NCBI GenBank assembly: GCA_009602725.1
Contig: WELB01000049.1
Location: forward strand, 261,327 to 325,326
Length of the DNA stretch: 64,000 nucleotides
Reading direction: 5' to 3'
DNA from: Spirogloea muscicola
Taxonomy: Eukaryota > Streptophyta > Zygnematophyceae > Spirogloeales > Spirogloeaceae
This document shows, one piece after another, positions 1 to 64,000 of the stretch. The first letter of the stretch is position 1. Each line of letters starts with the position of its first letter. The notes under the pieces are model-generated. The model saw only the letters and a list, made by a program, of their open reading frames with translations, was not told where the DNA came from and did not search any database. The position numbers and the translations under genes are program-made.

Positions 1-92
1 CTCTCCCTCTCCCTCTCCCTCTCCCTCTCCCTCTCTCTCTCCCTCTGCCTCTCCCTCTCCCTCTCTCCCTCTCTCTCTCTGTCGCCACCTCC
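1..92. repeat. CTCCCT microsatellite
   Basis: Near-perfect CTCCCT/CTCT simple repeat opening the window. It passes into a pyrimidine-rich stretch that runs to about 340 and looks like the end of an intron ahead of the first TMEM135-like exon. Confidence 0.9.
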
Positions 93-341
93 TCTCTCCC
101 TTCTCTCTTCCCCCCCGCCACCCACCTCCCCTCCCCCCCACCCCGCGACCCCCTTTTGTATCAATGCTACTCCTACTTTACCCCACTTCTCTCCCATGTA
201 CTCCTTGTGCCCTCTCCCTCTTTCGACCCTCCTCGCTTGCACCACTCCCTGCTCTGCTCTCTTTCTCGTGCTCTCTTTCTCGTGCTTGTTTTTCCTCAGC
301 TTACTCCAGACTGATACCGTAATTGTTTTGCATGCTGCAGA

Positions 342-2896
342 TACGCGTGGATCCAGCAGCCCCACAGCCTGCCGCCGTCGTACATCGCCTTCCTGAACAA
401 GCACGGCGGCAAGGATGTGCGGCTGATCGCTGCAGTGAGCGACGTCGCTGCGCCGCAGCGGCCCATCCCGGGCCCCGTGCTGGCCGCCGCCGAGGTGGCC
501 ATCCGCGAGCGCGGGCGCTGCAGCAACGCCGCCGTGACGCTCGACCCCGCCATGGCCATTCCCTGCGAGGTCTGTCTCAATCTAGCACCTGCCCTACAAT
601 TGAACCCTGTCTCTGGAACTTCACAAGAGCTGGACCTCAGACGATTTGCCAATAATCCGCAGAGTATACTCTCAGAGACTGTACAGCAGATACCAACATT
701 ATCCGTAAAGAGATAGTCCCAAAAGAAATGCAGGACATCAAGGTGACAGAATTCGAACCTGTGGCCTTCTGTAATCAAAACAGATGATCCTTCACTTTGA
801 GCACTAGTTTAGGCAAGCCCCTAAATCAGGTAGGTGGTTAGCTTCCCCCCCACATTAGCAACCTTGACCTTGAATCACACATCGTCCTAACTGCCCAATC
901 TGACCTTAATTCTCCATATGTTTCTTGGAACTTGACACTGTCCTTGACCTCTCCCTCACTCCTTAGTAGCTATCTCCCTCAAAACCAGCCCAATTAATGT
1001 GACCCTCAAGTCACTTAGTGGGCTTGCGGACTATAGTAACCCGTAGCAGCTGGGCTCCCTGCCTCCGTGGTTTGTGGTTGCAGCTGCTGCATGCGGGGCA
1101 GCGCTGCGGGCCCCACTTCCTGGCGTTCCTGTGGCCCGCCTTCTGGCGCGCAATCCCTGTGTACCTGCCTGTGTACCTGATACCTGCGCTCCTCGTGCAC
1201 CGCCGTGCTGTCCTCTATCGGTCAGCGCGCCTGCCTGCTGCACCCCTTGACAAACTGATGGACTGATAAGCGGCTGCCTGCCTTACTGAGAGACCCACTG
1301 ACTGACCGACTGAATCAATTGAGCAATTGACTAACTGCCTGACTGGCAGACTGCCCTACGAATTGGCCATTGAGGTACTGCGTGTCATTCAGAGGACCTC
1401 AATCATCGGTCCTTAGAAAGAGTTATTAGCAGACCTGGACTGCATGTGAGCGGCCGTGCTTCTTGCGCCAAATCTTGGCTCGCAGATTTATGCTAACTAT
1501 GAAGCAAACTCCACCACTCAATGCTTCCACATCGTGCAGGCCGCTGCCGATCCTATCCAAGGTCGTCTTCGGTGCGGCTCGCTCCAGCTTCTTCCTCGGC
1601 ACCTTCTGCGCGTCAGCCTGGTTTGACTCCTGGACATCTTCGCATTTGAAGTTGCATACTGCAAGCCACGAGGCATCAGATTATTGTGGAGGCGGGACAG
1701 TGTCTACTAGCCAGCCAAGCAATCTACCTGTCCTTGGCCGCTACTTGGAGCCAGTGGACCTTGAGCGCAGCATGCAAGGAAGTTACGCTGATGCAGCAGA
1801 TGCTGTGCAGCCCAACTCGTCCTGGTCAGCACACGCCTTCGACTTTGACTGACTGCAAGCTCCACTGCTCTGCATCTGCCATCATAATGTGCAGGCTGTG
1901 GACGTGCGTAGTGCACCAGATCAGTGGAAGGTGCAACGGCCCCCTCCTGGCGCTAGGCACGGTTAGGCAGCCTGATCCCTCTCTCTCCAGCTACTTGATG
2001 TGAATCTCGTTGGGGGCTTGATGTTTTTGTTCCTATCTTTACTTCTGGGCTTTACCAGTGATTGAGCCTTTAAAAGCAACAAGCTCTTTGGGCTCAGCTT
2101 TGGCTGCAGTCCAGTATGCACTGTATTGCCTCCTTCTGCAGACTTCCATATTTCCGCCTTGATTGTTTATTGTTGGACTGCTTAGAGCAGACAGAGCGCA
2201 ATTCTTATTTGTGCTAGCCAGGTAGCTTTGGTACGACTACGTCACTACAAATATGAGACTGCTGAGGGTACCTACATGGAGATTCTTGAGGGTACCTACA
2301 GCTTAGCCTAAGCGGTATAGTCAACCAGTTGCTGACAGTTGCTAAGCCTGCCATGGACTGTAAATGCTGCCGGCCTTGCCAACTTAAAGGCATTGTGTTC
2401 TGCCACTGTGTAGTTCCCGGCAGGCCTGGCGGTAGTGCTGGAGAAGAAAACGCGGCGCATGGAGCTGGCGCTTTACTGTCTCTCTCGAGCCGCTGAGAGC
2501 TTCGCCATCTGCGCAGCAGACTGGCCGTGGCTCCGTGGCTGGCTGGGCGGCAGCAAAGCCCCCTTACCGCGCGCAGACATTGCGCTCTTCTGCGCTGCGA
2601 CAGCGGTGATCATGCACTGCTACGCAGTCGAGCGCGACGTCTTCCGCTCCAAGTACCTCAACGTTCTGGACTGGGTGTTTGGTGTGCCAGGCCTGCTCGA
2701 CGGCGTGGCATATGCCTCTGGCATACACTCTGAGGGCGTTGCTATGCCCATGAAACGAATTCTGTCCTTCACCGCTGTCACATACGGACCGCCGCAGCTC
2801 TTGCCACTGGATCCCCTGGATGATGGTTTTGGTGACCGGCAGTGGCCGCTTCGGTCGCTCGGCCCAGCTGCCAAAGGTGAAGCAGAAGACCTTTGA
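342..2896 (+). CDS. TMEM135-like multi-pass membrane protein (5' partial)
   Basis: Five exons join in phase: 342-569, 1084-1220, 1540-1620, 1895-1961 and 2414-2896 (stop). The first begins at an intron acceptor, so N-terminal exons lie upstream. Landmarks: a Cys/His-containing segment with a hydrophobic LPVYLIPALLV stretch, then ARSSFFLGTFCASAW, then GLAVVLEKKTRRMELALY, then the C-terminal AVIMHCYAVERDVFRSKYLN block. These follow the order of the Cys-rich N-terminal domain and the C-terminal part of TMEM135, a peroxisome/mitochondria-associated protein with a Tim17-like region. The last about 60 residues after VLDWVFGVPG are not recognisably conserved and could hide another intron. The family call is firm. 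Cellular role is known for animal TMEM135 and only inferred here. Confidence 0.8.
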
Positions 2897-3635
2897 GCAA
2901 GAGCCTCCCTCTGGCAATGCAGCTGCAGGCGACTCCTGCGGCTCGCAGCGGCGCAAAGTGCTTGACAAGTTCTTGGTGCATCGGCACTTCCCTTGTGAGC
3001 TGGGCAAGCTCATCATACCACACGCTCAGAATGAATTGGTGGATCAGCTTGGCCTTCAGCATGCGGGCATCCAGATGATGTCTTGCATCTGCATGTACCA
3101 GTTCCTTTCTCTTATATCACCATATTGTCACAATAATTTACCCCCCTTCCACCCATCTTAATGACTTCAATGCTACGGCAACACTCCTCCTTTCAGCGAC
3201 ATGCCTGAGCCCCTGTTGCTTGCTATCAGTACTATCAGCTATTAGTACTTAACGTACACCATGGAAATTTCCTGACGTCCAGCTCAACTGTTTCGCCGAA
3301 GGTAGATTTCTTACAAGAGACACCCCAATCTAAGACAGCCAAGTCAACTGAATATGCCACCTGTAATACAAACGTGTAATACTGTAAGAGTCTTGCCATG
3401 ATAGAGCAGGCACAGCTTGCGCTGTCAGACTATGCTACTTGGACTATGCAGACTCCGCACAGCCTGCGCCAACAAAAGCTAGTGAGGGATTAATAAGTGG
3501 GCGAGTTGATGAGGCCACAAGGGCCCTGCTGTGCTCGAGAATGGACTCACCCGATTGCACGGCGAACAAGTATGCACTGGACATCATACATCAAGAACTT
3601 TGGCCCGCCAGCTAGAAGGGCTTCCTCAGAGTACC
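2897..3635. other. Spacer between convergent genes
   Basis: AT-richer, no supported reading frame, repeat or RNA. It lies between the stop of the TMEM135-like gene and the stop of the minus-strand RING gene, so it should hold both 3' UTRs. Confidence 0.5.
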
Positions 3636-6600
3636 TTATCTAATAGAATGTCTCAAGCCAACGGCGGCACTCTTGTGCTCCAAGGCCCTAAGCAGCCTTT
3701 CCCTCAAGCTCTCCTCCAGAGCCCGCTTTCTCTCCTCATCGGCCGCCCTTAGGCTACTCTGCATACCTCCTAGACTTGACTGACCTTGTCTGAAGTCGTT
3801 GCAAGACGTAGCAACTTCACAGACATTGTCTGTGCAGCAGAACGAAGCTGACATCTGGTCAACTGGCTCACACTCCCTCCTATCATCTACGACTATTCCA
3901 TCTGCTTCTGACCAATTGCCTGCCTGCCCCAAGGAGCACAATCCTGTTGACTGCCTTCTTACACCAGTTGCCCCACTGACCATCTGCTGAGGTACCGCGC
4001 TATCAGTACCGTTCCAAGAGGCGAAATCAGCATGGTTGTGAGAAGAGCAACACCCAGCAGCTTGCTCTCGCGCACGGTCTGGCCCTTGCCCTCCTACTGC
4101 GCTATCAGTATTGTTCCGAGAGGCGACGTCAGCATGGTTCTGGGAAGAGCAACACCCAGCAGCTTGCTTCCACGCACGGTCTGGCCCTTGCCCTCCGACC
4201 AGCAAGTATTGCTGCGCGCCTGTCTGCAAGGGTGTGTCATTGCGGTCCTGGTACTGCACGAGCATGTCATATGCGTCCATAGCGTACGGGCTGAGAGCAA
4301 AGCACCTGCACAAGTGGGACCGCACAGTTAACTGGGTGGGCCACATCCTCGTGTTTATGACTTCAGTAAAGAACAGACGCAGCAAGCAGCAGTTCGAGTG
4401 ATCATCTTCAGCACCACTCTCTTGAACATGTGGACAGGACACCGGCCTTCGGATGCTCTGTCCATGGACAATATGCACACCCAATAAACAAAGCTACTGC
4501 AAGCTGTCAGTCGACACGTTGGCAAATGCTGAGCCTGAGATGAAAGATGAAATTGTCGTAGCTATCTGTACCTCAGTTCGTGCCAAAAGTGAAGGGCTCT
4601 GCTACCCAAAAATGGCGTCAGCTGTTGAGCTGCTTCCTGGGCTGCTGCTACATCCTTGTCAAGCTGGCCATCCTGGTGTGCTTGGCATGAGAAGGACCTG
4701 CTCCCTAATCGTTTCTCCAAATGTGACGTCCAAATGCCGAGCACAAAGTGCACAAGGAGGGATACATCTGAGTCTCTCAACAGAGCCTGCACAGTTAAGC
4801 GAGTAACGAGGTCAGTACCTTAATGAGGTACAATAAAGCAGCGCCCAAGATGAAGACCTAATTCGTATGGTACACTGAAGGTATGCTTGCCAGTGACATG
4901 TTGGTTTCTGTGTTGATTCTAGCTTTATCAAGGAGCACAGAAGACATCTCTACTTCCGAGAACCTTAGAGGCAAAGCTTGATGCAAGAGCAATCCTGAGG
5001 ATAGGTGAAACAGGAATGACCTTCAGCTCCCGGGCCACCCAAGGCTCTAACTGCCTCATCATGCGCCTCCTTGTTGCCTCATCACAAGCCAACCTCTGCT
5101 CTCCAAAAACAAAGTGCACTTGATTACAGCGAGCTATCACAGAGGTAATATGGTGCGCTGGCACCTGCGTGCAGTATGAAGGGACAACAGCTAGCTGTAT
5201 GCATTACCTGCCAGTTCACTTCCTGGTTTCCACCTAACTTGATTGCATGAAGACCCAACCTGTAGATGCTGTTCCAATATACGGAGCAAAGGCAACATTA
5301 GAAATATGCAAGCCCAGAGTCACTTTGCGTGTCCACAGCCACTTGACAAAGTTCCTGCTCCACAAGGCCTAGGTCAGCACTTTGCCTGAATTGAGCAACC
5401 AGCCTTGCCAGGTCTCTCATTATAGTTGAGCTGGTGCAGAAGCGCACCTTGCACGCCAACCCAGGGCATCACGTCCTTGCTGAGAGCCGTGCTGCAGTGA
5501 CTCCATCGGTAAGCTTGAACCTTGCAATGCATATGGAGGGAAAGTCCTCTGCACAGGTAGCGGGCGTGTGCAATCCAAGTGCTGAGATCTGCCTGCCTCT
5601 GAGCGCAGCGTACGTTGGAGCCTGAAGTAGTAAGGACTAGGCCTTGTGGTTGTCTCACTCCTGCCACCACCAGTGCTTCAGACCACTATCACCCATGAGC
5701 CAAGTAGCTCCGGAAGTAGAGGAAATTGTACTCAACGAGTGCACCACTTTCGCCAAGGACAAGGCAGACACTCCTTCTTTACAAGACCAATTCCCTTGTT
5801 GCTAGGCAAGCTCCAATCCTGGTTGACTGTAATACGAGGCGTGAGCAACAGCCAGCATACCCTCTTCTCGCGGGACCAGCACGCCCGCACCTCTCCTGAC
5901 GCTGCCTATCCAGCTGATCCCGGCTGTGCCGAAGCCAGCCGGGCTCCCGAGCGCCCCCATCCCGAACAAGGTCCAGCCAATGACCTGCCGCTTCCTTCTC
6001 CTTGCTCTCAACTGGGAGCAGGGGCAGTACTTTCTCGTCATACGAACCATCCCCGCGGATGTTGTAGTACCAACCAACATACTCCGCTTTGCAGAGTGGA
6101 CAGAGGCGCCGCACTTTGCTCCACTGCACAGAAAGGCAGCAGGAGACGCAATTGGTCGTTCTCAAATTGCTCAAGAACACCTCCAAAGTGCACTCAGAAT
6201 CTGCAGTCCTGTATGAATGATCTTGCCAATGACTCTGCGTCCGTAACGCACAACGAACTTGGTGAAACTTGAGATTCACTGCAAGTTAGCAGAAACTATG
6301 GCCACAGTCAACCTCAACAGCAGGCCTGTATGACAGCAGTACCCACTCTCAGATTCTCGAGGAGTATGGCAGAATAATTGCAGTCTGGTTGAGGAGCTGC
6401 AGCATCGCATTTGCAGCCAACCAGACCTGATCGATGCAGCTCACGCAGTAGCTGTGCATGCACCAGCAGAGGACCGCTTTATTGGCATCCTCCAGGTCCG
6501 CTAGGCAGATGGGGCAGGCAGGGTGGTCCGTCTCCGCCGCTATCGTCGCCACAGTGGACGTCGCCGTCGCCACCACCGTCGCCGCCCCAGATTTTCCGTC

Positions 6601-6831
6601 GGCATCCGCGGACGTCGGGGTTGGCCGGCGGGCCTCTATGCCGCTGCAATGCGCCATGGAGGCCGCACGAGCTTTGCCACTACAGCGGCTGCCGCCGCTG
6701 CTGCCGCCGCTGTCGCCGCTGCCGCCGCCCTCGCGGCCGTCCGGTACGCCTGCCCACACGCCAAGGCTGGGCAGCCACACCTGCGCGCGCGCCGCCCCCG
6801 GCGGCGGCGGCGACGGCGACGGCAGCGGCAT
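3636..6831 (-). CDS. Topors-like RING-finger E3 ubiquitin ligase
   Basis: Minus-strand gene. Clear exons: 6831-6427 (start; Ser/Gly-rich leader, then CPICLADL...CMHSYCVSCIDQ), 6123-5861 (WSKVRRLCPLCKAEYVGWYY), about 5170-5021 (RRRMMRQLEPWVARELK), 4786-4572 (ALLRDSDVSLLVHFVL...FWHELR) and 4305-3636 (CFALSPYAMDAYDMLVQYQ, then tail). One or two exons between 5860 and 5170 are not resolved. Joining the first two gives a complete C3HC4 RING (CPIC, CMH, C-x2-C, CPLC). The WVxRELxALL and HFWHELRCFALSP blocks are the helical region of plant RING proteins related to Topors, so ubiquitin-ligase activity is expected. The last exon carries a 34-residue tandem duplication and ends in a charged helix (EERKRALEESLRERLL). 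It shares its 5' flank with the divergent SLC35F5-like gene. Confidence 0.8.
3993..4196. repeat. 102-bp tandem duplication inside the RING gene's last exon
   Basis: Two adjacent units (3993-4094 and 4095-4196), about 90% alike by eye, in frame on the minus strand. Each encodes 34 residues with GGQGPDRA, QAAGCCSS and NHAD. Because the unit is a multiple of three, the reading frame is kept. Confidence 0.85.
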
Positions 6832-7433
6832 GTGATCGTGTCCAGTCTCTTCTAGCAGTGAGCTGCCATATTCCTATCATGGCAGCTGGCGCTGAGCCCG
6901 GGTAGACAGATCCTACACATCACAGAGTCTTCCAGGACACCAACCTGCCCCCAGCCCACGGTCGGCGATGCTGGGGTCTGCTGATCAGCGATTATTCCAC
7001 GGGGCCAACAGCCGGAGGCGGAGTCCAGTGCCAGATCCGAGCGCCGCCCGACATCGGCGCGGCAGGGCGGCGCCACATTTCGCTCGCTGCGGGGAACAGC
7101 ATTATATGGCGTGCGCGCTGGAAAATATTGGCCGACGGAACTTCGCCGGCGGGTTGTCGGGCGCCTGCCCGGCAGCGGCGGACGACCGCCCGCTGGGGGG
7201 AAGTCCTGTGCACTTTTTGGCGGCGAGGCCCGCGGCCGCAGATCCGGGGGCTCTGGTGGAATTGCCCCCTTCTTTTAATCCTCTGGTAACAGCCACGGTC
7301 TCATCGGCGCTTGATCACGAGCGCTGGGATACGAACGCGGAAATCGGCTTGCCCAGACCACACCTAGCCCCGCCCGGCAGTCCAACTGCCTCGAGGAAAC
7401 GGCCGCGGTAAGTCTTCCCGCCCTTGTCAGGGT

Positions 7434-7469
<36 letters not shown>

Positions 7470-7514
7470 CGGCCGCGGCGGCGGGCGGCTACGGCGGCGG
7501 CGGCCGCGACGTCG
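6832..7514. promoter_or_regulatory. Divergent intergenic region, probable bidirectional promoter
   Basis: 683 bp of GC-rich DNA between two start codons that face away from each other (RING gene on minus, SLC35F5-like on plus). It includes a CGG-type triplet repeat at about 7436-7478. No TATA box or specific factor site was identified. The promoter role follows only from gene arrangement. Confidence 0.45.
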
Positions 7515-10455
7515 ATGGAAGCAGGCTCCTGGAAGTACCGAGGCGGCCTCGTGCTCATCGCATGCGTCGTGCTCATCTGGGTTGCGTCTGCTGAGGTCAC
7601 GCAGGTCTGCCCCCGCAGCATCCTTGCACTCGCGCCTGGCGGGTATGTAAAAATATAGATCTCCGTCTGTGGCTGCCACGGCTTCGGCTCGGGCTGTGGT
7701 CTCGTAGTAGAAGTGAGTGCACTACTTGGCCGATCGAGAATCATCACAAACAGCCATTGTGCTGCTGATAGGGAAAACCAGGGTTGCATTTGCCCACATC
7801 TGGAGTCGAGTGATTCCTGCATGGTTGTCTTGATCATCGCTGCACCATTCGGTAGTCATGTGCATTGGCTAGATGCTAGAGTGCAGCAGATGACACATCA
7901 TCTTCGACGTTTGAGAAGATTGGTTGGTGGAGTCTTGCTTGTACTATTGTGATTGACTTGTCCCATGGATCTGAGCGTGGTTGTAGTGGGCACGTAAGCA
8001 CATCCTGTTTGCTGATTGTCTTGCACCCGTGATGTGAGGAGCTCTTTTCAGGCCTACATGTGATTGTAGGATACACTGTGGAGCATCAGTGCCTGACACC
8101 AATCTTCTGCTGAAAGTTGGAACATCATGCTTCACTGCAGGAGATTTACACAAAGTACGACCATCCCTTCATCATTACATGGCTGGGAGCCTCCTTGCTG
8201 GCTATCTATCTACCCGTCAATCTGCTGAAAAACCTGCTGAAAGCACTGCTGCAGCCAAAGGGCACGCTGACGGCCAAGGGAAGCGTTCCTGACTTCACAG
8301 TCAGCCTTCCACCTCGAAAGGACATAAGTCTAGTGGAGAAATCTCCGCGCAAATCAAACGGTTTTGAGCTCCAGGGTGGTCCTGCGAACTTCAATGATGA
8401 GGAGGAAGCACACGGCCTCTTGTCTAGGACATTTGACGGTATAGAGGCTCCTCGCAACGTGGAAGCTCTTACCAAGTGGCAGGTGTTCAAGATATCTGCT
8501 GTCCTGGCACCGTTGTGGCTTGTGACAGAGGTAATTGCTGCTTCCTACTGTCTGCTTTGCCAAGATCCGCCACTGTAACTATGTTACACTGCAAACGGCA
8601 TGGTACAGATCCTCACTGCTGTGATCTTGTGCTTCAGCGCCACTTGAGGTGAGATCTGTCCTGCTTGAGGAAGCGAGGGGTTCATCTCCTCTGAGCAGAA
8701 GCATGGGTGCATGCTCGTTGACATGGCACATGACTTGTCTGTTGCAGTATCTTTCCAACAGCTCTCTGTCGTTGACAAGTGTGGCCAGCACAACAATTCT
8801 TTCATCTACGTCTGGCCTCTTCACGCTGCTCTTTGGGGCCATCTTGGGGACTGAGACTCTCACTTTGTCCAAGATTTTAGCAACTATCATCACCATTGCA
8901 GGAGTGGTGATGACAGAGGTAGGGAAGACAAACAAGTTGATATTAGATCGAGCGGCGGCAGGAGCTGCAATAGCTACCAGGTGAGTTGCTACCTTCGTCT
9001 CTAGCTATTTCATATATTGTTTCAAAGAGATGGTATCAACACCTAGCAGGAGGTTCCTAGTGCTCTTACGTATGAGTTGCAACAGATCTGGCTCGCACAG
9101 ATTGAAAAAATAGGACTTTGTGAGCTTCGAATGGTTGACATTAGTCAAAGCTTGTAGGATTGCTCTGGAGTGCATCCATGTGACTTGGCACATTGATTGC
9201 TGTGATAGCAGCTGTTGTGGCGTCCGCTGAGAAGCTGCAGGGTTCCTTCACTGCTTAGCAATCTGATCGAACCCATACCAACCCGTCATGTGCGCAGTAC
9301 TCCAGAGCATTCACTTCTGGGAGATACGTTGGGTCTACTCTCAGCAGTCTCGTATGGCGTGTTCACAGGTGCTCATACGCAGATGAGCCTGCTGTCAAGC
9401 AATTTAGCCTGGGTTGCAGCTTCTGAATCTGCAGAAGGAGCACTGAGAATGCATCATTGCTGTTATACGTGTCCTTTCAGTTTTTCTCAAAAGGTTTGTG
9501 GGATCCGAGGAGGCAGTGGACATGCAGCAGGTCTTTGGCTTCATGGGATGCATTTCCATGGTCTGCCTAGGCTGGCTAGGTATGCTGTCTTGCTCCGTGC
9601 ACGCAGACCTTGTTTTATACATTGGACAGTTTGCCTCTTGGGTTTGCTCAATTCGGTATCTGTTCGTACTTAGGAACGGCACAGATCAACTGAGGTCAAA
9701 CGTATGTAGGGTTGTACAAATGTCTCCATTAAGCCTCTGCTTTCTCTTCAGATGAGGGGCACTTTGTCAGCTTCAATGTGATGTTTTAATTGTCGACATT
9801 ATATTTCGATAGTCGACATTTTGACTGTTTGCGCAGTCATTCCGTTGATTGGCCTGGGCTGGGAGCCCCCTTTAGCTCTTCCTAGATCACATGCACTCGA
9901 TGAAGATATCTTGGCGAATGGTTTAGTTGGAAGCGTTCTCTCTGATTACTTCTGGTACATGTCTTGTCGATGATATATATGGCCATATTGTGCATTGATA
10001 TTTGCATGGCGTCTTTCTTCAAGTCCTTATTTGAGGATCAGGATGTCGTCTCATGAAGATGGAGCTTTGATTTCGCTTTTGTGATTAAATTTGAGCAGGG
10101 CTCTATCTGTTGTCTGGACGACTCCACTGGTGGCTACGCTAGGGTTGTCTCTCACCATACCTCTAGCCATGACGGCTGACATCATTTTGCATGGAGCATC
10201 TTATTCATACGTATACATCCTCGGCTCAGCTCAGGTACACTATGCCCATCGGAGCATTGCATGCAGGTCATCACCAATGTAATTATTTGCCTCCTTCATT
10301 CTGCTAATATTTCCAGTTGCTGCTTGCAATGTCTACCAGCCATGTGTAGTCTTGACCTCTGTCATTGATGTTTGCAGGTCTTTGCAGGTTTTCTGATAGC
10401 GAATCTTAGTGATCAGTGCTCAATGAAGAGGCAGACCAAGCCAGCTGTGAGATAA
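7515..10455 (+). CDS. SLC35F5-like drug/metabolite-superfamily transporter
   Basis: Eight exons join in phase with GT-AG borders: 7515-7604, 8141-8530, 8748-8980, 9298-9368, 9481-9579, 9837-9954, 10099-10234 and 10378-10455. They give 404 residues. The start MEAGSWKYRGGLVLI runs straight into the first membrane segment. Conserved blocks in order: FIITWLGASLLAIYLP, a hydrophilic loop, SSTSGLFTLLFGAILGTE, GDTLGLLSAVSYGVF, EEAVDMQQVFGFMG, NGLVGSVLSDYFW, and TTPLVATLGLSLTIPLAM. These are the signature regions of the SLC35F5 (EamA-type, ten-helix) family of membrane transporters. The substrate cannot be read from the sequence. The protein is complete and shows no damage. Confidence 0.88.
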
Positions 10456-11984
10456 CAACAAGTGCTCCTCTCCCTCTTCATTGCGCCAGATTGCTCTAGT
10501 ACTCTCTCCGTAATAAGGTATTGCGTCATCCTTGACGTGAAAATAGGAGAGCATGCAGAGCCTTCTTGTGCCCCCGGGAAAGGGAGGTGGAGCAAGAAGC
10601 ATAGATATGTTTGCAGTAGGTCATGGCTTCTCAAGCAGTAGATGCATGCCTGGAGATTAGTCGTGCCTTGAACCTCCTCTAAGCTACCCTCTTTGAGGTT
10701 CTTTTATATCATGAAGTCCCTTGACAGAGTCTTTGCAGTGATTTGCGATTTACTGGCTCGCTGTGATGACTTCGTCAAGATCCCCCCGTGATCATGCTCT
10801 TGTTAAGGAGATGAGCAAAGTCCCGAACAACAGCAAAAACGCAAGGCCATGCATCGTCTATGTTCTGCAAGTGTTAGGAGCTTGGCGGCTATTGAGCCGC
10901 CACATTTGTGGCAAGGAGTGCATTGTATAGTCGTGCAAGACCAGGACAGTGTTGCCTCAGTAGCTATTCGCTAAAATGCATGAGCGCACGTTGCACCGTC
11001 GCCTACAGGTCAAAAAACTGAGACGAAGTCATACACGACTGTGCTCCTGAGCACATGCGACAGGACAATGTACACATGGCAAAGAGTGCTGATCTCTCTT
11101 TGTGCTCAGTGTCCACCCCAGAGAGGGTCACTCGTACTTCTACGCAGTGATTGCAGGTGCGGCCATGCAGCCAAGCTCCGCCTGGCATTGAGACATGACC
11201 GATGCAAGCGCAGAAGCAGGCATGCCAGGGGGCGGGTGTGGCGCACTGAGTGCCTGCAGCATGAGCAGTATCTGCTCCTTGTCGATGACTGCATGTCGTT
11301 GCTTATCCTGGGAGCTTCTTTCGCTTCATCTTAAGCAGAGAACAGCTTGTTTCGAGGTGCGCAAGACAGTCTGTTCACATACAAGACGGTGTCGGCCACA
11401 TGCAGAGGCAGAAAGCACGCTCCAGCCACCACACTCAGTGTGCAAATGCTCAGTAGAAAAAAGCGGCTGCTTGTCATCTCCCTGCCGCGAGACACCGGGC
11501 TTGTACATTCCTTTGGGCTGGCCTCTCGCAAGAAAGACACAGCCGTTGCCTTCACATTCCAAGAACTACTCTCTGTTTGTTGTTTGTTTGTGTTTGTTTC
11601 ACACAGAGGAGGGCGTCCTACACTCACCAACGTCTTGAGGCCGTCATTCAATTTAATCCCAGTCTCATTGGAAGTAAGCCCTTCCAAAGCAAAGGAGTGC
11701 ATTTTAAGTGATGGAGGCCCGTTGTACTTGGTGGCCAAGTACAATGGCAAGCTCATTGACAGCTGTACAACTGTCCCATATGGACGAGGCTGGTGTAAGG
11801 CAATGGGTGACAGGCCAGCCCGGAAAGAAATGACAAGGTCCGAAGGGGCCGAAGAGTCCCCTCCACAAACTTGCGTGTGTTGAAGAACTGGAAGGCCAGA
11901 GTGGCCAAGTACAAGGGCAAGCACATCTGATGACATACATTACCCACCGCAGAGTGGACCCGCTCAGTAACCACGAAACTCGCC
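10456..11984. other. Intergenic region with repeat debris
   Basis: No supported gene. A 178-codon open frame at 11347-11883 is not convincing because it overlaps pieces of the hairpin-bearing repeat (about 11495-11530 and 11800-11850) found in many other places here. Around 11897-11990 lies a segment (GGCCAAGTACAAGGGCAAG, then CTCAGTAACC) that recurs at 12271-12390 and in part at 40852 and 63960. Confidence 0.5.
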
Positions 11985-12395
11985 CTAGCTTTTGCGGTCC
12001 ACTTTGCGCGCAGGCCGCGCTCTGGCGGCGGCCTCCGGCTTCCGTCAGGGCGACGTCTTTCCGCCTGCTAGCTACTCAGATTGACTCAGATTTGCATCTA
12101 CTGACGAGAGGTTACTGAGAGTTCAGTTCGCTTACTGCTGTCTCAGTCCTTAGCACTCCGACTCCTTCAGACCTTGTCCATTCTTTTGGGCTGGCCTCTC
12201 CCAGCCACCAGTTACTCTGGCCGCGCTTGCATCTGAAACTCTCGTAAAATGAATAAAACGAAGGTCAACTTGGCCAAGTACAAAGAAGAAGTGCTCGCCC
12301 ATAGAGAAGAGGGGCTGGCAAAGCCAGCACAAAGGCAAGCACATCTGATGACAAACATTACCGACTGCGAAATCGACTCGCTCAGTAACCTAACC
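11897..12395. repeat. Pair of direct repeats flanking the LINE tail
   Basis: Segment 11897-11975 (AGCACATCTGATGACATACA, then a CGCTCAGTAACC end) is closely matched at 12330-12395. The two copies lie on either side of the LINE fragment at 11985-12250. Parts recur at 40852-40895 and at the right edge of the window, so this is a dispersed repeat and not a target-site duplication. Confidence 0.6.
11985..12250 (+). mobile_element. LINE 3' end fragment (RLE-type family)
   Basis: The plus strand encodes the tail shared by the 39-45 kb LINE copies (GRAL...SGFRQGD-type, ending LLTRGY and a stop at about 12118). A 3' UTR follows, with a GGGCTGG...CCAGCC hairpin near 12188-12208. The copy is 5' truncated, as is usual for LINEs. 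Confidence 0.65.
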
Positions 12396-12527
12396 ACTGG
12401 GTTGACACACAAAGGTCAACGCATTGCCAGGGCGTTGGACAGGACAGCTCGTGGGTGCCCACCGGAAGCCTTTGGCGGGGACCCGCAGATACGAACTTGC
12501 CGCGGGCGCGCGGCAGTTGCGGCGGCC

Positions 12528-14784
12528 ATGGCCGACGACGGCGCCGGCGCCGGCAGCGGCGGCGCCGGCGGGAGCCNGGAGGAGCGGCAGACGGCGGCCG
12601 AGCGCCGGCGGCTGCGCAGCTTCTACCGCGGCGTCAAGTCCGAGATCGCCGGTCCCCGCCCGCCCTCGACGCGCCTCCGTCTCTCGTTGCTGCGGCGGCG
12701 CCAGTAATGGCTTCGCGGACCTCCGCCACAGCGGCCGCCGCCGCCGCCGAACGACGTGCCGGGGGCTTGACGCTTTGGCGATCGATGGCGCTCCCGACCG
12801 TTTGCAGAGCACCGCGACGAGGTCGGGCGGACGGACTCGCGCAAGTTCGAGGAGCTGGCGGACCGCGTCGACGGCCTCCATGCGCAAGGTCTGCGGCCAC
12901 CAGCAGCCGCCAGGTCCCGACACCGGTCCGTGGCGGTGATGGGAAGCGCAGTAGACCTTGGCACGTCACCTTGGCTCAAAGACCATGGGGACGACTCTCA
13001 GGCCAGCCGTCTCGTTGTCAGCCATGGCTTCGTTTCAGTGGTGTGTGCGCTGTGTTTGCCATTGTGGTACTCAGTGCACAAGCCGCGGGAGCAGATGGCG
13101 GACCTGGACGCCGTGTACGAGCTGACGGACACGCTGGTGGCATCCGCCAAGCGGGCGCGCAAGGCGCAGGGGGACTCGCCCGACGACCTCATCGCCGCGC
13201 TCCAGCGCAGGTTCTGCCCGGGCTTCGACCCCGGCGGCAGCGGCTTCATGGATCCCGCTGCCCACTTCGCCTGGCAGGAGTTCAGCCTCGTCGCCTCGGC
13301 CTTCCTGGACGCCGCGCCGGGCATGCAGACCATGTAGGGTGCCCTCCTTCGAGCTGCAGCATCCGCGCGTCCAAGGTCATACACTTCCTGCTGCTGTACA
13401 CCTTATCATGCATGAGCCTCTGTCACAATTGCAGGGCTGAGCTTCCGCGTTCGTCGTCTATCCCTGCTGCAGGGTTGGGCCGCTGGACGGCCTCCCAAAG
13501 AGACGGAAGGTTGTGGAGCGGCGGAGACGAGCGGAGCGGCCGGGGGAGAAGACTGTGCTCAGAGAGGCAAGACTGCATCTCTAAGTTCGTAGTTGACTGT
13601 TATTCCTCGTTGTTCACCTGCAGCGAGGCGCCACGTCTGAGGGAAGGAACCCCGCATGGCTGATCTCCTGTGTCCTTTGGAGAATGCATGCCTGCTTCAT
13701 CAACTTGTTGGAGTAGCCAGTGATTTGATTCGGACTGATTGGAGTTTTCAGATGAAAGACGACCTGCATACAGACCGGACAAGTGAGACGGAGGTGATCA
13801 TAGTCAAGATGTTCAAGCTCCTGAGGGAGCGCCGAGCTCCGGCCCACATCCTGGCCTTGTGCCTCAACCGCTCATCGTTCAGCCAGACGGTGGAGAACTT
13901 CTTTGCACTATCGTTCCTCGTCCGAGACGGGCGCGTTTCTCTTGACGCCCACGGCATGATCTGTATGTTCAGCCACCTTCTCTATATCATCTGAAGACAA
14001 CCCGAGTAGAGGTCCATCAGTTGCACAACATGCATTCATGGGTTTGTGCCTGTGAGCAGAGTGTCGAGGTAGCATCCAGATTTAAGGTCGTCAGCGGCCT
14101 GTAATCCAGTCATCCATGAGACATATCAGTCTCGGTCGGCCAATTATCATGCTCGGACTGAGACCTGACTGGCAACTGATGCCACCAGGGAAGACTCTTG
14201 TCGTGCTAATGTGCGGGCTAGCAGCAGTTTTATCAGACTCTTTTGCTGTGTGGTGTGTGTTTGCTTATGCTTGGTCATCATGGATGTTGGTACTGCAGTG
14301 CCTAGGGATGGTCCCAAGGACGCCGATAGGACTGGAGGGGTGACAAACTCGGCGTTTGCTCTGAAGCTGAGCTTTGCTGACTGGAAGGTGCCAATCTCAG
14401 CTCCACCAAGCTGTTACCGCCGGAGCCAGATGTCACTAAGGATCTCAGCACTGTGTCTCGCTCTGAAAGTGACCGCAAGAACTTTCTTCAGCTCAAACCA
14501 TGGAAGCCTTGGCAGCATGGGCTCTCTGACATCAAACTGTCTTGCTGCTGTGCCAGGCAATGTGCACCCGCATTCCGGAGGGGCAGGAGATCATGCCCGA
14601 CCGGGTGCCAAAAAACGGGGCCCCGGCGGAAGTTGAGAGTAGCAGCTTCCGCAGGACACCCGTGAAGAAGACCAGCCGGAACAGGGTGCGGGATGCGCCG
14701 ATGAGCTTGGACTGTGAGCAGAGCGATGACGATGAGGGCGAGGGTACTGGTCTGGTCAGCAAACACCGCCGGCTCTTGTCGTAG
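12528..14784 (+). CDS. NSE4: NSE4, kleisin subunit of the SMC5/6 complex
   Basis: Seven exons: 12528-12651, 12808-12888, 13075-13333, 13473-13554, 13752-13962, 14299-14387 and 14557-14784, about 357 residues. All phases agree; only the 3' border at 13554 is weakly supported. Order of family blocks: RRLRSFYRGVKSEIA (N-terminal helix), EHRDEVGRTDSRKFEELADR, HKPREQMADLDAVYELTDTL, TMVGPLDGLPKRRK, MFKLLRERRAPAHILALCLN, RSSFSQTVENFFALSFLVRD (winged-helix end) and NSAFALKLSFADWK. NSE4 bridges the SMC5 and SMC6 heads in a ring that acts in DNA repair and replication-fork maintenance. The start was chosen at MADDGAGAG, just before the first conserved helix. A single N at 12577 lies in the Gly/Ala-rich leader and does not shift the frame. 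Confidence 0.88.
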
Positions 14785-15368
14785 GCCCAACTTGTGTTAC
14801 ACAACAGCTTCCGGTCTTAGATCGCAAGTAACATCCACTTCCACCACACTGATGCCAACATGAGCACCCACGCAAATGTACGATATAAATCTTTGGACCT
14901 ACTGATGGACCCGAGGACCTCAATGAGTTAACGCGCAATATGGAGCACACATTGACACGATCGCGCACAACTGTATCCGAGCACTTGATATGCATCTCTC
15001 AGAGAGCAATTATATCAAGAAGATTGTAGGCTGCGGCTGCACTGCAAAGGACCAAGCGCGATGAGCACCACACAGGGAATCAGCTTCAAAAGTCCTTGAC
15101 ATACCTGATAGCCCAGGAGTACAGTGAGCTTTCCTTCGCCAGGTTGAAGTTCTCTATCAGGGATAAGAACAAGCTAGAAGCAGCAACTGCAATGTGTACT
15201 GGAAACGATTTTCTTAAGCTGAGTCGCACCAACGAGGTCAAGCAAAGCAAGCCTCTCGAGCACCCTTATCACTGAAAGCGCTGCGACCTTCTGTGTGGAC
15301 CAGATAAAAGCCCAAAACTTAATGTTGGGCCCTGAGCCTTAACAGCCTGAACCCCCAAATACATGGGC
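14785..15368. other. Spacer between convergent NSE4 and BMS1
   Basis: No supported gene, repeat or RNA. It should contain the 3' UTRs of both genes. Confidence 0.5.
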
Positions 15369-18300
15369 CTAGTCATCCTCAGCCCGGGAACGCTTGGAGG
15401 CCCTGCCCGCCCCGCGGCCTCCCTCTGCAGCTTTCCGCTTTGCCTCTTCTCTATACCTGTCCCTCCTCTCCTCCCGCCGCCTCAGCTTGTTGCTCACCTC
15501 CTCCTTGGCCTTCCTGGCCTCATATGCCTCCTTCCTTTTAGACTGCTGCTCCTTCCTCTTCCGAACCTGCGACACCAAGAAAGCACGATTCAGAAGACAC
15601 AAAGGATATGCCAACGTACTATTACCTCCAGTCGTTTCTAAAGAGCGCTTGATGATCTTCATGCGAATAGCAGAAACTCATCAGCAGATTGGATGGGGTT
15701 GCAAGAATTTTGCATCAGACATCTGTGACAGGGCCTGCAGGAGCTGTGTGCCGCTGGTGAGCCCGCAGCCCTCAGCTGGTCAAGGAGGCGAGATCACTGG
15801 ACCTTCTCGTTGCGCAGCGTGTTCAGCTGCTGAATCAGCGTGTACATGTGCCGCTGGTGCGGCTCCAGGACAACAGCACGTCGCTGCTCCAGATTTTGCC
15901 GCTTCCTTGCTAACTCCACCTTTGGCTTGGACTTGAAGGGCAGGGCCGTTTGAAGCGACTTGGAGATTTTCAGGGGGTTGAACTTCCTGGTGACGCGCTC
16001 GATCGGCTGCTCATTGAGCATGTACCAGTCGAGCAATATTCAGTGCATGGTACAGTACATCTCTGAGTGACAAGAGGACAGAGCTCATGGTGGGATGGGG
16101 GGGGAGGAGAACGCATCCTGGCCCTGGAAGACTACCCACATTGACTGCCATTAAAGCAATGCAACATATGCCAGCAACAAGAGCCGGTCGCAAGCTGAGG
16201 GCCTGAAGCAGGGGGCTGGGAGCATACTTTATACAGCGAGTCCTTGTTGACAGGTATCGTCAGACCACGATCACGCCGCAGCTGCGCGACGGTCCTCATG
16301 CCCTGCCAGACCTCGCCGGGGGCCTGCAGCAGCGACGCCAGCGGCTGGCAGAAGCGCGGCACGTCGACGCGCACCCAAGCCCGCAGGAACACAATGTCAC
16401 TCATCAGGATCTTGTCCTCAAACGTGCACCGCGTGCTCCCCTCCTTGCCCTGCCCCGACTTCACTGCCTGCACAGATGAGCAAGCCATGGCCACTGATTA
16501 TGAAGGTGCAGGAGCAGCATCTCCCTGAGGGGACTTTCACATCTCATGAGCCTCATCTAGCTATTAGGCCTGAAGTAGATTTGGTGGCCCTTTGCTGCAT
16601 ATGCTGGGAATCACTTGATTGAGGAGTCTGTGCTTGGGTTGCAGCACCTTCTTGACCTGTCCTCTGATGCCAGACACGGTTCGCAGAGCTGCACCCTCGA
16701 AGCGAGCGACCTCGAGCGCGCTGGAAAACATGTCCTTGATGAATGCGGTGTTGCGGAAGATCTTGTAGGGCGTGCCCACGAGCTTCAGCTTCTTCATCAC
16801 TGCTGACGACTGCTCCTGCTCCAAGATGACGCCAGTTGCCACGATCCTAAAGTTTGCCTGCCAGAAATTGCGTTGACAAGCCACAGCACCTCAGAAGGAA
16901 TGGGTGGCTATCCAGGCCAGTCCTTGTACCTATTGAGCTCCCTCACAGGTCTAGGTTTCAATAAGTAAGATGATGCAACTGTACTGACAATTTCTCTCAA
17001 ATATGTTGCAGACGATGGGAATGAGTGAGTGTCTGTCTGTAGTCATAGAGAATGTTCTTTAAGAAGGGGCTAAATCAAGAGCCTCCGCCGCAGCCCTGCA
17101 CACCAAGCATGCCTATGGACTCTATACCCAAGTGGCAATATCTGAGTCACAGCCCTCTTCCCACCTGCGTGCTGGAGAGGTTCTGGAAGGCCACAAAGCC
17201 CGTGTTGGGGGGCGCCAGGTGGCCCCAGAACGTCGCCAGGCAGTGCATGTGCTCCGGCGTGTACTTGAGCATGCGCTGCCGGCCGTTGCGGTCCTCCAGC
17301 GAGTACACGGGCGCCGTCTGGAAGCGACGCCATCCCAGCGACACCACCAGCGGGTCGCGGTTCTTCAGGACCTTGCGGTGCCACCGATGCTTCTTCATGC
17401 GTGCCTGATGCCACAACAGCCAAAGCATAGCTCATCAAAGTAAGTAAGTCATCAGCAATAACATGGGCCTCAATAGCCCTCACAGCTTGCTACTTGCTGT
17501 GCTCAGTCATCTTCAATCCAGGAGGTAAACTCTGCCATGACGATCATACCAATTGCATGGCATAGGCCTTGATTTTCACAGTCCTGCATCTTGGTCACAT
17601 ATCGAGCAAAGTGGGCAAGTAAATCTGAGGGGAAACTTACCTGCATGTAGCCAACGGCCTCCTCGCTGGGCGCGACAGCGCCAACAAGAACAGGCCGCCG
17701 CGGGTCAAAGTGGCGCACGAGCTCGCAGGGCACACCGACGAATTCAAGCCGCAGGTAGGTGCCCGCACGGAAGCCCTCCATGTCCACGCGCACGTCGGGG
17801 TCAATGGTCGCCAGCTCTGCCAGGCTGCGCTGCCGTCGCAGGTCTAGCTCTTCCTTGACCTGCAGCAGTGCATGGTTGCGGCGTGTCAACAGCAGCCGAG
17901 CATGTGGACTCTAATCGCCAAGCAAAGGTACGTGGTTGGACACAAGCTCAAGTGATTCCATTGAATGTCCAGAGTCATGATGTAGCTTTGAGGGACACAG
18001 AGTAGCCCTTAGAAATCTGTGCTTGTGGAGAATCCAGTCATGTTGATTGGGGAACGTCAAAGAGAGCTATGTCGAGGCTGTCAGAAGTTGATATTAGTGA
18101 AATGCTATGGAAGACGTCAGTAAAAGGATTGGGGCTTACTAACAAAGAGTAATGAGCTGCAACTTGGAATATTAGTGATTGCAGTAAGTGACCACCAAGA
18201 GCTGAGAAGTTGATGTGCGGTTTGGGGATGCTATCTCTGAGCGGACGAGCGAGCGAGGAGGAAAATACACCTTGTCGTAGTAGTCCTTCTCAGGTGGCCT

Positions 18301-19890
18301 GTCTGCGCCGCCAGCACGGCGTCCCCGCACACGGCCACTGCCACCACCAGCCTCCTCCTCGCGACCCCCGCCGCCGTCGTCTTCTGAGGGCTCCCGCTTG
18401 TCGTACGCCGCATCAAAGCGCGCTCGCATGGCCAGCTTCCGCTGCCGCCGCTCCTCCGCCTCCGCAGCTGCGCTGCCGGCACCTGCAGCTGCCAGCGGCC
18501 CGGGCTGCCCATCGCCAGCCTCCATATCCTCGAAGTCGCCAAAGACGTCGCCGTCGTCGTCACCACCTTCATCGCCATCGCCGTCGCGGCCGGCCGCGCC
18601 GCCTTCCTCCTCGTCGTTCGGCAGCGTCTCGCCCCGGCGAGCCGCCTTCTCCCAGTCGCCCGTGACAAAGCGGTCGCGGACCGCCGCAATTGCCTCGTCA
18701 GTCGACCAGTCCACGAGGAGCGCGACGCCCGGAGGTGGCCGGGAGCAGTCCTCGGCGTCGATGTCAGCGGGCGCCGTGCTGTTGCTCGGCCCAGCCGCCT
18801 AAACCCACCGCCGCAAGTCAACAGTTACGTAAGTTAAGTACAATAAAAGTAGATTTGTAAAGCTTCCGATCAGAATGGTGGTCCAGACATTGAGAGTCAG
18901 ACGGCCCAGCGAGTACGGTGGTGCACCTCGTTTGTTGTTCTCCGGATGCGGAAGAGCTCCTCGTCATCGCTGTCGTCCTCCTCCTGGACGCCTTCGGAGC
19001 CGCCCTTGCCGTCGCGGGTGTGCCCGTTGGCCGCCCGCCCATGGGCGGCGCCGGCGTCGCCGTAGACGAGCGCCATGAGATTGACCTGGCGCTTGAACAC
19101 CCGGGCTGCGCGCTCAGCCAGGCCCTCCTTCCACTGCACCGCCCCAGGCCCCAGCTCCATGTCGCGGCCACCAGCCTCCTCAACCTCAGCAGCAACGCCC
19201 ATGTCCTCGTCTTCGGCAGGCAACGCTGCCAACGCCATGTCGCTGCGGCGCCGAGCACCTGCTGCCGCCGGCTGACGCTTTGCGCGACGTAATCTCTCTC
19301 CCGCACTATCTTGCTCGGAAGAATGGACTGTCTTACCTCCAACCTGTCTCAACAACGCCCCCTCCTTCTTCACCTCCCCTCTCTCTCCCTCCTCCTCTCC
19401 TTCACTCTCCTCCTCCTCCTCATCATCGCTACCCTCCTCTCCATCGTCCTCATCCTCCTCTTCCTCCCTCCCCTTCTGTTCCTCCTCGCCATCCTCGTCT
19501 GCCTCGTCGTCCTCCTCGCTGGAACCGGCGAATCGCGGGTGCTCGTTCACATCAGCTGCACCTCCCTCATCCTCCTCGTCGTCAAAGACTGCCCGCCGTC
19601 TCAGCCGGCCACCGTGGCTCTCCTGCCGGGCACGCGGCAGCACTCCCACAAGCGCAGGGCCGCTGTTGGCTTCCCGCCCTCCTGCTCTCTCGATGTCATC
19701 CTCATCCTCCTCCTGCCTCACATCCTCGTCTGAGTCCCCGCCACCTTCCTCATCATCTTCACCCTCCTCTCCACCCTCTGCTCTGCCCCTCTCTCCCTCC
19801 TCCTCCCCCTCCTCCTCCTCCCTCTCCTCCCTCTCCTCCTCCTCCTCCTCCTCTCCCTCCTCCTCCTCCTCCTCCTCTCCCTCCTCCTCG

Positions 19891-19921
<31 letters not shown>

Positions 19922-22219
19922 TTACCTCCTCTCCCTCATCCACTCCTTCCTTCGTCCTGTCACCACTGAGTAGCACATTGACACCCGCCTTGAGGGGCGC
20001 ACCGTTCTGGAAGACGCGGATGGCGCTGTGCCGCAGCTTGTCGTCGATCGTCAGCGAGGTGCTCTGCAGCGTGCGCACCATCTCCACGCCCACGTCGGCC
20101 CTGAGCTCGCCGTGCTGCTCCTCTCCTGCAGCAGCAGAAGCTGCTCCGATCTCGGGGGTAGTGTCAGCACCACTCACAATCATGTTAACACCCATATGTG
20201 CAATTTAGCTACACTACTTAGCGTTGACTTATGAGCTGATGAGGACCCAAAGGCTGGTTTGATCAGCTAATGCTCATAAAAACGTCATAATCATATCTAA
20301 CTTCTGAGCATTTAGGGTTTGGCTAACGGTTTTCCACCTTGAAAGCCCACCCTTGAGCCCTGTCCATGATATGCATGTTTCCTGTTATGTTAATGGTTAG
20401 CATTACTGCATTCCCAGCGCCCAGTAACACGCCGATGATCCCACGGTCAACGTGGGCAGGGCCAGGAGAGCTCACTGGCGGCCACCTCCGGTGCCGCGTC
20501 GGTGTCCTGTCCGTCAGCCGCCGCTGGCCTGGTGAAGTGCACATTGTGGTCATCAATGTGGACGTAGACGGCGTCGCGGTCGTACAGGAGCTCGCCGACG
20601 TCCGACATGGGCGCGTGCAGCAGCCGCTCCCGGTCGCTCAGCGCGCGGCGCTTGGCGGCCGACGGCAGCGGGCACGGGTCGGGCAGCGCCGCCACGGCCG
20701 CCGGCCGCCAGTCGCCTACGCCGGCAATGTGCACCTGGAGCGAAGGCGCCGCACCTCCATTCGTCGGCTCAGAGCTGCGACGAGCGCCGCCATGCGTCGC
20801 TCGGCAGCCGCAGATCCATGGCCGCGGCTCACCTTGGTGCCTCGGCGGAGGTTAGCACCCCGCAGGTAGCCGTAGAGCGCGATGCGGCGGTCGCAGAGCG
20901 GGTCGGCCCGCAGCGCCTCGCCGCCGGTCACGTCCTCCAGCCGGTCGGCGACCATGTAGCCGTGCGCGAGCCGCCACGACAGCGGCCGGAACTTGGCCAC
21001 CGACACAAAGCGCGCGAGGTTGAGCACCTCCCTCTTCGCAAACCTGCCCCTCCCTCCGCCGTCGCAGCCGCTGAGTGACGCATGCTGGAAGGGAGAGGGC
21101 CAAGAGGGAGGGAGGAGGGAGGGAGGAGAGGAGGGAGAGGGCCAAGAGGGAGGGAGGAGGGAGGAAGGAGGGGAGGGGCGCAGCAGCGCGGCATGCCGTA
21201 CTTGCCGTGGACGATGCAGGAGTGCCAAGAGGGAGGGAGGAGGGAGGGAGGAGGGGAGGGGAGGGGCGCAGCCGTACTTGCCGTGGACAAGGCCGGAGAG
21301 GTAGAAGAGCTTGGCGCCGTCGTACACCTCCGTCCAGAAGCGCTGCTTGAGGCGCTTCTTGGCGCGGCGCAGCTTGCCGGCGTCGGCGAACGCGTCGAGG
21401 TGCGTGAGCACGCCCATGACGCGCGGGAAGCCGTGCACCTGCAGGATGTTCAGGAACTCGAACGTCTCCTGGCGGCACACGAGGCACAAGCGAAGCTGAG
21501 CCGCGGAGGGAGGAGGGGGGGAGCTGAGTAGAGAGGAGAGGGGGAGAGCTCCCGGCGCACCATCTCGAAGCCGAAGCTGCCATCGACGAGGAGGAGGACG
21601 AGGTCGGCGAACTTGGCGGCGTCCACCATGGCGGGGATGTCGCTCGGCACCTCCACGAGCTGCAGCCGCCGCTTCTTGCCTGGCGGTGCGCCGGCCAGGG
21701 GGACGGAGGGCGGAGCCCCCATCAGGTGCTCGCAAGGAGGGAGAGCAGAGGAGGGGGGGAGGAAGGAAGAGGAGGAGGGCCGTGTCTACAGTGGAAGGAA
21801 GAGGGGGGGGAGGCGTGGCGCAGCGCAGACCTGAGACGACGGTGATGGGGCCGCGGACGTCGCGCAGGTTCTGCTTGGTGTAGTGCTTGACGAGCGCCTG
21901 GATGACGCTCGTCTTCCCAACCTGGGCGCCCGCTGGCGCAGAGGCAGGAGTCAGGAGCCCACGAGCGAGGAGGGAGGAGGAGGGAGGAGGGGGGAGGAGG
22001 CTCTGGGGCGCCATAAACCCCAAGCCCTTCCACCCTCCTGGCTTGCCCAGCGGGGTTGACGGCGGCTCGTGCCTTGGGCGGGCCCTGGATGGCGACGACG
22101 AAGGGCGGGGGCTCCTCGGGCGTGCGGTCGGCGGCGGGCGCGTGCAGCCGGCGCTGGTCGCGCTCCGCCGTCCGCGCCTGCGCCCGCTGCGCCTTTCGCG
22201 CCGACCGGAAGCCAAAGGC
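15369..22219 (-). CDS. BMS1: BMS1 ribosome biogenesis GTPase (5' partial)
   Basis: Fourteen minus-strand exons in phase: 22219-22073, 21921-21831, 21679-21561, 21468-21278, 21043-20833, 20734-20476, 20125-18927, 18798-18271, 17859-17641, 17404-17165, 16857-16648, 16467-16228, 16006-15803 and 15566-15369. They give about 1350 residues; the true N-terminus is missing, probably in the N gap. BMS1 is the nucleolar GTPase that works with RCL1 in 18S rRNA/40S assembly. Motifs: P-loop GPPKVGKTS (split by an intron), [56 protein letters not shown], a very acidic central part, [83 protein letters not shown], and the basic C-terminus. The first intron seen uses a GC donor after GPPK. Motif order and length fit the family throughout. 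Confidence 0.93.
19735..19945. repeat. GAG/GAA triplet tract coding the acidic region of BMS1
   Basis: On the plus strand this is CTC/CCT-rich low complexity. On the minus strand it is in frame in BMS1 and encodes an almost unbroken Glu run with scattered Asp and Gly. BMS1 proteins have an acidic middle, but this one is expanded by triplet repeat. The opposite-strand Pro/Ser-rich frames here are shadows. Confidence 0.8.
21080..21275. repeat. GA-rich tandem repeat with copied splice junction in a BMS1 intron
   Basis: Units of GAGGGAGGGAGGA type alternate with two copies of the exon end. The real junction (CCGTACTTGCCGTGGAC at about 21272-21288) has a second copy at about 21195-21212, inside the downstream intron. 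Confidence 0.7.
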
Positions 22220-22345
22220 CTACGCAGGCGGCCAGTGGCGGCGCGTGAGTCCAGGCCCTGGCCTGGCAGCGGTGGCGAGAAGGGATAGGGGGAGGCAGGG
22301 GGCGAGCCGGGGGGGGAGCGAGAGAGGAAGAGGGAGAGGGAGGGG

Positions 22346-23091
22346 NNNNNNNNNNNNNNNNNNNNNNNNNNNNNNNNNNNNNNNNNNNNNNNNNNNNNNN
22401 NNNNNNNNNNNNNNNNNNNNNNNNNNNNNNNNNNNNNNNNNNNNNNNNNNNNNNNNNNNNNNNNNNNNNNNNNNNNNNNNNNNNNNNNNNNNNNNNNNNN
22501 NNNNNNNNNNNNNNNNNNNNNNNNNNNNNNNNNNNNNNNNNNNNNNNNNNNNNNNNNNNNNNNNNNNNNNNNNNNNNNNNNNNNNNNNNNNNNNNNNNNN
22601 NNNNNNNNNNNNNNNNNNNNNNNNNNNNNNNNNNNNNNNNNNNNNNNNNNNNNNNNNNNNNNNNNNNNNNNNNNNNNNNNNNNNNNNNNNNNNNNNNNNN
22701 NNNNNNNNNNNNNNNNNNNNNNNNNNNNNNNNNNNNNNNNNNNNNNNNNNNNNNNNNNNNNNNNNNNNNNNNNNNNNNNNNNNNNNNNNNNNNNNNNNNN
22801 NNNNNNNNNNNNNNNNNNNNNNNNNNNNNNNNNNNNNNNNNNNNNNNNNNNNNNNNNNNNNNNNNNNNNNNNNNNNNNNNNNNNNNNNNNNNNNNNNNNN
22901 NNNNNNNNNNNNNNNNNNNNNNNNNNNNNNNNNNNNNNNNNNNNNNNNNNNNNNNNNNNNNNNNNNNNNNNNNNNNNNNNNNNNNNNNNNNNNNNNNNNN
23001 NNNNNNNNNNNNNNNNNNNNNNNNNNNNNNNNNNNNNNNNNNNNNNNNNNNNNNNNNNNNNNNNNNNNNNNNNNNNNNNNNNNNNNNNNNN
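22346..23091. other. Assembly gap (746 N)
   Basis: Unknown sequence between the 5' ends of two divergent genes. The first exon of BMS1 and possibly that of the DAR GTPase gene, together with their promoters, should lie here. Open frames crossing it are meaningless. Confidence 0.99.
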
Positions 23092-23103
23092 CCCTCCCCC
23101 CCC

Positions 23104-23149
23104 CAGCCCTAAAGCCCTAAATCCTAACCCTAAGCCTAACCCTAAATCC
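23104..23149. repeat. Degenerate plant-type telomere-like repeats
   Basis: About six irregular CCCTAAA/CCTAACCCTAA units directly right of the gap and upstream of the DAR GTPase exon. The run is too short and degenerate for a chromosome end. It includes AACCCTAA, the core of the telo-box seen upstream of many plant translation and ribosome genes, so it may be promoter sequence. Confidence 0.6.
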
Positions 23150-23173
23150 ACTTTTTCTCGTCTCCTCCTCTCC

Positions 23174-25028
23174 ATGCTTATTGCTTATGATTCGGCGGCT
23201 GCGCAGTGGTACCCGGGCCACATTGCCCGCGCCGAGCGCGAGCTGCGGGAGCAGCTGCGGCACGTCGACGTCGTGCTCGAGGTCCGCGACGCCCGCATCC
23301 CGCTCGCCACCGCGCACCCCGAGGTGGGTCCGCTGTCGCCTCCGCCGGCGCTGCAGCCGCCATTGCCGGCAGCTCTCTCTTGGCAGTCTGATCTACAAAC
23401 CGCACGGCGAGCGCCACTGGGGGCGCCGCTGCTCCCCCTCCTTGGCGCTGATGGACCTCTGTGCCACCTGAGCCGATGACCATGCTTTGGCTGATCTAGC
23501 CGGTGTTGTCGGCGCGGCGATGCAGATCGATGCTTGGATCGGGCAGCGGCCCAAGGTGGTGATCCTGAACCGCTCAGACATGGTGTCGGCCGCCGACCGC
23601 GGCGCCTGGGCCGCCTACCACGCCGCGCTCCACGGCGCCGGGCCCCTCTTCACCGACAGCCAGCACGGCGAGGCGAGCTCCTCCCCTCCTCCCGACCAGT
23701 CTCCTTCCCTCTCTCTCCTCCCTCCTCCCTCCTCGCCCCTCTTTCCATTAACAGCCCTTTCTGCGGCTTCTCGCGTCCTGCTTCTCTCCATTACCCCCAC
23801 TCTCCCTCCTTCCGTCACCTCGTTCCTGGAAGCTGACGGCCTCGGCCCCCTTTGCACAGGGCATTTTGCGTGTGGCACGCCAAGCGCTGGCGGTTGCCAA
23901 GGACATCAATGCGCGGCGGCGGGCCAAGGGCCTCCTGCCCCGCTCGGTGCGTGCGGCCGTGGTGGGCTACCCCAACGTCGGCAAGTCGGCGCTCATCAAC
24001 CGCCTTGTCAAGCGGCGGGCGTGTGACAGCGCCCCTCGCCCCGGCGTCACCCGCAACCTGCAGTGAGCCCCCGCGGCTGCCGCCACACTCTCTCCACCAG
24101 ACTCTCTCTCCCTCTCACCTCCCTCCCTCCTTGGGCCTTCCACTTTTCTCCAGCCCGAGCTCCCCTTCTCCCGTTCTCCTTGTCCCATCTCCCAACCTCG
24201 TGTTGCTGCTTGACTCCCTCCCCACTGAGCAACCTCCCTCCTCCTCCCTCCTTCCTCCACCTTATTTTTATTGTCTCCCAGTTCCCCCTCTCCTTGAGTT
24301 GCCTCCACACATCCGCCTCCATGGATGGCCACTCTGGTGCCCTTGGTCGGTGGAAGCGGACCGAAAGCTCGCTGGGCTGCCTGCCGTGGGCCCGCCAGGT
24401 GGGTGCGCGTGGCGGAGGGCCTGGATCTGCTGGACGCGCCCGGCGTGCTGCCAGCGCGCATCGCAGACCAGGCTGCAGCGGCGCGCCTGGCCATCTGCGG
24501 CGACATCGGCGAGGCAGCGTATGCTGCCGCCGGCGTCGGCGCGCTGCTCTTCGAGATGCTCAAGCGCCTCCCAGCCGCCGGTGGGCCTCAATAATACTTC
24601 AATAACACCTACAATAATATTTGATACCTGGACGATTACTACGGACCTTGATTGTGCAGCTTACGTTGCAAACCTGGGTGTAATATTCCGACCAGACCGT
24701 TGCTGACGGCGCTCTGCCGGCGAGGACTGCAGGCCCAGCGCTGCTCGAGAACCAGTACCGCATCTGCGGCGACGGGTTGTCTGGCGAGCAGTGAGGCCCC
24801 TGTCACACCGCCGCCATTCGCCGCCTGCTGGTACGGGGGTCGCGCTGACGGTGACTGGCCGCCGCCGCTGCCTGTGGCGGCAGGTTCCTGGAGTTGCTGG
24901 CAGAGCGAACATTCCAGGGCGACGTGGATCAGGCGGCGCGCCGCCTGCTCAAGGACTTTCGGCGTGGCGCGCTCGGCCGGCTGGCGCTCGAGCGCCCGCC
25001 ATTGCCACTGCCGCGCCCGGCCCGCTGA
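23174..25028 (+). CDS. DAR GTPase 3-like circularly permuted ribosome-assembly GTPase (YlqF/RbgA family)
   Basis: Exons: 23207-23323 (or from the in-frame ATG at 23174), 23526-23672, 23860-24062, 24399-24580, 24733-24790 and 24884-25028, all in phase. Motifs come in permuted order: [17 protein letters not shown] and [13 protein letters not shown] (DAR motif), ILNRSDM (G4), [16 protein letters not shown] (G1), APRPGVTRN (G2), LLDAPGVLP (G3), then the C-terminal helical domain (GGDVDQAAR-like block, LERPP). Plant DAR GTPase 3 acts in chloroplast 50S assembly. Spacing and the [15 protein letters not shown] block match it best. No transit peptide is visible if translation starts at 23174, so a first exon in the gap is likely. 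The intron after 23672 has a GC donor. It lies head-to-head with BMS1. Confidence 0.87.
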
Positions 25029-25865
25029 CGCCCCGCCGGTAAAGCCTGCTGCTCTTGCATCAGTGCGCTGCTTGTCGAAGTCGAGCAAGCAGTATGCTTT
25101 ATGCGCCTGCTGGCGATGACGCGCACGCAGAGCCTCAGGGCTTTTACGTTTCTGGCCGCTGCGACGGGCGTGAGCGAGCGGGCACTTCGCCGCCCGCCTC
25201 CACCGCAGTACTGTCAGCAATGGCGACCTGTGGTTTTGTCTGCGCAACAGTCAGCAATGCACCCCAATGCGGCGCCCACTTTCGTGGGAAGCAGTCAGAT
25301 GGCCACGAGAGAAAGAAGCTTCCATTAGAGCGCGATGGCTGTGTTCGGCCAGCCCAGAAAGAAGAGTAGACAAAGCTCAAAGGGGCCGGCCAGAAGAGCG
25401 CTGAAGCGTACGGCGACTCAAGTAGCCACCGGGTGCTCAACATCCCCGGTTGAGTAGCCGCAGGTCAGCGAGACCAGTTCCCGAGTGCGGTCAGCGGGTG
25501 CACCCTGTCTATAGCCAGAGAAGAGCTCCTTCGACTGACGGCCGTGGCTGTGAGAGGCCAGCCCAAAGGCAGGGCTGTGAACAGCGAATGTACGAGGTCT
25601 GAGAGGGCCGGATGGCGTAAGAAGCAGGACACTGTCCTCCGAGGTGTCAGCGAGAGGCGCTCTATCATCTCTCGCGTCGCCAAGCGCACATCAGAGGCTG
25701 CAGCCAAAGCGAGCGAGCGGCTAGGGGGCCAAGGTGAGGCCAGCCTTCGATGTGCTGTGCAAAATACAGGTCAACTGCCAGCTGTCAACGGGCAGCGGTC
25801 AACGGCGATCAGGGTCAGACGGTCAGTTAGTGCTAATTATTGAGAGTTAGAGTCGTTTACAAATT
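25029..25865. repeat. Cluster of hairpin-bearing dispersed repeats
   Basis: No gene. At least two copies of the GGCTGTG...GGCCAGCCC hairpin unit (about 25330-25400 and 25535-25640). Each is followed by a variant of the GACAAnGnnCGAAGGGGCC tail, in minus orientation relative to the LINE copies at 43-45 kb. CTCAGTAG/CAGTAACC-like LINE ends are also present. Confidence 0.6.
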
Positions 25866-26131
25866 CAGGTTAAGGCCACGTCAAGGCTGGCCAGCTGCCT
25901 GGCGAGCACAGGCGTCGGGCATCGCCGGCGTCCGCGGCGGCGGCGGCGGCGGCATCGGCGGCGGCATTGTTGGCGGCGTTGGCGGCGGCGGCGGCGGACG
26001 TGGGCGATGCTGTTGCAGCCACCGCTGGGACTCACGCTCGCCTGCCACGCTGCCGCCGCTCTGGGCCTCGCCCGCGCCACCCCCCGCAGCGGCCCCCCTG
26101 CCATGGCCGCCGTGGCCGTCGACGGCGGCGN

Positions 26132-26171
<40 letters not shown>

Positions 26172-26224
26172 TGCATTGCCGCGCTGACGTCGTCGGCCGC
26201 CGTGGCGCTGGCGGCGTCCGCCAG

Positions 26225-27924
26225 ACGCGCTGCTGGCGGAGGTGGCCCCCCGCGTCCGCGGCGTTGCCACGACCAACTTCGTCGGCGTCTCGGCGTCGCT
26301 CATGGACGCCCTGCCGGCTCTGGAGATCATCTCCTGCTTCGGCGTCGGCGTCGACTCCATCGGTGAGAGCCGCCGCTCGGCGGCCGGCCACCGCCCACAT
26401 GGCCGCTGACTGCTGCCGCTGCCGCCCAATACCGCTGCCGCTGCCGCCGTCAACAACAACAAAAACAACAACAAGAACAACGTCGACAGCAACAACCCAT
26501 TGTTGTGGTTGTTGTCGTCGTCGACGTTGTTGTTATTGTTGTTGTCCTGCGCGTCAATGACTGCCATTGCCACTGCCGCTGCAGCGGCTGTCAGCTGTCC
26601 CAGGACCGCCTGCTGAGGAAGACAGACTCTTCCAGTAGATGGCGACGGCTGTGACTGGCCAGCCTAGGAAAAGGACATAACAAAGTTGGGAAGGCCAGAG
26701 AAGCGCTTGATCACACAGCGACACGAGCGGCCACTGAGGTGCATTAGCCGCTGCTGTGGGCGGCGCAGACGTGGGCAGGGCTCGGGAGCGCGGCGTAATC
26801 GTGACCAACACACCGGACGTGCTGACCGACGACGTCGCCGACCTCGCCGTCGGCCTGCTGCTGGCGACCGTGCGCAAGATCTGTGCCGGCGACCGCTATG
26901 TGCGCGACGGCCTCTGGCTCAGCCGCGGCCCGATGGCGCTCCAGCGCAAGGCATGAACACGGCCTCAACACCACTTCTTAATCCTTGTCCGTTGACCTCT
27001 GAATATTAAGCTTATCACCCTTAACCCTCAATTATTGACCATGTCACAGGTGAGCGGTAAACGCGTCGGCATCATTGGCCTGGGCCGCATCGGCCTTGCC
27101 ATCGCACGCCGCCTCGAGGGCTTCGACTGCACAATCGCTTACCAGAGCCGCCGGCGCCGCCCGGACTGCACATACGAGTACCACGGCGAGCCAGCGGAGC
27201 TCGCGGCCAGTGTCGACTTCCTCGTGGTCGCCTGCCCGCTCAACCCCTCCACACGGCACCTTGTCAACCGTGCTGTGCTTGACGCGCTCGGGCCCGACGG
27301 CGTGCTGGTCAACATTGCTCGGTACTCCCATAAGAGCTTGTCTTTGATGACGCTCTTGTAAACATGCCCAAAAAAGTTGGTCGTATTCTGGTAGCCAAGG
27401 CAGCCGATGCACTTGTTCGCAAGCTCAGAAGAACCCTGCATTGTCTGGGTGCTGGAAGCACAAAACTTGTGTGTAGTATTGCTTTCACGAGCAAAGTGAC
27501 TTAAGCTCTTCATCTGATATGTGTACCCACCCGAAAAGAAGGCTAAGTATGCCACTACATACAGGTCCTTCTGACCATGGAAAATGTGAAATCCTGATTG
27601 CTAAAACCATTTTCTAAATCTTCAATCTCCAGATTGTGACATCGTTACTCCAAGTCGCCCTGGATGTTGTGCAGAGGCCCTGTGGTGGACGAGAAGGAGC
27701 TCGTGGCAGCGCTGCAGGAGGGGCGGCTCGGCGGTGCGGGCCTGGACGTCTTCGAGGAGGAGCCGCAGGTCCCCAAGGCGCTGCTGGAGATGGACAATGT
27801 TGTGCTACAGCCACACGTAGCGAGCGCGACGTGGGAGACGCGCGGCGCTATGGGCGACCTCACCATTGCCAACCTCCAGGAGCACTTTGCTGGCAAACCT
27901 GTCATCACGCCATACCACGAGTGA
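26225..27924 (+). CDS. D-2-hydroxyacid dehydrogenase, hydroxypyruvate/hydroxyphenylpyruvate reductase type (5' end unresolved)
   Basis: Exons in phase: 26225-26362, 26769-26950, 27050-27321 and 27675-27924 (stop). Blocks: [38 protein letters not shown], the Rossmann motif [20 protein letters not shown], then the catalytic Arg (VLVNIAR|GP), Glu ([11 protein letters not shown]) and His ([13 protein letters not shown]). The enzyme should reduce glyoxylate/hydroxypyruvate or hydroxyphenylpyruvate with NAD(P)H. The family members are too alike to pick the substrate, and no peroxisomal SKL-type end is seen (C-terminus YHE). The N-terminal coding exon lies in the CCG-rich tract around 25900-26220, which contains an N at 26131; the ATG at 26103 is a candidate but is out of frame as assembled. 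The intron after 26950 has a GC donor. Confidence 0.85.
26451..26548. repeat. CAA/TTG inverted repeat in an intron
   Basis: An AAC/CAA-rich arm ending in GTCGAC (26451-26487) is mirrored by GTCGACGTTGTTGTTATTG and following TTG units (26518-26545). A second small CAACAAC/GTTGTTG pair lies inside. It could fold into a hairpin with a stem of about 24 bp within the intron of the dehydrogenase gene. Confidence 0.75.
26636..26720 (-). repeat. Hairpin-bearing repeat copy inside the dehydrogenase intron
   Basis: GGCTGTGACTGGCCAGCC followed by an AAGGACATAACAAAG tail matches, with divergence, the dispersed 3'-tail repeat seen after LINE frames elsewhere in the window. Confidence 0.5.
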
Positions 27925-28499
27925 ATCTCAGGGGCAGCTGCGAGGCCTTCCCCCTGCCACCCCACCAGAAAATCCACCCTGCCCCCTCTCCCCCCCTGCC
28001 CCGGCTTCGTCTAAAGTGAAAACTCTTAGTATACGGCAAGGTGCATACTTGTTCAATAGCAAGTACATTAAGCTCAAAGACAGGAGGCTGGCCATCAATC
28101 GTCGGTGTTAGTAAGCTGCAATATTTGCAAAATTGCAGCTATGGAACAAGGTGTATCTTGCAGCGTGTCAAGTCCAAACGTGCTGGGCAAGTAGTGGGGG
28201 AAGGAGTGAGATTGATATCCGCGAAAAATGAAAGCAGCAGTAGCCCTAAGAGCAATGTATAGAAGATGCGGACCAATGTCTGCATGGACACTGGCCAGCA
28301 AATGAATGGGTGCACCTGGAACTGAATTGGTCTTTGCTGTGACACTGGAAAACGAGTTGCCAAGTGTGATAAGATTTTCTGATATCGAGCAGCTGCAGTT
28401 GTAGCATTAGTGCGTCAGCTCAGCCTCTAGCACTTGATCGGTGTCAGCTAGAGGCTGCTGCAGCTGCGGAAGCGCCGCTCCAGATCTGAACATGCTGCC
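27925..28499. other. Spacer between convergent dehydrogenase and UPL3-like genes
   Basis: Nothing recognisable beyond expected 3' UTR sequence. No repeat of the LINE family was noticed. Confidence 0.5.
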
Positions 28500-31400
28500 T
28501 CAAGAAAGGTCAAAGGACCCCTGACCCTCGGACAGCGCATACATCAGCCGCTCCCTCAAGATCTCCTGCAGCCAGCAGTGTCCCGGATGAGTAACATCGA
28601 CACACGTCACAGCACTTGACGAAGCCACCGGCATGGGAACTATTGTTGCCGAATCTCAGCTGGCTTGGTGAGACTGTGCACTTTGACATCAAAAGCGTGT
28701 CGTGTGAAGAGGACAAGTGCGATCTCGACAACATTGCTGTTCTATTACAGTTATCATTGTTATGGTTCCTCTATTAGAACCACAAATACTCCAAATATAC
28801 TTTCAAGACCAATTTTATTCTCAGAAAGAGAGACAACAGAAACGTCAGAAAGGCACCTTGGTTGAGTACGGTGGCAGCTTCACGTAGTTGGCGCACGTCA
28901 TGACGCTGGGCAAGTCCCCGTCCGCCAGCGTCAGGTCGGTCGCTGCTCGTACTCCCGGCGAGTCAGACTGTGGCCCACTCCGACTGGGATGCTGCATTCC
29001 CAAAGTACGCCCGCGATTTCAGCGTGCACTTGAAGTGACAGTGGCACCATACAGTCACGAGCCAGCACAATACCACTGGTTGTCTTGCAGGGCGGAACGT
29101 CTACAGGAGGACAGGAGAAGCCTGGCGCACCTTGCGAACGATTGTGAGCTTGGGCGAGAGGGCGGAGAGGCCGCCAGGCGGCATCCTCGGGGCCCCCGTC
29201 ACGAAGCGCAGGAAAGCGCGCTGCTGGTCCACATCCAGCTCGCCCAGGACCTCCAGGAGCTACACAAGGGCACGACAGATGATTGATGATGTGAGGAGAG
29301 GCACATCACTTGGAACCTAGGAGTGGCTTAGAGTACTCTGATGCTCGCACAAACGCAGACGCAGACCATGGCGCAGCGAGCTGTCACAACTGCCGAACAA
29401 CTTGGACTCTACATAGACTACTGCCATCACAACAGATGACAGAGCTGACAAGCATCTAATGAGGTAAAGTCCGCTAGAAATCTGTAAAGGTCATCTTGAC
29501 ATTGTTTGTTCCTGCAAAGCAGCGCCCAAGTGAATCAAGAGTGACTCACATGGCGGATGGTGGGGCTGTTGGCCGTGTATCCGTGATCAAATTTGATGTG
29601 CTCTGCCACGCTTTCAGCCTAGTCACAACCACCAACTCAATGTCAGCTTTGTGTATCTGATGCCAGCTATGTTGCATCATGCTCAGGTATACTTTGCAGG
29701 CCCTTGACTGAAGTCTATTCGGCGACCAGCAGAGCAGATCAAGCACAATTCACACTGTCTCACCGTCCAGAGCTCCTGATGACCGCATAGAAGAGCGTCC
29801 AGCTCATGGGGCAAAAATATTTGCAGGTGTTTGAGATTGAAAACCTGATGATGTTGAGGTTGGTAACTCCAAGTAAGTACCAAGCTGTCAGAGGCTACCA
29901 TAATAATTGATGCTTGAAATGCTACAATCCAAGCGAGCAAGGGAGGTCAAGCGAGCAAGAGAAATACCAGATACTTAACCAACAGTGGTCAATAGACCTG
30001 GACATCCTTACACACAGAGCATGACGACCTACACCAGCATGGCTATCACAATTTCATGACCCACTGACGAACCTGACTGAAGCCGCCCCGGAATGCCTCC
30101 ATCTGAGCTCTAATGCCCGAGCAACATGTTGCATCGACAACGAGGGCAACATATTCATCCAGATTCTCCAGGGACACCTGGCAAGGTTTCCCAGGCAGCA
30201 CCAGTCACTGAGGCAGAGACGAGCATGACCAAAAACCGCTATCTTGTACTGAAAATCTCATCACCAGATCTGCATTACTTCTTGAATCAATGTCCTAGTA
30301 ATTTGAAGAGTTGCACTTCAGAACAGATGATATGAAGTATTGGCGAATGGCAAGATGGTGTAAGAGCAAGCTTTGGGGATGTGCTGTACACATATTTGTG
30401 CCACGAGCAGGACCCCTGATTGTCTTGATTAATGAGAATTCCATCACGGGAGATTGTAGTCAAAAGCTAACAAAGGGTCGGTGAAACAAACCATGATGTT
30501 GGAGCCGCTGGGCTTCAACTCGTACTCGGGGTACCCTGGGAGCGTGAAGTCCAGGCAGAGGTCTGTGACATCCACGCCCTGCACCCGGAGCTGCTGCGCA
30601 TTGCTGACCAACCCCTGTGCCATGAGGCGGGCTCGCCGCATCGCCACCGCCCGCATCTCCTCCAGGGCCCTCGCCAGTGCCGGGTCAAAGAGCTTGATGT
30701 CATAGAGGTCCAGCTCCTGCGACAATCACGAGTCCCATAAACACATAGCATGTGTAGAGCCTCCAAGCACAGTGCCAGGTCAAGAATGCCTAGCGGCGCC
30801 CTCGAAGTGCTCCTGCTAGTCACTACGCCGGTCCAACTATCACTTTCATATTAAGATATGATGCTTAGAGCAGAGCAATTGGCTGCCAGCAGCAGCTCAG
30901 AAGTGACCAGGCTGCTGCTGTGAGAGGCTAGGACCAGGCAGGAAGAGCGACCAAGTAAATGTAGATGAGCTTTCCACATTCGAGTTACCTAACACCAGGG
31001 ATTACTACACTGGGCTTAAGTGTAGTTCGTACATAGCCAAGGACCATCTTGTAAAAGGCGGGGGAGAGGGGGAGGTCGAGGAGCCGGCCGTCCTGCAGCG
31101 CCTTGGCCATGACGCGGCCCAGCAGCTTGAAGCGCTCGCACACCTCCCTCCTCCTCCCTCCGACGCCTTCGTCCTCGCCGGCTGGCTGACCCTCCTGCCT
31201 TTCTCGCGTCCCCACTAGCGGCGGCGGCCATGGTCGCGGGAAGAGACCCAGAGGCGCCACCACAGCATTGCCGCCCTTGCGGTCGTCACCATGACCACCT
31301 TTCGTCGCTGCGCCCCCTTTTCCATTACCGCCGGCGAGCCCTGTAACCGTGTCGCCGGCAGCACCCTCGGAGCGCCAGAGGCCCAGGGTCGCACGCTGTA

Positions 31401-34400
31401 GCTCGTGCGACAGCAGCGTGTAGAACTCGAGCGTTGGGCCGAGGCCCGTCCCGACTTCGCCAAAATACTCCACCTCCAGTACTACGCGGTGAGGGGCATA
31501 GAGCTCCATGACCTTGGTCGCCGAGTCGAGGATGCGGCCGCGGCTCACGCGCACCTTCTGCCGCTGTAGACGGCCCACCCGGAGGCTCCCCCCAGCACGC
31601 GCAACTCCGCTGCTGCCCCCTCCGGCACCGCCGCCGCCGCTGCCAGGCCCGCCGCCTCCGCCGCCGCCTCCGCCAGCCGCTGCACCGCCGCCAAGTGGGC
31701 TCTGGAGGCGTTGCAGAGCGCGCGAGAGGCCAAACGCAGTGGAGTAGAGGTACTGCTGGCGCACGACGAACGGGAAGAGGAAGGGGTACGTCGCCGTGAA
31801 CTGCCGGCACCACAACGGGAGCGCGCCCGAGCACAGCGCCAGCACGTCCTGCAGCTGCCGCTGCAGCTTCGACGCCAGCTTCTGGCTCACAAACTCCTCC
31901 TCGCCAACGACCGGCGCACCTGCCGCGGACTGCAAACCCCGCGCAGCAACTGCAGCAAGCTCGCCGCTTCCCTCAGCGTACGCCTCCAGCGCGCCCTGCC
32001 AGCGTAGCGCCGGCGCCAGCCGGCTCAACAGCTCCAGCACCCTGAGGAGGCGCAGGATACCGTGCACCGGGCCAGCGCTGCGCTGCTCCTTGCCGCTGGC
32101 ACCATCCGCGGACAACGGTGCGGCGCTGCCCAGGACGCACTCCACCAGCGCGCTCGTCTCACTACGCTCGGCCGCTGGCCACTCCCCCTCCTCCCTACTC
32201 TCTGGCCGGCCGTCCTCCCTGGCCAATGCTGCCGCCGCTTGGCAGCGCTCCCATCGCTGGTACGTGATCGTGTACACCTCGTCCCACAGGCGGCGCGACG
32301 ATGGCCCGCGGCTGTCACCGCCAGCACGCCTGCTGGCCTCGGGAGAGCCGCCGCCACCGTCGTCATCGTCCTCCCCATCGCCATCCTCCACAGCCTGGGC
32401 CTCAGCCAACAACTGGCCCTGGATTGCCTGGATGATCGTCATCGACCTGTCCAGCGGCTTGCCCGCCAGTGCAAACCGGAGCTTCGGCTCCGCCGATGTT
32501 GCTGCCGCTGCTCCCGCTGCCGCCGCTGCCGTCGATAACGACGCGCCTGCCGCAACTGGCAGCCCATCCTTGGCGCCACTGTGAGCGTCCAGCCGTCGGC
32601 TGCTCCCGCCGGTCGCTAGCGCCGCTGCGAAAGAGCTGTACGACCCCATCGGGCTGCTGCCGCGCGGCGCGGCAGCCTTTGGCACTGTCGCTGCGGCTGG
32701 CGACTCGGCAGCCGGCGCCACCTCGACAGCCGCAGCAGCTGTCGCAGTCTCCTCCGGCAGCCGGGCAGTCGCCACTACGCCTGCAACGCCGGCGCTGCCG
32801 CCCTCTGCTGCAAGCTGCACATCGTGCACGCCACTGCACGCCTGCGACGCCTCCTCGCCAAAGAGCTGCCGGACATGGGCACATCCCTGAGCTCAGTACA
32901 GCGGCAGTGCTTCAAGTTGCTCACGCTCAAGATGACCACGACAAGCCCTGCGCCTTGTATCTACAACCAACAAAACTACTGAAAGCTCAGCTCCAGAAAT
33001 GACAACTCAGACTAATTTTATGTCTCAGCCAGATTACCTCGTCTGGCCGGCCCCCAACGCTGCCGTGACGGCCATCGTCACTGGCCTCGCCTGCGACTTC
33101 CTCATCGTCGTCCTCCTCCTCCTCCTCCTCGTCCTCCACCGCATCGCCCATCTCCTCCTCCTCCTCCACGTCCTCCTCGTTGCTCTCCTCCTCTGCTTCC
33201 TCCTCCACGTCGCCCGCCACCTCCCCGCCCTCGGCCTTGCCCTCCTCGGCCTCCTCACCATCGACCTCCATGCGCACCGCGCGCCCCGCCCTTCTTGGCA
33301 CCACCGGGACCTCCTTCGCTACGTCGTACTGGCCAGCCCTGACTTGCTCCTGCTGGGCATTATCACGAGGCCAAAAAGGACAAGATTATCACTTCAGATA
33401 CTTCTCAGATGGATGCACACATTCTGGACCCTGAGTCTTGAATCTGAAGCTGGTCAGACATGGACTCTTAGCCTTCAATCCCCGACCTGGTCCTGAAGCT
33501 GACCCAGGAGTAGTCCATTGACCTGAACTAAGCTTGCTGTCCTTACCAGAGCCGCTGATGCCTCGTCCCTCCTCCCGCTCGCACCTGAGCGCGTGGAGGT
33601 GGCCACCGCCACCGCAGCAGTGGCTGCTGCCGCAGCATCGGTGGCGAGCTTCCAGCTGCCGCCGCTAGCGCCGCCGTTGCCGCCGACCTTGGCCTTGCCC
33701 TTGACAAGCTCTTCAACGTCGGCCTTTGCAGGTGAGGCGGCACTGACGGTCCGGCTCTTGGACAGGACCCTCGCTGTCTGCATGGCTCCCCCGGGCTTGC
33801 TATCACGAGGAGCTGTCTTATCCCTGCCTCCAGACTTGGCCGTTGCCGCTGCCGCCGCTGCCGCCGCCGCTGCCGCCGCAGTTTGCGAGCGTGTGGCCGG
33901 GCGTTGGGGTGCCTCGGCAGGGGCCACTTCGGTCATGGGGTCGGCGCCGGAGCTCTTGGCAGCTGTGTCAACGGCAGCTCCAGCAGAGCACGGCGGTGAT
34001 GTTGGCCGGGGGGGGTCAAGACGGCGTACCCGCGGCCATAGAAAGTCCTCGACAGCGGCAAGCGTCGCAAGTGGCTCGATGAGCACCACGTTGGCGCTGT
34101 AGTCGCGCAGGCCCTCGGCCGCCAGCCCGCCGTTGCGGCACAGCCGCAGCTTGAACGGCTGCTGCAGCGAGCTAAGGCCTGCCGTCATGCCGCCGCTGCC
34201 GCTGCTACTGTTGCCGCCGCGGCGCTGGTGCTGCGCTTGGCTGCTGAGTGCTACTGGAAAGCGCTCCAACGAAGCCAAAGCCAGCTGGAGCTTGCGGACG
34301 AGCACCGCCAGCGGCGGCTGCGTAGCCGCGCTGCCGCCGTCTGCGGGGAGCACCACGTCGAGGAAGAGCCGGAGGCGCTGCAGGACGCGCGCTTGCGCGC

Positions 34401-37400
34401 CGCCATCCTCCGCCGGCGGCGTCGCTCGGCTGCAGAGGAAGGCAAGGAGCGCGTCCGGCACGCCGCTGCGCAGGAACTCGAAAGTCGACATGCCGCCGTC
34501 GCTGCTGCCGTTGCTCAGAGCTGCCATGACCTCGGTGAGCGCAGCCCGCTCGCCGTCCCTCCTCTCCCTCTCCCTCACAGCCTCCTCCTCTCGCTGGCAC
34601 CCCCTCTCCAGCTCCCTCCCCCCACGACCTATCTCCCTCCTCCCTTCACCCGCCCGAGTCTTCTGTGCCGCGGTCTTGCCGCCTGCCTCGCCGCCGCCAC
34701 AGTCGCTGTCAGCAGCATTTAGTGTGAGGCGCACACAGAGCTCCTGCAGCCGCGCAAGGCTGTCGGTCATCGCGCCATTGGTGCCGCCAGCGCCGCTATC
34801 ACCATCTGGAAAGAAGCGGTCTCGGAAGGCCTTCGCGCGCATTGCCATCGCCGCCCGTTGCTCTGCTACAGCTCCGAGGGAAACAGATCAGAGTGACTTG
34901 CAGGAGAGCCAATGTTCAGATCATTCAGATTGCAGCACCTTGCCAGTGTACTACACACCTCGGCGGAAGCTCCTTGACAGCGACGAGCTCTCAGCCACAG
35001 CCGCCGCCGCCATGGGGGTCACAGTTGCAGCCCGCGGCATCGGCGAAGCCGGCAGAGTTGGCGTTGGCGCAGCGGCCTCCTCCCGGCGCCCGCCACGGCG
35101 CGTCCGGGTGGCAGGAGCCTGCTGCTGCAAAGGTGACGGCGTATCACTGGCAGCAGGCGGAGGCGGCAACGGCGACGCTCCATCGACACTGCCGCTGCTG
35201 CCGCTGCGCGTGATGAGCGTGTCAATTGCATGCACGACGCCCTCGCGGACAAAAGCCGGGGCGAACGGTCCCGGCAGCTTCGCCATGAGCATCTCCGCCA
35301 TGTGCAGGCCGGCGGCGAGGATGAGCGGGTCGCGTGAAGCCAGGACGCCCGCCAGGAAGCTGCGCATACCAGAGGACACTTATCAGAATGCCTTTGCAGC
35401 ACTTATACATATTCTCAGCTTATTGATGTTGCCCCTGCCTGCTCGGTTATAGATAAGCGTCAAAGGTGTACAGTGGTCAATTGTCAGTCGTGGTGATCTG
35501 ATCGGTCTGTATGGTGCTGAATGGCAGCAGGGAGCAGAATGGGGACGGACAGCCATGCTTCAGCTAACCTGGCAATGTTGGAGCCGGCGAGAAGGGCCTC
35601 GAGAGCTGGCGCTGGGGTGAAGTGCAGCAGCTTGGCAACGGCCGCCAGGCAGTTCTGGCGCACCGCAGGGCTCACGCTAGAGCTATACAGCTGGCCGCGA
35701 GACGGAGGAGGAGGGGGAATGAGGGGGAAAAGTGAGAGAAATGTAAGGAGGGAGGTGAGAGGAGGAGAACGGAGGATGAGGAAGGTCAGCCGCAGCAGGG
35801 AGGAGGGAGGACGGTGGCAAAGGAGGGGCGTCGGCCAAAACCCCAGCCTGCAAAGCTCCTGGCAGGACTCTCAGGGAACGAGGCACTGCTTCCGCCCTCC
35901 ACAGGGTGCGTCGATGGCAGCAGCAGCACCTCCGGCTCACCTGCAGCAGGATGGGAAAGAGGTCGGCGCCGAAGTGGGCGAGGAGCTCCGGCTGGTCCGC
36001 CAGCAGCTTCTCCCGCACCACCGCCTCGGCTGCCATGGCCGTGTCGGGCTTGGAACCTGCGCCACCAACCTCCTCCTTCGGCATGGTGCTGCCTTGGGCT
36101 GCCCCCACGACAGCTGCAGTGCTGCCGGCAGGCCGGGCTCGCAACCGCTGGCAGGCCCCTGCTGCCGCCGGCATTGCGGGCGGTAGGGGGTTCGCGACGG
36201 CGGCATCCGAGATCGGTGGTAGCAGCTCGTTGACGAGGGAGACGATCTCGAAAATCTACACATCCAGGATGACGCACACGCTTGCCAGCAGCTGTAAGGC
36301 TGGAGTAATTGGACCCTTCTACGTTTTGACAGTAATTATTCCAAGGCTGTTCACCTCATTCAGCTTGCTTCACGTCACCTGTCTCGTGATCCTCACAGTC
36401 CTCAATCTAAGAAAAAAATTCAGACGCCCAATTGAAGTTGGAAAATGGAGGGGATTGCACAGAACAGGGTGAGGCAGAAGAACATAGGAGGAGGGGGGGC
36501 TGGGAAAGGAAGAGGAGGGAGGAGAAGCAGCGCCTGCCTGTTCGGGCGGGCTATTCATGCCTGGGGAGGACGAGCCGCCGCCTGCAGTAGCGGCAGCTGA
36601 GCCGGCAGGCGACAGCGGCGGCCCTGCGAGCAGATCTCGCAGGATACCGCTGATGCCGAGGTGCAGCATGCACTCGGCCGCCACCGTCGACCCCGTCGCG
36701 CACGTGGCCAGCAGCTGGATGAGCCCCTGCAGCCATCGCACCGCCTCGTCTGAGATGAGCGCTTGAGAGCGGGAGCTATTGTTGACTGCGGAGCTCGCCA
36801 CTGGCAGTGGCCTGCAATGGACGCTTTCCATGACCTGCTCACCGTGGTCGTGGAGGTGCTGAGCGGCGCCTGGAGGGTGACCACCGGTCCACTGCTGCCG
36901 CTGCTACTACCGCTGCCGGCAATCAGGCGGACCACCTGTGGGATGAGGCCATGTGACCAGAGCGCGTCGAGCTTCTCGGGCCATGCCGCAAAGGCCTCAG
37001 CGATGCGCGTGAGGCACACGCAGGCCGAGTCCACCACCTGCAGCACGAGGGAGGGAGGAGGAGCGATGAGGGAGGGAGGTGAGAGGGAGGAGAGGGGAAG
37101 GAGGGCGGAACGAAAATTTGTTGCAGCCTAGGTATACGAAGATTTCACTGGCGTTGCGCGACGTCAGAAGGATAACTCAAGCGCTGCTTGGCTCGGCGGC
37201 CAAGGCAGGGTCAGCGTTGCGTCGACAGCGGCAGCAGCAGCGGCAGCTGCTGTACCTTGAAGTCCTGGTACTGCAGCAGGTTGGTGAGGATGGGCACAGC
37301 GTCCATGACTGCGGCTGCTGAGTCTGCCGGCAGCTGGCGGCAGATGTTTGCGGCCGTCGACACCGCCACCCGCTGCGCGCGCACGCCCGTCGCGGGGAGT

Positions 37401-38607
37401 CGCTTGGCAACAGTCAAGCGCTGGCATCTCGCGCCTGTGGTAGCGGCCGAGCGGGTCACAGGCCCGGCAGCGGAGCCGGGAGCTGCGGCAGGCAGCACAC
37501 ACCTGGACGCCGGTGGAGAAGAAGTCGAGGTAGGAGAGGACGGCCATGAGCGCGCCGGCCCGCAGGCACGCCTCGGCGAACTCGTGCGAAATCTTCTCCA
37601 GCGCTTGCAGCGACTGAGCCGCCGCGGCCGCCAAGGAGAGGGGCGAGCTTCGTCAGATGGCGAGGGAGGAGGGGAGGAAGGTGGGGTTTGAGGGTGGTCT
37701 GCCAGAGCCCCGAAGATAGTCTACAGACAGAAGGAGTGAGAGCTGCGAGTTGGCGGCCATGAGGAGGGCTGCCCAGCACCTGCTCGGCAAGGTCAATGTA
37801 CTCGATGGCGGTCAGGCGGGCGCAGAAGGCCGGGACGGCGCCGTAGTGCACGACGGCCGCGGTCGCCGAGGGCAGGACGTCGACGAGGTGCGTGAGCGCG
37901 CGCGCGGCCAGCAACGAGACGTCCGGGGAGGGCCCGCCAGCGGCGAGCAGCGCCACGAGGGGCGGCACGAAGGCGTCGACCGCGAACCCCCCGAGGCTCT
38001 CCTCGGTGCTGATGCTCAGGAGCTCGCAGAGCTGGGAGAGCGCGTCCAGGCGAGCCTCCTCATCGGCCGGCGCGGACGGCGGACCCCGCAGGCTCGCCAG
38101 GATGCCCTTGAGCCGGGCGCTCTGCGCCGGCGGCGGCGGCGGCATCAGCTCGTCCAGCCCCGCGCCGAGCTTACGCAGCAGGCCGTGCAGCGCGCTGCTG
38201 GCCGAGGCCAGGCCCTGCGACAGGCCGCCGCCGATGTCGTCGCTGGCCGCCATCATGGCCTCGTCTGAGCCGCTGCCTCCGCCACCGGCACTGCCCGAGG
38301 TCGCCGACGCCGCCGCCATGGCGCGCTCCCGCAGCTCTCGCATGCGCTCGCGACCGCGCTCGCTCCGCGACGCCCGCTCCCTCTCCACGTCCTTGCCCTT
38401 CTCGCGCTCCGCCGGGCCGCTGTCCTCGCCATCCATGGCGGGCAGGCCGCGCTGGCGGTCCTCCAACAGCCTCGACGACCGGGAGAACCGCGAGAGCTTC
38501 CGGGGCGGCAGCGGTGCCGGCCCGTCTCCGTCGGCGGCAGTGGCGTCGTCGCTGTCAGCAGAAGCTGCAGCGACCTCAGCCCTCTTCTTGCGGCTCCGGG
38601 TCTCCAT
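28500..38607 (-). CDS. UPL3: UPL3/KAKTUS-like HECT-type E3 ubiquitin ligase
   Basis: Eighteen minus-strand exons in phase: 38607-37780, 37613-37503, 37372-37256, 37037-36843, 36726-36538, 36255-35941, 35690-35569, 35359-34959, 34865-33547, 33349-33038, 32886-31033, 30716-30492, 30177-30073, 29844-29764, 29618-29550, 29259-29131, 28991-28857 and 28565-28500, for 2190 residues. The start METRSRKKRAE is the plant UPL3 N-terminus. Armadillo-like part: ACLRAGALMAVLSYLDFFST, CVCLTRIAEAFA, HLGISGILRDLLAG, REKLLADQPELL, FVREGVVHAIDTLI. HECT part: DLCLDFTLPGYPEYELKP, FLPHELDALLCGHQELW, HIKFDHGYTANSPTIRH, FVTGAPRMPPGGL, then the catalytic Cys in SVMTCANYVKLPPYST (codon 28893-28895) and the end EGQGSFDLS. 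In Arabidopsis UPL3 controls trichome endoreduplication. The protein is longer than plant UPL3 because of Ala/Gly/acidic low-complexity inserts. One intron (after 36538) has a GC donor. Confidence 0.93.
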
Positions 38608-38779
38608 GGGGGCGGCGAGGGGCGTGCCAGCAAGCGCGAGGCATGAAGAACTCCCTGCCAAGAGAGCGGAGACTGCTAGCAGCGGAGCGCGGCTAGGAGT
38701 GCGCCGGAAGGCGAGCACGGCAGCGGCTATCCGGGTCCGAGCACTGTGGCAGTCAGGAAGAGAGGCGGGGAGGAGAGAG

Positions 38780-39235
<456 letters not shown>

Positions 39236-39414
39236 AGATTGCGAGTGCAGGACAACGGCAGGAGCAGCTAGGCGAGGGCTAGCAGGGGGCCAGACGAGGG
39301 ACGGCAAGGGAGCGGCATGGCGGCCGCTGCGGCGGCGGCGGCAGTACGGGGCGGAGGGCGTTCGGTGACGACCACAAGGCTTTGACGGTCGCCGGATAGA
39401 GAGAACGAGAGAAG

Positions 39415-39545
39415 CGGCTGCTGATATTAAAGAGCGGCTGTGAAAGCCAGCCAGATGCATACAGGTGTTCATGACGGAGCCACAGGCTAGGCAGCCAGGG
39501 CGCTCTTAGTAACCCCGTGTCAGCAGTAGGAAGTCAGATGAGCTA
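39415..39545 (-). mobile_element. LINE 3' end fragment, minus orientation
   Basis: Reverse complement of the segment at 42375-42510. It contains the end of the LINE frame (SDFLLLTRGY-type) and a 3' UTR with the GGCTGGCTTTCACAGCC hairpin. It forms an about 130-bp inverted pair with the 42.4 kb copy, 2.8 kb away. Confidence 0.7.
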
Positions 39546-39699
39546 TGAACGACAGGGAAGGGAGGGTGTCCACCGAGAAACGACCGCTTGCCCCCGGCTC
39601 CTGCGGACCCCGTTCAGTCGGTCTCTGGTCGGACGTACTTGCCCCCTTCGACGAGCTCAGGTTCATGCTTGGCACCAGACGGCGCGGCAGCCTGGCTCT

Positions 39700-40440
39700 A
39701 CGCGCTCCCCCCTCTACGATGCACTCGGGATGCCGGATGAACTTTTCCGCACGGCAGTCCACCGCCTGCTGGGCCTCCCCCCGTCCTGTCTGCTAGGCAT
39801 GCTCCAGTGCAAGTGCGGAGAACGGTTGGCGGACCCGGCGGAGCTGGCGGCGCATGTCCTCCGCTGCGCTACGGGAGCTGAGCGCACCGCTGCACACGAC
39901 CTCCTCAGGGATGCCATATTTGGCATGTTTGTGGAAGCCGGCTACACGGTGGCGATGAAAAACACTTCCATCATGCCAATCCTCCAGAAGGCCTCGACCC
40001 GCTGGCCAGGCTTGCGCAACGCGCTGTGTCCCGCGGGCGAGGTGAGCTGGCTGACTTCAACGCCGCTGGCTCGTGGGCCCAGGTATATCGAATGCGATTG
40101 TCAGTCTCCTTCAGCGGTCCATGGCCATGCCTTGCATTTGCGTGCTGGCCGTGCTCTCGCTGCAGCCTCTGGCTTTCGTCAGGGGGATACTTTTCCGGCA
40201 GCTAGTCTGTCGGATTTGAGGCTCCTCACTCGTAGCTACTGAGTGGTCCATCCTCCACCCGTTCTGACATAGCATCTTCAGGCCCCTCCGTCACTGTGGC
40301 TTTAGGCCCCACTCCGTCATTTTGAGGCTCCTCACTCGTAACTGCTGAGTGGTCCATCCTCCCCCGTTCTGACATAGCATCTTCAGGCCCCTTCGTAGCT
40401 GCTCAGAGCTTTTTAGGCCCCTCCGTCATTTTGCCCCTTC
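39700..40440 (+). mobile_element. LINE 3' region with CCHC finger and tail
   Basis: Encodes CKCGERLADPAELAAHVLRC and RTAAHDLLRDAIFG, then after an internal deletion the tail LHLRAGRALAAASGFRQGD...LRLLTRSY and a stop. The 3' UTR begins GTGGTCCATCC and repeats imperfectly. The copy is non-autonomous: no reverse transcriptase and most of the nuclease domain absent. Confidence 0.75.
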
Positions 40441-40920
40441 AAACCTTTGTCAATTCTTTTTTGGGCTGGCTTTTCACAGCCCTTACCCCCATTGGGAGTG
40501 CCACTTCTTTCTGCTAAGCGAGAGAATCTCCTACCAGCCACGATTGACACTTGCGGCTGCATGGGTCCTCGTTTCCATACGCTACTGGAGAATATTGCAA
40601 GTCTGGGATATGCTCGACGTGAGGATCTGCTTCCAGCTCGGATGGGCATGCCGGCAGCCTACTTGTCATTCTTGCGTCGTCGAGTGTCAGCTTGTCTGCA
40701 GCGAGCTCAGGCTCATGCGCTGCATCAGAAAGCTGGTCGAGCCTTAGCTGGTAGCTCAAGAGCTTGTCGAGTGCCGTCCGGTATTCGGGCATCACTTAGC
40801 GACCTCCATGTGCTGACTCGTGGTTACTGAGTGGGTCAGCTTAACAGCAGGCGATGTACATTTGTCAATGTGCTTGCCTTCGTACTTGGCCACACAGGCC
40901 CTTCATCTCTAAATACACAC
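40440..40920 (+). mobile_element. Divergent LINE tail plus 3' hairpin repeats
   Basis: A hairpin repeat (about 40455-40520) is followed by a diverged C-terminal segment (CLQRAQAHALHQKAGRALAG...LSDLHVLTRGY, stop at about 40830). Next comes the ATGTGCTTGCC...TACTTGGCCA segment also seen at 12271 and at the window's right edge. Confidence 0.6.
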
Positions 40921-41395
40921 GCTTCCCTGCTAAGCGAGAGAAGTGGTTCTCCCAATGGGCCCAAGCGAAAAGCGAAAAGCCAGCCCGAAAAAAACTGACT
41001 CAGGGTCGGAGGGGCCACAATGACGGAGGGGCCTGATGATGCTATGGCAGAACGGGTGGAGGATGGACCACTCAGTAGCTACGAGTGAGGAGCCTGCTAA
41101 GCAGCCTAAGGTCAGAGAAACTTGGCTCCTGGAAGCGGGTTCCCTGGCCAAAGCCACAGGCAGTAGGGAGGGCTCTTTCTTCCGGCATGCAGGTGCAGTG
41201 CGCGGGCCATAGACCTCTGCAGCGAGGCCAAGCGCATGCGGTACACCTAAGAGAAAGCGCGGCCAGATTGACTGGTGGCTGTGAGAGGTCAGCCCAAAGG
41301 AATGGACAAGGTCTGAAGGAGCCGGAGTGCTGCTAAGACAGCAGCAAGGGGACTCTCAGTAACCTCTAGTCAGTCGAATTATGTCGGAATGGCTA
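40920..41395 (-). mobile_element. LINE 3' UTR and tail, minus orientation
   Basis: Contains, reversed, the hairpin repeat, the GTGGTCCATCC 3' UTR and a tail frame ending in LLTRGY-like codons. At least two subfamily ends are joined head to tail. Confidence 0.6.
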
Positions 41396-42297
41396 GCAGG
41401 CGGATAGACGTCGCCCTGACGGAAGCTGGAGGCTGCAGCCAAAGCGCGGCCTCCGCGCAAGTGAACCGCGAAGGCGAGGGACCGCTGCAAAGAAATGGCC
41501 AAGCGCATCCAGAAGACTTGAGCGAGGGACCCGGCGACATTGAAGCCAGGCTGCTCGCTCTGCCTGCCCGTGGCGGCGGGCCACTGCACGCCGTGCAAGG
41601 TGGTAAGGAGGTCAAGCCATTTTGTCCCAAAGGCTCCGTGTACATTGACGGCGAGTGGGACAAACTCGTCGCCCACTGGGTGATCCGAGTATTTCCACTC
41701 CTTAAGAACGCATGCGGTACACCTGCGCTAGCGACCCGGCTGCATAAAAGTCTACCGGCTCCCCATGGAAGCGGCGGACGATGGCGTTACGTGAGAGCTG
41801 GTTGAGCAGCTCGAGCCACCGAGCGCCCAACGACCCGTGCGTATCAGTGGCGAGCAGGAAGAAGTCGTCTTCCCGCGGGTGATCTGCGACTTTGAGCCCC
41901 TTGGTCCAAGCGGCGCAGGCTACTGCATACCCAGCCTTGGAGGCACACTGGGCGGGGTGTGAGCGGTCGTAGGGGTCAGTGGTTACCACGTCAAGGATAA
42001 GACGTGGCCACAAGGTCGACGCGACGGGCGTGGAGACCGTCCGCCCGTTGCTGGAGCGGCATGACTGTTCTCGGCGGCCACCGAGAAGCCGCCCTCCACG
42101 AGGATGCCATGCATCGTATCCCGGAGGAGGTCGTTTGCCACTGTCCGCTCTCCGCTGTGGGATCAGCGCAGAACATGGGCGGCCAGCTCCCCAGGCTCGG
42201 CCCCTCGCTCGCCACATTCGCATTGAAGCACACCCTGGAGAGATGGCGGCGGCAGACCCAGGAGCTGATGGGCTGGTCTCTCACAGCCATTTGCACC
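41356..42297 (-). mobile_element. LINE C-terminal segments, minus orientation
   Basis: At 41676-41356: DEFVPLAVNVHGAFGTKWLD, then AGSLAQVFWMRLAISLQRSL and the LTRGY end. At 42297-41702: a second copy with the finger region, LILDVVTTDPYDRS (nuclease core), HPREDDFFLLATDTHGSLG and AGSLAQVYRMR. Both are 5' truncated, and frames are interrupted. Confidence 0.72.
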
Positions 42298-42510
42298 GCC
42301 GCGCCGGTCGCGCCCTTGCAGCATCCTCTGGCTTGCGCAGCGGGGTTGCTCTTCCTCCCCTTTTATTTTTCTCAGCTCATCTGACTTCCTACTGCTGACC
42401 CGGGGATACTAAGAGCGCCCTGTCTACCTAGCCTGTGGCTCCGTCAAGAACACCTGTATGCATCCGGCTGGCTTTCACAGCCGCTCTTTCAATATCAGCA
42501 GCCGCATCGC
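42270..42510 (+). mobile_element. LINE 3' end, plus orientation
   Basis: A short tail frame (HRRAGRALAASSGLR) runs to TCTGACTTCCTACTGCTGAC...TAC-TAA, then a 3' UTR with a hairpin. It is inserted between two minus-strand copies and mirrored at 39415-39545. Confidence 0.65.
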
Positions 42511-42544
42511 CCTTATCTGACTTCCTACTGCTGACCCGGGGGTA

Positions 42545-43020
42545 CTAAGAAAAGCAAGCGCGGCCGGATTGACTGGTGGCTGGGAGAGGCCAGCCCAAAG
42601 GAATGGACAAGGTCTGAAGGAGCCGGAGAGCTAAGGACTGAGACAGCAGCAAGCGGACTCTCAGCACCCTCTGGTCAGTAGATGCAAATCTGAATAGTTA
42701 GCAGGCGGAAAGACGTCGCCCTGACGGAAGCCGGAGGCCGCCGCCAAAGCGCGGCCTGCGCGCAAGTGGACCGCGAAGGCAAGGGACCGCTGCAAAGAGA
42801 TGGCCGAGCGCATCCGGAAGACTTGGGCGAGGGACCCGGCAACATTGAAGCCAGGCTGCTCGCCCTGCTGCCCGTGGCGGCGGGCCGCTGCTCGCCGCGC
42901 AAGGTGGTGAAGCAGGTCAAGCCATTTTGCGCCAAAGGCGCCGTGTACGTAGACGGCGAGTGGGACAAACTCGTCTCCCACCGGGTGATCCGAGTACTTC
43001 CGTTCCTTGGCGCCTGCCGC
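42545..43020 (-). mobile_element. LINE C-terminal copy, minus orientation
   Basis: DEFVPLAVYVHGAFGAKWLD, AGSLAQVFRMRSAISLQRSL and SGFRQGDVFPPANYSDLHLL are encoded at 42981-42661. The 3' UTR with the hairpin (about 42570-42600) lies to the left. It is close to the 41.4 kb copy (same subfamily). Confidence 0.72.
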
Positions 43021-43500
43021 TTGGAGGAACTAAGAGCGCCCTGTCTGCCTAGCCTGTGGCTCCGTCAAGAACACCTGTATGCATCTGGCTGGCTTTCACA
43101 GCCGCTCTTTAATATCAGCAGCCGCATTTCTCTTTTGGGCTGGCTTTTCCAGCCCCTATCCTCAATGGTCCCAGCGGCTCGACCTGCTGGCCAGGCTTGC
43201 GCTGCGCGCTGTGTTCCATAGGCGCGGTGAGCCGGCGGACTTCAACACCGCTGGCTCGTAGGCTCAGGTATACCGTATGCGACTGTCCGTCTCTCTTCAG
43301 CGGTCCATGGCCCACGCCTTGCATCTGCGTGCTGGCCGTGCTCTCGCTGCGGCCTTGGGCTTTCGTCAGGGGGATACTTTTCCGGCAGCTAGTCTATCGG
43401 ATTTGAGGCTCCTCACTCGTAACTACTGAGTGGTCCATCCTCCCCCGTTCTGACATAGCCTCTTCAGGCCCCTTAGTAGCTGCTTAGCGCTTTTTAGGCC
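43020..43500 (+). mobile_element. LINE tails, plus orientation
   Basis: A third copy of the 3' UTR seen at 42.4 kb (43025-43125), followed by a hairpin and a tail segment (RLDLLARLALRAV, RLSVSLQRSMAHALHLRAGR in another frame) and the GTGGTCCATCC 3' UTR. Confidence 0.65.
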
Positions 43501-44450
43501 CCTCCATCAGGACGGCGGTCCACCGGCTCCTGGGCCTCCTCCATCCCTGCCTCGTGGGCGTCACTCAATGCGAGTGCGGTGCCCGTCACGCTGATCCTGC
43601 GGAGCTGGCCGCACATATGCTCCGTTGCGCACACGGGGGCGAGCGGACCGCTTCCCACGACCTCCTGCGAGATGGTATGCAGGGGGTGTATTCGGAGGCT
43701 GGCTTTAAGGTCGCGGTGGAGAACTCCTCCATCATGCCCATCCAGTTGGGCGCGGATGGCCAGCCCCGTACACGACGCGCCGACCTGGTCGCCATCCCGC
43801 CCGGCGGCGGTCCCCGCATCATCGCTGATGTGGTGACAACTGACTGCATCGACTCCGCCAATCCCACCAGATCGGCGTCGTTTGCAGGGCACGCGGTCAG
43901 CCAGGCGGCCAGGGGCAAGGAGCGAAAATATGCTGATCACCCGGTTTGGGATGAATTTGCAGCCATGGCGATGGATGTGCACGGGGCTTTCGGCAGCCGC
44001 TGGCTGGATCTCCTTCAGCAGCTTGCCCGCCAGGCCATTGACCGGCGGCCGGGTCTGCCAGGGGCGATGGCTTCAACGCCGCCGGTACGCTCGCACAAGT
44101 CTTCCGCATGCGCCTGGCCGTATCGCTTCAACGCTCCCTTGCCCACGCCGTCCACACGCGAGCAGGCCGTGCTATGTCCGCCGCCTCTGGGTCTCGGCGG
44201 GGTGCCTCTTTCTTTTTTACTTTCTTTCCCTGCAGCGAGCCACTCAGACCTGATGTTGCTCACTCGTGGGTACTGAGCTTCCCTCTGCATCTCCCAATGG
44301 GGGCAAGGGCTGTGAGAAGCCAGCCCGGAAAGAATTGACAAGGTTCGAATCCCTCTGCATCCCTAGGCATTCCCTCTGCATCGTCTCTGTGTTCTGCAGT
44401 GTTTTGTAGTGTAGTCCGTTTTCCGGCTCCTCTTTCTTTGGCTTTGGACA
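43500..44450 (+). mobile_element. Longest LINE copy: CCHC finger plus restriction-like endonuclease
   Basis: Open frame 43554-44276 with VTQCECGARHADPAELAAHM and LRC (Cys/His finger), GERTASHDLLRDGMQG, then a nuclease core RRADLVA...RIIADVVTTD with the spacing of the PD-x12-14-D motif, GKERKYADHPVWDEF and MDVHGAFGSRWLDLLQQ. The frame shifts near 44070 before the usual tail. This arrangement is that of the C-terminus of LINEs with a restriction-like endonuclease (R2/CRE/NeSL/Utopia grade). No reverse transcriptase is present, so it is a 5'-truncated copy. Confidence 0.75.
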
Positions 44451-45110
44451 TTGTCCATTCTTTTTTGGGCTGGCTTTGCCAGCCCCTCTTCTCTATGGGC
44501 GCGCACTTCTTGCTTCCTCCATCATTTGGCCCCTTCAAACCTTTGTCAATTCCTTTTCGGGCTGGCTTTTCACAGCCCTTGCCCCCCATTGGGAGTGCCA
44601 CTTCTCTCTATCCTCAATGGGCAAGCCCTTCCTTCCGTTCTGCCATTGCCTCTTCGGCCAAACACGCCGACCACCCGGCTGCCGATGAGTTCGTCCCCCT
44701 GGCTGTGGACGTGCACGGGGCTCTTGGATCCCACTGGCTCGACCTGTTGGCCAAGCTTGCACGGCGCGCTGTGTCCCGCAGGCGCGGTGAGCTGGCTGAC
44801 TTCAACGCCGCTGGCTCGTGGGCTCAGGTATATCGTATGCGCTTGTCCGTCTCCCTCCAGCGGTCCATGGCCCACGCCTTGCATCTGCGTGCTGGCCGTG
44901 CTCACGCTGCGGCCTCCGGCTTTCGTCAGGTGGATAGTTTTCCGGCAGCTAGTCTGTCGGATGTGAGGCTCCTCACTCGTAACTACTGAGTGGTCCATCC
45001 TCTCCCGTTCTGCCATGGCCCCGCAGTCGCTGCTTAGCTCGTAGTTTGGCCCCTTCGAACCTTGTCAATTCTTTCCGGGCTGGCTTCTCACAGCACTTGC
45101 CCCCATTTAG
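44450..45110 (+). mobile_element. LINE C-terminal copy with full 3' UTR and hairpin
   Basis: Two hairpin repeats (about 44460-44480 and 44555-44582) precede a coding segment: ADEFVPLAVDVHGALGSHWL, AGSWAQVYRMRLSVSLQRSM, SGFRQVDSFPAASLSDVRLL and the stop at 44989. The 3' UTR then reads GTGGTCCATCC, a TTGGCCCCTTCGAACCTTGT block and a hairpin. This copy shows directly that the hairpin repeat is the LINE 3' UTR. Confidence 0.75.
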
Positions 45111-45760
45111 AGAAGGGCTCGCCCATTGAGGATAGGGGCTGGAAAAAGCCAGCCCAGAAAAGAATGAACAAAGGACGAGAAGGGGCCAGGGGAAGTACGA
45201 AGAACAACAAGCACTAAAAGGAAACGAAGGCTCTCCCAATGGGAAGTGGCTCTCCCCTTTGGGAGAGCCACTTCTTCTTCAGGCCCCGCAGTCGCTGCTT
45301 AGCTCGTAGTTTGGCCCCTTCGAACCTTGTCAATTTTTTATGGGCTGGCTTCTCACAGCCCTTGCCCCCATTGGGAGAGCCACTTCTTCTATTAGTCTGT
45401 TTCTGCGCCACCCGGCTCCTTCCTTCCTTTTTGGGCTCAGCCCCTCTTCTCTATGGGCGCGCACTTCTCTTTCAGACCGTGTCCATTCCTTCGGGCTGGC
45501 CTCTCCCAGCCACCAGTCAATTTGGACGCGCTTTTCACCCTCACAGCCCTCGCCTCCCTTTCCGCCTTCTAGTTACTCTAATCTGCACATATTGAGAGCC
45601 TCCTGCTGACGTCTTGGAGAATAGTCTCCTGCTTTGTACATTCATTCCCTTGAGCTGGCCTCCCACAGCCATTGCCGTGAATTGGAAGAGCTGTTCCCCC
45701 TCGCGACTTGACTTGAACCTACTCGCCTGGCCCAGCTCGTCAGACGAGACCAATCCTCCC
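45110..45760. repeat. Array of detached LINE 3' hairpin tails
   Basis: At least five hairpin units in both orientations (about 45130-45160, 45245-45275, 45335-45385, 45485-45515 and 45650-45680), with GAAGTGGCTCTCCCAATGGG and related flanks. No coding part. Confidence 0.65.
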
Positions 45761-45793
45761 CGCGCCGCGCCGCCGCCGCCGCCGCCGCCATGG

Positions 45794-48300
45794 CCGCGGC
45801 CGCGGCCGCGANGCCACCGCCGCCGCAGCCGCTGCCGGCCGAGCTCCCCCGCCGGCTGACCCAGGCGGCCCTACTCGCGGCGCGGCCCCCAGCGCGCAGG
45901 TCCTCGAGGAGCCGCTCTCGCTGCCCTGCGGCCACACGCTGTGTAGGTGCGCCATGTAATTATATCCAAGGATTCCATAATCATATCGTGGCCATTCATA
46001 ACGAGTTTGCTTGATCACCTGCACATGTTCTCACCTGATGGCGGCTGTGCGGCCGCGCCAGCGCCGCTGGCTCTCCGGCTCTGCCACGAGCTCCGCGCTG
46101 AAGCTCTTGTGAAGCAGCGGCCCGTTGACGGAAAGCCCACTCAGCCGTTGCCGTTTGCTGCAAATCTGCAGCCCATGTGCGGAGAGTGCGCTGCGGGCGC
46201 GCGCCGAGTGCCCCGTCTGCACCGCCGCCGTGTGGCACAACCAGCTGCGCAGGCACCCCACGCTGGCCGGCGTCGTCGAGGCCTACAGGTGCGTCCTCCT
46301 CTGCCTGATACAGCAATTCCCTTCCGCGATCTCGTCGTTTTATATCAGCAGCAGCATATTTATTCTTGATCTCGTCCGCAGTGCGTTTGCCACGCGCCTC
46401 AGCCACTTGACGCCGTCGGATGCAATGTGGGCCGCTCCGTCGTGGGCGCAGGCGCCTGCGGGAGGCCGCCTGCGCGGCCGGGAGGGAGGAATCCCTTCAG
46501 CATGCGAGAGACCCTGCCCAAGCACAGTGCACACCTCCAAGTGAGGGCAGCTCATTATCCCGCATTGATGTTGCACAAACCCCTGGCTGCATCCCAACTA
46601 CGTCATTTTACAACTATCGTAACAATGGTTGTCCTCCTGCTTGCATATTGATCAGTATGCAACCTATCATGTTCATGCGTACCAATTTGCAGCATGTGAG
46701 ACGGAAGCAGGGCTGCCGGCAGGTACAGCGCCCGGGCAAGCGGAGGGCAGCAATACCAAGCACGAAAGGCTTCAGATGGTTGGCGGCCCTACAACTGAGG
46801 CTCGTCAAGAGAGGGCCACGCCGGGGACGCTTGCTGTCAGTGAAGCTCCCGTTGACGAGGCACTGCATACAGGAGCTGCTGAAGCATTCCAATCTGAGGA
46901 GCAGTGTCACGGCAGGGACGGCAGTGCAACGACTCCAAACGTGGAGGCCGGCTGCTCGGACCACAATGACAAGCTTCATAATGCCAAAGGGATGGAGGTG
47001 CACAGAGGCAAGCTCGTCAGCAGGGAGGTCGAGCCAGCTGCCGAGTGTGAATTAGGCGCTCGCTTGGGGCTCTCACGTAGCGAGCCGGCTAAGCGGAGCA
47101 GGGGGAGATTGAAACGCTGCAGCATGGTAGCTCCGCCAGGGGCTTCGCGCTCCCTGCGCAGCAGGTGGCAGAGCCCTGCCACGGCTGCTTTGCCGGGGAG
47201 GGCTACCATACTCGGGACATTGTTGATGTCAGCAACTCCACAAGGAGGACCTCAGTCAAGCGAGCTCGTCAACAGCTCCCTCTCGGCAGGCATTGCGTTG
47301 AAGGGGCCTTTGAGGAGCGCCATGAGGGAAGCTGGTGGACTGAGGGGCCCTCCAGGAATATTGGTGCAGCAGGTGCATAGCAGCTACAACAAGAATCATC
47401 TTCCCCTTAAAAACTCTGATTCTTCTTGGGAGTCTGCGTGCAGCTTGGTGGATCCATGACTGACAGGGAAGGCCGTTGGCTCTTCACTTGTATGCATTTG
47501 TCACTATGAGCCCTGGGCTGCAGCATGAATGACTACCCTTTCAGAGCCTGCGCTCCAACTTCAAGAGATTGTAGTTTCAGGGCCTGGTCAACCTCTAAGA
47601 GATTGTAGGAGTACTGTGCAGCAGGATGGCGACGCTGTTCCTAGTAGTTGTGACAAGCAGTCTATTCCAGAGGATGACATCTCCGACTTCGCCATGAGCA
47701 CGCAGGTAGCTTGGCCTGTTCTCTTGTAGCACCATAATAATTGGAGGCTGCTGAGAGTAGGGAAGGCTTGGGCAAATGACTTCTACTGCTTCCAATCTGC
47801 TGGCAGTCCTTTTCTCATGTATCTGCTTGTGAATGCTTATATCTCAAGGTGTGCGAGCGAGGTATATGACCTTTGATAGCAGTCTGAGCAGAACGAAAGC
47901 TTGACTTTCTAGTCTCTGGCCTGAGTCCATGTTTGTTGCTTGACAAGGGGCTCGACTCATGTAGGTTGTGCATATTTATGGACAGGCGCAAGCGGATCTT
48001 GCTGTTGAGATTGCCAAGCAGGAGAGGGAGCTGGAACAGCTCTTGACAAAGCTTGCTGCCATTGAGGCTCAGAAGACAGCAAGTCAGGCGACGCGGAATG
48101 GTAATTGATTGTCCCATATCTTGCCGGAGAACCATGGGCTCCTTTCCAGATCGTTCGAAGCATGTTGCATCATATATTGGGGAAGGACCTCAGGTGATAC
48201 CAGCTCTGGTCTTGTGCCTCACATGAGCTCTAAGGGAGGCACTTCAGCAGCAGCAGGTGCCTTGGAGCTGCCACAATTGGTCCGCAGATCTATCTGTTGA
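45794..48300 (+). CDS. RING-finger protein with C-terminal coiled coil
   Basis: Probable exons: up to 45946, 46172-46288, 46382-46540, one long exon from about 46693 to about 47330, about 47535-47708, about 47986-48100 and about 48190-48300 (stop). Joining 45946 to 46172 in phase gives LPCGHTLCSPCAESALRARA and then ECPVCTAAVWHNQLRRHP, that is, the C3-H4-C5-C6...C7-C8 half of a RING, followed by LAGVVEAYR as in BRCA1/BARD1-type RINGs. The first CxxC pair is not found. An N at 45812 and a frame change between the Pro/Ala-rich start (MAAAAAA) and the RING suggest a sequence error. The middle is low-complexity. The C-terminal ADLAVEIAKQERELEQLLTK is a coiled coil, spliced in phase to the last exon. 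A ubiquitin-ligase role is inferred from the RING half only. Confidence 0.6.
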
Positions 48301-48530
48301 CTGGGTGCTCTAAGTGCCTCGATGGCAGGGGTGCTGGCAGGGCCTGCTGTTGTGGCGCCTCCATGACCCTGCTCTTTTGTCTTGTGGCTGGCATTGTAGG
48401 GATACTGCCCCTTGATAGAAAAACCTCTCCTTGCTTCTAGTCCTGCAGATTGAGCGCCACAGTAGGGCAAAATGCCTTGCTAGGTCGTCAATCTGGCTGG
48501 CAGGAGACTCGTTTCTCTATCCAGCGGCTA
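48301..48530. other. Spacer after the RING/coiled-coil gene
   Basis: Nothing supported. Likely 3' UTR and flank before the next repeat. Confidence 0.4.
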
Positions 48531-48533
48531 CTC

Positions 48534-48660
48534 ACTAAGAAGAAGTGGCTCTCCCAATGGGGGCAAGGGCTGTGAGAAGCCAGCCCGAAAAGAATTGACA
48601 AGGTTCGAAGGGGCCAAACTACGAGCTAAGCAGCGACTGCGGGGCCTGAGGGGACTAAGG
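48534..48660 (-). repeat. Detached LINE 3' tail (hairpin repeat)
   Basis: GAAGTGGCTCTCCCAATGGG, the GGCTGTGAGAAGCCAGCCC hairpin, a GACAAGGTTCGAAGGGGCC block and an AGCGACTGCGGGGCCTGA end. It is nearly identical to the copies at 49700-49810 and, inverted, at 45250-45300 and 50900-51080, so it is young. Confidence 0.75.
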
Positions 48661-49310
48661 GATATTGAGCACCCAGTGGCCACTTGAGTCGCTGTGTGCT
48701 ACAGCGCTTTTGTGGCCCATCCGAGCTTTTTTCTGGGCTGGCCAGTCACAATGACTGCTATCATATTGTGTAACATTGACCAGGCCCCAATTGGTACCAC
48801 ATCAAGATCCTCTTATCTCCGGATGACTACTCGTTCGGACTTAAGCGTATGCATCATAAGCGAGCAACGTGATACCTAGGTCGCTCAAGTTGGTTGGCAC
48901 GTTGAGGCACGCGATGGTGCTTCTAGTAGTTCTTAATGAGAAGTGTCAATCTTCCCGCCCAGACTGTAGTCCTTGGGATAGTGCAAAGGTGGGCAAGTAA
49001 GAGATGAGCCTATATCGCCTGCTGCTTATGGACCCGGCGTTTGCTGCTGCTACTGTTAAGGACGAGCAGATTATCGAGCCGAAGCGCGAACAAGGAAGTT
49101 TGGCGGGGATATGGGATGGGGCTGCAATGCTAAGGAAGCAACGAAGGTTTGAAGGTCCAAGCGGGTCAGAGGGTGGGTGTAGTCACCGCCCTTGCCCTCA
49201 TAGATCCTCCCTATCTCGCTAATCCACTGGCACCTTGACAATGGTTGGCCCCGTTGGATTTGGTTGGCATGTTACCTTTTTGGCCCCGTGCGGTGGAAAG
49301 ACGGGGCGTC
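48661..49310. other. Spacer with one degenerate hairpin repeat
   Basis: A diverged hairpin (CTGGGCTGGCCAGTCACA near 48735) and no supported gene. Confidence 0.4.
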
Positions 49311-50110
49311 CCGTGAAAGAACCCTTGAAGAAAGAGAGAAGGGCTCGCCCATTGAGAGAAGAGCGCGCCCATAGAGAAGAGGGGCTGGCCAAGCCAGCCC
49401 AAAAAGAATAAACAATGTCCATTGAGGATAGGGGCTGGAAAAAGCCAGCCCAGAAAAGAATGAACAGAGGACGAGAAGGGGCCAGGGGAAGTACGAAGAA
49501 CAACAAGCACAGAAAAGAAACGAAGCAGCTACGAAGCACTCAGTAACCCCTGCTAAGCAGCCTAAGGTCAGAGAGACTGGGTTCCTGGAAACGGGTCCCC
49601 TGGCCAGAGCCAGAGGCAGCAGCGAGGGCTCTGCCTGCACGCAGGTGCAGCGCGCGGGCCATAGACCTCTGCAGCGAGACAGAAGAAAGACGCCTCCAGG
49701 GGAAGAAGAAGTGGCTCTCCCAATGGGGGCAAGGGCTGTGAGAAGCCAGCCCGAAAAGAATTGACAAGGTTCGAAGGGGCCAAAGTACGAGCTAAGCAGC
49801 GACTGCGTGGCCATAGCAGAACGGGGGAGGATGGACCACTCAGTAGTTACGAGTGAGGAGCCTCACATCCGACAGACTAGCTGCCGGAAAACTATCCCCC
49901 AAAGAAAGACGCTTCCAGGGGAAGGCGGCGGTTTGCAGAGGCCAGCCCAGAGAAACGAATGAAAAGAGTTCGAAGGGGCCAGGGAAAGCCATACACACTC
50001 CTTTTCCGTCCTTAGCACTCCGACTCCTTCAGACCTTGTCAATTCTTTTGGGCTGGCCTCTCTCAGCCACCAGTTAATCTGGCCGCGCTTGCATTCATTT
50101 TCCGTGCTCT
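49310..50110. mobile_element. Nested LINE 3' tails
   Basis: Mostly minus orientation to about 49980: hairpins near 49385, 49430, 49735 and 49935, with the CTGCAGCGAGACAGAAG and GTTCCTGGAAACGGGTCC tail-frame pieces between them. Then a plus-orientation end (50000-50100, TTGGGCTGGCCTCTCTCAGCC) of the 12.1 kb subfamily. Confidence 0.6.
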
Positions 50111-50159
50111 CCTTCCCGCCATTGTGGCCTTGCCACATACCCCGTTACGTCGCCGGTGC

Positions 50160-50560
50160 TGCGGTATATAGACTTAGACTGCGCCGGTAGTGGTCGTGCG
50201 CATGCCTGGCAGTTTTTCGTAGTATGTCGTCACTTCAGATTACCGGTGGGAGGTTCGACTCTCACCCGCGTCGCTGGCGGGCCAGAGTATATGATCGTGG
50301 GCTTTGAATAAGGGCTATGAGATGACCAGACCTCCGCCGGGGGCAGCTCCCGCTCCCCCATCGCTCTGACGCCTCGCTTGCCGAGGCGCTCGATGCGAGC
50401 ATTGGTCGTACGAGCCCTTTTATTCTTCGATCGAATTTGTTCACTAGAATTTCTTCTTCAGCTGAACTTGGTCTTCGGGTAAACTTGTTCTTCCAATGAA
50501 CTTGTTCTTCCAATGAAATTGATCTTCCAATAAACTTGTTCTTCAAACTTATTGAATGTC
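50160..50560 (+). mobile_element. tRNA-like short interspersed element (SINE candidate)
   Basis: GGTAGTGGTCGTGCG (A-box-like, about 50181) and GGAGGTTCGACTCTC (B-box-like, about 50250) lie about 65 bp apart. The latter sits in an 8-bp stem, GGTGGGAG/CTCTCACC, around GTTCGA. A GC-rich body follows, then a 17-bp tandem tail (CTTGTTCTTCCAATGAA units, 50483-50554). Acceptor arms do not pair, so it is not a functional tRNA gene. A SINE is the best reading but rests on one copy. Confidence 0.4.
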
Positions 50561-51090
50561 GTGGGCTGGCCACTCATAGCAATCGCCCTCTACTGGAAGC
50601 GTCCTTCTCTTATACGCAGCCTCTGGCTTTCGTCAGGAAAATTGCTGGTCAAGTATTCGCAGCCTATCTTCTTGATGGAGGGTGGTGTGTCGCCATCATG
50701 CCTTTGCTGAGCGTATTGCTGGTCAAGTATTCGCTGCGGCCTCCGGCTTTCGTCAGGGGGATAGTTTTCCGGCAGCTAGTCTGTCCTTGCCCCCATTGGG
50801 AGAGCCACTTCTTCTTAGTCTGTCGGATATGAGGCTCCTCACTCGTAAGTACTGAGTGGTCCATCCTCCCCCGTTCTGCCATAGCCTCTGCCCCTTCGAA
50901 CCTTGTCAATTCTTTTCGGGCTGGCTTCTCACAGCCCTTGCCCCCATTGGGAGAGCCACTTCTTCTTCAGGCCCCGCAGTCGCTGCTTAGCTCGTAGTTT
51001 TGGCCCTTTCGAACCTTGTCAATTCTTTTCGGGCTGGCTTCTCACAGCCCTTGCCCCCATCGGGAGAGCCACTTCTTCTTTGCTGAGGGG
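50560..51090 (+). repeat. Nested LINE tails, plus orientation
   Basis: Pieces of the tail frame (CTCCGGCTTTCGTCAGGGGG near 50740) interrupted by hairpin-repeat fragments. Two almost identical complete tails lie in tandem (about 50885-50970 and 51000-51080), which implies recent duplication or insertion. Confidence 0.65.
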
Positions 51091-51510
51091 CTGCCTTGCT
51101 GCCCAGAAGGCCCCCACTCAACAGCCAGACTCATGAGAATGTAATAAAGAGGACTCTATTGAACATGAGCTTGCAATGAGAAAAGAATCTGCACGAATGC
51201 TAAATGGCACTTGGACAATCAACCTTTCGACAGCTTCGATGAGGATGATCACCCAAACATGACAAGGGCGGCACTCTTAGAGGAGGCCGAGTAATATCTT
51301 ACACAGTGAGAGAAGAAAGACGCTTCCAGTAAGGGCGATGGCTGTGAGAGGCCAGCCCAGAATAAAGAATGAACAGTGGCCATATGTCATTAGCATAGCC
51401 CCCAGTACTCATTGAGATATTGCCAGCTGATAACACATGGTCAGCATGACAGTGTTCCCTTTTTGGGATCAATTGATGTAAGCACATCGTTTACAAGTGG
51501 CACAGATGTC
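51091..51510. other. Downstream flank of MCM3 with one hairpin repeat
   Basis: One minus-orientation hairpin unit at about 51325-51375 (GGCTGTGAGAGGCCAGCCC). Otherwise no recognised feature. Confidence 0.45.
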
Positions 51511-56436
<4,926 letters not shown>

Positions 56437-56653
56437 GGCGGCGGCACGGCGCCGCAGCCGCCGGACTCCTGCGCCGCAGCGCCGCAGCCCACTGCTGCGC
56501 CGTGGACGTGGCCTCTGGAGATCTGAAGACGGATCACAAGGCAAGCCGGACGAGAGCGAGGCGAGGGAGAGGGAGAGCAGAGATAGAGAAGAGGATGGTA
56601 CGAAGTGGCTGAGGAAAGCTGGAGGGGGAGGGAGGTTGGGGCAGAACCTCGCC

Positions 56654-56807
56654 TTGGCGCCAAGAGGCGGCCTCCCAGGAGGCGCGGTTCGCGCCAGCTT
56701 CTTGGCGCGAAAGTCTGCGGCAGCTTCTCACCGTCAATCTTAAAGATCGACGGCTCGAGGACGGGCCTTCGCTTCAAATCGCCCGCTGTTCTCCCTTCGC
56801 GCCAAAA
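56654..56807. promoter_or_regulatory. Cluster of E2F-type binding sites upstream of MCM3
   Basis: TTGGCGCCAA (56654-56663), TTCGCGCCA (56688-56696), TTGGCGCGAAA (56702-56712) and TTCGCGCCAAAA (56796-56807). The last two contain perfect TTTSGCGC cores on one strand or the other. They lie 220-370 bp upstream of the MCM3 start codon. MCM genes are classical E2F/RB targets in plants and animals, so S-phase control is the expected function. Confidence 0.7.
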
Positions 56808-57275
56808 ATGACAGTCTCCACACCCTCCACATCGACAGTCCCAGAGCAGGCTATCTGCCGTTTGAGAAGCTCACTAGGCTCACACCTCGTCAACAGGTTT
56901 CTATTACTCAATCTTTCTTTCGATGACGGCTTACTTATGCTCGTAGCTTTCCAGGACAGGATCGCCGAACGGGCAGCAATGGCTTTTATTCGAGGGGGTA
57001 CTCTAGCAGAAGCAGATCTTGACACAGTGTTCATACAGGTCCCTGCGCTAGCTCGTCAACTGGCGCCCGCGAGGATGTTCCACCAGAAATTGGCCTGGAC
57101 GCCTGCAAAAGCTTGGCTTCCTTCTCTGCGACATCTTTGTTGTTGTCTATGGGCCTCATGCAAAGGAGTGGAATCGCTACCTGCTGAGAGGCTGTCTTCA
57201 AACGTGGACACGATGTGGCACTTGATGCAGCTCTACATGTCATCTGACATGTGCTTCGTGATATCCATCTTGTGA
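56808..57275 (+). CDS. Uncharacterised divergent reading frame beside MCM3
   Basis: ATG directly after the last E2F-like site, 155 codons if unspliced. MTVSTPSTSTVPEQAIC and LGSHLVNRFLLLNLSFDDGL look protein-like, but I recognise no family. The second half (Cys/Leu-rich, after about 57100) is doubtful and could be intron. A possible later exon at about 57616-57705 (GRQRAPKRRMDDLLR, basic) cannot be joined with confidence. The position suggests co-expression with MCM3. It may be no gene at all. Confidence 0.25.
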   Translation: MTVSTPSTSTVPEQAICRLRSSLGSHLVNRFLLLNLSFDDGLLMLVAFQDRIAERAAMAFIRGGTLAEADLDTVFIQVPALARQLAPARMFHQKLAWTPAKAWLPSLRHLCCCLWASCKGVESLPAERLSSNVDTMWHLMQLYMSSDMCFVISIL

Positions 57276-57996
57276 TTGATTACCAAGATGCTGGAACATT
57301 GCCTTCTGTCACATATGTCACGTATGACCGAGGATCTCACAAGAGTACTGGCTCTTTTCACAGTTGTCTTCTGTGCATCAATACCTTCTGCTTGTTAACG
57401 TGGTCAATCGTTATGGCTACGTTATGGCTATGTCCTATTTGTACTATACTCAACAGCTACCTGCAGAGAAGATACGTTGAGAAGCATTGACATGAGCAGG
57501 CATAAGTGTGTGCAGCTTGGTGCCGGTCTCCTGCCGGCTGCAGCCGGCCACGGTACCAATGCAGCAGCATGCAGCCACGAAAGCGTGTGAACGACCTCAG
57601 TCCCTCACCAGCATGGCCTCTGACAGCTCGATCAAGGCACAGAACGTGGCGTCTAGTGCACAAGGACGCCAGAGGGCACCAAAAAGAAGAATGGATGATT
57701 TGTTGAGAAGCACAGGACCTTGGCCAGTGCATGTCGTCAATTGCAACTACTGGGAGGTATACACTTGGGTGGCGTCTGCAGTCTATGCGTCAAGTATCCA
57801 CGGAAAAACTGCTGGGTGCCAATGCTTTGCACGCTTCCTAAGTAACATGCCAAATAGCATCAGCTGACCCGCCACCGCATCACACAACCCTGCCCTGTGC
57901 AAGAACGTCCAGATGCAGTCCCGTAGACTCGCCGGACCACTCATTGCAGCTAAAAGGTCATTTGCCCCTACTATCACAATGACGCGCAAGCTCCCA
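57276..57996. other. Spacer between the unknown plus frame and Hsp110
   Basis: No firm feature. Holds the Hsp110 3' UTR and possibly further exons of the divergent frame. Confidence 0.35.
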
Positions 57997-60900
57997 TCAC
58001 GGTTCCATTGTGTCGTCTTTTCCATCCAAAGGAGCATCGGCCTTGCGATTCAGCAAGTCTGTGTCCATAGCATCCTCAGCTGCTGCTGTGGCCGGCTGCG
58101 GCTGCGGCGGAGGAGGAGATGAACCGCTTGTGTCGCCAGCAGCAGAAGCATCCTCAGGGCCATTCTTAGTCTTGGCATTTGCAGGGGGGGGGGGCGGCGG
58201 TGAGGACTTCACAACCGGCTTCGGCCGCGACATGATTGGCTTGCAAAAGCTGCAACCCACCATATTGTTTGTAACAGCGTCAACAATCACACAACATGCT
58301 CAGATATGCTGTCTAGTAACTACGAAAAGACAAATAACCGATGACCAACATTACGTCATCTTCTGCACCTTGAGTCAAGATGTACATCAATAAGCAAGCC
58401 CTGCAGCTCCGTCCAACTCGGCCTGCAATTGACATAAGCAATAAGCAAAGAGGGCGTTGAAGTGCCTACCGATCGAGCGTCTCCAACTTCTTTCTCATAT
58501 CCTCTGCTAGGACAGCTGGGGTTGCCGTTTTTGGCAGCCCAGACTGCTGCTGCAGCTTGTCCTTAAGCCACTCCTCGGCTTTGTTGCACTCATCCAACAC
58601 CTGCAACATTGAGCGAGGGCAAACAATAGTGAGTAAGTGCAGCTACGATAGCATGGTGAGTCCAAGTAAAGATCAACAGACGACAAAGTAGCTAGAATTT
58701 AATTGACACACTGAGCTGACAAGGAAATGGCCCCTCCAATGAAGGACCAGCAGGTGTCTTGAGCTGCCCGCTAACAAGTAAAGGTGACATCACAGCTGTT
58801 GCTCCGAATAATAGCATCTTGACAGCTCTTTCATTGTTGAGAGCTCTCCCTAAAACCAGAATAGTTGCCTGACTGAGGCTGCTCTTCTCTCACCTTCTGC
58901 TTCTCGCCAGGGTCAATGTGGTCATATTTTGCATCCGATGATGTTGCTGCCTCCCGGAAGCTGTTAATTGAGTGAGTCAGCTGCTCCACCGCTGGCCCCC
59001 TCAACTCCTCCTCCAGTCTGCGCTGCTCAATAGGATCGCCCAACTGCCGCCACACATGCCACAAAGAGCCTCTCAATACACAAAGAGAAGAATGTGGAGT
59101 CTTATGTACAAGAAAGAAGCAAAACTGCTATTACAGATCTGATCACAAAATACACTCAGAAATATACACAAGCTGACAAATTGCGCTTGACATGCACTGC
59201 ATGCTCTGGCAAGACACTATTTGATATAGAAAGAAGTGCCTCATTCCCATACTATGACCTGCAGCTGCAGCAAATTCTGGGGTCCAACTTTAACAATCAC
59301 CAGTGTCCGCGAAGGGACAATTCTGGGCAGCATTATAGCAGAACTTATCCTGCTTACCTTCATGAGATATATAAAGCATACTATGACCTGCAGCAGCAGC
59401 AAATACTGGGGCCAACTTGAACAATGGCCAATGTCTACAAAGGGACACTTTTGAGCAGCATCATAGCAGCACGTATCCTGCTTACCTTTTTGAGATCTGC
59501 AAGCCGAGCAATGTACACGCTCTTCTTCTCATCCTCACCATCTTCATATAACCAGTCTTCTGTCTCCTGGAGCTTCGATGTCAGGGTCTCCTTCTCAGCA
59601 TCCGTAACATAGTCTTGGAGCTTGTCATAGAGCTGCCAAGACATTGTGAAGCCCCACATGCATCACTCAGTTGCAGCACCAAAAGAGATGATAGCAGGGC
59701 ATAAGGCGTAACAAGCAAATGTTGCAGATTTGCCAAGGCTGTATTGGACACTTAAGCAGATGCCTCTAAGAAATAAGTGTGTGCCTCTGCACATATTGTA
59801 CTGAGACATGCACAGCATTCCAGAAAACAAATCATGTCATTCAACAAGCCCACAGAGATACATGATTATGAACATGCCTTGTTCCTCATGTCGTACACGT
59901 AGGCCTCAACAGCATTCTTCCTGTCCTTGGTCTCCTCCATCACGCGGTCCTGCAATGCCATCTCCAGCTCTTTCTCTACAGCATTCTGGAGCTCAGCAGG
60001 CGTGTACCCTCCCATGACCTCTGCCGACACAGGCACATCCGCCCTCCGGACCTTCTTCTTCTTTGCAGCCTCCAGCTGACAGGTAGATCAGGCCATTTGA
60101 AATCAGCGTGTGAAATTGATTTGTTTCTGGGATCTTGTGGTTGCAATGAAGGCCTTGATCATGGTAATTATGATCCAGTTCTTACGATATCCATAATGGG
60201 CTCGGCAATCATAGGTCTGCTTAGCTGCCTCCTGCCTTCAAATACCGTAATAGTCAGAGAAAGGCCATGGCAGCTGTTACGAGCCAAAATGCACCATACT
60301 CACTTTGGCAGTCGTCGGCTCGTTGCCCTGGTCCATTGGCGTGACGCCATTCTCCGAGGGCGCAGCCGGCTGGGTGGCTTGTGCTGTGTCACTCTCAACT
60401 GCAGCTGCCTCCTCCCTTAGCCCATCCGCTATCACAGACTCGTCCTTGCTGTCCATGTCCATTGGCGCAACATCCTTCGATGCAGCAGACTCCTCCTCTT
60501 CAATAAGCTGCACACAATGCCAGTGTGCTCATTGGACTGCTTAACAACTTCAATTTCTTACATCTTCAGGCATGTATCGCAACGAGCTGGCTACGTAATG
60601 TTGCTCAGCACGCTTCATGACTACCAAAGAAGACTGCTAGTTAGTTGGTGGTTGTGACATACAAGCCAATGTGGAGAATAGCCAAAACAGCAAGTGGTGA
60701 CTTGCTGTTGCTGACTTGACCCACAGTAGTGGGAGGCGCACACTGACAGACTCAAGCTTCAAATAGCCCGGCCCGGCAATGAGTATGAGGGTCGTACCGT
60801 TGCAGACTCCACAACAAGGATGCCATGGAGATTCAGCTTGACTTTGACCTTCAGCTTGGGCCTGACGTCTGGCTTGCTGGGCTGGAATGGCCCTACCTGT

Positions 60901-62820
60901 ATGCACGTAAGCTCTGATACTGTAAGTGACTGATTCTAAAACAGAGTCTCTGTTTGAGTATGAACTACACCAATCTGCTCTTCAATATCCCAGTGCTTGA
61001 CTTGGTACACTCACCGTGAATGTGCCAATCTTTGTTGGTGCTCCTTCGGGGAGCTCGGAGGGTTCTGCATACAAGGCCTCAATGGTGAACTGCTCAGACC
61101 TAATGAAAGTCAGCAGCTTCGAACTAGGGATGCTGTTGCCGCGCGGGAAGACCACCTCCGTGGACACAGGCTCCTTGTTGCCCGCCTCAGCACTGGGCGA
61201 TTTCCAGGACAGCGCAATGGAAAATGGGAATACATCTTGCACCTGGAGTTGAGCGTACAATCAGGCCCTGTGATTCATGATGCTATCTTTGATTTGCTCG
61301 CAAACAACACTCGTCTTAAAAGACATTGTCAAGAGTGCATCTCAAGGGCCAATGATAAAACCCCTCCCCTCTCATCCCCTCAAACCTAAACCGACGCCCT
61401 ACTACAAACAGCCTGTGCAGTCAGATTGTTGTCATTTGATACAGCCTGCCTACATTTGGCTTGCATGAGAATCCATAGCAGACTGAGAGTGCGCATGCCT
61501 ATGCATGCCATGCACTAAACTCAACTTACGGGCATGACTATGAATTGGGGAGATTTGTGTGACAATCAGCTGGATGCAGCGAGTGCAATATGCATACAAA
61601 ACAAAAGGGGTTGCTTCTGACGTCCAAAGTGGTGTAGTAAGGGGGCACACCTCAAAGTCCCGGACTTTGAAGGTCGGGCTGAGCATAGCGCACTGCAGGG
61701 CGCAGCCGCGAGCGACAGCTTCGCTGGAGTTCATGGTGCGGCTGGGTTCGCGCTGGAAGATCTCAGCCAGGGCCTTCATGATTGCAGGAACGCGAGAGCC
61801 GGAGCCCACGACCTCAACAGCAAAGAGCTTGTCCGGGGTGATGCCCGCGTCATGCAGGGCCCGCAGGCAAGGCTCCCGCACGCGAGCCATGAGCGGCTGC
61901 GAGAGCTCCAGGAACACATCCCGCGTCATGTGGCCCTTGACGTCCTTCTCGTCCATGAGGCACTCGATGTTGAGCGGCGCCTCCGGGTTGGCCGACAGCA
62001 TCTTCTTCATCTTCTCGCATGCGGCCCGCAGCCGAAGGCTGGCGCGCGGGTTGCTGCGCACGTCCATCTGGTACTCGTCCCGGAAGCGGTCGGCAAAGTG
62101 GGTGAAGAGCACCTCGTCGAAGTTGCGGCCGCCCAGGTTGCGGTCGAACGCGTGCGCCAGGACCTTGAGCTGGCCCTTCTTGAACGACGCGACGCAGACC
62201 TGCATGACGGAGTGGCCGACGTCGACGAAGGCGACCTGGATGGGGTCCGCCTCGGGCAGATCGGTCTTGTAGATGCCGTAGGCCAGCGCGGCGGCGGTGG
62301 TGTCGTGCATGAGGCGCAGCGGGTGGAGGCCGGCGATCTCGGCGGCCTCCAGGTACGCGCGGCGCTGCGCGTCCGTCAGGTAGATGGGCACGCCGATGAC
62401 GCAGTCCACGACCTTGGTGCCCAGGTTGCGCTCCCCGATGGCCTTGAGCTGCGAGAGCACCATGCCCAGCAGCGCCGTCGGCGTGAACGTCCGGCGCTCG
62501 CCCATGTACTGCACCTGCACCAGCGCCTCGCCGCCGGGGCCCTCGACGACGGCGAAGGGCAGCTGTGCCAGGTCGCGCTGCACGTCGGCGTCGGCGAAGC
62601 GCATGCCCAGCAGGCGCTTGATCTGCGAGACGGTGTTGCGGGGGTTCATCATCGCCGCGCCGGCGGCGGAGACGCCCAGCAGCCGCTGACGCTCCCCGAA
62701 CGACACCATGTTCGGCGTCTCGCGCTTGCTCTCGTCGTTGAGCACCACGTCGATGCCGCGCTGCCGCGCCACCGCCACGATCCCGCTCTCGTTCCCCACA
62801 TCGATCCCCACCACGCTCAT
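57997..62820 (-). CDS. Hsp110-type chaperone (plant HSP70-14/15 class)
   Basis: Nine minus-strand exons in phase: 62820-61651, 61242-61015, 60896-60798, 60507-60304, 60075-59878, 59632-59486, 59043-58894, 58600-58470 and 58249-57997, for 859 residues, the family's usual length. Nucleotide-binding part: MSVVGIDVGNESGIVAVARQ, DESKRETPNMVSFG, VDCVIGVPIYLTDAQRRAYL, RLMHDTTAAALAYGIYKTDL, HAFDRNLGGRNFDEVLFTHF, EVVGSGSRVPAIMKAL. Then VQDVFPFSIALSW, a long acidic loop (LIEEEE...), ALQDRVMEETKDRKNAVEAY, QETEDWLYEDGEDEKKSVYI and the tail KPIMSRPKPVV...AMDTD. Hsp110 proteins act as nucleotide-exchange factors and holdases for cytosolic Hsp70. There is no signal peptide and no HDEL, so a cytosolic form. 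The intron after 59878 has a GC donor. A minor ORF segment at about 60560-60620 lies in an intron. Confidence 0.93.
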
Positions 62821-63640
62821 CCTGCCCCGCCCTCTCGCCTCCCCCCCGCCGCCGCCGCCGCCGCCGACTCTCGCGGCGCCGAGGTCGCCGCGAATCGCGC
62901 CGCGCGCGCCGCCGCGAGCGCGGGCGCTGGATCTGGCACTGGCGATCTCGCGGGGGAACGGGGGCTGGCTGCAAATCCGCAACCCCCTTTTCCCTCGCCC
63001 CCCCCTCAGAACCCCGGCACAGGGGGGGTCACTACAGGAATCTGCCAATGTGCGGACTTCCGACGCAGATTCACCACGCCTGAGGAGATAGTTTCTCGGC
63101 GTCACCAGTCTCCGGCTGCACAAGATCCGAGGATCCGCGGTATTGGCCTTTCCAAGAGGCCAACAATACCGTACATTTGGAGACTTATCAGACCCGCGGT
63201 CGCGGGCTGGCTTGCACGGGCTTCTGGAAGCTGCCGGACGCTGATACGACTTAACGGGACGGAACGGCGAAGCCGTGGGATTTACTAGTGCGACGGAATG
63301 GGGGCGAGGGGGGCACCTTGCATGGCCCGCCCCACCCTCGCCGTAGCGCTTGGCCCCAGGGTCGTGCATGCCCGAGCGAGCGGTCGCGGGTCCTCTACTC
63401 CCGTCTGCTCGACGTTGGCCCGACGTGGCGGCCCAGCGTGTCGGGACCCGGGCCGAGCACTGCGGCTGAGGCCGCCGTGCATGGCGGCCTGTGTGGCCTA
63501 CGCTGTTGGCTTCTCGTTGACCAGCCCGACGTCACGGCCCTGCCATTTCCAAGTCGCAGTACTTCCGCCCATCCTCTACGCTTCATTCACTAGCCACTTT
63601 GTCACGGCGCCGGGCCGTCCTCTGAGTCAAGAGCTCAATT
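62821..63640. other. 5' flank of the Hsp110 gene
   Basis: GC-rich, with a CCG run at 62847-62870 just upstream of the start codon. Plus-strand frames here are compositional and lack family signatures. One TTCTGGAA (63222-63229) resembles half of a heat-shock element but stands alone. Beyond 63300 the sequence is generic GC-rich flank. Confidence 0.45.
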
Positions 63641-64000
63641 GGGTTACTTGAGCCCATTCGCTGTAGTCTCTTGCATAGCTCTGTGGCCTTTGACAGCCCT
63701 CGCCCCTTTGGAAGAGCACTTGAGTTGGGCTTGCCTCTCACAGCCATCGCCTTCTTTTGAAAGACCTGTTCCACTTTCACAGCCGTCCATTGACACAAGC
63801 AACCAAATCTCCTTCAAGACTGTGAGACTTTTCAGACTCTTGAAGACTCGCCTCCTTGACCACCACCTCCCAAATAGTTGGGTTCATTTTTTCGTGGGCT
63901 GGCTTTACACAGCCCTCGCTCCATTTGAAAGAGCTGCTTCTCTTCGCTTCTCTCTTCTGTAGGTGATGTACGTCTTCAAATGTGCTTGCCCTTGTACTTG
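63641..64000 (+). repeat. Divergent LINE 3' hairpin tails at the window edge
   Basis: At least three eroded hairpin units: TTTGACAGCCCTCGCCCC, GGGCTTGCCTCTCACAGCC and GTGGGCTGGCTTTACACAGCC. They have GGAAGAGC/GAAAGAGCTG flanks. The final GTGCTTGCCCTTGTACTTG is the segment also seen at 11897, 12271 and 40866. Confidence 0.55.

Follow-up and report, generated by a model that had tools for sequence, protein, structure and literature searches.

Thousands of tiny fragments of the Spirogloea muscicola genome are LINE tail ends, most of which carry a near-invariant hairpin. This hairpin is likely to serve as terminal recognition element for a diverse group of LINEs whose protein has the appearance of an R2-like, restriction-like endonuclease (RLE) type, and judging from the sequences it probably acts as a handle by which the copying enzyme recognises its own RNA. 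As a whole the system is of a known kind, a 3'-tagged LINE subject to severe truncation, with a stem that is unusually rigid. A single loop class of a LINE 3' tag, to which several protein lineages are linked, is present in 11,477 exact copies in one genome and offers a natural data set on the features that a LINE protein requires of its own RNA.

Abundance and distribution of the hairpin

The window, which is the whole stretch of 64,000 nucleotides that was analysed, contains 11 exact sites of the form GGGCTG-N8-CAGCCC and five of the form GGCTGG-N6-CCAGCC, against expectations of 0.02 and 0.01, respectively. A profile built from 95 seeds, which were picked by the stem together with a T-rich block upstream of it, detects 34 tail units (E<=0.01), 18 on the plus and 16 on the minus strand, of which 23 lie within 39400-51090. 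The other 11 are four units at 11.5-12.3 kb (11500-12333; 11500 and 12153 on the plus strand, 11807 and 12286 on the minus strand), three divergent minus-strand units at 25.3-25.6 and 26.6 kb (25319-26695; 25319, 25523 and 26621), a divergent unit at 51.3 kb (51314-51382, -) and three divergent plus-strand units at 63.7-63.9 kb (63684-63944; 63684, 63725 and 63882), in agreement with the locations of detached hairpins listed in the initial annotation. The divergent family F adds three hairpins outside the 34 profile units, at 39436-39452 (-), 42466-42482 (+) and 43087-43103 (+), and the family F tail in L049 is preceded by a LINE frame with an LLTRGY end. Across the genome (153 Mb) GGGCTG-N8-CAGCCC occurs at 8541 exact sites compared to 13 for the reversed pattern, and the strand-specific form GGCTGGYYTYTCNCAGCC is found 5731 + 5746 times compared to 0 + 0 for the reversed control. 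The initial annotation is confirmed in that the hairpin follows LINE frames and is also repeated in detached form in both orientations. It is scarcely credible that the units are MITEs, i.e. DNA transposons of palindromic form, or inverted repeats that arose by chance, since, although the core is near-palindromic and present on both strands, the units show asymmetry between a 3' end that is fixed and a 5' end that is ragged, have flanking repeats of variable length, run on into LINE frames, and are almost absent from shuffles and reversed patterns.

LINE frames, their tails and the encoded protein

Frames with the ending LLTR[S/G/N/K]Y-stop terminate in the window at 40242, 44276, 44989 and 50855 (stops checked), and a sense hairpin is located 221, 191, 88 and 63 nt downstream, respectively, the one at 88 nt with one stem substitution. 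The first is a decayed C-terminal frame (39475-40242, +; CKCG...H...C, ending LLTRSY) with a family A tail at 40425-40511 (+; hairpin 40463-40482). The second (43488-44276, +; CECG...H...C and RRADLVAI..IIADVVTTD, ending LLTRGY) leads to a family B tail at 44443-44511 (+; hairpin 44468-44484), and another unit is inserted between this stop and its hairpin, namely a 59-nt family A unit (44291-44349; 44280-44360 with its flanking repeats, -) that has the 3' UTR of the family B LINE as its host and carries the 11-nt direct repeat TCCCTCTGCAT on each side (44280-44290 and 44350-44360). The third frame (44660-44989, +; ending LLTRNY) is followed by a family A tail at 45037-45113 (+), and beyond the stop at 50855 lie two head-to-tail family A tails (50891-51080, +; 50891-50967 and 50992-51080) whose hairpins are 113 nt apart. 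On the minus strand an LLSRGY frame with its stop at 49540 has a hairpin 89 nt further on, at 49450-49433, where two tail units adjoin (49359-49485, -; 49359-49420 and 49418-49485), the second of them being the one that follows the frame. The frame ending at 43429 has no hairpin within 300 nt downstream, and its 3' UTR is interrupted there.

Among 28 C-terminal ends without a downstream gap, an exact stem is present within 300 nt downstream in 23 and lies 50-120 nt past the stop in 20, counts whose control is not clean (6/25 exact, 13/25 at one mismatch). The hairpin is present in 80 of 94 tails, which were chosen on the sequence of the tail, allowing up to three differences. In several lineages it is located past the stop codon and approximately 30 nt from the LINE 3' end, so that its proposed tie to LINE 3' ends holds beyond a single lineage; in one sister lineage of LINEs the tail is another one, rich in GC.

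One gap-free copy has a frame of 1517 codons. The frame contains zinc-finger-like motifs, a reverse transcriptase (RVT_1, E 2.3e-10) and, by eye, a C-terminal CxCG-H-C motif and a D-x14-D motif which resembles a restriction-like endonuclease. In a second lineage, partial LINE proteins share 62-67% identity with this copy, and both lineages end in LLxRxY and a stop followed by the hairpin. The reverse transcriptase is part of a single long frame in which no APE family is matched at E<=10. No Pfam or PDB match covers the CxCG-H-C/D-x14-D region, solved structures were matched by the profile and the single protein in low-complexity stretches only, and NCBIfam gave one weak reverse transcriptase match (E 0.035). 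With the C-terminal LINE protein of the window as query, no relative outside the genome was confirmed in viral_contigs. By its motifs the protein looks like an R2-like protein of the restriction-like endonuclease type. As RLE-type LINEs (R2, R4, NeSL/Utopia, HERO, CRE) are portrayed in PMC4640811 and PMC10499050, it is like them in its long frame with N-terminal finger-like motifs and a central reverse transcriptase and, as judged by eye, in its C-terminal zinc-finger-like and PD-(D/E)xK-like motifs. R2Bm is described as reading a small core of its own 3' UTR (PMC4640811, PMC10499050). Unlike RLE-type LINEs, the elements described here show no fixed genomic target, and their landing sites are pyrimidine-rich at most. 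In a genome search with RVT_1, in which 150 of 985 candidates were scored, the 30 loci that were followed up have frames which by eye are LTR-retrotransposon-like where the frame is correct, and no conclusion is drawn from them. The genome also contains light-harvesting genes (68 matches), for which the best PDB matches are named LHCI-2 and chlorophyll a-b binding proteins, both proteins of the green lineage.

Conservation of the stem and its recognition

In a profile that was seeded on the stem, the arms are 95-99% and the loop positions 44-92% conserved, which bears out the earlier description of a preserved stem whose loop and flanks differ between subfamilies. The covariation check proposed at that stage finds the stem invariant, with no compensated core pair, and is uninformative as to pairing: the five core pairs hardly vary and show no compensatory change in 771 cells (180 distinct rows), none of the five is compensated among 16 lineages, and at one pair genome-wide there are five double mutants and 112 of one single-mutant class compared to 11477 unchanged copies. 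In the absence of compensated core pairs, recognition of the sequence fits as well as recognition of the structure, and with a stem that is invariant and uncompensated we infer, rather than observe, its reading by the reverse transcriptase. It is possible, if on balance doubtful, that the arms are conserved as a sequence motif of RNA or DNA in which pairing is incidental. The near invariance of the stem and the rarity of double mutants agree with such a motif, as does the conservation of blocks outside the stem (TTGT..ATT and GG.AG.GC), which is almost equal to that of the stem itself. Against it, the two arms, which are exact complements of each other, are jointly conserved around a variable loop and between flanks that differ by lineage, and the pairing reaches at least 6 bp in families B, D and E. 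When six tails were folded and compared to shuffles, those of families B (z -4.79) and D (z -2.95) performed better than the shuffles, and two tails of family A and one each of families E and F did not (z -0.07, -0.08, -0.93 and +1.26), the F sequence being a mix. An outer helix hinted at by the single B and D folds was rejected, as matched upstream and downstream segments of 84 representatives pair no better than mismatched ones (z 0.14, p 0.54). Ranking column pairs elsewhere in the tail by mutual information revealed no run of neighbouring pairs that was outstanding by eye.

Histone mRNAs provide the familiar comparison of a stem-loop acting in RNA 3'-end formation or stability. A signal of this type in the LINE transcript, rather than a tag for the reverse transcriptase, is an unlikely role for the hairpin; it would suit an invariant stem near the transcript end and copies that end without poly(A), but the data do not separate it from a tag, and the fact that copies start at the 3' terminus is expected of target-primed copying either way. 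With the hairpin as a recognition tag, the LINE protein would grip its own RNA around the invariant GGCUG/CAGCC stem and place the pyrimidine-rich RNA 3' end (CUUCUU) on a nicked, pyrimidine-rich target. Reverse transcription would start at this nick and often end early, leaving short tails scattered in both orientations and at times within older tails.

A conserved stem-loop near the LINE 3' end, present here with the exception of one lineage, is shared with stringent-type LINEs (UnaL2, ZfL2, SART1 and plant L1), as are short repeats at the 3' terminus and truncated copies in which the tail is retained (PMC5135761, PMC3747384). The LINE protein differs from stringent-type LINEs in that it has no APE match. 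The plant L1 hairpin is reported to vary in its stems, with compensation, and to conserve a UCU loop, and the pattern is reversed here, with an invariant stem and a varying loop (PMC3747384).

Detached units and their insertion sites

Further units of the window are assigned to family A at 44522-44607 (+; hairpin 44559-44578), 45302-45391 (+; 45342-45361), 48536-48626 (-; 48567-48586) and 49703-49792 (-; 49733-49752), and to family E at 41249-41330 (-; 41277-41294), 42546-42631 (-; 42578-42595), 45469-45535 (+; 45494-45511) and 50015-50090 (+; 50051-50068). To these are added a unit at 45111-45189 (-; hairpin 45136-45155), a divergent one at 45627-45697 (+; AGCTG..CAGCC) and, from the profile, a unit with a damaged hairpin at 40938-41021 (-) and a very short, family D-like unit at 43126-43168 (+). 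A 30-nt family A tail end without the hairpin (50786-50815; 50777-50824 with repeats, +) is inserted within a LINE frame and has the 9-nt direct repeat TAGTCTGTC on each side. The detached units have the appearance of extreme 5' truncations of LINE 3' ends, as had been anticipated: they have a single common 3' end and scattered 5' ends, and direct repeats 8 nt or longer flank 15 of 59 units compared to 2.45 expected from mispaired flanks, with 44 of the 59 lacking such a repeat. Three clean insertions that were checked measure 30, 49 and 59 nt and have repeats of 9-11 nt; the 30-60 nt insertions bounded by repeats are a measure of how short a cDNA can be and still integrate. Copies end without poly(A) in a short, variable CTT/CTTT end. 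Words of one subfamily are counted 1988 times at the hairpin, 531 times at -29, 423 at -96 and 113 at -933 (reversed controls 0), where truncation is less severe than the drop from 1988 to 531 would indicate because the hairpin word is common to several subfamilies.

The initial annotation also considered SINEs that borrow the tail. LINE tails common to short elements are known from the algal SINEX/RandI (Dualen) pair of Chlamydomonas, in which SINEX-2_CR ends in (CTTT)n, similar to the CTT/CTTT end observed here, and RandI/Dualen is stated to encode both APE and RLE (PMC3747384). In contrast to that pair, the elements described here have no APE match, and no SINE head was found in approximately 290 kb of the 153 Mb. 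With no dominant 5' boundary or shared head among 95 measurable ends, no tRNA gene in the window and no match to Rfam in the 79.1 kb made up of the window and five loci, it is improbable that SINEs with a LINE tail account for even some of the detached units. The truncated LINE tails are reminiscent of Zepp/ZeppL in how often the 5' end is truncated and, apparently, in their insertion into older copies; Zepp is presented as an L1-clade element clustered at centromeres (PMC8226300), whereas the tails described here are spread over contigs and belong to elements that are RLE-like in look.

Unexpectedly, some copies appear to be inserted within the hairpin loop of older units, with 11 of 122 landings in the loop compared to 2.8% and 3.6% in controls. 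A stop of the reverse transcriptase at the loop was considered as the cause of half-hairpin units, but at least part of these are explained by insertion into older loops and therefore no such stop is claimed. Tentatively, and with low probability, the loop may double as a landing site by which new copies enter the loops of older tails, so that the tag would both select the RNA and mark dead copies as harmless targets, and tails would come to be nested with no fixed site in the genome. The loop sequence CTTYTC is similar to the repeat at the 3' terminus of the element itself, CTTCTT.

Position of the hairpin behind LINE frames

The palindromes GGGCTG-N8-CAGCCC and GGCTGG-N6-CCAGCC are present in the window far above chance, and a profile search places 34 tail units there on both strands, 23 of which lie within 39400-51090. 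In the eukaryotic assembly as a whole (153.1 Mb, 471 contigs) the exact GGGCTG-N8-CAGCCC is found at 8541 places versus 13 for the reversed pattern, and the strand-specific form GGCTGGYYTYTCNCAGCC at 5731 + 5746 versus none for its reverse. The claim of the initial annotation that the hairpin is repeated both behind LINE frames and on its own holds.

A search with an 84-residue query for the LINE C-terminus gave 3718 first-look candidates. Scoring covered 150 of these, and 30 loci were fetched, one being the window's own copy. Among the loci listed, the longer ones read in frame from a reverse transcriptase (YADD) through CxCG-H-C and RRxDLVA..IIADVVTTD to LLTR[N/T]Y and a stop codon, which is followed by about 95 nt, the hairpin, CTTGCCCCCATTGGGAGNGCC and ACTTCTT, beyond which the loci diverge. 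A script located 29 LINE C-terminal ends in the fetched sequence, one with a gap downstream; the exact stem lies within 300 nt after the stop in 23 of the 28 gap-free ends and in 27 when one mismatch is allowed, several of the 28 being near-identical and thus not independent cases. The control region 300-600 nt upstream is not clean (6/25 exact, 13/25 with one mismatch), and therefore the fixed position of the hairpin, whose exact stem starts 50-120 nt past the stop in 20 of the 28 ends, is the stronger argument for the link to LINEs. Distinct C-termini carry distinct 3' UTRs (families A, B, D, E, F and others). The sister lineage ending in SDLFLLTRGY (locus L052) has a tail of its own without the GGCTG hairpin and instead carries a GCGC-N3-GCGC tail, ATGCGC-N3-GCGCGCCTTC, a GC-rich palindrome with a variable 3-nt loop. 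Tails of this type occur nine times in 8 of 73 loci (L006, L048, L050, L052, L059, L060, L061 and L064), and in L052 one immediately follows a LINE frame.

Detached units as truncated copies

From families A, B, D and E, 125 units were chosen on tail sequence only, and the 5' boundary was measurable in 95. The nearest boundary lies only 26 nt above the tail and the farthest at the test's 1500-nt limit, the long end of this range being inflated by loci fetched for the LINE C-terminus, and no boundary dominates among the 95. Word counts for one subfamily (at most one mismatch, both strands) fall from 1988 at the hairpin to 531 at -29, 423 at -96 and 113 at -933, with 0 for the reversed controls; the first drop is inflated because the hairpin word is common to several subfamilies. 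Direct repeats of 8 nt or more flank 15 of 59 units versus 2.45 expected from mispaired flanks, and the other 44 have none. Many of these repeats begin with pyrimidines, a start favoured by the method, which begins its search inside the pyrimidine tail. The copy gradient, together with the flanking repeats in this subset, bears out the proposal that detached units are extreme 5' truncations; the alternative put forward with it, that they are SINEs borrowing the LINE tail, is unsupported by the sequence searched.

Clean individual insertions include a 59-nt unit at 44291-44349 of the window, which is flanked by an 11-nt direct repeat and ends at GGGAG without the terminal stretch that tails normally have, so that its copying seems to have begun internally, and a 49-nt unit in locus L008 bounded by a 10-nt repeat. 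Inside a LINE frame lies a 30-nt insertion (50786-50815) that has a 9-nt repeat and whose joined flanks form a sequence that at least 20 other loci carry without interruption. Since insertion and duplication add up to 39 nt, a multiple of three, the frame to LLTRKY remains in phase (50777-50824).

The hairpin is present in 80 of 94 units with at most three tail differences, the 3' arm alone in 9 and no 3' arm in 5. Family A 3' ends (n=50) consist of CACTT followed by CTTC in 36 and CTTT in most others, together with a short variable pyrimidine run. At G000:C45:376244-376657, four copies of a LINE tail word at a regular spacing of exactly 130 bp form a short tandem tail array.

The 3' flank could be read for 122 units; in 11 of these, one of which (L069) looks spurious, the 3' half of another hairpin comes next, as if the unit had landed in its loop. 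Control rates of 2.8% for random positions within these same sequences and 3.6% for flanks with a pyrimidine start predict 3-4 such cases, and for L044, L054, L057 and L059 the 5' arm of the interrupted hairpin can be made out by eye on the opposite flank. Landing just upstream of a hairpin (5/122) does not exceed the pyrimidine control (5.6%). These figures are suggestive of insertion into older hairpin loops and give a hint of loop targeting, recalling the nesting of Zepp (PMC8226300). In L042, L046 and L047 a family A 3' end runs straight into the latter half of a family E hairpin, and these junctions, all different, are consistent with insertion into the family E loop.

Stem conservation and the LINE protein

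Among 221 profile matches the arms are 95-99% conserved and the loop positions 44-92%, the arm figure being partly built in by the choice of profile seeds on the stem. The five core pairs comprise 771 cells in 180 distinct rows, of which 722 are unchanged, 15 changed on one side, 34 broken and none compensated; one position further out, 98 of 144 rows have G-C and most of the remainder G-A. RNAalifold recovers the same five pairs, again with none compensated, from a hand-picked set of 16 tails that includes two typed mixes. One pair followed genome-wide is changed on one chosen side in 112 cases, on both sides in 5 and unchanged in 11477. A structure is not contradicted by uncompensated changes, because the majority of copies are dead and mutate without constraint. 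The stem is unusually rigid, and because it does not vary the covariation check says little either way about the idea that the hairpin is a structural tag for the reverse transcriptase, which stays plausible. In folding, only B and D of six tails beat their shuffles, and an outer helix suggested by these two folds failed a test of matched versus mismatched segments.

In the gap-free copy L071 the frame spans 1517 codons; two finger-like motifs can be seen in it by eye, and it contains an RVT_1 domain (E 2.3e-10), besides which Pfam gave no convincing match. The L071 protein shares 62-67% identity with five partial copies from the other lineage, and two further regions fetched for a full-length frame contain long runs of N. 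Such runs (window 22346-23091; L069; L070) make the listed ORF lengths too large. Towards the C-terminus, a D-x14-D motif is reminiscent of a restriction-like endonuclease, for or against which sequence searches of solved structures gave nothing. The predicted architecture would be R2-like, with an endonuclease presumably of the restriction-like type. Such a protein may read the stem, probably holding its own RNA around GGCUG/CAGCC and priming on pyrimidine-rich DNA, and many copies probably stop early.

Other elements and host genes

Loci L009-L038 contain many near-identical RVT_1 matches in long open frames and resemble LTR retrotransposons that are apparently recent. Within the window, 61450-63531 (-) and 53646-56024 (-) are by eye what we take to be HSP70/HSP110-like and MCM-like host exons, respectively. 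A green alga or relative is a likely source, because the genome also contains light-harvesting genes; the solved proteins closest to these carry the names LHCI-2 and chlorophyll a-b binding proteins.
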